42,506 bases of DNA from Gammaproteobacteria bacterium (GTDB lineage: Bacteria > Pseudomonadota > Gammaproteobacteria > Pseudomonadales > Pseudohongiellaceae): the NCBI GenBank assembly GCA_030427065.1, contig JAUHWU010000014.1, positions 1 through 42,506 of the forward strand, read 5' to 3'. Positions 1 through 42,506 of the stretch are shown piece after piece. The notes beneath the pieces are model-generated. The model was not told the DNA's origin. It worked only from the letters and a program-made list of their open reading frames with translations, and did no database searches. The position numbers and the translations under genes are program-made. Numbering within the stretch: the first letter of the stretch is position 1; every line of letters begins with the position of its first letter.

Positions 1-903
1 GTGATGACCCGGGCTATAGGCCTGAAATTCAGTCAGAAATTCCGGATTGGTTACCGCTTCTTCTATGTTGGCGTAAATCGGCCCCCATTCATTGTCCATC
101 GATTGCGCCATGCCGGCAAAATAGGTAGCCACTTCCGGAATGATGCGCGCCGGAAAGGGGTTTTCCTGAAGTGTGTTCAGGGCATCGACGATGCGGGTCA
201 GGGAACTGGTGGTACGTGGAGAAGAGCCGTGACCGGGTTCATCGATTGCAGTTAAGCGCAGCCAGACAGGAACTTTCTGTGTCACCTCAACGCCGAAGAC
301 AATTTCATTGGAACCGCGCGCCTGTGCTCCAGCGCCACCTTCGTTCATGAGCAGGCCAACACCATCAAAAATCTCGGGGCGGTTTTCAATCAGCCAGCCA
401 ACCCCAAACAGTCCGCCAGCTTCTTCATCGGCTGAGGCCAGGAAAACCACATCGCGATTCAGCGCTCTGCCGCTTCGGTGCAAGGCCAGGAACGTCGCCA
501 GATGGGAAATGCCGGTGCCTTTCATGTCGCGGGCACCACGACCCAGCAGATAACCATCGCGTATTTCGCCGGACAACACTTCCGTGGTCCAGTACTCCAC
601 ATCGGCCGGCACCACATCGGTATGCTGAAGCAGCATCAGGGCGGGCTCATCGCCGCCTTCCAGACGCGCCCAGATATTGCCGCGGCCCGGCGCGCTTTCA
701 GCGGATTCATATTCGATACCTTCGGCTTCAAATATTTTGGCGTAGAAATCCACCGCGCGCGATTCATTGCCCGGCGGGTTAATGGTGTCTACCTGAATAA
801 ATTCCTGTAACCAGGTGACAGCTTCGTCTTCAATGGATTGTGCGTTAACGTGACCGACCAATAAAAAAGTCAGTCCTATGGACAGATATTTTCTGATATT
901 CAA
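1..903 (-). CDS. Exported M20-family metallopeptidase (C-terminus beyond window)
   Basis: Reading leftward from a TTG start, 301 codons are open and run off the left edge, so the C-terminal part is missing. The start is set by AGGAGT six bases upstream; no in-frame ATG fits better. Residues 1-22 form a Sec signal peptide ending in VNAQS. The M20 di-zinc catalytic signature is present: H94-T-D96 in QHTDVVP, bridging D126 in GRGARDMKG, and E160-E161 in SADEEAGG. This family hydrolyses peptide or acyl-amino-acid bonds with two zinc ions, and the signal peptide implies a periplasmic peptidase. The dimerisation/lid domain begins around residue 190 (GVEVTQKVPVWLRL). The substrate cannot be read from the sequence. 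It is divergent from the quinoprotein gene. The family call is firm; the exact specificity is unknown. Confidence 0.9.
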   Translation of the reverse strand, partial: MNIRKYLSIGLTFLLVGHVNAQSIEDEAVTWLQEFIQVDTINPPGNESRAVDFYAKIFEAEGIEYESAESAPGRGNIWARLEGGDEPALMLLQHTDVVPADVEYWTTEVLSGEIRDGYLLGRGARDMKGTGISHLATFLALHRSGRALNRDVVFLASADEEAGGLFGVGWLIENRPEIFDGVGLLMNEGGAGAQARGSNEIVFGVEVTQKVPVWLRLTAIDEPGHGSSPRTTSSLTRIVDALNTLQENPFPARIIPEVATYFAGMAQSMDNEWGPIYANIEEAVTNPEFLTEFQAYSPGHH

Positions 904-1249
904 ACTATTACTCCTGATGTGCTCGCAGATTGTGAAAAAACCACATTCGAACCGGATAAATATTTCAAGTGTCGTGACTTTATTGATGAAAAGACATTCC
1001 AGAAATATGTAAACGAGTGTGGTAAGAACAATAGATTATGCGTGCATTAAAAAAAATAAAACAGTCGCAAAAATAGTGCAGCGCGAGCTGTTTTGGTGCA
1101 GAAATTAAAGGGGACGGAGGGATTTAATTTAAATCCCTCCGTCCCCTTTAAATTCCCTTTAAATTCGAGTTTCAATAAACGGACTGGACTGCCCCGGTCA
1201 GGCTATATATTCTTTGCCCTGATTTGATCATTTACAGGGGGGTATGCAC
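904..1249. other. Divergent intergenic region, M20 peptidase / quinoprotein
   Basis: This gap has no convincing gene. It separates two divergent genes, so it must carry both promoters; I could not fix either one with confidence (TATATT at 1205-1210 is a possible -10 for the quinoprotein gene). It contains copy 1 of the dispersed palindrome (1105-1151), followed by a short repeated TTTAAATTC tail. Confidence 0.6.
1105..1151. repeat. REP-like palindrome, copy 1 (perfect 23-bp arms)
   Basis: The arms at 1105-1127 and 1129-1151 are exact reverse complements separated by one base. The core is GGGGACGGAGGGATT, with TTAA at both outer and inner ends. It lies in the 5' region of the quinoprotein gene. 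Further copies are at 3481, 36720 and 40743. Confidence 0.9.
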
Positions 1250-3472
1250 GTGCCAAACAAGTATCGACTGTCTTCACTTTTTTTAATTATCTCTTTGCTC
1301 TCTGCCTGCAGCCAGCAGGAGGAGAGTCCGGCTCAGACCATGGCGGCAGCCAATGAAGCGGGTACTGTCGCGTCGCTCCAGACCTCAATTGCCGCCGCAG
1401 TGGACCAGGAGCGCCAGCTGTTGGGTACTGCTGATACATCCCAGTGGCCCCATTACGGTGGCAGCTATAACGAGCAGCGATTCAGTCCGCTGACGGACAT
1501 CAATGAAGACAATGTGGCTCAGCTGGGACTGGCCTGGTATGCGGACTACGACACCAATCAGAATCAGCACGGCTCTCCCATCTACGTGGATGGTGTTATT
1601 TATGTGTCCACCGCGCGCAACGTGGTGCATGCCTTTGATGCCCGCAGTGGTGAGCGGGTATGGACCTATACCCCGGTGCTGGAACCCAATCCCAATCTGG
1701 GGCTGGTCAACAGGGGGATAGCGGCTTTCGATGGCAAAATTTACATGGGTATGCTGGACGCCCACCTGGTCGCTCTTGATGCGTCAACCGGTGAGCAGGT
1801 CTGGGATGCCAATACTGTGCCGGAAAGTTTGCTGGGAGAGATGGCCGGACGCTATTCAATTACCATGGCACCCCGTATTGCCAATGGCAAGGTCTTCATT
1901 GGCGGCTCCGGCGGTGAATTTGGTGCCCGTGGCTGGATAGCCGCTTTCGATGCGCAGACAGGTGAGGAAGACTGGCGTTTCTGGACCGTACCCGGGAACC
2001 CGGAAATGGGTTTTGAGGCTTCCCACCTCGAAGTGGCCGCAGCAACCTGGCCGGATGATATCCCCTACTGGGAGCAGGGTGGCGGCGGCACCGTCTGGGA
2101 TGGCGCAATCTATGACCCGGAAACTGATCTGCTGTATTTCGGTACCGGCAATGGAACACCCTGGAACCGTGCCATGCGTGATCCGGACGATGGGGACAAC
2201 CTTTTTGTCGCCTCCGTGGTCGCGGTAGATCCTGATACCGGTGAATACGTCTGGCATTACCAGGAAACGCCGGGCGACTCCTGGGATTATGATGCCACCA
2301 GCCCAATGATGACGGCCGACCTGGAGATTGATGGTACAACACGGCATGTGTTGATCCATCCTTCCAAGAATGGCTTTATCTATGTGCTGGATGCCCTTAC
2401 CGGTGAGCTGATCAGCGGGGACGCCTTTACCAGTGTCACCTGGGCTATCGGTATTGATCAAGATACCGGGCGGCCGATTGAAGCAGACGGCGCGCGCTAT
2501 ACCGAGGAGCCTTTCAATATCGGGCCAGGAGCCCCGGGTGGTCATACCTGGCATCCCAATGCCTTCAGCCCGCTGACCGGCCTCATTTATATTCCCACCT
2601 GGGAAAACTTTTCCGCCATGGCGCCACAACAGATGCCCGAGGAAGGGCCGCCACCATTGATTGCCTTTGGTGGGCAGGTTGATCGTGACACCCTGAAGCC
2701 ACACAACAGACAATCCAATGACGGCTGGCTACAGGCCTGGAACCCGGTCACCCGGGAAGTGGTCTGGGAATCGGAGCGGGGCCCACGCTGGACCGGTGGC
2801 GCGCTGGCCACGGCAGGCAATCTGGTGTTCATGGGTAACAGCAATGGCAATCAGCTGAGTGCCTGGAATGCCACGACGGGTGAAAAACTCTGGAATTTCG
2901 ATGCGCAGTCCGCCGTTTATGCGGCACCTATCACTTACGAACTGGATGGTGAGCAATATATCGCTGCCAGTGTCGGCGGTTCCGGCGGTCAGGACTATTT
3001 TGCGCCTACCTATGCCCGTATGCTGGTGTTCAAAATCGGTGGTGATGTGCAATTGCCTCAAGCGATAAGCTACACCCCCCGTGAACTGAATCCACCAGAG
3101 TCAACTGCCACTGCTGCAGTCATCGCGCGCGGTGAATCCCTTTATGCACAGAACTGTTCGGTCTGTCATGGTAATGAGGGGGTGCAGATGCGCTCCAGTT
3201 TTCCCAACCTGACCCGCACCCCTTTCCTGCATTCCCAGGCAGGCTGGGATACTGTGGTGCTGCAGGGTGCCAGGTTGCAGCGCGGCATGGCTAATTACTC
3301 AGATGTCCTGAGTGCAGAAGATTCGGTTGCCATTCGTGAATACATTATTACCAGAGCGATTGATGTCAGGGATAACCCGCCACCGGTGTTCGGCTTCAGG
3401 GCAGCGGCCAGCGAGGATGACGAAGAGGAAGAGTCAGACGATATCCACGAAGAAGCGGCTGAAAATGAATGA
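1250..3472 (+). CDS. PQQ-dependent alcohol dehydrogenase with C-terminal cytochrome c (quinohemoprotein, lipoprotein)
   Basis: This is a type II quinohemoprotein alcohol dehydrogenase of about 740 residues: an eight-bladed PQQ propeller (roughly 50-600) followed by a cytochrome c domain. It would oxidise alcohols in the periplasm and pass electrons from PQQ to heme. Propeller signatures include DASTGEQVW and DPDTGEYVWHY. Heme attachment is C636-S-V-C639-H640, with a likely Met ligand in RGMANYS. The start is placed at GTG 1250 because AGGGGGG sits seven bases upstream; the ATG at 1244 is only one base from it. The N-terminus has a lipobox (LLSAC, C20). Two oddities: the active-site segment reads GDSWDYD, with an extra Asp (D348) two residues after the catalytic Asp, as in lanthanide-dependent enzymes; and the usual vicinal Cys-Cys before VNRG is replaced by NPNLGL. 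The C-terminus is a long acidic tail. Confidence 0.9.
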   Translation: MPNKYRLSSLFLIISLLSACSQQEESPAQTMAAANEAGTVASLQTSIAAAVDQERQLLGTADTSQWPHYGGSYNEQRFSPLTDINEDNVAQLGLAWYADYDTNQNQHGSPIYVDGVIYVSTARNVVHAFDARSGERVWTYTPVLEPNPNLGLVNRGIAAFDGKIYMGMLDAHLVALDASTGEQVWDANTVPESLLGEMAGRYSITMAPRIANGKVFIGGSGGEFGARGWIAAFDAQTGEEDWRFWTVPGNPEMGFEASHLEVAAATWPDDIPYWEQGGGGTVWDGAIYDPETDLLYFGTGNGTPWNRAMRDPDDGDNLFVASVVAVDPDTGEYVWHYQETPGDSWDYDATSPMMTADLEIDGTTRHVLIHPSKNGFIYVLDALTGELISGDAFTSVTWAIGIDQDTGRPIEADGARYTEEPFNIGPGAPGGHTWHPNAFSPLTGLIYIPTWENFSAMAPQQMPEEGPPPLIAFGGQVDRDTLKPHNRQSNDGWLQAWNPVTREVVWESERGPRWTGGALATAGNLVFMGNSNGNQLSAWNATTGEKLWNFDAQSAVYAAPITYELDGEQYIAASVGGSGGQDYFAPTYARMLVFKIGGDVQLPQAISYTPRELNPPESTATAAVIARGESLYAQNCSVCHGNEGVQMRSSFPNLTRTPFLHSQAGWDTVVLQGARLQRGMANYSDVLSAEDSVAIREYIITRAIDVRDNPPPVFGFRAAASEDDEEEESDDIHEEAAENE

Positions 3473-3480
3473 AGAGAATA

Positions 3481-3523
3481 AAAGGGGACGGAGGGATTAA
3501 AATTAAATCCCTCCGTCCCCTTT
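3481..3523. repeat. REP-like palindrome, copy 2 (between convergent genes)
   Basis: The 18-bp arms AAAGGGGACGGAGGGATT (3481-3498) and its exact complement (3506-3523) flank a 7-base AT loop. It sits eight bases after the quinoprotein stop and eight bases before the stop of the convergent DUF1552 gene. It could therefore act as a bidirectional terminator or transcript stabiliser, which is inference. Confidence 0.9.
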
Positions 3524-3531
3524 AAATTGCT

Positions 3532-4857
3532 TTAAATCGTTACGGTGCCGTTACTGTCGCCAAAGCTGTCCTGCTCGATATCCAGTTTGTGAAGCATTGC
3601 CAGCAGCAAGTTGGACATTTGAGTTTTTTCAGACATCACTATATGACGGTTTCCCTCCAGTTTTCCGGACGCACCGCCTGCCAAAATGACAGGCAGGGGA
3701 TCATGGTTGTGGGAGTTTCCATCACTCATACCACTGCCATAGAGAATCATGGAGTGATCAAGCAGATTACCGTTTCCATCTGGCGTTGATCTGAGCTTAT
3801 CCAGAAAATAGCCCAGCAGACTGACATGATAGCGATTCAACTGGGCAAATCTGGCCTTGTTGTCTTCATTGTTGGAATGATGGGAAAGTGTATGAAAGCC
3901 ATCCCGCACGCCACTGGCTGGATAGATTGCGCCGCTTAGTTCCTTGGCCATAAGAAATGTCGAAACTCTGGAGATTTCTGTCTGCCAGGCCAGTACCTGC
4001 AAGTCGTACATCAGCTTGATATGCTCCTCCACATCTGCTGGTATGCCATTGGGTTTGTCTGGAACGGCAACATCGTCCGACACCTTTTCGCCCGCCTGAA
4101 CAATTCGTCTCTCAATTTCCCGGATATCAGTCAGGTATTGCTCAAGTCTCACTTTGTCACTGGCCGGCAGTGTCTTGTCCAAAGAGGATAATTGTTCGGA
4201 AACGGCATCAAGCAGACTCAGGGACTGTTTTCTTCTGGCTTCCCGTTGCGCGGGTGTGGCGCCGTCCCCAAATAATTGTTCAAAAACTACCTGCGGGTTG
4301 TTCTGCATAGGCAGTGGCGAAAGTGAAGACTGCCATGAAATCGTATTGCGATAAGCACAACTCAATCCTTCGCCACAGCTAATAGTCGCTTCCTCTATGG
4401 TGAGTTCAAGGGAGGGCAGTGGGGTATCCCGATTCAATTCCCTGGCTATGATCTGATCAATAGTCACTCCAAGTTCAGGGGTTGCACCACGCAGGGGTTT
4501 TGCGCCACTGAGAAAACTGGCGGCTGATCTGTTGTGATTTGCTGTCGCGCCACCGGGTCCATAGGCCAGCGGCAGAGTCAGATTGCTCACCACATTGATC
4601 TGATCCCTGAACGACTCCAGAGGCTTGAGAATTTCAGAAAACTCAAAATTCTTCCCTTCTTTTAGCGGAGTCCACTTTGACATGGTGGCCCCATGAGGAA
4701 AATAAATCGCCCCGAAACGGGTTTTTGACATACTTTCCTGTGCGTTAAGTGTTCCGGCGGGAATCATGGATTCCAGTAATGGCAACGCCAACATGGAACC
4801 TGCCCCTCTGAGCATGGTTCTGCGTGATAGATGTTTTTTACTGATAAAGTTGACCAT
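3532..4857 (-). CDS. DUF1552 protein, Tat-exported (module A)
   Basis: This 441-residue protein belongs to the DUF1552 family, of unknown function. The start at 4857 is set by GGAGG six bases upstream and by its match to the paralogue at 30849 (KKHLSRR near the N-terminus in both). The N-terminus is a twin-arginine signal (SRRTMLRGAG, then a hydrophobic run to about residue 40), so it is probably exported folded. The C-terminal half has the conserved YGSGMSDGNSHNHDPLP block and AGGASGKLEGNRH. The Asp/His-rich block resembles metal sites of alkaline-phosphatase-like folds, as in the related DUF1501 family; this is inference. It is last in a three-gene minus-strand operon after ankyrin and DUF1592 genes, 55 bases downstream of the latter. 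DUF1552 genes commonly accompany DUF1592 genes, which suggests a joint function. Confidence 0.85.
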   Translation of the reverse strand: MVNFISKKHLSRRTMLRGAGSMLALPLLESMIPAGTLNAQESMSKTRFGAIYFPHGATMSKWTPLKEGKNFEFSEILKPLESFRDQINVVSNLTLPLAYGPGGATANHNRSAASFLSGAKPLRGATPELGVTIDQIIARELNRDTPLPSLELTIEEATISCGEGLSCAYRNTISWQSSLSPLPMQNNPQVVFEQLFGDGATPAQREARRKQSLSLLDAVSEQLSSLDKTLPASDKVRLEQYLTDIREIERRIVQAGEKVSDDVAVPDKPNGIPADVEEHIKLMYDLQVLAWQTEISRVSTFLMAKELSGAIYPASGVRDGFHTLSHHSNNEDNKARFAQLNRYHVSLLGYFLDKLRSTPDGNGNLLDHSMILYGSGMSDGNSHNHDPLPVILAGGASGKLEGNRHIVMSEKTQMSNLLLAMLHKLDIEQDSFGDSNGTVTI

Positions 4858-4912
4858 GATTTGCCTCCGGCAACTGAATATCATTCTGTTGGCTATTAAC
4901 TATTAACGTTTA

Positions 4913-7198
4913 CTATTGACTGTCTGCTACATGCACGCCATCTGATTTTACTCTGTACAGGAACTGATCACTTGTCACGATACCTTTGACAATGGACGCG
5001 AATCTGTAATCCTCATTTTCGGCTTCCCTGACGATTGAGCGTACAGCCGGCATATCAAAGTACTCAAGTTCACGCCCCAATGCATAGGTCATTAATTTTT
5101 CGGTTAAGGTTTCAATAAATAATTCTGAATAGTTCATCAGTGAATTTCTGAGATCTGATGGGCCATTAAGATCCGTGCCATCCAGAAGTGTTCCTGACGG
5201 ATTTACTTTCGATTCACCATCATATTCACGCCAGGCGCCTACGAGATCAAAATTCTCCAGGGCAAACCCAACAGGGTCAATAACACTGTGACAGGAACTG
5301 CATACCGGATCCTGACGGTGCTGTTCAAGCCTTTCCCTGACTGAAGTGGTAATAACAGAGGAGCCATCACCATCCAGATTGGTTTCGACCCCGGGTGGAG
5401 GAGCTGGTACCGGGGCGCTCAGCAGGTTTTCCAGAATCCAGCTGCCTCTGATTACCGGTGAGGTACGACTGGCGGTTGAAGTCACGGTCAGAATACTGCC
5501 ATGGCCAAGTAAGCCTCTTCTGGGGCTATCTTCCGGCAAGCTGACTTTTCTGAAGGCCGAGCCTTTGACGCCGGAAATGCCGTAATGCTCGGCAAGGCGG
5601 GAATTGAGATAGGTATATTGGGCATCCAGAATAGTCGTTACCGGTAAGTCTTCCTCTATGATACTTGCTACCAACAACCGGGTTTCCCTGATAAAGGCCA
5701 TGCGCAGATTGTCATTAAAGTTTCCTTCTTCCGGCGTAACACTTTCCATGTCACGCAGAAAAAGCCACTGCCCGGCAAAGTTTTCTACTAGCGCAAGGGA
5801 CTTTTCGTTGGCAAGCATCCTGTTGACCTGGGCTCGCAGGATTGCCGGTTCATGCAAACGCTCAGCAAGCGCCAGCTCTATCAATTCCTCGTCCGGGATA
5901 CTGCTCCAAAGAAAAAATGATAGCCTGGAGGCCAATTCAAGATCGCTGACCGGGTATCTTTCACCGGGTAGCAAATCTTGCGGCTCTTCCTCAAAGCGCA
6001 CAAGTAACTGCGGGTCAACCAATATACGTGAGATGGCCTGCTGGATGCCGCTTTCAAAGCCGCCTTCTTCATAACCCTGCCGGTAAAAGACCATGATCGA
6101 TTCAACCTGGTTTTGTGTCGCGGGTCGACGAAATGCCTTGCTGGCAAGATTTTCTACAATGGTTTTGGCGCAGGAAATTTCTTCATCGTTAGTGGCAGGG
6201 TAGCAGGTAAATATTTTTTGCCGGCTAGGTGTGATGCCAGGACCTGTGGCATTGAAAGGGCCGGTAATCTCGATTCGATTTACGCTTCCCTCAATACTGG
6301 ATTCTTTGTAAATATTGTTAACACCGGTAGATTTTCGATTATCAATAATGGCGGCAGTGATTGTATGGGGCCCTGCTGTTATTGGAATTCTGCTGATGCT
6401 GTTGTCGGTCAGCTCTACTGGTTGCCCGTCGATGGAGAAATCCAGCGTCGAGGCTAATTGCCTGCCACTGCCACTATTAAAGCTGAATAATCTGGCGCCA
6501 ACATTGATGTCGTACTGCGCATCAAGAGGAAAGTTGTGCGTTATCTTTATGCCGCCCCTGGTACCAAGAGGCATTCCTTCAATATGTCGGTCCTGCATGT
6601 AGTCAGGTGGTGGCAAATACGCTGTGGAGGCTTCTGAGGCGGTCATGTCGCCTACAGACCACCGGCTTATTTTCATGGCGGCAGATGTATAGGCCTGAAC
6701 CAGGGCAGGGGAGAAGCCAAGAGACGCTGCAATGTTGTCGAAACCTTCACTGGAGTTATCCCTTGGCAGTAAAGTGGATACATCAATTTCAAGGGCCAAT
6801 AGATCCCTGATGACATTGCCGTATTCCTGCCGATTCAATCTGTGTACACCCGGGGATGCCGGGATTGTCTCTATAGTCTGATCAAGCTTGTAGGCAATGG
6901 TTTTGGCAAAATCCTGCATGATGTTATTGCCCGGGCGTTCTTCACCGGCCGGCGGCATCATGCCAATGCGGACTTTCCTGATCATTAATTCCCATATTTC
7001 AGGATCATTTTCTACATGGCTGAAATCCAGAACACCCATGTCCAGACTGCCAGCCCAATCTTCAAAGTTGTGGCATTTGACACAATACTGGTCGATAAAA
7101 TCAGGCACATCCTGAGCCAAGACAGAAGTTGGCAGTAGTGATGCCAGCGATGTCATCAATGCGGTAGCGATTAAAGAATATTTTATGGATTTCTGCAT
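4913..7198 (-). CDS. DUF1592-family exported diheme protein (module A)
   Basis: A 761-residue exported protein with the multi-domain layout DUF1587/DUF1595/DUF1592/DUF1588/DUF1585, named from memory of the families. It has a signal peptide (1-29), then a cytochrome-c-like segment C39-V-K-C42-H43 with a candidate Met ligand in MPPAGE (about 80-85). A DUF1587 block follows (RLNRQEYGNVIRDLL, 120-134), then a beta-rich insert around GTRGGIKITHNFPLDAQY, the DUF1595/1592 helical core (ASRLSFFLWSSIPDEEL), the RRGLLGHGSILT motif, a second C633-S-S-C636-H637 within DUF1588, and a DUF1585 end (LMTYALGRELE). It is presumably a periplasmic redox protein; the reaction is unknown. Its ATG directly abuts the ankyrin stop (TAAATG), so translation is probably coupled. 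It is paralogous to 28511-30835. Confidence 0.88.
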   Translation of the reverse strand: MQKSIKYSLIATALMTSLASLLPTSVLAQDVPDFIDQYCVKCHNFEDWAGSLDMGVLDFSHVENDPEIWELMIRKVRIGMMPPAGEERPGNNIMQDFAKTIAYKLDQTIETIPASPGVHRLNRQEYGNVIRDLLALEIDVSTLLPRDNSSEGFDNIAASLGFSPALVQAYTSAAMKISRWSVGDMTASEASTAYLPPPDYMQDRHIEGMPLGTRGGIKITHNFPLDAQYDINVGARLFSFNSGSGRQLASTLDFSIDGQPVELTDNSISRIPITAGPHTITAAIIDNRKSTGVNNIYKESSIEGSVNRIEITGPFNATGPGITPSRQKIFTCYPATNDEEISCAKTIVENLASKAFRRPATQNQVESIMVFYRQGYEEGGFESGIQQAISRILVDPQLLVRFEEEPQDLLPGERYPVSDLELASRLSFFLWSSIPDEELIELALAERLHEPAILRAQVNRMLANEKSLALVENFAGQWLFLRDMESVTPEEGNFNDNLRMAFIRETRLLVASIIEEDLPVTTILDAQYTYLNSRLAEHYGISGVKGSAFRKVSLPEDSPRRGLLGHGSILTVTSTASRTSPVIRGSWILENLLSAPVPAPPPGVETNLDGDGSSVITTSVRERLEQHRQDPVCSSCHSVIDPVGFALENFDLVGAWREYDGESKVNPSGTLLDGTDLNGPSDLRNSLMNYSELFIETLTEKLMTYALGRELEYFDMPAVRSIVREAENEDYRFASIVKGIVTSDQFLYRVKSDGVHVADSQ

Positions 7199-8752
7199 TT
7201 ATTGTACCGACATATTTCTTTCTTCAAGAAGTTGAGTAATGAGAGCCATGGATTCAGGCTTTTCTTCCGCCGGATGGGTCGCTAAAAATACACCTTTGGC
7301 CCAGTCGAGAGGGCTTCTGCCTTCATTATCCTTGATATCCAGCCTTGCCCCATTCTCAACTAAAAATTCAATAATGTCATTGGACCCTCTGTTGGCAGCA
7401 CCATGTATAGCCGCCAGACCCATAGAATTCGCATGATTAACATCCATTCCGAGTTCAAAGCACAATTTTACTGCGGCCAGCAAATTTTCTGGCGACTCTG
7501 TCCAGGTCTGGGAAACCACCCAGTTGATACCGGCAGCAGCCATCAAGGCATTGGTTCCTTCAAACGTTGTAATATGAGGGTCCGCGTTATTCTCAAGCAG
7601 TAGTTCCAGAACCGCCATATCGCCAGCTCTGGCTGCTCGAATAAATGGAGTCTGTCCGGTAAAATCTACCCACTCAAGGGTGCCTGTAATGGATAGCAGA
7701 TGGTGGCGGATTGGTGGCGATTCACTTGTTCGCACATTGACGTCCGCACCTTGCTCAATAAGTAGTTTTATCAGGTCTAACAGCTCATTCCGATTACTGA
7801 CAAAATTATTAAACAGGTCATTGTGAATGTATAGATTCCTTACGTTTATGGCTTCCCACAATGGCGATCTGCCATACCAGTCTTGCTGGTTAAGGTCGGC
7901 CCCCTGCACAATAAGCAATTTGGCGGTTTCAACCTGGTTATTCTCCACCGCCATCAATAAAGGGCTTATGTCATTGGCGTCGGAGAGGTGAATATCAGCT
8001 CCTCGCTGCAGTAGCAGGTCAACGATATCCGTAAAGCCATGCCGGGCCGCATAAAGTAGTGGAGTCATTCCTCCGGGTATTGGTTCGCGTCTACCGCGAT
8101 CAGCAGGCGTTCCACCGCGTATAATTCCGATCCCGAAACCGAATCCACGCTGTGAATTGGGTTCCACCCATTTCGGTATTTCGCCAATATCAGTTCTGGC
8201 ATTGGCGTCAGCACCCTGGGATAAGAGGTAATCCACAATATTTTCATGTCCGGCCCTGGCAGCAAACATAAGTGCAGTTTGACCAAAATGCTCATCAGTT
8301 CTGTCAACGCTGGCCCCCGACTCAATCAATGCCCTGACATTGGCTAGCTCACCCGATTGTGCAGCCAGCATCAAGACACTTTGCCGGGCATTGTCCAGTG
8401 TCTCAGGGTCTGCACCGGCTTCAAGCAAGAGTTTCGCCATCACTGTGCTGCCTTTTTCTATGGCCAACGCCAGGGGAGTCACTCCATAGCGGGTTTTAAG
8501 ATCAGGGTTGGCATCATTGGCCAATAGATTAACCAGAAGGTCAAGATTGCCAGCTTCAACGCTCCAGTGTATTGCCGAGGTACCGAACTGGCCTGGTTCG
8601 TCGGGGTTTGCCCCCTGGTCCAGCAATTGCCTGACAAGTACGGCATCTCCTCTCATTGCTGCATCGGCCAAATTGCCCGCATCCTGAGCCCACGCTGTAG
8701 AGCTGAGACAGAAGAATAAAGCAATCAGTCTGGTAAATTTGATATAGAACAT
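7199..8752 (-). CDS. Exported ankyrin-repeat protein (module A)
   Basis: A 517-residue protein from the ATG at 8752, chosen because it begins a clean signal peptide (MFYIKFTRLIALFFCLSS, then TAWAQ); an upstream in-frame extension has no such signal. About eleven ankyrin repeats follow, with typical units such as GVTPLALAIEKGSTVMAKLL. Three inserts break the array: a Gly/Arg-rich loop (IIRGGTPADRGRREPIPGG), ESPPIRHHLLSITGTLEWVD, and AAGINWVVSQTW. All three recur in the paralogue at 32152, so they are family features. Ankyrin repeats usually bind partner proteins; Pseudomonas AnkB is a known periplasmic example, needed for KatB catalase activity. A scaffold or protective role for the neighbouring heme protein is inference. 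It is the first gene of the operon. No strong ribosome-binding site precedes the chosen start. Confidence 0.85.
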   Translation of the reverse strand: MFYIKFTRLIALFFCLSSTAWAQDAGNLADAAMRGDAVLVRQLLDQGANPDEPGQFGTSAIHWSVEAGNLDLLVNLLANDANPDLKTRYGVTPLALAIEKGSTVMAKLLLEAGADPETLDNARQSVLMLAAQSGELANVRALIESGASVDRTDEHFGQTALMFAARAGHENIVDYLLSQGADANARTDIGEIPKWVEPNSQRGFGFGIGIIRGGTPADRGRREPIPGGMTPLLYAARHGFTDIVDLLLQRGADIHLSDANDISPLLMAVENNQVETAKLLIVQGADLNQQDWYGRSPLWEAINVRNLYIHNDLFNNFVSNRNELLDLIKLLIEQGADVNVRTSESPPIRHHLLSITGTLEWVDFTGQTPFIRAARAGDMAVLELLLENNADPHITTFEGTNALMAAAGINWVVSQTWTESPENLLAAVKLCFELGMDVNHANSMGLAAIHGAANRGSNDIIEFLVENGARLDIKDNEGRSPLDWAKGVFLATHPAEEKPESMALITQLLEERNMSVQ

Positions 8753-9362
8753 TGAGTAGTGCGTATCCCCAGGAATTTTTATAGTCTTTTTAAAGGACTT
8801 ATAACCGGATAAAGTATTAAATTCAACTGTATGAATGTAATCAAGGATTAAACACAAAAATCACAATTTATGCTTAATTCCAGTAATAAAGTAATATTTT
8901 TGGTTATATAAAAATGCTTATTCAATAAAGGCAGAAAATCTTACAGCGCTGGTATTCAAATATTTTCAGGCCCATTCTATTTATTGTTTTTATTCCTTGA
9001 ACTCTATATCACCTGTTTCAATCAATCAATTTTATCTTCAGATTCTAGTTTCACCGGGAATATCGTCTGTGGGTCAAAAAAAACTCGACACTATATTTTG
9101 CTTCGTGCTAAAAATGAAATGATTAGTTCATAAAAAAGACTAATTTTAAATAAGGGTGAGTTTTGTAGACGCTCATTTGCAGTAAAAACAATAAGTAAAA
9201 CAATAAGTAAAACCGAAATAGAGCAATAAAAACAAGCTGTGAAGGATCATGCGGCAACTAATTCAGCCTGCCAGCCTGAACCCGTCAAATCTGAAAGTAT
9301 GAATGCTTACATATTTGATAACTCAGTAAAAAATAAAAAGTCACAAAAGGGGGAAGCAAATT
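8753..9362. other. AT-rich divergent intergenic region (module A / TonB-receptor remnant)
   Basis: About 610 bases, strongly AT-rich compared with the genes around it, with no credible ORF. It lies between the ankyrin operon (leftward) and the receptor pseudogene (rightward), so it probably holds both promoters. It includes the tandem 12-bp repeat at 9185-9213. GGGGGAAG just before 9363 is the receptor's ribosome-binding site. I could not assign -35/-10 boxes reliably. Confidence 0.6.
9185..9213. repeat. Tandem 12-bp direct repeat
   Basis: The unit AAAACAATAAGT occurs twice head to tail (9185-9196, 9197-9208), followed by AAAAC. A near copy (GTAAAACAATAA) is found about 130 bases upstream of module B, near 28379. 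It could be a binding site or simple AT-rich drift. Confidence 0.6.
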
Positions 9363-9947
9363 ATGTCCAAAAAACTCACTATTCCTAAACGTGCAATGGC
9401 ACTGGCTATTGCATCAAGTCTGACGGCAGTACCCACATTTCTTTTCGCACAACAAGGCGAGCTTGAAGAGATAACAGTCACAGGATCCCGAACTTGAACA
9501 ACTGATGGCATGGCGACACCAACTCCGGTGACCAGTGGATCCACTCTCGAGCTAATGAATTTCGAACCCGGTGGCAACGTTGCATTTCGCCGTCCCGAAC
9601 TCACAGCCAATGCAACGCTCAGATATAGTGTTGGCCCATGGTCTGCGACCTGGCAGCAGCGTTATATCAGTGACGCTATCGTTAACCTGAACTGGGTTGA
9701 AGGGGTTGATGTTGACATTAATACCGTTCCCACCTATTCATTCACCAACCTGAATTTCCGCTATGACGGTGATTCCATGTTGCAGGGTGGAGAATGGTCA
9801 GCGTCGTTTGCCATCAATAATGCCTTTAACAAAAACCCGCCCATTATCCCTGGCGCCTTTAACCGGGTTGGCTCACAAACCAACTCGGGTGTCGGCTATG
9901 ATGAGTTTGGACGGCGTTATCAGCTGACTTTGGAAATGAGCTTCTAA
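9363..9947 (+). pseudogene. TonB-dependent receptor remnant (internal deletion plus in-frame stop)
   Basis: The reading frame encodes a signal peptide, then a TonB-box-like EEITVTGSRT, then an in-frame TGA (9495-9497). It continues as TTDGMATPTPVTS, the expected start of the plug domain, and then jumps directly to outer-membrane barrel sequence (FRRPELTANATLRYSVG to the end). The last residues, RYQLTLEMSF, are a typical C-terminal beta strand ending in Phe. The whole frame is about 194 codons, whereas such receptors run 700-1000 residues, so most of the plug and barrel is gone. The ribosome-binding site (GGGGGAAG) and terminator survive. The frame is intact apart from the TGA, so the deletion kept frame. 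A functional mini-protein from 9510 is very unlikely. It was presumably once the importer serving module A. Confidence 0.88.
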
Positions 9948-9964
9948 TATTCCAATTCAGATGT

Positions 9965-9993
9965 AAAAAAGCGGGCAATTCAGCCCGCTTTTT
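9965..9993 (+). terminator. Rho-independent terminator after receptor remnant
   Basis: The stem GCGGGC (9971-9976) and GCCCGC (9983-9988) has a six-base loop, is preceded by an A-run and followed by TTTTT. It begins 17 bases after the stop of the pseudogene. Confidence 0.85.
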
Positions 9994-10034
9994 GACAATG
10001 TTTTTTGTCTTAGGTATTAAGGACTTATTGCCAA

Positions 10035-10559
10035 TTATGCAGCTTTACTTTTCTCGTTACTTTTCTCATTACTTTGAGACGGCATGGTTCGATAGGTTTC
10101 AAAATATTTTTTGGCATTCAGTGTTTTAGGAATTACTTTGACTTCTCCTGGATCAAGTTTTTTTCCATTTTGTGAGGTGACGTGGGCGGGTGCCAGGGGG
10201 ACTTCGTCATATATATCAACGAATTCTATCTCACCTTTAAACTCGTCTTCCGACCATTTCTCAGCCCAGACATGTAAAGCAAGCATTACGGGCGAAAGCT
10301 CCCAGGCCTTGCGTTTTAATTTATATTCCATTCTTTTGCCATTTTCTGCAACTGGAGTCTTTTTTATGAGCTCTAGTTCAACAAAATGGGCCAGTCTCTT
10401 GGTCAGGACATTTCTCGAAATGCCGAGAGCGTGGAAAAGCTGCTCGAATCTCCGTGTTCCGCCGAAAATCATGAACTCTCTTAAAATCAGCATTGACCAT
10501 GGCTCGTTTAGAATGTCCGTGGCTTTTGAGACGTAACACTGTAATTTTTGTTCTGGCAT
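10035..10559 (-). CDS. HxlR-family transcriptional regulator
   Basis: A 174-residue winged-helix regulator of the HxlR (DUF24) family. The DNA-binding core spans roughly 8-95: EPWSMLILREF, then RRFEQLFHALGISRNVLTKRL, then a wing around KRMEYKL. C8 sits at the position of the N-terminal Cys used for thiol switching in redox- and quinone-sensing members such as YodB, CatR and HypR. The C-terminal extension of about 70 residues is longer than in small HxlR proteins and ends in a short repeat (SNEK twice, then SKAA). It is divergent from the VOC gene at 10730 with a 170-base spacer containing the small dyad ATACGGTAT, so control of that gene is plausible. In Bacillus, YodB/CatR control the VOC dioxygenase gene catE; the parallel is inference. 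Confidence 0.85.
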   Translation of the reverse strand: MPEQKLQCYVSKATDILNEPWSMLILREFMIFGGTRRFEQLFHALGISRNVLTKRLAHFVELELIKKTPVAENGKRMEYKLKRKAWELSPVMLALHVWAEKWSEDEFKGEIEFVDIYDEVPLAPAHVTSQNGKKLDPGEVKVIPKTLNAKKYFETYRTMPSQSNEKSNEKSKAA

Positions 10560-10729
10560 GGTATTGAGCCTGGATAATTTGTTTAACGATAAGTTTTGAA
10601 ATAATGAAATTGAAAAAAAGAATGTGTTAGTTGAAAGTGTTTATAATCTACATATACGGTATCTATACTACCAGACTGCAAAATTGTTTAAAGCATTGAA
10701 TAACGATGCTTGTCAATAGAGGTGTTAAC

Positions 10730-11788
10730 ATGAAAAATAATCCCTGCTCAATTCCAACCTTTTCCCGATTAAGTCGACGAGGTTTTTTGTCCCTCGGTAC
10801 GGCAGCCGGACTATGCTCACTCCCTTTCCCCAGCATTTTTGCGCAAACCTCATCAACAGGCATCAAGTTAAATAAACTGCATTGTTTTGAGATCAAGGTT
10901 GCGGATGTTGAACGCACCATAGATTTCTATCAGGGACTTCTGGGTATGAATATCATGTCAACCTTTGCCGGGCGTACCTGTCTTCAGGTGGGAGAAAGCA
11001 ACCAGTTTATGGCGGTCAGACAGATCATGCAGGGCGAAATGCCGGCGATCACCAAGCTGGGATACAGCGTACAGGATTTTGATCTTGTTACTCAACACGA
11101 AGCGCTTGTTTCGGCGGGCTTTACAGAGATACAGGCGCCAGATGTATCCACACCAGGCATTGAAAATGCCATGAGTGTCTGGGTTGCTGACAGGCAGGGA
11201 ACACCGGAGCTCCATTTTGCCGATGCCAATGGTGTCATCGTGCAGCTGGTCGATGATTCATACTGTGGTGGCAGTGGGCCGCTGGGTAATATCTGCGAAA
11301 CGGGTGAGCCTGCACCCTCGGGAGTCTTTGATTTAAACGAAATTAATCACTTCACCGCCTTTGTGAATGACGGCGCTGGCGCCAATACCTATTACCAGCA
11401 GGCTTTTGATCTCAAGGTTCAGGCCTACCAGGGACCAGGTTCACCGGTAACGGGCATTGGCGACGGCCATCAATTTGTCATGTATGCGGGGCCATTTCCT
11501 GGCCAGGGACAGGCTCCTGCCAATATTCATCATGCCAGTTTTAATATTCATGATTTTGATGAAGCCGGGATGCTCGAGAAATTAACCCAATACGGCCTAA
11601 GCGCTCGTGGTGATGGTCAAATCGGACCATTAATGCATTATGTAAGCCGACGCATGCCGGAACGCGGTGGTGTTGAAGGTGGCACCCCTGAAGTCTATTT
11701 TACCGATCCGGATGGCATTTTGATGCAGATGCAGGACGTATCCTACTGTGGTGGCGGGGGTTATCTGGGCAATGAATGCCTGTTGTAA
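10730..11788 (+). CDS. Tat-exported protein with two VOC (glyoxalase/dioxygenase-like) domains
   Basis: A 352-residue protein. The start at ATG 10730 is supported by AGAGGTG about seven bases upstream. A twin-arginine signal (SRRGFLSLGTAAG) and hydrophobic stretch run to about residue 40. Two VOC domains follow: about 45-180 (LHCFEIKVADVERTIDFYQGL) and about 200-340 (NHFTAFVNDGAGANTYYQQA). Each starts with the usual His, but the Glu expected in the last strand reads Gln (VIVQLVD and ILMQMQD), so the classic metal triad may be altered. Each domain ends with the same motif, SYCGG-x-G-x-LGN-x-C (C179/C189 and C340/C350). VOC proteins include glyoxalases, extradiol dioxygenases and resistance proteins; Tat export suggests folding with a cofactor before export. 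It is divergent from the HxlR regulator. Confidence 0.85.
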   Translation: MKNNPCSIPTFSRLSRRGFLSLGTAAGLCSLPFPSIFAQTSSTGIKLNKLHCFEIKVADVERTIDFYQGLLGMNIMSTFAGRTCLQVGESNQFMAVRQIMQGEMPAITKLGYSVQDFDLVTQHEALVSAGFTEIQAPDVSTPGIENAMSVWVADRQGTPELHFADANGVIVQLVDDSYCGGSGPLGNICETGEPAPSGVFDLNEINHFTAFVNDGAGANTYYQQAFDLKVQAYQGPGSPVTGIGDGHQFVMYAGPFPGQGQAPANIHHASFNIHDFDEAGMLEKLTQYGLSARGDGQIGPLMHYVSRRMPERGGVEGGTPEVYFTDPDGILMQMQDVSYCGGGGYLGNECLL

Positions 11789-11832
11789 AGTTCAAGACAT
11801 TGCTTATTGGCAGCTTCGTATTTTGAGACCAG

Positions 11833-12948
11833 TCATGGGGTTTTAACCTGTATCTGTGCCGCCTTACCCAACTGTTTGAGGTCAATGCTGAACATTGGCG
11901 GGAAAGATAACTGCAGTTTCTTGCCTGCCTGTTCGGTATAAGGGGCCATGCAGTACAGCACTCTTCGGGAATAATCTGCCTTGACCACAGACATACCAAA
12001 AAGGTTTTCCAGATTGGCCAGCAAAGGAGTTTCTGTGCCTCCGGATAGCCAGGGTCCGGTCAGGGATTTTGAGGTATAAAGATGATGATGCATTTGTATT
12101 TCATCAGCGGCCTGGGTTTCTGATTGGCGGTTCGTGGTTGAAATGATCAGAATGAAATGTTCCTCAAGCGGGTCAAAATATATTTTTGGTACTTCCAGTT
12201 GGCTGAAGTTTTTTCCATCGGAAATTGATGTTGGCGCAAGAAGCTCTGTCACAGAACATGAGAAACTTTCGTCCAGTGTGATGCAAGCCAGACCAAGAGC
12301 CGGTTGCTTTGCAGAAACTTTTGCGGCCCAGGCCAACATTAAATTGCCCTTGTTATCCTTGAACAGATAAGGGTCCCGCCAGGCCAGAATCGGGCCGCCT
12401 GCTTCGCCATCTTTACTGCCCAGGCAGGATGCTTCGGAGAGGTAATAACCGGTTTTCAAAATTCTTTTCCTATCCCTGACTGGACAAAGCACTACCTTGC
12501 CTAAAGAAAAACTCTTACCTCGAGGGGCGAACCCTATGGCCAGGCTCTGTATAAAAGGATGTTGATCATCACCCTGTTGCAATGCAGTGTATGCGGCTAG
12601 TTTGCCTTTACCAGCGACGTCCAGAACAGAGCCGCTCCATATGTTTCTGGCATCATGCTTGTCCGCTGCCTGACCGGGTTTCTGAAAGCAGCCTCGATCC
12701 GTCCAGTGCAGTCCCTCATCAACGGAATGGAAATGGCGGATATGGAAAGGATGCTGGTTGCGTGCGGAGGGATGAATGGTCTGGCCGTCACTCTGTGTTC
12801 TCGCAAGCGCAAGGCAGTACAGATCGAAGCCATTGTCAGATTGCCCGCACCAAGAGTCCCAGAGATAGAGATCCGGGTGCAAAATAGCACCGGAAAACTC
12901 CTTTTTACAGGGGGGAGGAATCGGGACGCTTGTTGTCATAAGAAACAA
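11833..12948 (-). CDS. GH68/clan GH-J-like beta-fructosidase-type glycoside hydrolase (uncertain N-terminus)
   Basis: The 371-codon frame shows the motif order of five-bladed beta-propeller fructosidases (GH68/GH32 type): LYLWDSW (candidate nucleophile Asp), IWSGSV, AWRDPYLF (transition-state Asp) and QLEVPKIYF (candidate acid/base Glu). Such enzymes hydrolyse or transfer fructosyl units from sucrose or fructans. The motifs are weak matches, so another clan GH-J or GH43-like activity is possible. The start is doubtful. In the same frame upstream lies ATG (12987) MANI, then TAA (12973-12975), then YDHVFALALFLMTTSVP, which looks like an interrupted signal peptide. From TTG 12948 or the ATG three codons later, most of that signal is lost. 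The gene may be a recent pseudogene or use an unusual start. It converges on the VOC gene. Confidence 0.6.
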   Translation of the reverse strand: MFLMTTSVPIPPPCKKEFSGAILHPDLYLWDSWCGQSDNGFDLYCLALARTQSDGQTIHPSARNQHPFHIRHFHSVDEGLHWTDRGCFQKPGQAADKHDARNIWSGSVLDVAGKGKLAAYTALQQGDDQHPFIQSLAIGFAPRGKSFSLGKVVLCPVRDRKRILKTGYYLSEASCLGSKDGEAGGPILAWRDPYLFKDNKGNLMLAWAAKVSAKQPALGLACITLDESFSCSVTELLAPTSISDGKNFSQLEVPKIYFDPLEEHFILIISTTNRQSETQAADEIQMHHHLYTSKSLTGPWLSGGTETPLLANLENLFGMSVVKADYSRRVLYCMAPYTEQAGKKLQLSFPPMFSIDLKQLGKAAQIQVKTP

Positions 12949-13058
12949 AGCCAGTGCGAAGACATGATCATATTAAATGTTCGCCATTATTAATGTTATC
13001 CGGATGATATCAATAATATGAACTTTACCTTGTTCTTATTCGCAGTCCCTGCCATCGC

Positions 13059-13850
13059 TCAGGGTGTCAGGGTCACTGTCACCCGCCGACTCTGCCAGTC
13101 GTCAATGCCATCAGCTTCGGCGCGTGCGTCGATCCACTTTATGTCGGTGTTCACTTCAATGCCGGCATCCTGCAACAGGCCTGCTACCTCTTCTGCTCGC
13201 CGACGCCCGGTGTTTTGAGCTTCCTGCAGCAGGGTGCCGTTGCTCAGCAGATGTGCCCCGCGAACACCGGTCACAGTCATGCGGGAAGGCTTTAGTTTTC
13301 CGGCGGTGGTGAATATCTGCTGTAGAAAACGTGGGTGGCGAAATGAAATACCCTTGTCGAAATCAAAGTAGATATCAAAGGTCTGCGGGCCTTCCGGTGG
13401 TGGCGGTTCCACTCGTGGGGTGCCTGGCGCCGGATCAAAAGCCAGCCTGCCGGCACTGGGGCCCGGTGGACGTGGATTAAAATCAATAACGTAGCGTTCA
13501 TCCACCGGCAACATGGTATTGCAGTTGGCATCCAGCTCCGGCATGGCTGTGAGATGAACATCTTCCATTACTATACCGCCGCAAATGGCCGGTTCGTCAG
13601 TAACAACACCCTCCACCAGGACCTGATGTCCAAGCAATGGGGGTTGCACCGTGGCACTCACATCACTCTGGATAGTCAGGTAGTAGGTGTCACCGTCGTA
13701 GTCACTGAGCCAGCAGGGAACGCTGACGGTATCCCGGACAATGGGGCAACTAACGAAGCTGATTCGTTCTCCGGGATCCGGTGCTGCTATCAGGCTGCCG
13801 GCGGCACTTGCAAGTGAAAGGCTGATCAGGGTTTTGATTGTTGGTTTCAT
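13059..13850 (-). CDS. OmpA-like C-terminal domain protein with exported N-terminal beta domain
   Basis: A 263-residue exported protein: signal peptide to about residue 22 (AAGSLIAA), then a beta-rich region with paired cysteines (FVSCPIVRDTVSVPCWL; GHQVLVEGVVTDEPAICGG) that could be an OB-like fold. A Pro-rich linker follows, then an OmpA-like domain (about 165-263) beginning FDIYFDFDKG and ending ARAEADGIDDWQSRRVTVTL. OmpA-like domains bind peptidoglycan, which would tether the protein at the cell wall. In this copy the usual NxxLSxxRA helix reads NTGRRRAEEVAGLL. Its ATG overlaps the stop of the upstream diheme cytochrome gene by four bases (ATGA), so the two are translationally coupled and probably work together. 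The N-terminal domain is not assigned to a known family. Confidence 0.75.
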   Translation of the reverse strand: MKPTIKTLISLSLASAAGSLIAAPDPGERISFVSCPIVRDTVSVPCWLSDYDGDTYYLTIQSDVSATVQPPLLGHQVLVEGVVTDEPAICGGIVMEDVHLTAMPELDANCNTMLPVDERYVIDFNPRPPGPSAGRLAFDPAPGTPRVEPPPPEGPQTFDIYFDFDKGISFRHPRFLQQIFTTAGKLKPSRMTVTGVRGAHLLSNGTLLQEAQNTGRRRAEEVAGLLQDAGIEVNTDIKWIDARAEADGIDDWQSRRVTVTLTP

Positions 13851-15406
13851 AGTATGCTCAGGAAATTGACCAGATCGGTTTTTTCCTGCTCCGTGTAGCG
13901 AATATTGAATCGCCTGTCATAAAAATCCACAAGCTCTCTCAGGTTGGCGGCAGACCCGTTGGAAAAGTAAGGGGCCCTGGCAGACAGACCGCGGAACTGC
14001 TGGATGACGATGGCACCTACATCCTCGCACTTGCCGGAGATCAGGGCGCGGCCAGGATCCTGGGTATAAATGGTGCGGCCGAGGAATGCATGTGGGGGCA
14101 GGTCGGCGCGGCAGCTAACCTTGAATAATGGCATTTCCGGGGCTTCCTGAGACCAGGGGCTTTCCGGGGGCTCCAGTGCCCAGGGATAGTTGGTGGTACC
14201 CAGGTCCATCCAGCCGTTGGCGGTGTCCATGCCGGTCATGTGCATGCCGTGGCAGGTAGCGCAGGTGCGTTTGATGGGATTGCCCAGCCCGACAGTATTG
14301 ATATGAGTGGCATCCTTGATCCAGAAGGTGCGGTAGAAAAAGTTATCATGACCACGCTGCACCGATTCCAGAAAGGCATTGCGTGAAGCTTCCTCTTCAC
14401 TTGAACCCTCTGGCAGATCGGCCCACTTGTTTTCCATGGGGAACACGTAGCGGGTGGTGTTATTGCCCAGAACGCCATCGCTGCCATTGGCCATGGCCTG
14501 CGGGCCAATGCCGGATGGTCCACCGGGTTCGTTTAGTGCGCCACCCCCGTTTGACCAGGCCTGCGCACCGTAGAGCTGTAATTCAAATTCCTGGATGCGC
14601 GACAATTGGGCCGGTGTTAAAGGCTGCGCCACTTCCATATGTCCGTGAGCAGCTGACTGAGCCTGTTGCTTGAGCGTAACATCCCGGGCATCGGCCATCA
14701 TGTTCATGTTGACGGGGCGTCCGGTGTCCGGGTCGAGGGTGGCCAGCATGCCAGTCTTGCCAATAAAAGGAGACACTCCGAAACTGGATGACGACACATA
14801 GCGCAGGTTAATGGCAGGACGCGGCCGGCGGTAAACAGAAATTTCATGGCGCTCTCCATCCAGGCCATATACAGGGTCGGTATTGCAGCCCGTTGGGTCG
14901 CGCACCACCTCAATATCAAATTCAGCTTCGGCATTTTTTGGTGGCCAGGGCAGGGCCACCCGGAACAGGCCGCGCTTGAGCAAAAGCGAATGGGATTCTT
15001 CTTCACCCTGTGGCAGGTTCGGGCAGTCCTTGCCGTCGATGGCAGCAAACAATGGATCGGCACCATGGGTGTCCTGCCAGCGCTGCTGGATGGTCGGCAC
15101 AGAGATGGACATGGCATCAGAGGGCTGGTGACAGGTCACACAACCACGCCCGTTGCTACCCAGAGGCTCAAAGAAAGGATGACCGTCAGTAATGATCGTG
15201 CCACTGGCATTCAACAGGCCGACACGGCCATAGTCATTGGCATATTCAATATAGGCAGGCAGTGGCCGGTCTTCACCGGGAGCCCACCACAGGTCCGACC
15301 TGCTTGCCATGGCTTGCTGGGCCGTTTGTCCATAACTGTTAAAACAGGCAGTCATGGTGAATATAACAAGCCATAAGCGATGATGATCTTTGGTTTGAAT
15401 TTTCAT
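13847..15406 (-). CDS. MauG/CCP-like diheme cytochrome c protein
   Basis: A 519-residue periplasmic protein from ATG 15406, where a signal peptide begins (MKIQTKDHHR, then LWLVIFTMTACFNSYGQ). The open frame extends 140 codons further upstream but there overlaps a real hydrolase gene, so it was not used. Two heme sites are visible: C89-V-T-C92-H93 (GRGCVTCHQ) and C382-A-T-C385-H386 (RTCATCHGMHM). The end carries the di-heme peroxidase-type motif RAPYFSNGSAANLRELVDFYDRRF. Such proteins are diheme peroxidases or MauG-type oxygen/peroxide-activating enzymes. At about 520 residues it is longer than typical CCP (about 330), with a large middle insert between the hemes. It is coupled by ATGA overlap to the OmpA-like gene downstream. 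The substrate is unknown. Confidence 0.82.
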   Translation of the reverse strand: MKIQTKDHHRLWLVIFTMTACFNSYGQTAQQAMASRSDLWWAPGEDRPLPAYIEYANDYGRVGLLNASGTIITDGHPFFEPLGSNGRGCVTCHQPSDAMSISVPTIQQRWQDTHGADPLFAAIDGKDCPNLPQGEEESHSLLLKRGLFRVALPWPPKNAEAEFDIEVVRDPTGCNTDPVYGLDGERHEISVYRRPRPAINLRYVSSSSFGVSPFIGKTGMLATLDPDTGRPVNMNMMADARDVTLKQQAQSAAHGHMEVAQPLTPAQLSRIQEFELQLYGAQAWSNGGGALNEPGGPSGIGPQAMANGSDGVLGNNTTRYVFPMENKWADLPEGSSEEEASRNAFLESVQRGHDNFFYRTFWIKDATHINTVGLGNPIKRTCATCHGMHMTGMDTANGWMDLGTTNYPWALEPPESPWSQEAPEMPLFKVSCRADLPPHAFLGRTIYTQDPGRALISGKCEDVGAIVIQQFRGLSARAPYFSNGSAANLRELVDFYDRRFNIRYTEQEKTDLVNFLSIL

Positions 15407-15506
15407 TTCGCTGAAGTTCCACTGGTTTTGAGTTGATATTAACCCCGAATCATTTTCCATGTTATGCCTATACCTGCCAATCGGTAAGTTGATATATAGA
15501 CACGCG

Positions 15507-16454
15507 TTATTCACTGGTGTCCAGCAAGCCCCTGGCTTCAAGCCATTCATAAAAGCGCACAATCCAGTCATCCACTGGAAGGTCTTGCTTGCGCATACCA
15601 AAGCCGGCACTGACCTGATCATAAATATGGATTTCTGCGGGTTTACCTGCTGATTTCCAGGCTCCAAACAGGGCCAGACAGCCATTAGTGACATTAAAAT
15701 GGTTATTGCCGACAGCAATAAATAAGGGGGGTGCCTGTTGGGGAACGACAACATCCTGTAGGGAAGGTCCGTAAAGTGAAGCAAGAAAATTTGGCATGCC
15801 TGAAGGACTTTCAGCAATCGTTGCACCGATGACTACTCCCCCTCCAGCGGAAAAGCCCATCAGGCCTACCCGGTTGGGGTCAATGCCCCAATCATTCGCT
15901 CGTTCGCGCACCAGGTTCAATGCTTGACGAGCATCTGCAATCCCCATTTCCAGTACCTCCCTGAGTGCTGGATTGTCGGGTTCCGGGTTGGCATTGCCAT
16001 TGCGGATTGTCAGTTCCTGGCGCGGCCTCGGGTTAACTGATGGTTCTGGTGCTGGTGCATTCGGGTCAGTTTGCAGGGTTCGGTATTTCAGGACAAAAGC
16101 TGCAATACCCCGGTTATTGAGCCATCGTGCTACTTTCGATCCTTCGTTATCCATTCCCAATACCCGCAGGGCCCCGCCTGGCGCAATAATCACAGCGGTG
16201 CCATTGGCACTGGGAGCTTCCGGCAAATATACCGCCAGGGACGGAGCGCTTACATTGGATACAATCCGATCACCATCGGGTGTAGTGTTGACAGTTTCCG
16301 GGAATTGCCAATTATCGGTACCAGGGGCTTGCCCTGGCCACAATAGTAATTCCTCTTGCTGGGCGAAACTTGCGTTGCCTGACAGGCAGGTGAAAAACAC
16401 AAGTACAAGGCCGCCAAGCGAACTGATTTTTCTACTGTATTTTATGTCTTGCAT
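15507..16454 (-). CDS. Exported alpha/beta-hydrolase fold protein, catalytic Asp and His apparently lost
   Basis: A 315-residue protein with a signal peptide (to about 31, ASFAQ) and an alpha/beta-hydrolase fold of the BD-FAE/xylan-esterase-like group. The oxyanion region (VIIAPGGALRVLGMDNEG) and nucleophile elbow (LMGFSAGGG) are intact. At the places where relatives have an Asp (about ...ANDD...) and the GGHGFG His, this protein reads VGNNHFNVTN and YDQVSAGFGMRKQ, so both acid and His seem to be replaced. The alignment is from memory of the family. If real, the protein is a pseudoenzyme or a decaying gene, although the frame is intact. It lies 165 bases downstream of the ceramidase-like gene and 100 bases upstream of the diheme gene, all on the minus strand. 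Binding rather than catalysis is possible. Confidence 0.8.
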   Translation of the reverse strand: MQDIKYSRKISSLGGLVLVFFTCLSGNASFAQQEELLLWPGQAPGTDNWQFPETVNTTPDGDRIVSNVSAPSLAVYLPEAPSANGTAVIIAPGGALRVLGMDNEGSKVARWLNNRGIAAFVLKYRTLQTDPNAPAPEPSVNPRPRQELTIRNGNANPEPDNPALREVLEMGIADARQALNLVRERANDWGIDPNRVGLMGFSAGGGVVIGATIAESPSGMPNFLASLYGPSLQDVVVPQQAPPLFIAVGNNHFNVTNGCLALFGAWKSAGKPAEIHIYDQVSAGFGMRKQDLPVDDWIVRFYEWLEARGLLDTSE

Positions 16455-16619
16455 TTACAGCCACTGTCTTTGGTAATGATCATCAAAGAGTCTGGTTTTG
16501 TCCGAATAAATCTGTAGCCCGAGACTCCCTTGATTTCTATTATGGCATGCCTCTGCATAGATGCATTGAGCGTTTTCGGGTGACCATTCTAAAATTCTTT
16601 ATTATTACTGAAAGAGCAT

Positions 16620-17966
16620 TCAGTCCACTTGCGCCATCAGGTCAAGCAAACCATTGACGATGGCATTTTCCGCGCACCCCGGTTGCAGGCGCGAGGACAG
16701 CACTTCAAAGGTGTTGTAACCGAAGGCGCCATCATGCGGCACGTAACCGGAATTGGCCGTGCCATTGGTAAGCGTCACCATCATGGTGTGCTTGTGCACT
16801 GATTCCTGCTTCAGGCGCTGGGCGATGAGATTGAAAATTTCTGCGTTTACGCCGCCCAGGTAAACATCCCCGATGCGCAGTACACTCAATAGCAGATTGA
16901 CCTCATCTCCCGGCACGTAAGTACCAGGGTATCCTTCACGACCAGAGTCCGTACGCCGCCGGCCGGGGCAGGTAACACTTTGCTGGCGACCGCTGATTAA
17001 CGCAGAAGTAAGCGGGCGCTCCAGGCCTGCACGCATGACATGCAGCACTTCCTCGCCCAGCATCTGGCCCATGGTGTCGAGCATCTGGCGTTGCTGGTTC
17101 ATCAGTTCTGTCACTTCCGGGTTATCCCGGTCCAGGCCCATGCCGCCGGGCAGCATGGTATTGGAAATATCCTCACCTCGACTGATGTAGTCATTGATAC
17201 GGATTTCGCGCAGGTCATAGGTTTGTTGAAAAAAGATCGGGTTCTGGTCGCCGGCGGCGCCCAGGGACCATACCGCCACGACATCGTCTCCCAGTGATTC
17301 TTCTATATACCGGGAAGACGCTCCCGGAATATCGCCACTGACTTCATCAAGCTGACCCGAAATGACGCCGTGCACAGCATAGTTGTAGTACACCGCGATG
17401 GGGTGGCCATCAAGGGATTCAAAATTCACCACGGCGACAGTCTTGTCAGACGGCCCGTCATAATTCGGGCCTTCATCCCAGAGACCCGTATCGGGATTGA
17501 TCATGGTGCGATTAATATTGATATAGGATTCCCCCGTTCCCCAGGCCATGCGTGCCGGTTGCAGGTCAGTCATGGCCTCGCGGATTACCTGAATCACCAG
17601 GTCGGCATAAGGGTCACCCTGTTGGCGTGGCACACTGTGGGTGTGAGTTGCCGTCAGTAACAGATGTTCGCTGGCAATCCCCAGTTCGGCTTCAGCCCGG
17701 GAGGACACGCTCTGCCATAACGATGTTGGAATACCACCTATATCCAGGGTGACCAGTGCCGCTCGCGTGCCGCTACTTTCAATGACGATGGCACGGGCAA
17801 AGACCCGGTCGTTGACACCGCGATAGAGTGCCGGCAGGTCATCAGGTGTCGGTGTGATGTCAACTTTGGAAGCACCCACGTGCAGCGCATTATCCGCGGC
17901 ATGTCCAATGTTTGATGCGAGCACAATGGTGATGGAAAAAAGGGCTATCTGAAAATTTCTGAGCAT
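16620..17966 (-). CDS. Neutral/alkaline ceramidase N-terminal-like exported hydrolase
   Basis: A 448-residue protein from ATG 17966 (GAGG eight bases upstream), with a signal peptide ending near SNIGHAAD. It matches the N-terminal domain of neutral/alkaline non-lysosomal ceramidase: VGASKVDITP at the start, the zinc-site segment TATHTHSVP, NYAVHGVISG, SGDIPGASSRYIE and GAAGDQNPIF. In true ceramidases the equivalent of GDQNP carries the nucleophile Ser (GDVSPN), so amide hydrolysis of ceramide should not be assumed; many short bacterial members share the GDQNP form. The C-terminal Ig-like domain of full ceramidases is missing. It follows the SGNH hydrolase by 14 bases and is surely in one operon with it. 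It is likely a periplasmic zinc hydrolase of unknown substrate. Confidence 0.8.
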   Translation of the reverse strand: MLRNFQIALFSITIVLASNIGHAADNALHVGASKVDITPTPDDLPALYRGVNDRVFARAIVIESSGTRAALVTLDIGGIPTSLWQSVSSRAEAELGIASEHLLLTATHTHSVPRQQGDPYADLVIQVIREAMTDLQPARMAWGTGESYININRTMINPDTGLWDEGPNYDGPSDKTVAVVNFESLDGHPIAVYYNYAVHGVISGQLDEVSGDIPGASSRYIEESLGDDVVAVWSLGAAGDQNPIFFQQTYDLREIRINDYISRGEDISNTMLPGGMGLDRDNPEVTELMNQQRQMLDTMGQMLGEEVLHVMRAGLERPLTSALISGRQQSVTCPGRRRTDSGREGYPGTYVPGDEVNLLLSVLRIGDVYLGGVNAEIFNLIAQRLKQESVHKHTMMVTLTNGTANSGYVPHDGAFGYNTFEVLSSRLQPGCAENAIVNGLLDLMAQVD

Positions 17967-17980
17967 GAAACTGTCCTCAA

Positions 17981-18856
17981 TCAATTTGCCAGGGCAGCCA
18001 GCTGTGCTTCCAGCAAGCGCCGCATGATGACATAGCCATTCCGGTTTGGATGAACACCGTCGTTGCCCAGCTCAGACCGTAATTCTCCCCCGGGCCCGGA
18101 CAATGCAGTGAAGTAATCAATATACCCCAGGTCTTTTTCTGCTGCGAAATTTTGCAGCCAGTCATTTAATTCACGAACCCGGGGTACCGGGTTGATGGTC
18201 GGTTGCCAGCTAAAGGTTGCCGCCGGTGGAATACTGCCCAGGATCACCTGGATGTCATTGGCTTTTGCAAGCTCCACCATGGACCTGATGTTGTTTTTGA
18301 AATCCTCTGCCCGGATTGGCCCGGTATTGCCGGCGATATCGTTGGTCCCCGCCAGAATGTGAACCATTTCCGGATTCAGGTCCACCACATCATTGCGAAA
18401 TCTCAGCAGCATTTGCGGCGTGGTCTGAGCGCTGATGCCACGGTTCACCATGTCTGTGCCGAACAGTTCCGGATCACCCAACAGCCAGTTTTCGGTAATG
18501 GAATCCCCCATGAAAACCAGTCGGGGTTTTACACCAGCAGATATCAAGGCGTCGTTGTCAGCGCGAAAACGGCACAAACCAGGCCAGTCCTGGATGGTAT
18601 TGGCATTGACAGCGGCAAGGTAGTCGGCGAATGCCTTATTGGTATTCAGCTGTGCAAAATCCTCAGCGCTCAAGGTGCGTGGTTCCATAAAAAGTGATGA
18701 CAGTATTTCAGCGGCACCCGCCGGCATGCTGATGGCGGGAGGGCAGGGGCGGTCGACAATACCGACCGGCCCACTGGTATTCTGTGTATCTTGTGCATTT
18801 GCGATGGATGCCGCCAGCAGATAAAGCAGGTTGGCAAGCAAGGATGTTTTTCCCAT
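17981..18856 (-). CDS. Exported SGNH/GDSL-family esterase
   Basis: A 291-residue exported esterase with a signal peptide (MGKTSLLANLLYLLAASIAN, then AQ). The SGNH blocks are complete: block I FMGDSITENW (Ser), block II NRGISAQTT (Gly), block III ILAGTNDIAG (Asn) and block V DGVHPN (Asp/His). It resembles the PAF-acetylhydrolase-like SGNH group; members remove acetyl or acyl groups from carbohydrates or lipids. AGGA sits eight bases before the start. It is the first gene of an operon with the ceramidase-like gene (14-base gap). The exact substrate cannot be told. Confidence 0.88.
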   Translation of the reverse strand: MGKTSLLANLLYLLAASIANAQDTQNTSGPVGIVDRPCPPAISMPAGAAEILSSLFMEPRTLSAEDFAQLNTNKAFADYLAAVNANTIQDWPGLCRFRADNDALISAGVKPRLVFMGDSITENWLLGDPELFGTDMVNRGISAQTTPQMLLRFRNDVVDLNPEMVHILAGTNDIAGNTGPIRAEDFKNNIRSMVELAKANDIQVILGSIPPAATFSWQPTINPVPRVRELNDWLQNFAAEKDLGYIDYFTALSGPGGELRSELGNDGVHPNRNGYVIMRRLLEAQLAALAN

Positions 18857-19240
18857 TGGTAGTGTCCTGTATTTTTTCTTATTTGTTTTTTATTCAATGG
18901 TTAAATAGCAAGCGCTCGACGGGGCATGCATCTGACATAAACGGAAACAATTTTTATTTCAGGGTATTGCATAAGCCCGAGTCTGACTTTTTAAATTATT
19001 ATAGTGCTGAGATTAGCAGGGTGTGGAATGCATCACCAGTGTATCCCGATCCAAGCCGTCTCTTGAATAGATTCCCGAATTAAAGCCCGGATATAGTAGT
19101 GTTTGTTTTAGCGTTATCAAATTTCACATAAATAGTGCCTGATATTGCATTAGCTGATATAGACGGGTAATTTGCCTGCAAACAGGGACTATACAGATTG
19201 ATTCCCGATCAGGAATTCTGTTCTTATTTGAGCACCAGCC
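18857..19240. other. Divergent intergenic region, SGNH operon / esterase operon
   Basis: About 384 bases with no gene I can support. It separates two divergent hydrolase operons and must contain both promoters. A short frame entering from 18784 encodes no recognisable protein and overlaps the SGNH gene. No strong palindrome or riboswitch-like structure was seen. Confidence 0.5.
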
Positions 19241-20335
19241 ATGTCATTAATTAAGCGCCTATCTCGACATCTACCTTTAAAAGTATTACACCTGATACTT
19301 TATGCGTATACAGCGTTCGCTTCTGCCCAGGTGAAAGTTGAGAATGACGGAACCGTGCTCATGCCCGCGCAGACGGTACCGGTCAGTGAATACCTCAGTC
19401 CCGAAGGCAAGGATTACCTGGTGGAACATTTGCTTGGTCTGAAAAATCCCGAATCATTTCAAATGGTAGACGGTGTTCCTGCCCTGATCGCTGGCTATCT
19501 TGAGCGTCAGCGTGAGCTGTTTGCCGTCAGCAGAATCGATACAACGATTGGTGGAGTCCATGCCATCGTCTATGCACCTGCTGCAGGTATCGCGCCGGAA
19601 AATAGTGACAGGATATTGATCAACCTGCATGGCGGCGGTTTTGCCGGTTGCTGGCTTGGTTGCGCTGAACTGGAATCCCTGCCCATTTCTGCACTGGGTC
19701 GTATCAAGGTGGTTAGTCTGGATTATCGCCAGGGACCTGAGCACCGCTTTCCGGCCGCCAGCGAGGATGTCGCGGCGGCTTATCGCGAACTGCTGGACAC
19801 CTATGCGCCTGAAAATATTGGTCTCTATGGCAGTTCTGCCGGTGGCATGCTCGCTGCCCAGGCCGTTGCCTGGTTACAGCAGCATGACTTGCCGCGCCCC
19901 GGCGCAATTGCTTTACTCAATGCCGGCGCGGCGCCAACCGGTGCGGCTTTCGGGGGCGATGCCGGTTACTTCACCATGCCCCTGGGAGAAGGGCGGGTCA
20001 TGCCACCTCCCCAATCCCCGCCCACAGGGATTGGTGGTGGGACAAATGGCTATTTCGCCGATGTCGCCCTTGATGATCCACTGGTAGCGCCTACCACCGA
20101 CCCGGATCTTCTTTCACAGTTTCCCCCCACACTGATTCTGTCCGGCACCCGCAGCTACGATCTCAGCAATGCCGTGCATACCCATATGCAACTGGTAAAA
20201 CAGGATGTCCCTGCGCAGTTGTATGTTTGGGAAGGCATGTTTCACGGGTTTTTCTACAATGCCGAGGTGCCGGAATCCCGGGAAGCCTTCACTATTATCA
20301 ATAAATTTTTTGACCGCTGGCTGGGTGGCAAATGA
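19241..20335 (+). CDS. Exported alpha/beta hydrolase (HSL-like carboxylesterase)
   Basis: A 364-residue esterase of the hormone-sensitive-lipase-like group (alpha/beta hydrolase fold 3). It has a signal peptide to about residue 30 (YTAFASAQ), oxyanion motif NLHGGGFAGC, nucleophile elbow LYGSSAGGM, a likely acid in SGTRSYDLSN, and the catalytic His in GMFHGFF. It should hydrolyse short acyl esters in the periplasm. A Pro/Gly-rich loop (PPPQSPPTGIGGGTNG) lies in the lid region. The stop codon overlaps a possible ATG of the next SGNH gene, so the two form one operon. The substrate is unknown. Confidence 0.87.
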   Translation: MSLIKRLSRHLPLKVLHLILYAYTAFASAQVKVENDGTVLMPAQTVPVSEYLSPEGKDYLVEHLLGLKNPESFQMVDGVPALIAGYLERQRELFAVSRIDTTIGGVHAIVYAPAAGIAPENSDRILINLHGGGFAGCWLGCAELESLPISALGRIKVVSLDYRQGPEHRFPAASEDVAAAYRELLDTYAPENIGLYGSSAGGMLAAQAVAWLQQHDLPRPGAIALLNAGAAPTGAAFGGDAGYFTMPLGEGRVMPPPQSPPTGIGGGTNGYFADVALDDPLVAPTTDPDLLSQFPPTLILSGTRSYDLSNAVHTHMQLVKQDVPAQLYVWEGMFHGFFYNAEVPESREAFTIINKFFDRWLGGK

Positions 20336-20349
20336 CCGGAGCTTTTTCC

Positions 20350-21624
20350 ATGAAAGGAATTATCACAGCATTACTTTTTTGTTTGCTTACGCTGACTCAG
20401 GGTGCCCTTGCCCAGGACACTCATTGGGTAGCGACCTGGGGCACTTCACCCCTACTGTCGGTAGAGAGTTTGCCGGACTGGATTCAGCCACCTCCTGCTG
20501 ATACTCTGCCGGCAGATCCCCCGCCGTCACCTATCCCACCGGTACCCTCTGAATTGAATGACCAGACTGTGCGCATGGTGGTCAGGACCAGTATCGGTGG
20601 CGACGGGCTGCGTCTGCAGTTCAGCAACGCCCAGGGCCTGGATCCGGTCACTCTTGGCGCGGTTCATATTGCCAGGCATCGCGGTAACGGGGTCATCGAG
20701 CCCGCGACAGATCGTGTAATCACTTTCAGTGGGAAACCTTCCGTTACTTTGCGTCCTGGCGCACTGGTCATCAGCGACCCGGTTGATCTGGCGCCGGCGG
20801 CTTTGGAAGAGCTGGCAGTGTCGGTATATCTGCCGTTACCCACAGCTACCGGCACTCGCCATGAGCTGGGCCTCAACACTACCTATATTGTCCCGGGCAA
20901 TGCTGTAGGGAACCCCGGGCTACCATCCAATAATAGTAATCGCTCCTATTTCTGGCTCACCGGTATTGAGACTGCAGCGCCGACGAATAGCGCTACCATC
21001 ATAGCGTTTGGCGATTCCATCACCGACGGTTATGCTACCACGGCGGACAGTCACCGCGCCTGGCCTGCCTTGCTGGCCGAACGGCTGCAGGACAATCCGG
21101 CCACAGCCGGCCTGGGCGTGATCAATATGGGTATTTCCGGCAACCGCGTCTTGCGCAACAATATCGGAGCCAGCGCCCTTGCCCGCTTTGATCGTGATGT
21201 GCTGGCCCGAAGTGGCGTTGCCTGGATAATTCTGCTGGAAGGAATCAACGATATTACCTGGTCCGCACTGCCTGGTGCGCCTGTCAGCGAACAAGCCAGT
21301 GCGGATGCCATCATCGAGGGTCTATCGCAACTGGTGGATCGCGCCCATGCCCATGGCATCAAAGTGATGGGTGCCACCATGACGGGCATGGAAGGTTTGT
21401 GGTTGTACAACGAGGAGACTGAGGCCATGCGACAGGCGGTAAATGAATGGATTCGCACCAGCGGCAAGTACGATGCCGTGGTGGATTTCGATGCAGCAAC
21501 CCGGGATCCGCAACAACCCACGCAACTGCATCCAGCGCAGGACAGTGGTGATCACATCCATCCCAATGATGCAGGCAATGCTGCCATGGCGGACGCGATT
21601 GATATTACTGATTTCCTGCGCTGA
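20350..21624 (+). CDS. Exported SGNH/GDSL hydrolase, long form with N-terminal beta domain
   Basis: A 424-residue exported SGNH esterase. ATG 20350 is preferred (CGGAG eight bases upstream, compact signal peptide MKGIITALLFCLLTLTQGAL); ATG 20332, overlapping the previous stop, is an alternative adding six residues. An N-terminal beta-rich domain (about 20-190, with QTVRMVVRTSIGGDGLRLQF) precedes the SGNH core: IAFGDSITDGY, NMGISGNRV, LEGINDI and DHIHPNDAGN. This two-domain layout is common in secreted carbohydrate or phenolic esterases. Together with the adjacent HSL-like esterase it suggests removal of acyl groups from a complex polymer or glycoside; that is inference. Confidence 0.87.
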   Translation: MKGIITALLFCLLTLTQGALAQDTHWVATWGTSPLLSVESLPDWIQPPPADTLPADPPPSPIPPVPSELNDQTVRMVVRTSIGGDGLRLQFSNAQGLDPVTLGAVHIARHRGNGVIEPATDRVITFSGKPSVTLRPGALVISDPVDLAPAALEELAVSVYLPLPTATGTRHELGLNTTYIVPGNAVGNPGLPSNNSNRSYFWLTGIETAAPTNSATIIAFGDSITDGYATTADSHRAWPALLAERLQDNPATAGLGVINMGISGNRVLRNNIGASALARFDRDVLARSGVAWIILLEGINDITWSALPGAPVSEQASADAIIEGLSQLVDRAHAHGIKVMGATMTGMEGLWLYNEETEAMRQAVNEWIRTSGKYDAVVDFDAATRDPQQPTQLHPAQDSGDHIHPNDAGNAAMADAIDITDFLR

Positions 21625-21817
21625 TAAAGGTCGCCGAAATTGCCCGTGTTTCTATCTGACCGCCATTGCAATCACGAATTGATTATGGACTGCTTTCTGT
21701 AAGAGATTAACAGGAAAACCGACATACTAAACAATATTGCTTTACCAAAAGATTGATAACACCAGAAAATAACCTCTTATGCATAGGATATTTATTATCT
21801 TCCTGTTTTTAGATTTT

Positions 21818-23062
21818 TCATTCCACTAAAGACTGATAGATCAGCGTTTGTACCTTGTTGAGTATGGCCTGGTTACCTGGAAATGTCTGTGCATTAATCA
21901 CGTAGGTCATATCTTCCAAGGGATCAACCCGAAAGGTGGTGGTTGCTGCGCCGCTCCATCCGAAACTGCCCGGTGAATCCATGTTGCCCGCTTTGGCCGC
22001 ATCCAGAGTGACTGACACTCCCAGGCCATAACCCGTTGCAGAAGGTCCGGTGCCGTTGTTTATGGAAGGGATAGTTTCAGGTAAGTGGTTTTGCGACATC
22101 ATGTCCACTGTTTTACGGCCGAGGATGCGCACACCATCGAGTTCTCCGCCGCCCAGCAGCATGCGCGCAAACTTCAGATAATCCCCGGTGGAGGAAGACA
22201 GGCTGAGCGTCGCAAAGTGATGATCGGTAAAGCGGGCATAGCCATCTTCTGCTTCCGGTTGCAATCCGCCATCGCCGTTGGGTTGGTAGACACGGGCAAA
22301 ATCTTTGGCGCGGTTGCGTGGCACACCAAACATGGTGTCGTTCATGCCCAACGGTTCAAAAATTACCTGCTTCAGATACTCATTGAAAGGCATTCCGGAC
22401 AACACTTCCACCAGATAAGCCTGAATGTCATGATTGAGACCATAGACCCATTCTTCTCCCGGTTGGTAACGCAGGGGAACCTTGGCCAGTTGTTCAATTT
22501 CCTGACTCAGGGAATCCAGCTGGAACATCAACAGCCCGTGCTCACGATAGATGGCATCCACCGCATGATTACCCAGTCCGCCAGACAGGCCCGCCGTATG
22601 GCGAAAGGCATCCTGTATTGTGGGTTTTCGTTTTGGTGCTTCCAATAGCATGTTGCCGCTGCTGTCATAGCCGGCAAACACCTTGAGATCGCTGAGCTGG
22701 GGGATATACATGTCAAGTGGGTCCGTGAGCTGGAACAGGCCCTGCTCATAGAGGGTCAACAGGGCCACCGAGGTGATGGGCTTGGTCATGGAATACAGCC
22801 TGAACAGTTTGTCTGTCGTCATGGGCTGACGGTTTTCCCTGTCAGCAAAACCGTAGGCCTTGTTATGTACCACCTCACCATGACGAGCGACAGCAACCAC
22901 AATGCCGGCAATATTGCCGGCATCGACTTCCGCCTGGATAGCCTGGTCCAGAACCGTGAGCCGCGCAGCGGAAAAACCGGCAATAGTTTCGTCCTGGGCG
23001 GCAATAACCGTTAGCGGTAACAATAACAGAACGATCAGAATATTATGTATAGGCAGCTTCAT
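21818..23062 (-). CDS. Exported serine hydrolase, beta-lactamase (class C-like) family
   Basis: A 414-residue protein from ATG 23062 (signal peptide MKLPIHNILIVLLLLPLTVI); a GTG five codons upstream has no ribosome-binding site. It belongs to the beta-lactamase-related/PBP-like serine hydrolase family (EstB, LACTB-like). The nucleophile motif is Y-SMTK (S-x-x-K). The Tyr motif is probably WVYGLNHD. The third motif appears as FGWSGAATT, with Trp where many members have His. These enzymes are usually esterases or D-amino-acid peptidases rather than true beta-lactamases. It follows the esterase gene at 23087 by 24 bases in one operon. No resistance function should be inferred. Confidence 0.87.
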   Translation of the reverse strand: MKLPIHNILIVLLLLPLTVIAAQDETIAGFSAARLTVLDQAIQAEVDAGNIAGIVVAVARHGEVVHNKAYGFADRENRQPMTTDKLFRLYSMTKPITSVALLTLYEQGLFQLTDPLDMYIPQLSDLKVFAGYDSSGNMLLEAPKRKPTIQDAFRHTAGLSGGLGNHAVDAIYREHGLLMFQLDSLSQEIEQLAKVPLRYQPGEEWVYGLNHDIQAYLVEVLSGMPFNEYLKQVIFEPLGMNDTMFGVPRNRAKDFARVYQPNGDGGLQPEAEDGYARFTDHHFATLSLSSSTGDYLKFARMLLGGGELDGVRILGRKTVDMMSQNHLPETIPSINNGTGPSATGYGLGVSVTLDAAKAGNMDSPGSFGWSGAATTTFRVDPLEDMTYVINAQTFPGNQAILNKVQTLIYQSLVE

Positions 23063-23086
23063 AGTCTTGAGTCTCACTGATTTTTA

Positions 23087-24109
23087 TTATTGGGTTAACA
23101 GCTGCCTGGTAAAAAACGGCAGCACGTTGTCGATAAAACGCTGACCGACACGATTGCCATGATCACCTGCATAGACTTCGTAACCGTGGTCGACTCCCAG
23201 CCTGGTCAGTGCCGTATCCAGTTGGGTATTGGTGGCTTCCAGGCCATCTTCGTTTCCCACATCGAGAAAAATAGCCCGGTACTGTTTTAGTGCCGGCACA
23301 TACTGATCCACAAACACCAGCGGGGAATTGGCAGTCCACTTGCGCTGCACCAGCGGCTGCTCAACGCCATCGCTGTAGGGCAGATCCAGGTAATAGGGTG
23401 GATTATCTGGGTTTGGTGCCCAGGCGGAAGCCTGCGCCAACGTGGCGTTCTCAAATGATCCCATTTTGTAATCTTCTATTCCGTCTGCCATCCGAGTGAG
23501 CTCGGCTGCCACCCGCTCCTGCGGCGGTGCATTGTTTAATAGACAACAGGAACTCATGGCATACAGGGCGCCAAAGACTTCCGGTGCTTTCATGCCGATG
23601 CGCAGGGTGCCGTAACCCCCCATGGAATGACCGGACAAACCGCGACTTTCCCGTTGGGGAAGTGTTCGGTAGTGGGAGTCGATATAGGACACCAGATCTT
23701 TGGCGATCCAGCTTTCCCAGTCACCTATGGTTGGTGAATTGGAATACATGCTGCCACTGTATTTATTGAAAGCATCAGGCATCACCAGGATGAATTCCTG
23801 CGCGCCTGCTGCCATTGCTTCATCAACCGAGCCCGGTAAACGCAGTACGCCGTTCACGTAGATTTCAGCACCAACTCCATAGCCATGCAGGAAATAGATG
23901 ACCGGATAGCGCCTGCCGGAATCTTCATAACCGGGTGGCAGGTAGACATAGACATCACGTTCGGCGCTGTCGCCATTAAGATTGCCTTCAAGGGATGGAC
24001 TGTGCACCTTGATCTGCTGCAAATCCCCTTGAGCGAATACCCAGGTGCTGAGCAGCAGGCTGCAAAAAAACAGGCAGGCAGTTTTAATAATCGATTTTAA
24101 TTTTGGCAT
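23087..24109 (-). CDS. Exported esterase D-family (feruloyl esterase-like) hydrolase
   Basis: A 340-residue protein from ATG 24109, with GGGGAAG seven bases upstream and a signal peptide ending WVFAQ. It has the esterase-D fold (putative esterase/feruloyl esterase group): RDVYVYLPPGYEDSGRRYPV, HGYG oxyanion loop, nucleophile GLSGHSMGGYG, acid in DVGNEDGLEATN, and His in YAGDHGNR. Members cleave feruloyl, acetyl or S-formylglutathione esters; the signal peptide excludes the cytosolic formylglutathione role. It is the first gene of an operon with the serine hydrolase at 21818-23062. A cupin gene lies just upstream on the same strand (85-base gap) and may be co-transcribed. Confidence 0.87.
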   Translation of the reverse strand: MPKLKSIIKTACLFFCSLLLSTWVFAQGDLQQIKVHSPSLEGNLNGDSAERDVYVYLPPGYEDSGRRYPVIYFLHGYGVGAEIYVNGVLRLPGSVDEAMAAGAQEFILVMPDAFNKYSGSMYSNSPTIGDWESWIAKDLVSYIDSHYRTLPQRESRGLSGHSMGGYGTLRIGMKAPEVFGALYAMSSCCLLNNAPPQERVAAELTRMADGIEDYKMGSFENATLAQASAWAPNPDNPPYYLDLPYSDGVEQPLVQRKWTANSPLVFVDQYVPALKQYRAIFLDVGNEDGLEATNTQLDTALTRLGVDHGYEVYAGDHGNRVGQRFIDNVLPFFTRQLLTQ

Positions 24110-24194
24110 ATAGTCACTTCCCCTTGTTATATCTGTTCCTTTAAAGCAAGACCGAGCCGGCAACTAACGGTAACAGCCCGGATCAGGCTTATGA

Positions 24195-24656
24195 TTAACG
24201 ACCTGCGGCCCATGCAACGATATCAAAATCCTCCGGGACGTGGATAAATACATTTGTAACAGGTCCCAGGGCGCGTGTTATGTGGCCCTGCCCGGTCAGG
24301 TCTTCGAGAAACACCAGATCACTGCCAATGTGCTGCCGGGTGCCATCAGATAATTCAACTTCAAGTGCTCCAGACATATTGATAGCAAACTGTTTCCGCG
24401 GTGCTGTGTGCCAGTCAGGGGCGGTGGAAACGCCGGAACCGGCGTAAGCGCTTGCAGTCATGCTTGTGACAGGAATGGGCTTTGCATCCGGCGAAATGGC
24501 AATGACTTCAACCCGGGAGCCACCATCGGGGGTAGCGAAAATTCTGATGACATTAGCTACGTTCACGCCCGGCATGATTTCAGTTTGTGCCAGGGCAGTA
24601 CTACCCCCGCAAAGTAATGCAGTGGCGGTTAGCGCCAGCAATGTTCTTCTGTTCAT
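24195..24656 (-). CDS. Exported cupin-domain protein
   Basis: A 153-residue protein from ATG 24656 (AGAGGTG about five bases upstream). The signal peptide begins MNRRTLLALTATALL and ends STALAQ. It is a small single cupin barrel: the DWHTAPRKQFAINMSGALEVELSDG region resembles cupin motif 1 and GSDLVFLEDLTGQGHIT resembles motif 2, with H residues that could bind metal. No enzyme function can be assigned. It lies between the MFS transporter gene (61-base gap) and the esterase gene, all on the minus strand, so it may be part of one transcription unit. Confidence 0.75.
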   Translation of the reverse strand: MNRRTLLALTATALLCGGSTALAQTEIMPGVNVANVIRIFATPDGGSRVEVIAISPDAKPIPVTSMTASAYAGSGVSTAPDWHTAPRKQFAINMSGALEVELSDGTRQHIGSDLVFLEDLTGQGHITRALGPVTNVFIHVPEDFDIVAWAAGR

Positions 24657-24717
24657 AAGGTCACCTCTCGGCAAAGTTTAATTTATCGTCCCCGTGGACG
24701 CATTGTAAAAATTATCT

Positions 24718-25944
24718 CTACAGCGTTTCAGCCAATTCAAAATGGGCCAGCCGACTGGCAGCGGGAGTGGCAAACTTGTTCCAGACCAGGCCCAGGAAGA
24801 GCAACAGCGCAAACCCGGTGGCAAGGATGAAACCGTAACGGATATTACCGAAAACATCGCTCACTGCAGCCATGGCCAGTGGACCAATTGCCGCCGCAAA
24901 GGCAGTGAAAAACAGAATCACTCCCGCGATTGCGCCATGTTCATCTTTCGGAAAGCAACTGATGCCCTTGGAATTCAGGGTAGGGTACATGACTGACATG
25001 AACAGTCCTGACAAGGGCAGTAGCCATACAGCCAACCCTGGCCCACCTGCCAGACTGCCGCCAAAGCAAAGGAAAATGGCTGCTGCCAGAACGACCAGTA
25101 CAGTATCCCAGGCCAGGTGATTCAGTAGCCATGCGCCCAGGAATCGCCCTGTAGCGCGCAGAATGAAAAAGATGGTCAGCGCGTAGGTCGCCAACCAGGG
25201 TGTTGATCCGGTGTAATCTTCGAGCCAGGTTGGCATCCAGACATAAATGGCGACTTCCACTGCAACATAAAGCATGATCAGTAAAGAAAAACCGAGAGCA
25301 TAAGGATTTTTCATCAGCGTCATTGTTTGCGACATCGAGGACGGTTTATCACTGGTTTGCTGGATAGAGGGGTACTGCACCCACAAGGCCGCAAGAGTCA
25401 GCACACCACAGATAATAGCGGCCAAAAGATAGAGAAATTTCCATGAAATGCCTGCCGTGATAAGACTCGCTACCACTGCGGGCCCGACAATGGCGCCCAC
25501 AGCAAAGAAACCTTCCACTGTATTCATCAAGGAGGTGTGTTCCCGCGGCGAGCCGGTGATATCGCCAATCAGCCCAAGTGCACCAACTTTGAAGACGCTG
25601 ACGCCAATGCCTGACATGCCAAGCAAGACGATAAAAAATCCGAAAGTATTGCCCACGATAAATAACAGGGAACCAATACCATACAAAACAAGACCAAGCA
25701 CGATAGTGCGTTTACGACCGATACGATCCGCCAGAAAACCCAGCAATAAACCGCCCAGAGCAATGGAGATCATGGGGACATAATGAAAGGCGCTTGCGGC
25801 GCTGAGGCTGAGATCAAATTCATCAATTAGGGAAGGAATGATGCTGCCTACTGCATCGGTAGTCATGGCAAACATGAAAAACATCATGCACGTAAGCACC
25901 CTGATCAGGGCAGTGCTTTGCTGCGAGTGATTGCCATCGTTCAT
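24718..25944 (-). CDS. Major facilitator superfamily transporter
   Basis: A 408-residue inner-membrane protein with about twelve hydrophobic helices. ATG 25944 is chosen because GGGGGA lies six bases upstream. The MFS loop 2-3 signature appears as GFLADRIGRKRT, typical of sugar or organic-acid porters, and a second half-repeat begins near YALGFSLLIMLYVAVE. The substrate is not readable; neighbours (glycosidase-like gene, ROK kinase) would fit a sugar, which is inference. The gene is divergent from the hydrolase at 26091. Confidence 0.88.
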   Translation of the reverse strand: MNDGNHSQQSTALIRVLTCMMFFMFAMTTDAVGSIIPSLIDEFDLSLSAASAFHYVPMISIALGGLLLGFLADRIGRKRTIVLGLVLYGIGSLLFIVGNTFGFFIVLLGMSGIGVSVFKVGALGLIGDITGSPREHTSLMNTVEGFFAVGAIVGPAVVASLITAGISWKFLYLLAAIICGVLTLAALWVQYPSIQQTSDKPSSMSQTMTLMKNPYALGFSLLIMLYVAVEVAIYVWMPTWLEDYTGSTPWLATYALTIFFILRATGRFLGAWLLNHLAWDTVLVVLAAAIFLCFGGSLAGGPGLAVWLLPLSGLFMSVMYPTLNSKGISCFPKDEHGAIAGVILFFTAFAAAIGPLAMAAVSDVFGNIRYGFILATGFALLLFLGLVWNKFATPAASRLAHFELAETL

Positions 25945-26090
25945 CAAGATTCCCCCATCGGACAGCCTGATCTTTTTTTTTTAAACTTTTATTTAGTCTT
26001 TACGCGTCAGGCAAAGGACTGCATTATAGGTGTCCCTGTTTACCGCAGTAAACCAGCCAATTACAAACAAAACAAGAAGGGGACATCATT

Positions 26091-27044
26091 ATGGCAAAGA
26101 GTCAAATCCTTACACTGATAATCACAAGTACCCTGTCTGCAATTCTGCCAGGCTTGGCCCTGGCCCAGCCTGCTGATGTCATGCAGGAATTGAACAGACG
26201 TTCTGATAACCCCGGCACCGGGTTTTATCCTGCTATCAAGGAGGAAGATGCTTCCCTTCCGGATCAGGTGATTTATCGTCCACGTGATCTCGATGCTCTT
26301 GGTGATCTCAAACTGGGTGTGGTGGCATGGGGTAACGGGGGATGTTCCTTTGATGGGGCCAGCAGCCGCTTTCATTTGCTGGAACTGGCTTCCCACGGTT
26401 ATCTGGTTATTGCTGGCGGGCGCATACTCAGTGGTCCCGGAGCACCTGATCGTGAACCTGCTGATGAGAGTGAACAGCCAGCCCGGACTTCATACCAGTC
26501 TCTGCGTCAGGCTATCGACTGGGCGATGGCAGAAAACCAGCGCCCCGAAAGTCCTTACTTCGGTCGCATCGATCCTGACCAGGTGGCACTGTCCGGATTC
26601 AGTTGCGGTGGTGTACAGGTAAATCAGGTTGCTGCCGATCCCCGGGTAAAGACATTGGTGATGCACAATACGGGAATTTTCAACGAAGCTGCTCCTGTTG
26701 CCATTCCTGACATGAATATTGGAAAAGAGGCGCTTGCCGATATTCATACTCCTGTTATTTATATTCTCGGTGGAGAAACGGATATTGCCTACGCCAACGG
26801 TATGGATGATTACAAACGCATCAATCATGTGCCTGTGGCGGTTGCAAATATTGATAAAGGCCACGGTGGTACTTTCATGCAAGAAAATGGCGGCAGTGCC
26901 GCGCAGGTCGCGGTGCATTGGCTGGACTGGCAGCTTCGCGGTGATCGCCAGGCAGCCCTGTATTTCATCGGTAGTGACTGTGGTTTATGCCGGGATAACA
27001 ACTGGACTCTTGAGCGAAAATTCAGCGGAGTAGTTGCGCCCTAG
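26091..27044 (+). CDS. Exported alpha/beta hydrolase (chlorophyllase/PETase-like fold)
   Basis: A 317-residue exported hydrolase with a signal peptide (ending GLALAQ). GGGG lies eight bases upstream of the ATG. Nucleophile elbow ALSGFSCGG has Cys after the Ser; the acid is likely in GGETDIAYANG and the His in DKGHGGTFM. The N-terminal LGVVAWGNGGCSFDG probably forms the oxyanion region, with a Cys that could pair near the active site. A C-terminal CGLCRDNNW adds two close cysteines. The fold suits an esterase or acyl hydrolase acting in the periplasm. It converges on the ROK kinase gene. Confidence 0.82.
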   Translation: MAKSQILTLIITSTLSAILPGLALAQPADVMQELNRRSDNPGTGFYPAIKEEDASLPDQVIYRPRDLDALGDLKLGVVAWGNGGCSFDGASSRFHLLELASHGYLVIAGGRILSGPGAPDREPADESEQPARTSYQSLRQAIDWAMAENQRPESPYFGRIDPDQVALSGFSCGGVQVNQVAADPRVKTLVMHNTGIFNEAAPVAIPDMNIGKEALADIHTPVIYILGGETDIAYANGMDDYKRINHVPVAVANIDKGHGGTFMQENGGSAAQVAVHWLDWQLRGDRQAALYFIGSDCGLCRDNNWTLERKFSGVVAP

Positions 27045-27149
27045 CTGAGACAGCCAGCATGGGAACGCTGCCTGATCTGAAGACTGGATAAAATCGGGTG
27101 ATACAGGGATTAGTATCTATTTGTTTTGTTTAAGAAATAGACTGTTGTT

Positions 27150-28058
27150 TTAATCACGAACCAGCATCGCGGCTCCAAACACACCGGCACTGTCACCGAG
27201 ACCGGGCTTTAGCAGTTTGCCATGAAAGGCATGATTGAATATATGCTTTTCAATTTCGGCAGGTCCATCTTCATAGAGCGCTTTCAGATTGCCCACGCCA
27301 CCACCTATGACGATGGCATCCGGGTCCAGCACGTTGATGACCTTGCAAATCCCCTTGCCGAACATTTCTACAAGGTGGTTGACGGTTGCAGCGGCATGTT
27401 CATCATATGATTCTCTGAGCGCTATTTCGTGCAAGGGCAAATGGCTGCCGCTGAGTCTTGTGTAGTATCTTTCCAGAGCCGGGCCAGAAATTACCTGCTC
27501 AACACAGCCTTTTTTTCCGCAGTAACAATCTTCACCGAGTGGATCAAGTTCGATATGCCCCCACTCACCGCAAATCCCATGCAAACCATTCAGGACCTTG
27601 CCATTCACTACCAGCCCACCACCAACGCCTGTCCCGAGAATAACACCAAAAATGACCTTGGCATTCGGGCATTGCTCATAGACGACACCCAGTGTTGTTT
27701 CAGCCAGAGCGAAACAATTGGCGTCGTTGGCGATGCGAACCGGAATACCAATAGCTGCCTCCAGTTCAACCTTGAGGGGAAAGCCGTTGAGACAAATGGT
27801 GTTGGAGTTTTTCAGTAGGCCCAATGACACGTCAAGCGTGCCGGGTGACCCAATACCCAATACTTTAGGTGAGTGGCCAGTTGCCTGTTTTGCATTTTCG
27901 AGGATAGTGGCAATGCGAGAGACGATATGGGTAGCGCCGCCTTCACTTTCAGTACTAATGCGTTCTCTGAACAAGACTTCCAGCGTGTCATGTTTCAGCA
28001 CAGCACATTCGATTTTTGAGCCGCCAAGATCAACACCCCAGATCAATTCCTGTGACAT
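27150..28058 (-). CDS. ROK-family sugar kinase
   Basis: A 302-residue cytosolic kinase (no signal peptide). ATP-binding motif WGVDLGGSKIEC is at the N-terminus and a second phosphate motif, VILGTGVGGGLV, is mid-protein. The ROK signature with zinc site is clear: H-x-E-L (GEWGHIELDP) followed by CYCGKKGCVEQ. The catalytic Asp is in IANDANCFALAE. ROK kinases phosphorylate glucose, fructose, N-acetylglucosamine or similar sugars using ATP; LKNSNTICLNGFPL recalls fructokinase/mannokinase types but does not settle the substrate. It is a single gene, convergent with the upstream hydrolase. It is one of few cytosolic enzymes here and fits intracellular use of sugar released by the exported enzymes. 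Confidence 0.9.
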   Translation of the reverse strand: MSQELIWGVDLGGSKIECAVLKHDTLEVLFRERISTESEGGATHIVSRIATILENAKQATGHSPKVLGIGSPGTLDVSLGLLKNSNTICLNGFPLKVELEAAIGIPVRIANDANCFALAETTLGVVYEQCPNAKVIFGVILGTGVGGGLVVNGKVLNGLHGICGEWGHIELDPLGEDCYCGKKGCVEQVISGPALERYYTRLSGSHLPLHEIALRESYDEHAAATVNHLVEMFGKGICKVINVLDPDAIVIGGGVGNLKALYEDGPAEIEKHIFNHAFHGKLLKPGLGDSAGVFGAAMLVRD

Positions 28059-28510
28059 GGTTTAATACGCTCTGTTTGTCCGGATTTTATAACTGGAAAA
28101 GAATATTACAGGTTTAACGGGGTTAATTGATGCACTTTTTTGAGGGCGTTTGTATTGCCCTGGTCAGGAATTATTGCTTTAAATATCTTTAATTCTATAT
28201 ACTCTTGAATTAGTCTCTTTTTAGAACTAATTTACCGCAGGTGGCAGATTTCAAAAAACAGCGCCATATGCTACAAAAAATAGAGATTTACCGAAAACAA
28301 GGGATATTTATTGATTCTTACCGTTTATTATCCATGTTTGACAGGGTAATTTGTATTGGGAAATATAACTAACCATACGTAAAACAATAAAGAAGCCTGG
28401 AACTTATAAAATAAATGTAATGCCTGTTTTAATTGGCTGGATATTCAGCGTATTACTGATTACAGATACAGTAACAATTATAAAAAATCTAGAATAGAAA
28501 CACTTATTAG
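28059..28510. other. AT-rich 5' region of module B operon
   Basis: About 450 bases, very AT-rich, between the divergent ROK kinase and the five-gene module B operon. No ORF is credible. It contains a candidate promoter (28338-28366) and a short match to the repeat upstream of module A (GTAAAACAATAA near 28379). The module B ATG has no strong ribosome-binding site. Confidence 0.6.
28338..28366 (+). promoter_or_regulatory. Candidate sigma-70 promoter for module B
   Basis: TTGACA (28338-28343) is followed after 17 bases by AAATAT (28361-28366); TATAAC at 28364-28369 is an alternative -10 with a longer spacer. It lies about 145 bases before the DUF1592 start. This is a pattern match only. Confidence 0.35.
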
Positions 28511-30835
28511 ATGAATTTATTGATTAAAATTTCACGGTTTATCCACTGGCAGGCTTTATCTGCGCTGGTATTTGCCAGTGCTTTTTCCCTGGCACAGGAA
28601 AACGTAGAACCGGACTGGGAAATCCTCGAGACCTATTGCCAGGGTTGCCACAACTTTGAAGACTATTCCGGCAGTATCGCCTTTGATGTGCTATCAAGGG
28701 ATGAACTGGCGCAGGATGATGAGATATGGGAAAAAGCCTTGCGCAGGATTCGCACCGGGTTGATGCCGCCTGCAGGCGAGCCAAGACCCGGTCGATCTGA
28801 ATTTGCAGGTTTTGTACACAGCCTGGAAAACAGGCTGGACAGTCAGCAGGCTGAACACCCCAACCCCGGCCATGAAGGCCTGGCCAGACTTAACCGCGCC
28901 GAGTATATCAACGTCATCCGCGACCTGCTGGGCTTTGATGCCTTGGACATTGTCACAACCTTGCTGCCAGCTGATGAAACTGATGAGGGGTTCGACAACC
29001 TGTCTGAATCACTTAGTGTTTCTCCCACATTGATAGAAGCCTATGTTGGCGTTGCCATGCGCATTAGTCGCACAGCGGTTGGTGATCGCGCCATGATTCC
29101 TGTACAGGTGCAATACCCCGCACCTTCCGGTAGTCAGACCGGTCACCGTGAAGGTCTGCCGCTGGGGACTCGTGGTGGCATGCTGGTGACGCACAATTTC
29201 CCTCTGGATGCTGAATATGAAATCCGCGTATCGGGGCAGGGTGCCGGTGGTATTTTTAACAATCAGGCGTTTTGCAGCGGGCCCAACATTGTCCTGACCC
29301 TCAACGACATCCCGCTGGAAGTAGAGGATCCAGGTCGCTTCCAGATGTGGATACCCGCCGGCCCGCAAACCATCGGTGCCGCCCTGGTGGATGACAAACG
29401 CTGTGTGGGCGTAAATGAATTCTACGATGACTATTCTCTGGCAGGTGCCATTCGGCAAATCGAGATTAACGGTCCCTTTGACATATCTGGTGCCGGTGAT
29501 ACGCCGAGTCGTCGTGCCATTTTCTCCTGCTACCCGCAGGCAGCCAGGGAAGAAGACGCCTGTGCACGGGAAATTCTCCAGGACCTGACGTCACGCGCGT
29601 TTCGTGAACCGGTGGATGCCCATGACAGGAAGATCGATACCCTGATGCAGTTCTATGCCATGGGCAAGGGGGAAGGGGATTTTGAAACCGGCATTCAGTA
29701 TGCCATTTCACGTTTGCTGATAGATCCACAGTTTCTCTACCAGATTGAAGTCCAGCCTGATGATGTTGAGCCGGGTGACATCTACCACATCAGTCAGCTT
29801 GAACTGGCCACCCGCCTGTCATTTTTTCTGTGGAGCAGTATTCCTGACGCGGAACTGGTAGCCCTTGCTGTCGATGGCCAACTGAACAAGCCTGCTGTCC
29901 TGGAAGCACAGGTACGGCGCATGCTGGCCGATGAGCGTGCCAAGGCACTGGTAGAAAACTTTGCCGCCCAGTGGCTGATGCTGCGGGAACTGGATGCAGC
30001 CCTGCCCCAGGATCGCGCCTTTAGTGACAGCCTGAAACAGGCCTTTCGCGACGAAACCCAATTGCTTTTCCTTGATATGGTCCAGGAAGACCGGGGTTTG
30101 CTGCATTTACTGAATGCTGATTACACCTGGCTTAATGAAGAGTTGGCTGGGCATTACGGCATCAGTGATATCCGTGGTGACTATATGCGCAAGGTCACTC
30201 TGCCTGCCAGTAGTCCACGTCGCGGCCTGCTGGGCCATGGCAGTATTCTCACCGCCACTTCGGTTGCCAATCGGACGTCACCGGTTATTCGCGGTGTCTG
30301 GATCGTGGAAAACATTCTTGGTGCGCCGGCACCGGTACCTCCGCCCGGCGTGGAAACCGACCTGACCCAGGAAGAGGGGGCGGAAGGTAAGGTGCCCAAC
30401 ACCCTGCGTGAACGACTGGAACTGCATCGCGCCAATCCCACTTGCGCTGCCTGCCACCAGATCATGGATCCAATGGGTCTGGCCCTGGAAAATTTTGACC
30501 TCATCGGTCGCTGGCGCGAAACAGATGAAGGACAACCAATAAACACCAGTTCACAACTGATTGACGGAACACCCATCAATAGTCCGGTAGATATGCGCAA
30601 TGCGCTGTTAACACGGGGTGATACGATTGCCACGTCTGTTACTGAAAAATTGCTGACCTATGCCCTGGGGCGCCTGCTGGAGCCTGATGATATGCCAGCC
30701 GTCCGTAAAATAATCAATGATACTGCTGCGCTGGATTATCGTTTTTCCGATGTCATTTTCGGCATCGTTGAAAGTCTGCCGTTCCAGTACAAGGTCGCCA
30801 TAGAAAATCCGCAACAACCAATAGCCAATCGGTAG
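28511..30835 (+). CDS. DUF1592-family exported diheme protein (module B)
   Basis: A 774-residue paralogue of the protein at 4913-7198, with the same order of parts: signal peptide (to about 29, FSLAQ), C43-Q-G-C46-H47 with NFEDYSGS, candidate Met ligand in GLMPPAGE (about 85), DUF1587 block RLNRAEYINVIRDLLG, beta insert GTRGGMLVTHNFPLDAEY, DUF1595/1592 core ATRLSFFLWSSIPDAEL, RRGLLGHGSILTAT, second heme motif C645-A-A-C648-H649, and a DUF1585 end LLTYALGRLLE. A Cys pair in the beta insert (NQAFCSGPN, DKRCVGVN) is absent from copy A. It is probably a periplasmic c-type redox enzyme; the reaction is unknown. It is first gene of a five-gene operon, 13 bases before the DUF1552 start. Confidence 0.88.
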   Translation: MNLLIKISRFIHWQALSALVFASAFSLAQENVEPDWEILETYCQGCHNFEDYSGSIAFDVLSRDELAQDDEIWEKALRRIRTGLMPPAGEPRPGRSEFAGFVHSLENRLDSQQAEHPNPGHEGLARLNRAEYINVIRDLLGFDALDIVTTLLPADETDEGFDNLSESLSVSPTLIEAYVGVAMRISRTAVGDRAMIPVQVQYPAPSGSQTGHREGLPLGTRGGMLVTHNFPLDAEYEIRVSGQGAGGIFNNQAFCSGPNIVLTLNDIPLEVEDPGRFQMWIPAGPQTIGAALVDDKRCVGVNEFYDDYSLAGAIRQIEINGPFDISGAGDTPSRRAIFSCYPQAAREEDACAREILQDLTSRAFREPVDAHDRKIDTLMQFYAMGKGEGDFETGIQYAISRLLIDPQFLYQIEVQPDDVEPGDIYHISQLELATRLSFFLWSSIPDAELVALAVDGQLNKPAVLEAQVRRMLADERAKALVENFAAQWLMLRELDAALPQDRAFSDSLKQAFRDETQLLFLDMVQEDRGLLHLLNADYTWLNEELAGHYGISDIRGDYMRKVTLPASSPRRGLLGHGSILTATSVANRTSPVIRGVWIVENILGAPAPVPPPGVETDLTQEEGAEGKVPNTLRERLELHRANPTCAACHQIMDPMGLALENFDLIGRWRETDEGQPINTSSQLIDGTPINSPVDMRNALLTRGDTIATSVTEKLLTYALGRLLEPDDMPAVRKIINDTAALDYRFSDVIFGIVESLPFQYKVAIENPQQPIANR

Positions 30836-30848
30836 GGAGCCAGTGGCA

Positions 30849-32132
30849 ATGAAATTTTTGACCAAGAAACATCTGTCACGTCGTCTGGTCCTGCGTGGCG
30901 CTGGAACTGCGCTGGCGTTGCCGCTGCTGGAATCGATGCTGCCGGCGGCATCACTGGCAGCCGAGCGCGCTGGTACACCGCAAGCGCGCCTGGCGTGTAT
31001 TTATATTGCCCATGGCGCGGTGATGGATCGCTGGATGCCATCCACCGACGGGAAAGGATTTGAATTTACCCCGACGCTGAAATCCCTCGAGCCATTCCGG
31101 GACAGGCTCAATGTGGTCAGCGACATGCGCCTGCCCAATGCCTATGGCGATGATGCCTCGGCCGGCGCCAACCATGCGCGTTCATCTTCCGTATGGTTGA
31201 CCAGCCACAAACCGGGCACGGGTCCTTCGCCAACCTCGCTGGATCAGGTGGCAGCGCAGTATATCGGCCAGGATACACCGATGCCCTCGCTGGAGCTTTC
31301 CCTTGAAGAAGGCAGTTCGATTTCCTATCGCACACCGGAAACGCCGCTGCCCATGGAGCTGAATCCGCAGGTGGTATTTGAACGTCTGTTCGGTGACGGC
31401 AGCACAGAGCAAGAACGCGCCCAACGCCAGGCGCTGAAGATGAGCCTGCTTGACTCTGTTACCGGCGATGTCGCTTCCCTGCAACGTAAACTGCCAGGTG
31501 CTGACCGCCAGCGTCTGGAGCGCTACCTGGAAGATGTCAGGGAAATCGAACGCCGTCTGCAGCTTGTAGCAGCGTCGCCTGCCAATGATCTTGAGGTCCC
31601 TGATAAACCGGTCGGTGTGCCGAGCAGTTTTACCGAACAGTCCAAATTGATGTTTGACCTGATGGCATTGGCCTGGCAGGCAGAAATCACTCGCGTGTCC
31701 ACCTTGATGGTGGCTCGTGAAATCAGTAACCGCGTCTACAGTGAAAGCGGAGTCAATGATCCTTTTCACAACCTTTCCCATCATTCCGAAGTGCAGGCAA
31801 ACAAGGACAAGCTGGCGATCCTGAATGCCTTCCATACCAAAACCACCATGGCCTATTTCCTGGAAAAACTGGCGAATACCCCTGATGGAGATGGGTCACT
31901 GCTGGATCATTCCGTTGTGCTGTATGGCAGCGGCATGAGTAATTCCAATCAGCATGACCATGATCCGCTCCCTTTGCTACTGGCAGGCGGGGCCTCAGGG
32001 CGACTGGAAGGCGGTCGCCATATCCGCGCCGGTCTTGGAACACCGATAGCCAACCTGCATAACGCCATTCTGGATAAACTGAATGTGCCGGTGGATGACT
32101 TTGGTGACAGTACTGGTATTTTGAATGTCTGA
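30849..32132 (+). CDS. DUF1552 protein, Tat-exported (module B)
   Basis: A 427-residue DUF1552 protein. ATG 30849 has AGGGAG nine bases upstream; GTG 30843 would be too close to it. The twin-arginine segment SRRLVLRGAGTALALPLLES matches copy A closely. Conserved blocks include NVVSDMRLPNAYG, ANHARSSSVWL, PQVVFERLFGDG, YLEDVREIERRL and YGSGMSNSNQHDHDPLP near the C-terminus. The segment equivalent to ISCGEGLSCAYRNT in copy A is shortened here to SSISYRTPE, losing both cysteines. The function is unknown; Asp/His clustering hints at a metal-dependent hydrolase-like fold. Its last codons overlap an upstream in-frame ATG of the ankyrin gene, whose likely real start is 19 bases downstream. Confidence 0.85.
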   Translation: MKFLTKKHLSRRLVLRGAGTALALPLLESMLPAASLAAERAGTPQARLACIYIAHGAVMDRWMPSTDGKGFEFTPTLKSLEPFRDRLNVVSDMRLPNAYGDDASAGANHARSSSVWLTSHKPGTGPSPTSLDQVAAQYIGQDTPMPSLELSLEEGSSISYRTPETPLPMELNPQVVFERLFGDGSTEQERAQRQALKMSLLDSVTGDVASLQRKLPGADRQRLERYLEDVREIERRLQLVAASPANDLEVPDKPVGVPSSFTEQSKLMFDLMALAWQAEITRVSTLMVAREISNRVYSESGVNDPFHNLSHHSEVQANKDKLAILNAFHTKTTMAYFLEKLANTPDGDGSLLDHSVVLYGSGMSNSNQHDHDPLPLLLAGGASGRLEGGRHIRAGLGTPIANLHNAILDKLNVPVDDFGDSTGILNV

Positions 32133-32151
32133 TTCTGGTCTGGAACAAGCC

Positions 32152-33765
32152 ATGAGAAATTTCTGCGCAGTATTGATTGTGATGGTTGTCTTGCTCTGCA
32201 TGCCACTGCATGCTGCACAGATCAGCACTGGGTTTCTGGACAATCAAATCGTTGATACCCGTCTGGCTGAAGCGGCCATGGCGAGGGATATGACTACGGT
32301 GAGGGCATTGCTGCGGGAGCAGGGTGCTGATGTCAACGCCCTGGGACCTTTTGAAACACCGGCACTGCATTGGGTGGTGCGAGTGGAAGATGTGGAGACC
32401 GCATCACTGTTACTGGAGGCAGGTGCCGACCCTAACCTGGCTAATGCCTACGACCTGCAACCTTTGCACCTGGCTATCGAAAACGGGGATGCCGCAATGG
32501 TAGCTCTGTTGCTGGTTGCCGGTGCTGATCCCAATATTCCCGATCGTGCCGGCGAAAACTCATTGTTCCTGGCTGCACGCAGTGGTTCGCCTGAAATCGT
32601 GCAACTGATACTGGATTTCGGCGCTGACGCGCAGCAGCGCGAGCCCAATTTTAACCAGACCCCCCTGATGGTAGCGGTGCGTTCCGGAGAAGCAGCCGTG
32701 GTATCCCAGCTGCTCGACACCGGGGTGGATGTGGATGCACAAACACTGGCGGGGGAAGTTCCCCGTATGCGCCTGCCCAGTGAAAATGCCGGTTCAAAAG
32801 GGGTGGGAATCAATCGTGGTGGTATTCCGGAACGCGGCGAACGTGCACCGATAGGGGGGGCCAAGACGGCCTTGCTGTATGCCACTCGCCAGGGTGACCT
32901 GCAACTGACGCGCCTGCTGGTGGAAGCCGGTGCAGACCTTGAGCTGGCTGATGCCAATGGGGTAACGCCTCTTATCAATGCCATCGTCAATGGCAGTATA
33001 GTCAGCCGCGGCGGTCCGCCTACAGGGCATATAGCCACGGCACGCTACCTGATTAGCCAGGGAGCGAATGTCAACGCCAGTGACTGGTATGGTGAAACGC
33101 CCCTGTGGTCTGCCGTTATGTTGCGTAACCTGAATGTTAACGGTGCTACCCGGGACAACAGGGTTGACCGCGCAGCGGCGCTTGAACTCATCAGGGACCT
33201 TATTCAGGCCGGAGTAGACGTCAATGCCCGCACAAAGGAAAGCCCGCCCACGCAACGCTTTATTACACGCATTGGCGATCTGTCATGGGTGGACTTTACC
33301 GGCCAGACCCCATTCCTGCGGGCGGCATTCTCAGGTGATGTTACTGTCATGAAATTGCTGGTGGATAACGGCGCTGATCCCAATATCGGGACCTTTGCCG
33401 GCACCACGCCCTTGATGGCGGCGGCTGGCATCAACTGGGTGGTCAACCAGACCTGGGACGAAGGCAGTGATGCCCTGCTGGAAGCGGTGAAATACGCCCA
33501 TCAACTTGGTAACGATGTAAATGCCCGTAACTCCATGGGCTTGTCCGCTGTGCATGGTGCCGCCAATCGCGGTTCCAATGACATTATCCGATATCTGGCT
33601 GCCAATGGTGCAGAACTTGATATCGAGGACAAGGAAGGTCGTACGCCTGTAACCTGGGCCCATGGTGTGTTTCTTGCCACCCATCCACCGGTGGACAAGC
33701 CGGAAACGGCAGCATTGATTGAGGCCTTGCTTGAGCAGCGACAGCTTGCCCAAGGCACCGAATAG
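32152..33765 (+). CDS. Exported ankyrin-repeat protein (module B)
   Basis: A 537-residue protein from ATG 32152, where a signal peptide begins (MRNFCAVLIVMVVLLCMPLH, then AAQ). An ATG at 32125 overlapping the DUF1552 stop would add nine polar residues. About eleven ankyrin repeats follow (for example DLQPLHLAIENGDAAMVALL). The family inserts seen in copy A are conserved: INRGGIPERGERAPIGG, ESPPTQRFITRIGDLSWVD, AAGINWVVNQTW and the end GVFLATHPPVDKPE. Copy B places the ankyrin gene after DUF1552, whereas in copy A it comes before DUF1592, so the three genes stay together despite reordering. It is likely a periplasmic partner-binding scaffold; the specific target is unknown. Confidence 0.86.
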   Translation: MRNFCAVLIVMVVLLCMPLHAAQISTGFLDNQIVDTRLAEAAMARDMTTVRALLREQGADVNALGPFETPALHWVVRVEDVETASLLLEAGADPNLANAYDLQPLHLAIENGDAAMVALLLVAGADPNIPDRAGENSLFLAARSGSPEIVQLILDFGADAQQREPNFNQTPLMVAVRSGEAAVVSQLLDTGVDVDAQTLAGEVPRMRLPSENAGSKGVGINRGGIPERGERAPIGGAKTALLYATRQGDLQLTRLLVEAGADLELADANGVTPLINAIVNGSIVSRGGPPTGHIATARYLISQGANVNASDWYGETPLWSAVMLRNLNVNGATRDNRVDRAAALELIRDLIQAGVDVNARTKESPPTQRFITRIGDLSWVDFTGQTPFLRAAFSGDVTVMKLLVDNGADPNIGTFAGTTPLMAAAGINWVVNQTWDEGSDALLEAVKYAHQLGNDVNARNSMGLSAVHGAANRGSNDIIRYLAANGAELDIEDKEGRTPVTWAHGVFLATHPPVDKPETAALIEALLEQRQLAQGTE

Positions 33766-33799
33766 TAATCATTTTAGTGAAACCCAAAGGACAGTATTA

Positions 33800-34714
33800 A
33801 TGAAAAACACAAAGCCCATTGAGCAGAATTTTTCCTGGCAAGTATCGCGCCGTCGCATGCTGGGTGCCATGGGCTCACTGGCAGTGCTACCGGTCGTTAC
33901 ACAGGCGCAAGGGGCAAGTGTTTTACCTTTAAATACCCCTGGCCTGGACCATCTCGATATTATCGTGCCAGACGTAGCAGCATCGGCGACTTTTTACATG
34001 CAGTTATTCAACACCACTTTGCATGTTCAGCCTCTGGGTGAAGGTGTGCGCTATTTCATTCTGCTTGGCGAGTTGGATGAAAGCCGAGAAGTGGGTTATG
34101 TCGCCATAGGCGAATCACGGGGACGGGGCACCTATATTGGTCACTTCTGTACTACCGTGGTTGACTGGCGTCGTGATAGTGGTGCTATTTTTTCTGCCAT
34201 GGGTGAGGAAATTGAAGCACATGGCTTCGGCACGTTTCCGGGCAGTACCGGCTTTGGTGGTATTTTCAGTGATCCCGATGGTATTGAAATACAGTTCCTG
34301 CCTGCGCCTGACACCCTGGTCACGGCCGCGGTTCCCTCTGATCTGGTGCCATCGCGCCAGGGTCTGATAACCCCTTATGGTGTCGATCATGTGCACTTGT
34401 ATGTGTCGGATATGGAACGTGCATCTGAGTATTACACTATCCTGTATGGCGCTGATGCGCGCCGACTGGTCAATGGCCTGGTGACTTTTGATTTTCCCGC
34501 TTCAGATACGCGAATCATTCTGGAGCAGGTCGATTATGTCTATGGCGAAAATCCCGGGATAGCGCACTTTGGCATCAAGGTGGCGCCGTTTGACTCAGAG
34601 GTACTGGCGAAGCGTTTGACGGAACTGGGCGCGCAGGTGCTGGCTAGTGAAGAGTCTGGCGTCTTCCGCTTTAAAGATCTTGACGGCATCACGATAGAAT
34701 TGGTGCAGTCCTGA
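33800..34714 (+). CDS. Tat-exported protein with two VOC domains (module B)
   Basis: A 304-residue protein from ATG 33800 (AAAGG nine bases upstream); the longer in-frame start lies inside the ankyrin gene. A twin-arginine motif (SRRRMLGAMGSL) is followed by a hydrophobic segment to VTQAQG. Two VOC domains follow: about 45-170 (GLDHLDIIVPDVAASATFYM) and about 195-304 (GVDHVHLYVSDMERASEYY). Each has the first-strand His and a last-strand acidic residue (DGIEIQFLP, DGITIELVQS), so domain metal sites look more complete than in the VOC protein at 10730. It lacks that protein's Cys motif. The reaction could be dioxygenase, glyoxalase or binding only. It is fourth in the operon, 34 bases after the ankyrin stop. 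Confidence 0.83.
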   Translation: MKNTKPIEQNFSWQVSRRRMLGAMGSLAVLPVVTQAQGASVLPLNTPGLDHLDIIVPDVAASATFYMQLFNTTLHVQPLGEGVRYFILLGELDESREVGYVAIGESRGRGTYIGHFCTTVVDWRRDSGAIFSAMGEEIEAHGFGTFPGSTGFGGIFSDPDGIEIQFLPAPDTLVTAAVPSDLVPSRQGLITPYGVDHVHLYVSDMERASEYYTILYGADARRLVNGLVTFDFPASDTRIILEQVDYVYGENPGIAHFGIKVAPFDSEVLAKRLTELGAQVLASEESGVFRFKDLDGITIELVQS

Positions 34715-34759
34715 ATGGAATTGTTTAATTATAAAACTATAAAAAAGGAGCAAGTATTA

Positions 34760-35431
34760 ATGAAAAATAAAATTGTAAATGCTGTTTGTTTGCTGGGTGC
34801 ATTCACACTCCCTGGTCTGGTATCTGCAGCGCAGCCCGATGCTACTGCCGAACGTCCAGAAATGACTTTTTTTATCACCAGCAGGGGGCTTGGTGATGGC
34901 GGTAATCTGGGTGGACTGGCTGGCGCCGATGCCCATTGCCAGGCCTTGGCAACTGAAGCCGGCGCAGGGCACCATACCTGGCGCGCCTACCTGAGTACTC
35001 AAGGTCGAAATGGTGTTGATGCCCGCGATCGAATTGGTGAAGGTCCCTGGGCGAATGCCAAGGGGGTGGTCATGGCGACCAGCGTGGAAAATCTTCACTA
35101 TGACAATTCCAATTTCAACTGGATGCATACCCGTGACGAAAACGGCCACCAGTTTGCCTCCCGCATTGATGGCAATCCTGATTTTACCGAGCATGATGTG
35201 CTCACGGGTTCACAGATGGATGGCACGGCCATGCCGGGTGATCAGGATCGAACCTGTAATAACTGGACAAGCAATGATGAGGGCAGTGCCTGGGTAGGTC
35301 ATGCCGATCGTTATTCTTTCAATGATCCGGGCTCGTCCTGGAACTCATCCCATGGCACACCAGGCTGCACTCAGCAGGCGCTGGTTCAGGTGGGTGGTGC
35401 AGGCTTGCTGTACTGTTTTGCTGCTGACTGA
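34760..35431 (+). CDS. Exported DUF1554/endostatin-fold-like (lectin-like) protein (module B)
   Basis: A 223-residue exported protein from ATG 34760 (AAGGAG nine bases upstream), with a signal peptide ending LVSAAQ. The pattern matches DUF1554-like proteins with a collagen-endostatin/C-type-lectin-like fold: TFFITSRGLGDGGNLGGLAG with GADAHCQALA, TWRAYLST, HDVLTGSQMDGTA, CNNWTSNDEG and GLLYCFAAD at the end. Four Cys are placed to form two disulfides. Such domains bind ligands rather than catalyse; a role in binding a polymer or surface component is inference. It is the last gene of the module B operon, followed 23 bases later by a strong terminator. Module A has no equivalent gene. Confidence 0.75.
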   Translation: MKNKIVNAVCLLGAFTLPGLVSAAQPDATAERPEMTFFITSRGLGDGGNLGGLAGADAHCQALATEAGAGHHTWRAYLSTQGRNGVDARDRIGEGPWANAKGVVMATSVENLHYDNSNFNWMHTRDENGHQFASRIDGNPDFTEHDVLTGSQMDGTAMPGDQDRTCNNWTSNDEGSAWVGHADRYSFNDPGSSWNSSHGTPGCTQQALVQVGGAGLLYCFAAD

Positions 35432-35453
35432 TTTTAAAACTGCGACATAAATT

Positions 35454-35495
35454 AAACCGGTTTCAGACTGCAGTCTGGAACCGGTTTGTTTTTTT
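35454..35495 (+). terminator. Rho-independent terminator ending module B
   Basis: A 34-base palindrome (AAACCGGTTTCAGACTG and its near-exact complement, one G-T pair) occupies 35454-35487 and is followed by a T-rich run (GTTTTTTT). It closes the five-gene operon just after the lectin-like gene and may also serve the convergent gene at 35531. Confidence 0.88.
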
Positions 35496-35530
35496 ATGGG
35501 CGCCATAAAATACCATGCGCTATCGGCTTG

Positions 35531-36307
35531 TCAGTTCTGTTCCCGTGTCTCGATAGCAGCGCCATAACTAGGATCGCAGTCATAGGGCCAGACCACATCG
35601 TCTTCGCCTCCCTTGTTCAGGGGAATCAGCCGGGCCGAACGGCCGGCGAAGACTGCCGGGTCTTCGTATTCCTGCATGATGAACAGTTTCTCGCCATCTT
35701 CGCCAAGTCGAAAATGTTCCACCAGATGCATGTCCTGAGAGTGATCCAGGCCATTATTCAGGAAAGTGCTTTCCTTGATGTTGATGGTATCGACAACCAG
35801 CGTATCGCCTTCCCAATGGCCAATGGAATGACCGCTGACTGTAGGGGGTATATTGTCTGGATGGGCATCCATGTTCATATGAATAATTCGCACCACATCA
35901 AAATATTCCATCTTTATTACCACCAGGTCACGTCCCTGGTAAATCTCCATGGGAAATGGCCCCTGCATGGAATAGATGATACTGGGAGGCTGGCAGGTAC
36001 TGCCAAGCTCGACCTGGACCGATGGATCATAGCCGGATGTCTTCAGCCGGGCAGCCTCTGTGATATCCAGACCGCCATAATCCCCTTCAGGAAACTCCCT
36101 GAGTCCCGAGTCCGCTAACAGCAGGGTGCCCGGGGGTAGCGCATTTATCATCGCCTGCTCTTCAGATGTTGCTTCCCGTTGGGGGGGGATCGGGCCAAAG
36201 GAAATCATCCAGTAGCCACTCAGATCGGGTTGTGCCTCCAGCGTGGTAGAAGCACCCATTGTTGCCAGACACAGTAACAGGCATAGTATTTTTTGCAGAT
36301 CAGTCAT
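35531..36307 (-). CDS. Exported DUF6152-partner protein (PDxSGxW family), copy 1
   Basis: A 258-residue exported protein of unknown function from ATG 36307 (AGGA upstream; overlaps the DUF6152 stop by eight bases). The signal peptide ends near TLEAQ. The mature protein opens with PDLSGYW. Conserved features shared with copies at 38704 and 41395 include a Cys-Pro segment (GSTCQPPSIIYSMQGPFPMEI), VVRIIHMNMDAHP, GHSIGHWEGDTLVVDTINI, and a late DP/YDC segment (WPYDCDPSYG). The beta-rich, lipocalin-like feel is inference. It always sits beside a DUF6152 gene in this window, so the two probably act as a pair in the periplasm. It is the last gene of the six-gene minus-strand operon. Confidence 0.75.
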   Translation of the reverse strand: MTDLQKILCLLLCLATMGASTTLEAQPDLSGYWMISFGPIPPQREATSEEQAMINALPPGTLLLADSGLREFPEGDYGGLDITEAARLKTSGYDPSVQVELGSTCQPPSIIYSMQGPFPMEIYQGRDLVVIKMEYFDVVRIIHMNMDAHPDNIPPTVSGHSIGHWEGDTLVVDTINIKESTFLNNGLDHSQDMHLVEHFRLGEDGEKLFIMQEYEDPAVFAGRSARLIPLNKGGEDDVVWPYDCDPSYGAAIETREQN

Positions 36308-36698
36308 CGAGATTCCTGGATACTCCGATTTCAGTGCCGTCAGCTTTGATAGCACGGGTGATTCGCATTAGTAAGGAGCCATCTCTGGCCCGAATACCTT
36401 CAAGGGTCATGGTGTCCCCTTCCTGCATCACTTCCTGGCTCCAGCCACGACGACGCAGTGCTGACGGCGCTGAAGTCTCGCAGGTCCAGCGCTGGATTTC
36501 ACCGGATTCGGTGGTGACCAGCAGTTCCACGATGGCATGGGGGTTTCGAAAATTGAATTTGGCGACTGTACCAGTGATGGAGATCGGCTCGTCATCGGTG
36601 TTGTAAAAAACGGCAGCCGAATGATGAGCGCCAGCCTGCATTGAAGGTAATAAGCAAAACAGAAGGCCTATCCTGAAAAGTATTTTGTATGTGTGCAT
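36300..36698 (-). CDS. DUF6152-family small exported protein, copy 1
   Basis: A 132-residue protein from ATG 36698 (AAGG eight bases upstream; a GTG three codons earlier lies too near). The signal peptide ends MQAGA, predicting a mature N-terminus HHSAAVF. The rest is a small beta barrel-like domain: ISITGTVAKFNFRNPHAIVEL, RWTCETSAPSALRRRGW, GDTMTLEGIRARDGS. The HHS start and NPH motif are shared with the copies at 38290 and 42104. The function is unknown; conserved His at a mature N-terminus could bind copper (inference). The stop overlaps the start of the partner gene by eight bases, so the two are coupled. The dispersed palindrome lies between it and the upstream dioxygenase gene. Confidence 0.8.
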   Translation of the reverse strand: MHTYKILFRIGLLFCLLPSMQAGAHHSAAVFYNTDDEPISITGTVAKFNFRNPHAIVELLVTTESGEIQRWTCETSAPSALRRRGWSQEVMQEGDTMTLEGIRARDGSLLMRITRAIKADGTEIGVSRNLDD

Positions 36699-36719
36699 TG
36701 CTTTCACCTTGGGTATAGG

Positions 36720-36770
36720 AAATAAAGGGGACGGAGGGATTTAAATTAAATCCCTCCGTCCCCTTTATTT
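36720..36770. repeat. REP-like palindrome, copy 3 (inside an operon)
   Basis: The 24-bp arms at 36720-36743 and 36747-36770 are exact complements with a 3-base centre; the core is GGGGACGGAGGGATTTA. It lies between the large dioxygenase-subunit stop and the DUF6152 start on the minus strand. It could attenuate or protect the mRNA, dividing the operon into two expression levels (inference). Confidence 0.9.
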
Positions 36771-36772
36771 TT

Positions 36773-37738
36773 TTAGAATTCTACCGGCACTTCCGGCGCG
36801 GCGCCGGACTTGATGTCGTCTACAAGTGTAGGGGAGCCGTTTTCCCATACCAGCAGCATGGAGCGTTTCGGGCTGTAGCCCTGGTGTCTGCAGTAAGCCG
36901 GCATGGCGGCCATGTCACCGGCTTTCATGATGACCCTGGCCAGTGGTTCCCCGGTATCCTTGTGGGCGCAGTCCCAGTGAATCTCATCGCACATCTGGAA
37001 AAACCACTCAACGCGGTCATTGCCGTGAATGATCGGTAGAATATGTTCCTCGGTAGTGGGACACATGAAACTGTTCTTGACCACTGAGGTAAAAGAAGGG
37101 TTCCAGGTCACCTGGGAGCGCGACAGAAAGGCAAACAGGTTAAAGGCATGCACCTGGTTTTCATAGCCCGGCTGCGCATGAATTTCCGGTTTATCCTGGG
37201 GTACATCGGCAAACGCCCGATTGACCGGGGCGCCACTTTCATCAGTGCGCAGTGCCAAATCGCCTTCAAGCCCGACACAGCGCCTGGCCAGTTCGCGGGC
37301 CCGGGTGATGGCGGGCATATTGTCGCCATTTTTTGGACCATAGGGGGAGCCGGTTTCCTGTGGGGCGGCAAAAGGATCAAAGTCGGCATTGGTCCAGTCA
37401 GCCAGCATGGCTTCAAACACCTGGCGAATATCGTCGGTAGGGAAGTTTTCAAGACGGTCAATACCGGCAGTTTTCATGGCGCCATTGTAGGAGCCGGCAA
37501 ATAAATCCACGGTGGCATAATGATTCACCGTGCCGATCACATCATCGAAATTTACCCAGCCATAGAAGAATCCCCAGGCCACATCGCGCATCAGTGCCCG
37601 CAGATAATTCCCTGCATCCATGGTGTGGCTCATGGGTCTGCCATCCAGGGTCTGCCAGGTGATATGGCAAAAATACTCATCCCTGGCAAAGCCGAAGCCG
37701 CCGAGCGTGAAATCCTGGTAACCGTGTGAATTAGTCAT
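36773..37738 (-). CDS. Hydroquinone 1,2-dioxygenase-like large subunit (PnpC2/HapD type)
   Basis: A 321-residue cytosolic protein from ATG 37738 (GGGGG four bases upstream). It resembles, from memory, the large subunit of two-component Fe(II) hydroquinone 1,2-dioxygenases (HapD/PnpC2, about 38 kDa): WGFFYGWVNFDDVIGTVNHY, DLFAGSYNGA, HGNDRVEWFFQMCDEI, MKAGDMAAMPAYCRHQGYS and KRSMLLVWENGSP, ending PVEF. The His/Glu of HGNDRVEW and His of CRHQGYS are candidate iron ligands in a cupin-like fold. The enzyme would cleave hydroquinone to 4-hydroxymuconic semialdehyde. The small subunit gene lies eight bases upstream. A different ring substrate is possible. No downstream muconate-pathway genes are in the window. 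Confidence is good for the family, moderate for the substrate. Confidence 0.7.
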   Translation of the reverse strand: MTNSHGYQDFTLGGFGFARDEYFCHITWQTLDGRPMSHTMDAGNYLRALMRDVAWGFFYGWVNFDDVIGTVNHYATVDLFAGSYNGAMKTAGIDRLENFPTDDIRQVFEAMLADWTNADFDPFAAPQETGSPYGPKNGDNMPAITRARELARRCVGLEGDLALRTDESGAPVNRAFADVPQDKPEIHAQPGYENQVHAFNLFAFLSRSQVTWNPSFTSVVKNSFMCPTTEEHILPIIHGNDRVEWFFQMCDEIHWDCAHKDTGEPLARVIMKAGDMAAMPAYCRHQGYSPKRSMLLVWENGSPTLVDDIKSGAAPEVPVEF

Positions 37739-37746
37739 ATTTCCCC

Positions 37747-38253
37747 CTAGGCACTCTGGCAGATATCTGCCCAACGTTCGATGGATAACTCACCCTTGCA
37801 GGTCTGCATGATGATGACAGCAGGTGACTGGCTGCGAAACTGATAGGCAGCGCCCGCTGGCAACATGGCCTGGTGGCCGCGGCCAAGTTTTACCCAGCCC
37901 ATAACAGGGCCCTGTGGATCACCGTCCACCCGAATCGCCCCTTCCTTTTCCTGGTCCGCCACTCTCTGAGCCTTATCCAGATCGATGAAATGAACCTCTA
38001 CTTCGCCATCCATGCACAGGGCAAATTCATCATGAGCACAGGTATACCAGGGAGAATCTGCCTCGGCGCGCACGACTTCCAGAACGTATTCCTGGTTTTG
38101 CCCGAACACGACTTTTTCATAGGGCAGGGAATTGTTGGCGATCTCGAAACAATTGGAAAAGGCGTAGTGCCTGACATCATCGTCGACCGGTTCCACTCGC
38201 CCTTTGTCATAATCATCAAGTGAGCCAAAACGTGTTTTATAAGCATGTGCCAT
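37747..38253 (-). CDS. Hydroquinone 1,2-dioxygenase-like small subunit (PnpC1/HapC type)
   Basis: A 168-residue protein without signal peptide, the size of HapC/PnpC1 (about 18-19 kDa). Recognisable stretches are NSLPYEKVVFGQNQEYVLEV, DSPWYTCAHDEFALCMDGEV, DGDPQGPVMGWVKLGRGHQA, MLPAGAAYQF and ELSIERWADIC. It has a cupin-like fold; in characterised enzymes the small subunit supports the iron-bearing large one. AAGGA lies nine bases upstream of the ATG. It is followed by the large subunit after eight bases and preceded by DUF6152 copy 2 after 36 bases, so a catabolic enzyme is embedded among exported unknowns in one operon. Unusually many Cys (four) are present. Confidence 0.7.
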   Translation of the reverse strand: MAHAYKTRFGSLDDYDKGRVEPVDDDVRHYAFSNCFEIANNSLPYEKVVFGQNQEYVLEVVRAEADSPWYTCAHDEFALCMDGEVEVHFIDLDKAQRVADQEKEGAIRVDGDPQGPVMGWVKLGRGHQAMLPAGAAYQFRSQSPAVIIMQTCKGELSIERWADICQSA

Positions 38254-38289
38254 TATTTATTTTCCTTTTTATACAATGCTAACAATGCG

Positions 38290-38676
38290 TTATCTGGCAA
38301 CAAACCCGGCGCGGGGATTGAGCACTGTGCCATCTTCCAGCTCTGCCACGACCCAGGCCGCAGCGCTGCGACCATCTTTCATCGGGTGACCGGTGATAGT
38401 GATTTTTGTGCCCGGCGGCAGGGTTGATTTGCGTATGCCTGAGCGGGTCAGGGTAGTCGGCCCCTCGGCTTCAAAGCCCCAGGTGGTGATGCTGCCGTCG
38501 TCATTGGTGACATCAATGATCAGCCACGAATGGGGATTGGTGTATTGAAATTCCTTGATGGTGCCGGTCACGGTGATTTCGCGCTCATCATCAAACATGG
38601 CCGTGGAATGGTGGGCCTGCAAGGGCATCAGGGTCATGGCCAGAATCAGGCCAGTCAGAATTCTCAGTTTGTTCAT
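38290..38676 (-). CDS. DUF6152-family small exported protein, copy 2
   Basis: A 128-residue exported protein; GAGGTG lies five bases before the ATG. The signal peptide MNKLRILTGLILAMTLMPLQ ends with A, giving a predicted mature start HHSTAMF. The conserved body follows: EITVTGTIKEFQYTNPHSWL, TWGFEAEGPTTLTRSG, LPPGTKITITGHPMKDGRS. The NPH motif and the N-terminal His pair match the other two copies. There is no Cys, so a metal site would have to use His and acidic residues. The function is unknown. It lies 27 bases downstream of its partner gene and 36 bases upstream of the dioxygenase small subunit. Confidence 0.82.
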   Translation of the reverse strand: MNKLRILTGLILAMTLMPLQAHHSTAMFDDEREITVTGTIKEFQYTNPHSWLIIDVTNDDGSITTWGFEAEGPTTLTRSGIRKSTLPPGTKITITGHPMKDGRSAAAWVVAELEDGTVLNPRAGFVAR

Positions 38677-38703
38677 GTCACACCTCAGGGCAATAATGTT
38701 GTA

Positions 38704-39588
38704 TCAGTCAAAATCGAAATCTATAAAATTGGTTGAACCGTCTTCCTGTTCCTCGACAGCGTTATTCTGGCCATCGAAACAGTACCAGTAATGCATGCGA
38801 ATCTGCTTGTCTGTATTGGTCAGCTGAATGTATTCCTTACGGGTATACCAGGGTTCCATCAACACCACCGGGTCATAGGCCCAGACATGTAACACCAGGG
38901 TTTTGTCATCGGCTTTCTGGTAAACCTCGACCAGTTCAATCTGATCTGAATAATCCGGCTGGCCACGCTGGTACATGCCCCACTGTAGCTGATTGGTATG
39001 AACTACGAGTTGATGATCGCTGGTCCAGAAACCGATGGAATCGCCATCATAGGTGGGGAAACGGTCGAGATCATTGAGATGAGCACGGCCATCGGTATAG
39101 ATGCGTCGGGTCTCACTGGCCACTTCATTCATTAGCCAGGTCTGGTGGGGCTGGATGGCATATTCTCGGAGGAAGGGTTCGGATAAGCCTCTTGGGGCCC
39201 CGGGGGGCTGGCAGTTGCCCAGCGGGTCAAATTCGATGCCTTCATCGCGCAGGGCGACTCTTTCTTCGTATTTCTGCTGGTACTCAGGGTAGAGTTTGAC
39301 GTCAGCCAGCTCGCCGGCTTCTTGAAAACTGTCATAGGCCAGGCCGGCAGGCGGAAACTGCCAGGAATAGACACCTGACCAGTCAGGCATAGTGTCATAG
39401 CTGATACCCGTATTCGAGCCGGCCTGATCTACAAAGTAATTATACAGGTCCTCAGCGGTACCGAACTGTTTGCCCAGCTCAATCATGGCGGTACGATCTG
39501 CATCAGGATTGGGTATTTGTGCAATACATTGCACGCCAAGCAGAGCAAGCCCCCCAGCATAGACTGCAGACATCAGCGTATTTTTCAT
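38704..39588 (-). CDS. Exported DUF6152-partner protein, copy 2 (divergent, longer)
   Basis: A 294-residue exported protein of unknown function from ATG 39588 (GGGGGG six bases upstream). The signal peptide ends near VQCIAQ. A helical N-terminal extension (about 25-65, MIELGKQFGTAEDLYNYFVD) precedes the family opening PDWSGVYSW. Shared family features: GNCQPPGAPRGLSEPF, ETRRIYTDGRAH, YDGDSIGFWTSDHQLVVHTN, and a late DP/Cys region (YDPVVLMEPW, YWYCFDG). It diverges more than the other two copies. It is the first gene of the six-gene operon, 27 bases before DUF6152 copy 2, so the gene order within this pair is reversed relative to copy 1 and matches copy 3. Confidence 0.72.
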   Translation of the reverse strand: MKNTLMSAVYAGGLALLGVQCIAQIPNPDADRTAMIELGKQFGTAEDLYNYFVDQAGSNTGISYDTMPDWSGVYSWQFPPAGLAYDSFQEAGELADVKLYPEYQQKYEERVALRDEGIEFDPLGNCQPPGAPRGLSEPFLREYAIQPHQTWLMNEVASETRRIYTDGRAHLNDLDRFPTYDGDSIGFWTSDHQLVVHTNQLQWGMYQRGQPDYSDQIELVEVYQKADDKTLVLHVWAYDPVVLMEPWYTRKEYIQLTNTDKQIRMHYWYCFDGQNNAVEEQEDGSTNFIDFDFD

Positions 39589-39997
39589 CAAGTACCCCCC
39601 GGTATTGTGGCTGATTATTCGGTCTTCACAATAAAAGCATGTTGACCTGACCTTAATTTTTAATTCTTCTTATTCTTGTGACAGAAAGACTCTAACTGCA
39701 CAGCATTCTCTGATCTTGGCTAAAGATAATCAAGAATCAGCTAAAACAAAAGGGGAAGGTGGTCTGGTTGAGATAATATCCAGCATTTTTACCATCCTGA
39801 CGCCATAAGATGAGACGCATTGGATTTATGGTTAAATGACGCTCAGCCCCTGATCTTAAAACAGTCGTCTGAAAGGAGGTTTGGGGGTGTCAGGTTGTCA
39901 GTAGCCTGATGAAAATCAAATCAGGCTTAAACTGGCATTGGACTTTCTGCCAGCCAGCATTAAAATTCGCTCTTTTTCCCGAAAACAGGAATATCCG
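39589..39997. other. Divergent intergenic region, dioxygenase operon / yeeN
   Basis: About 410 bases with no supported gene. It separates the six-gene minus-strand operon from yeeN and should hold both promoters. Near yeeN it contains the hairpin AGCCTGAT (39903-39910) and ATCAGGCT (39920-39927) with a nine-base loop; no T-run follows, so it is a leader structure rather than an obvious terminator. Confidence 0.55.
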
Positions 39998-40714
39998 ATG
40001 GGACGTGCTTACCAGAACCGCAAAGAATCCATGGCCAAGACTTCTATTATGAAGTCCAAGATTTATGGGCGCTATGGCCGTGAAATTTATATGGTTGCCA
40101 AGCAGGGCGGTGTTGACCCGGATGGTAACCTGGCGCTGCGAAGTATCATTGACCGCGCCAAGCGCGATCAGGTGCCGACCCATGTCATCGACAAGGCCAT
40201 CGACAAGGCCAAAGGCGGTGGTGGTGAGGATTATTCCCTGGCCCGCTATGAAGGCTTTGGACCAGGCAGCTCCATGCTGATCGTCGATTGCCTGACCGAT
40301 AATCCCAACCGTACCTTCGGGGATGTGCGTCAATGCTTCACCAAGACCAACAGCAAACTGGGCAACCAGGGTACAGTCAGTCACATGTTTGATCACTCCA
40401 TCATTCTGGTATTTGCCGGTGATGAAGAGGCTGTCATGGAAGCCCTGTTGAATGCCGATGTGGATGTGTCAGATATTGAAGAAGATGATGGGAAAGTCAG
40501 TGTGTTCGCCCCACACACAGAATATGCCAAAGCCAAATCAGCGCTCGCCGAGAGTTTGGGCGACATTGAATATGACGTCGATGAAATCCAGTTCATTCCG
40601 CAAACCTACACCAGCCTGAGTGGCGAAGAGGATATTGCCGCTTTTGAGAAATTGATGGATATGCTGAACGAAGTTGATGATGTGCAGAACGTATATCACA
40701 ACGTAGATCAGTGA
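39998..40714 (+). CDS. yeeN: YebC/TACO1-family protein, YeeN subtype
   Basis: A 238-residue cytosolic protein from ATG 39998 (AGGA seven bases upstream); a longer in-frame start has no support. The N-terminus [20 protein letters not shown] is the YeeN subtype of the YebC/PmpR/TACO1 family. It is complete, with the three-domain layout: [40 protein letters not shown], and the acidic C-terminal domain ending [10 protein letters not shown]. Family members are now seen as translation factors that relieve ribosome stalling (YebC/TACO1), although older literature calls them transcription regulators. It is a single housekeeping-type gene and converges on the RRM gene across a palindrome. Confidence 0.93.
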
Positions 40715-40742
40715 ATCTTCAGCAATGAAAAAGGGAAATAAA

Positions 40743-40785
40743 AAAGGGGACGGAGGGATTAAAAATAAATCCCTCCGTCCCCTTT
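40743..40785. repeat. REP-like palindrome, copy 4 (between convergent genes)
   Basis: The 18-bp arms AAAGGGGACGGAGGGATT (40743-40760) and its exact complement (40768-40785) flank the loop AAAAATA. Placed between yeeN and the convergent RRM gene, like copy 2, it is a good candidate for a shared terminator. Confidence 0.9.
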
Positions 40786-40803
40786 ATCTCATTTATCTGT
40801 TTA

Positions 40804-41055
40804 TTAATCAGCGCTCTTTGCTTCAGCCTTTTTCACCCTAATCTTGCTACCGCCAACGTCCTTGCCATTCAAGTGTTGAACTGCCGCTTTGGCTTCGCCG
40901 GCTTTTGGCATTTCGATGAAAGCAAAGCCTTTGGACTCCCTGGTCTTTTCGTCCATGACCAGGTTGCAGGACTGGACGGCGCCGTATTGCTGAAACATTG
41001 CCAGTAATTCTGCTTCAGTAGTGTTACGTGCCAGGTTGCGTATTAGAAGTTTCAT
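40804..41055 (-). CDS. Small RRM RNA-binding protein
   Basis: An 83-residue cytosolic protein made of one RNA-recognition motif. RNP2 is LLIRNL (3-8) and RNP1 is KGFAFIEM (42-49), with aromatic residues in RNP1 for base stacking; the Lys/Ala tail (IRVKKAEAKSAD) is basic. Single-RRM proteins of this size occur in many proteobacteria and cyanobacteria and often respond to cold; their RNA targets are poorly known. The start ATG has GGA seven bases upstream. It converges on yeeN across REP-like copy 4. There is no sign of operon partners. Confidence 0.92.
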   Translation of the reverse strand: MKLLIRNLARNTTEAELLAMFQQYGAVQSCNLVMDEKTRESKGFAFIEMPKAGEAKAAVQHLNGKDVGGSKIRVKKAEAKSAD

Positions 41056-41394
41056 GGTGTTATCCAGTTTGCGTGTTGTCTGAGAAAAAAATATGTCGCG
41101 CTACTATACATACTGTAAGGTATTTATTGAATTGGTTGGCCCGGACAGTACTGGCCTCTTTATCTCAATATAGTGTTATTGATGAACTGCCCCCTTACCA
41201 GCATCCATGATGGACGACTTCTGGCGTTGAAGACCCGGGCTTGATGCCCCGGCAGACTTCTGTAAGATAAGGACAGTTATGTCATGATTATGCCGACTAA
41301 TTGGCGGTCAGGCAGCTACATTAATGATTTACCCATATACTCCGGCATCGAAAGTAGAGGCGATAGTAGTAACGAACCCCGAGGTGAAAGTGTT
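41056..41394. other. Intergenic region, RRM gene / DUF6152 pair 3
   Basis: About 340 bases. The frame upstream of 41395 is open from 41284 but has no ribosome-binding site at its start and encodes no recognisable N-terminus, so I treat it as non-coding. A modest hairpin (CCGGG around 41235 with CCCGG about 41247) is present; its role is unclear. Confidence 0.5.
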
Positions 41395-42063
41395 ATGAAT
41401 AGCGTACGTTTTACCCTGACTGGGCCTGGATTGCTTTTACTAACGCTGTTTCTGTCAGGGTGTATTGGCAGTGTTGTAGCTCAGGATCGTCCTGATTTTT
41501 CTGGTACCTGGGAAATGGAAGGCTGGTCAGCAGAAGAATGGGATGTTGAGCCTCCCTATACCCAGGCAGGATTGGCGGCCTTCAATGCCTGGGTTGCTGA
41601 TCCTCTGGCTGATCCGGCACATCAGTGTATTTTTAGCCTGGTGCGTATCACTACTGCACCCATGCTCCATGAAATTATTCAGGAAGAAGACAGAGTTGTC
41701 ATTCTTTATGAGTACGAACATCAGGTAAGACGAGTATATCTTGATCGTCCTCATCCTGAAGATCCCTATCCGACACTCATGGGTTATTCAAAGGCGGTTT
41801 GGGAAAATGATAATTCGCTGGTAATAGAAGCCATTGGTTTAACTGATGGCTATTTGCGACCACAAGGGGTGCCTCATACAGATCAGCTCAGGGTTATTGA
41901 AAAACGCACCATGCTTGAAGATGGAAACACATTAACGCTGGAAACCATTATTGATGACCCTGTGTATTATTCAAAACCCTGGAGCGTGACGACTCAATGG
42001 AAGCGCTCGGATTTTGAAATCATGGATTACGATTGTATTCCCAGGCCACATATCGGGGATTAA
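41395..42063 (+). CDS. Exported lipoprotein, DUF6152-partner family, copy 3
   Basis: A 222-residue protein from ATG 41395 (GAGGTG eight bases upstream). The signal sequence ends in a lipobox (FLSGC, C23), so this copy may be membrane-anchored, unlike copies 1 and 2. The family opening RPDFSGTWEMEGW follows. Shared blocks: QCIFSLVRITTAPMLHEI, VRRVYLDRPHPEDPYPTLMG, KAVWENDNSLVIEAIGLTDG, VPHTDQLRVIEKRTMLEDG, DDPVYYSKPW, and YDCIPRPH at the end. The function is unknown. It is followed after 40 bases by DUF6152 copy 3, the same partner-then-DUF6152 order as at 39588-38290. Confidence 0.76.
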   Translation: MNSVRFTLTGPGLLLLTLFLSGCIGSVVAQDRPDFSGTWEMEGWSAEEWDVEPPYTQAGLAAFNAWVADPLADPAHQCIFSLVRITTAPMLHEIIQEEDRVVILYEYEHQVRRVYLDRPHPEDPYPTLMGYSKAVWENDNSLVIEAIGLTDGYLRPQGVPHTDQLRVIEKRTMLEDGNTLTLETIIDDPVYYSKPWSVTTQWKRSDFEIMDYDCIPRPHIGD

Positions 42064-42103
42064 TGACAAAGGCTAAGTAAGCATTAGTAAGAGGAATGGG
42101 ATT

Positions 42104-42490
42104 ATGACTAAAAAATTGTTCGCTTTTATTTTATGCATCTCGGTAAGCCCGGTTTTTGCACATCATTCATTTCTGTCAATTTATGATCAGGATTCTGTAA
42201 TGACCGTGGAAGGCGTTGTCACTGAAGTGTGGTTTGAAAACCCACATAGTCGTGTCTATATAGAAGCAACCAATGACAAAGGTGAGAAAGTTTTATGGGA
42301 ATCTGAAACCTATCCTCGCAATATTCTTGTCAGGCGCGGCTGGAAGCATAATGATCTGAAGGCTGGCGATAAAGTTGTGTTAAAAGGCCGAAGAGCAAAG
42401 AATGGCACAAATCGCATGCAGATGTTAACGCTGGTACGACCCTCTGATGGTTGGGAAGGTATTGGTTTTGGCGAAGATTCTATAGATTAA
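42104..42490 (+). CDS. DUF6152-family small exported protein, copy 3
   Basis: A complete 128-residue protein; GAGGAATGGGATT precedes the ATG. The signal peptide (MTKKLFAFILCISVSPVFA) predicts a mature start HHSFLSIYD. Body motifs match the other copies: VEGVVTEVWFENPHSRVYIE, LWESETYPRNILVRRGW, AGDKVVLKGRRAKNG. HHS and NPH are conserved across all three. The function is unknown. It pairs with the lipoprotein gene at 41395. Downstream sequence is cut by the window end, so further operon genes cannot be excluded. Confidence 0.84.
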   Translation: MTKKLFAFILCISVSPVFAHHSFLSIYDQDSVMTVEGVVTEVWFENPHSRVYIEATNDKGEKVLWESETYPRNILVRRGWKHNDLKAGDKVVLKGRRAKNGTNRMQMLTLVRPSDGWEGIGFGEDSID

Positions 42491-42506
42491 ACATCGGCTT
42501 ACCCTG

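What the first reader, a model, noticed from the sequence alone, without database searches (positions are those of the whole stretch)
3532..8752. Duplicated exported ankyrin/DUF1592/DUF1552 module
Three exported gene families occur together twice (3532-8752 minus; 28511-33765 plus) with changed internal order (ankyrin-DUF1592-DUF1552 versus DUF1592-DUF1552-ankyrin). Being kept together despite reordering argues for a functional unit. DUF1592/1552 pairs are known mainly as unknowns in planctomycete- and acidobacteria-type genomes; a dedicated periplasmic ankyrin partner is not something I know as described. A diheme redox enzyme with a Tat-exported partner and a scaffold is the inference.
Basis: partly seen in the sequence, partly recalled or inferred. 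Interest (0 to 1): 0.72.

Follow-up and report, generated by a model that had tools for sequence, protein, structure and literature searches.

The report
Exported ankyrin–diheme cytochrome operon family
Three exported bacterial proteins of unknown function (an ankyrin protein, a two-heme cytochrome and a metal-enzyme-like partner) are inherited as one operon that occurs more than a dozen times in this genome, and a distantly related soil bacterium carries a single copy in which the operon's job could be tested.

Summary
Both trios are real, at the stated coordinates, with export-signal-like N-termini. They are not a local duplication: M1 and M2 are old paralogues (48-50% identical), each closer to genes in other genomes. 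The genome holds 17 DUF1552 and 18 ankyrin-family matches, 15 of the latter within 6 kb of DUF1552, and 13 contiguous trios. In 28 genomes (own included) the two counts track each other (r = 0.99). Among 75 ankyrin-family loci in named genomes, 65 also hold DUF1592 and/or DUF1552; 57 full-length trios show only two orders (ankyrin-1592-1552, 38; 1592-1552-ankyrin, 19). The three trees agree, also within this genome. New here: an alkaline-phosphatase-superfamily fold with conserved histidines for DUF1552; recurrent exported VOC and metallo-β-lactamase-fold neighbours; one copy in Sphingobium sp. SYK-6. Best reading: an exported redox system for organic substrates, in which the metalloprotein meets the substrate, the diheme protein takes electrons, and the ankyrin holds them together. 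The unit is shown; the chemistry is inferred. The 1592-1552 pair was known; the ankyrin-containing operon was not found in the papers searched.

The parts
3532..4884 (-). M1 DUF1552 (PF07586, HXXSHH) protein, 450 aa, Tat-type N-terminus (KKHLSRRTMLRGAG)
   Evidence: fold
4913..7198 (-). M1 DUF1592-type cytochrome (PSD3-PSD5-PSD4-PSCyt3-PSD2), 761 aa, two CxxCH motifs (CVKCH at residue 39, CSSCH at 633), Sec-like N-terminus
7199..8752 (-). M1 exported ankyrin-repeat protein (ATG start at 8752; the ORF opens at 8857 with TTG), directly abutting DUF1592
28511..30835 (+). M2 DUF1592-type diheme cytochrome, 774 aa
30843..32132 (+). M2 DUF1552 protein, 429 aa, Tat-type N-terminus
32125..33765 (+). 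M2 exported ankyrin-repeat protein, start overlapping the DUF1552 stop
33719..34714 (+). M2 likely fourth member: Tat-type exported double-VOC (glyoxalase-fold) protein; the ORF opens at 33719 (TTG), likely ATG at about 33800; homologues sit beside the ankyrin module in 19 of 75 named-genome loci

Best explanation
The trio is a conserved, exported three-protein unit that works on a small organic substrate in the periplasm. SHOWN: the three genes are co-inherited as an operon-like block in Gammaproteobacteria, Alphaproteobacteria and Acidobacteriota (by record title); the ankyrin family has 9 to 28 members in 26 of 30 genomes chosen because they hold it, and one in Sphingobium SYK-6; DUF1592 carries two heme-c motifs; DUF1552 has a Tat-type start and an alkaline-phosphatase-superfamily fold. 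INFERRED: DUF1552's conserved histidines (H64, H117, H331, H335, H336, H392, H414) hold one or two metal ions at or near the superfamily's usual site, in place of its Asp-rich hydrolase site, and this centre acts on the substrate; the diheme DUF1592 protein takes the electrons and passes them to a soluble or membrane cytochrome; the ankyrin solenoid is a dedicated scaffold that pairs each cytochrome with its own metalloprotein. Operon variants add other exported metalloenzyme-like proteins (VOC, metallo-β-lactamase fold) for a further step, which fits paralogues tuned to different substrates, in the manner of polysaccharide-utilisation loci.
For: Unit: 120 of 144 ankyrin-family hits lie within 6 kb of DUF1552, and 120 of 141 DUF1552 hits within 6 kb of an ankyrin, in 28 genomes; copy numbers r = 0.99 over those 28; 65 of 75 named-genome ankyrin loci also hold DUF1592 and/or DUF1552; 57 full-length trios in only two orders, median gap 1592-1552 18 bp, ankyrin to its neighbour -4 bp; congruent trees, Mantel r 0.89/0.94/0.91 over 57 trios and 0.83/0.84/0.81 for 11 trios inside this genome, 0 of 2000 permutations as high. 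Redox: two CxxCH in 54 of 57; an ankyrin-less relative in Sphingobium herbicidovorans MH has cytochrome c' and cytochrome b561 genes directly after the pair, and SYK-6 has a membrane-protein-like gene with a PSCyt1 heme domain directly after the ankyrin. Fold: VIA Z 17.0 over 237-241 residues to nucleotide pyrophosphatase/phosphodiesterase-type chains; 477 of 996 chains aligned have Z of 8 or more. Catabolic setting: TonB receptor, IclR regulators, thiolase, hydrolase and MFS genes in SYK-6; VOC, flavin monooxygenase and Rieske genes in S. herbicidovorans.
Against: No interaction, activity, metal or electron flow was measured or modelled. The DUF1592 model has no confident PDB match (best Foldseek E 0.022; only a middle jelly-roll, 185-318, matches CBM36/35 at Z 7.8 or less), so no enzyme analogue supports catalysis there. 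Mapping of the histidines to the metal site rests on order and spacing, not on coordinates. DUF1592-1552 pairs occur without ankyrin elsewhere, and in the class sample 4 of 6 genomes with DUF1552 had no ankyrin-family hit, so the ankyrin is not obligatory for the pair. An ankyrin subtype stands apart from both partners beside a small VOC gene without an obvious export signal (L106, L108). Two own-genome ankyrin-DUF1552 pairs lack DUF1592 (L016; L018 at a contig end). Congruent trees within a genome also follow from block duplication without binding.
Confidence: 0.45

Rival explanations
1. The ankyrin is an assembly factor, not a scaffold: it delivers or protects heme for the diheme cytochrome, as periplasmic AnkB of Pseudomonas aeruginosa and Cj1386 of Campylobacter do for catalase.
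For: [quoted passage not shown] here the ankyrin gene directly precedes the diheme gene in 38 of 57 trios; the ankyrin-less pairs looked at in Sphingobium (2), Planctomyces (1) and two related genomes (L123, L124) have one heme motif per DUF1592 gene.
Against: A generic heme chaperone would not need about one copy per DUF1552 gene (r = 0.99). No His, Tyr, Cys or Met of the ankyrin is invariant: the best are M197 54 of 57, M439 51, M163 50 and Y269 50. In 19 of 57 trios it follows DUF1552 instead. Long DUF1592 genes without a visible ankyrin also occur, though at contig ends (L121, L122).
Confidence: 0.25
2. DUF1552 is an ordinary hydrolase of the alkaline-phosphatase superfamily (sulfatase, phosphodiesterase or esterase) and the cytochrome acts on the released product or is only an electron carrier; the operon is an esterase-plus-oxidase pathway.
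For: Fold match to sulfatases and phosphodiesterases; PSCyt genes of Verrucomicrobia often lie near sulfatase genes (PMC5615132 passages); esterase and lipase-type genes fill much of the window between M1 and M2.
Against: The conserved set is rich in histidine, and a C/S-x-P-x-R sulfatase-type signature occurs in only 3 of 57 sequences, at three different places; the profile of 16 DUF1552 proteins matches no solved structure by sequence at E up to 1.
Confidence: 0.2
3. The three genes travel together only because blocks are duplicated and transferred; the proteins do not work together.
For: Congruent trees and close spacing would also follow from block duplication.
Against: Only two arrangements survive across phyla although the ankyrin changed side 2-4 times on the trees; stop-start overlaps are common; accessory genes vary while the core does not.
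Confidence: 0.05

Closest known systems
PSCyt3/PSD (planctomycete-specific cytochrome) gene next to DUF1552, in Planctomycetes and Verrucomicrobia
   Same: Same Pfam domains; a Planctomyces plasmid shows the same 1592-1552 neighbour order. [quoted passage not shown]
   Different: The passages read there name no ankyrin partner; here an exported ankyrin gene is part of the unit, and the module is multiplied in Proteobacteria and Acidobacteriota.
PSCyt2 (DUF1549/DUF1553) plus DUF1501 pair
   Same: Recalled as a parallel arrangement of an exported cytochrome with a Tat-exported partner.
   Different: Different domains; a profile comparison of DUF1552 with five DUF1501 proteins found no significant match, only the Tat signal at probability 3% (inconclusive, shallow alignment).
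AnkB-KatB (Pseudomonas aeruginosa), Cj1386-KatA (Campylobacter jejuni), ank-katE (Leptospira)
   Same: Ankyrin protein dedicated to a heme protein; AnkB is periplasmic by its paper's title (passages and reference list of PMC7567364).
   Different: The partners here are a diheme c-type cytochrome and an AP-fold protein, not catalase.
Alkaline-phosphatase superfamily (sulfatases, nucleotide pyrophosphatases/phosphodiesterases)
   Same: The DUF1552 model shares the fold over residues 49-450.
   Different: Conserved metal-type residues are mainly histidines; function untested.

Membership tests
DUF1552 / HXXSHH (PF07586) | Pfam profile over its gathering score | tested here: met
   288.8 and 286.3 bits against cut-off 30
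DUF1552 / HXXSHH (PF07586) | HxxSHH motif | tested here: met
   H331, H335 and H336 in 57 of 57 and S334 in 56 of 57 trios
PSCyt3/PSD planctomycete-type cytochrome | PSD3, PSD5, PSD4, PSCyt3 and PSD2 domains together | tested here: met
   all five over cut-off in both window copies
PSCyt3/PSD planctomycete-type cytochrome | heme-c motif in PSCyt3 | tested here: met
   C633, C636 and H637 in 57 of 57; a second CxxCH in 54 of 57
Alkaline-phosphatase superfamily | common fold | tested here: met
   model pLDDT 84, pTM 0.80; Foldseek E down to 3.7e-6 though TM-scores are only 0.3-0.5; VIA Z 17.0 over 237-241 residues
Alkaline-phosphatase superfamily | two-metal site with Asp/His ligands and a Ser/Thr/formylglycine nucleophile (recalled) | tested here: inconclusive
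AnkB/Cj1386-type ankyrin heme factors | exported ankyrin protein encoded beside a heme protein | tested here: met
   hydrophobic N-terminal stretch in 54 of 57 ankyrins; in a block with the diheme gene in 57 of 57 trios (by selection)
AnkB/Cj1386-type ankyrin heme factors | heme binding by the ankyrin | tested here: inconclusive
   no invariant His/Tyr/Cys/Met in 57 sequences
AnkB/Cj1386-type ankyrin heme factors | catalase as partner | tested here: not met
   neighbours are DUF1592 and DUF1552
Polysaccharide-utilisation-locus-like logic | repeated operon with a TonB receptor and variable accessory enzymes | tested here: inconclusive
   two TonB-receptor clusters within 4 kb in 8 loci each; accessory VOC in 19 of 75 loci and MBL-fold in 15 loci
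Anti-phage defence | match to a whole defence protein model | tested here: inconclusive
   PADLOC: only partial matches of the two ankyrin proteins (PDC-M72A, Ankyrin, MzaA); none for the other four proteins at E 1e-5

The most novel reading that the evidence does not exclude
A new class of scaffolded periplasmic oxidoreductases: an alkaline-phosphatase-fold protein rebuilt with a His-rich redox metal centre, coupled to a diheme cytochrome and clamped by an ankyrin solenoid, multiplied to about 20 substrate-specific copies per genome in several bacterial lineages, where it would stand beside glycoside-hydrolase loci as a second way of taking apart organic matter.
Probability: 0.2. Interest if true: 0.85.

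Novelty: new variant of a known kind. Interest (0 to 1): 0.6.

Why it matters
Planctomycete-type cytochromes and their neighbours had no known function when PMC5615132 was written (passages), and PMC2754498 (passages) counts 41 of one domain pair in a single genome. This work adds a regular third partner, gives DUF1552 a fold, shows that the unit evolves as one, and points to Sphingobium sp. SYK-6 (one DUF1552 gene; one ankyrin-family gene) as a place where a few gene deletions could settle the question without redundancy.

Tried and rejected
Recent tandem duplication: rejected, M1 and M2 lie in different clades with closer relatives elsewhere. Ankyrins as ordinary ankyrins scattered over the genome: rejected, the family profile finds them beside DUF1552. 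Defence system: PADLOC gives only partial ankyrin matches; NCBIfam Dot/Icm ankyrin-effector models match far below their cut-offs, so no effector claim. DUF1552 as sister of DUF1501: profile comparison not significant, left open. DUF1592 as a known diheme enzyme (RoxA, MauG, CCP type, recalled): no such chain is among the 50 rows shown of each fold search, which does not exclude it. VOC as a ring-cleaving extradiol dioxygenase: H78 and H142 are invariant in 16 of 16 but no Glu passed 85%, so the classical 2-His-1-Glu set (recalled) is not shown. Plasmid search with the M1 ankyrin at E 1e-40: no match, although a diverged trio is on a Novosphingobium plasmid when sought with my profiles (L142, ankyrin 181 bits).

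Rows and limits. The 75 named loci come from 42 assemblies by accession prefix and overlap with the 28 genomes (some handle genomes give identical places), so the counts are not independent. The patterns came from three ankyrins, so it reaches the M1/M2 side of the family best. Of the 10 ankyrin-only loci, seven are at a contig end or on a 3.4-kb contig (L077, L081, L082, L084, L087, L096, L098) and three are not (L041, L049, L076). One search reports 154 ankyrin matches in its genome rows and lists 150; I used 144 and left out six listed low-score rows. The 21 DUF1552 hits without an ankyrin within 6 kb and the 24 lone ankyrins are listed; 20 such stretches were looked at, many ending at a contig end. 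The class-wide ankyrin search scored only the five best candidates per genome (2 of 274 genomes including the own one; DUF1552 6 of 274; in the one other genome with both, G180, the two hits are about 0.3 kb apart). The 57 trios are those with exactly three ORFs of at least 420 (ankyrin), 600 (DUF1592) and 380 aa (DUF1552) among 70 modules with all three; 13 were dropped before the tree test. Mantel permutations ignore tree structure. A stricter Tat pattern matched 45 of the 57 DUF1552 starts; the 12 misses mostly have Pro, Ala or Cys before the invariant RR or a wrongly early start. The 30 genomes were chosen because they hold an ankyrin locus.
Full report
What is there. The six genes are at the stated places and belong to the stated families. 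DUF1552 proteins carry an invariant RR near the start (57 of 57 trios); the ankyrins (54 of 57) and DUF1592 proteins (52 of 57) have a hydrophobic stretch near the start, a crude test for Sec export.

How many. The genome that holds the window (3.42 Mb, 262 contigs) has 17 DUF1552 matches, 19 DUF1592-domain matches, two of them partial, and 18 ankyrin-family matches at E 1e-20, 15 of which lie within 6 kb of a DUF1552 match. Thirteen loci have all three genes contiguous and two more have ankyrin and DUF1552 only. Random placement gave a mean of 1.3 neighbours and never more than 7. The five other genomes of the genus have 12-17 DUF1552 matches, two genomes of a second genus 14 and 19, and the other genera 0-4. 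Over the 28 genomes ankyrin and DUF1552 counts correlate at r = 0.99. In seven of the eight genomes or records (the plasmid record left out) the DUF1552 counts are 1, 1, 18, 29, 19, 23 and 13, against ankyrin counts 1, 1, 18, 28, 24, 22 and 11. Outside the family the module is rare: in an even class sample 2 of 274 genomes had the ankyrin and 6 of 274 DUF1552, the own genome included.

Is it a unit. In 28 genomes, 120 of 144 ankyrin hits are within 6 kb of DUF1552, and 120 of 141 DUF1552 hits within 6 kb of an ankyrin. In 75 loci found with the ankyrin alone among named genomes, 59 hold all three families, 5 ankyrin and DUF1592, 1 ankyrin and DUF1552, 10 ankyrin only, seven of these at contig ends or on a tiny contig. 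The 75 include Gammaproteobacteria, Acidobacteriota and Alphaproteobacteria (Sphingobium sp. SYK-6, S. nicotianae, Hyphomonadaceae) by record title. DUF1592 precedes DUF1552 in every contiguous same-strand module that holds both; L021 has them divergent. The ankyrin gene is either first or last: 38 and 19 of the 57 full-length trios. Gaps are operon-like: median 18 bp between DUF1592 and DUF1552, -4 bp between the ankyrin and its neighbour. The trees of the three families agree (Mantel r 0.89, 0.94, 0.91 for 57 trios), also among 11 trios inside this one genome, where shared species history cannot explain it (0.83, 0.84, 0.81; 0 of 2000 permutations each); the ankyrin changed side 2-4 times on the trees. 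In the DUF1552 tree M1 groups with L030 and L031, M2 with L065, L080 and L051.

What the proteins look like. The DUF1552 model (pLDDT 84) has the alkaline-phosphatase-superfamily fold: sulfatases, LtaS-type and phosphodiesterase chains fill the lists. Conserved residues are His-rich: H117, H331, H335 and H336 in 57 of 57, H64, H392 and H414 in 56, with D143 in 57. By order and spacing H331-x3-H335 resembles the Asp-x3-His pair of the superfamily's first metal site and H64, just after the first strand, the first Asp ligand; this is my inference from recalled ligand sets. A sulfatase-type C/S-x-P-x-R signature occurs in 3 of 57, at different places. The DUF1592 model (pLDDT 86) has no confident PDB match as a whole; a middle jelly-roll (185-318) resembles CBM36/35 modules at Z 7.8 or less, under the level the tool takes seriously. 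Neither family matches a solved structure by sequence at E up to 1. DUF1592 has CxxCH motifs at both ends (54 of 57). The ankyrin has no invariant His, Tyr, Cys or Met.

Neighbours. VOC homologues lie beside the module in 19 of 75 loci, before the ankyrin, after it, between DUF1592 and DUF1552, or after DUF1552; in this genome's module loci only M2 has one. Twin-arginine residues R44 and R45 are conserved in 16 and 15 of 16. A metallo-beta-lactamase-fold gene recurs in 15 loci, 9 of them in the own genome, twice between DUF1552 and the ankyrin (L020, L024). FMN-dependent dehydrogenase genes lie upstream on the other strand in 11 loci of M1 type, but not at M1 itself. In SYK-6 the run is DUF1592, VOC, DUF1552, ankyrin, a membrane-protein-like gene with a PSCyt1 heme domain, a TonB receptor, a hydrolase and an MFS gene, with IclR regulators and a thiolase upstream. 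Ankyrin-less pairs with a short one-heme DUF1592 occur on Sphingobium plasmids, followed by a VOC gene in strain TomTYG73 or by cytochrome c' and cytochrome b561 in S. herbicidovorans MH; a Planctomyces plasmid has DUF1587, DUF1592 and DUF1552 in a row. Novosphingobium sp. KACC 22771 carries a trio with a diverged ankyrin on a plasmid.

How it most likely works. An exported catabolic redox unit: the AP-fold metalloprotein meets the substrate, the diheme protein takes electrons and hands them to a cytochrome, the ankyrin keeps the matched pair together, and VOC or MBL-fold enzymes take a neighbouring step. The cytochrome genes next to an ankyrin-less pair and the heme-bearing membrane protein in SYK-6 are the best evidence for electron flow; the rest is inference. 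The ankyrin as heme factor (AnkB/Cj1386 precedent) is the main rival.

What is known. Searches of the held library: DUF1592 with DUF1552, 0 papers; any of six DUF names, 5 papers; planctomycete-specific cytochrome with ankyrin, 0; planctomycete cytochrome with ankyrin, 1, a dinoflagellate genome paper seen in the listing only; two or more of DUF1501, DUF1553, DUF1549 and planctomycete-specific, 2; DUF1552 or ankyrin with SYK-6, 0 and 0; HXXSHH, 0. PMC5615132 (passages) reports PSCyt genes next to two families of unknown genes in Verrucomicrobia and no function. PMC2754498 (passages) lists a DUF1552 protein in a table of regulated genes of Rhodopirellula baltica. PMC8981238 (passages) shows a cytochrome domain of Cellvibrio Cbp2D, a protein in which a DUF1587 domain is annotated, reducing LPMOs. 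PMC6004670 (one passage) lists a DUF1592 protein with CBM2 in a lignocellulose-degrading community. Subscription papers were not searchable. Hence: known pair, new regular partner and new scale.

Noticed in passing
window about 9360-9944, + strand: Remnant of a TonB-dependent receptor: about 70 N-terminal residues and about 110 C-terminal residues of a roughly 1000-aa receptor lie side by side in one frame, with the middle missing; natural deletion or assembly artefact not decided.
   Followed up: partly
window 10706-11788, + strand: A second Tat-type exported VOC protein, not found by BLAST with the M2 VOC; its one relative in the loci lies beside an ankyrin-only locus at a contig end (L084).
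   Followed up: partly
window 15507-24163: Run of esterase/lipase-type genes (BD-FAE-like, ceramidase-like, two GDSL, Abhydrolase_3, beta-lactamase-fold, putative esterase) between the two modules.
   Followed up: no
window 36773-38253, - strand: Hydroquinone 1,2-dioxygenase large-subunit-like gene (PF18191) with a short overlapping upstream ORF of no Pfam match.
   Followed up: no
window 38290-38676 (-), 42104-42490 (+); similar ORF 36300-36707 (-): Two DUF6152 genes over cut-off and, by eye, a look-alike ORF; in L011 a DUF6152-like part is, by eye, fused to a protein family without Pfam match that lies within 4 kb of module genes in 21 loci.
   Followed up: partly
L106 3161-5324; L108 6313-8465: Ankyrin subtype without DUF1592/DUF1552, followed by a 177-aa VOC protein without an evident export signal; ankyrins followed by a gene of similar length recur in L109, L114 and L115.
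   Followed up: partly
L034, L071, L095 (record CAMDML01): A record titled Klebsiella pneumoniae MAG carries three of these loci, with neighbourhoods like those of gammaproteobacterial MAGs in the same list; the title is probably a mislabel.
   Followed up: no
L107 5109-12939: One DUF1592 gene preceded by three consecutive ankyrin-family genes, with no DUF1552 in the stretch; two ankyrins in a row also follow DUF1552 in L071 and L073.
   Followed up: no
L016 6933-10040 (own genome C218): DUF1552 and ankyrin without a DUF1592 gene upstream, in the middle of a 47-kb contig.
   Followed up: no
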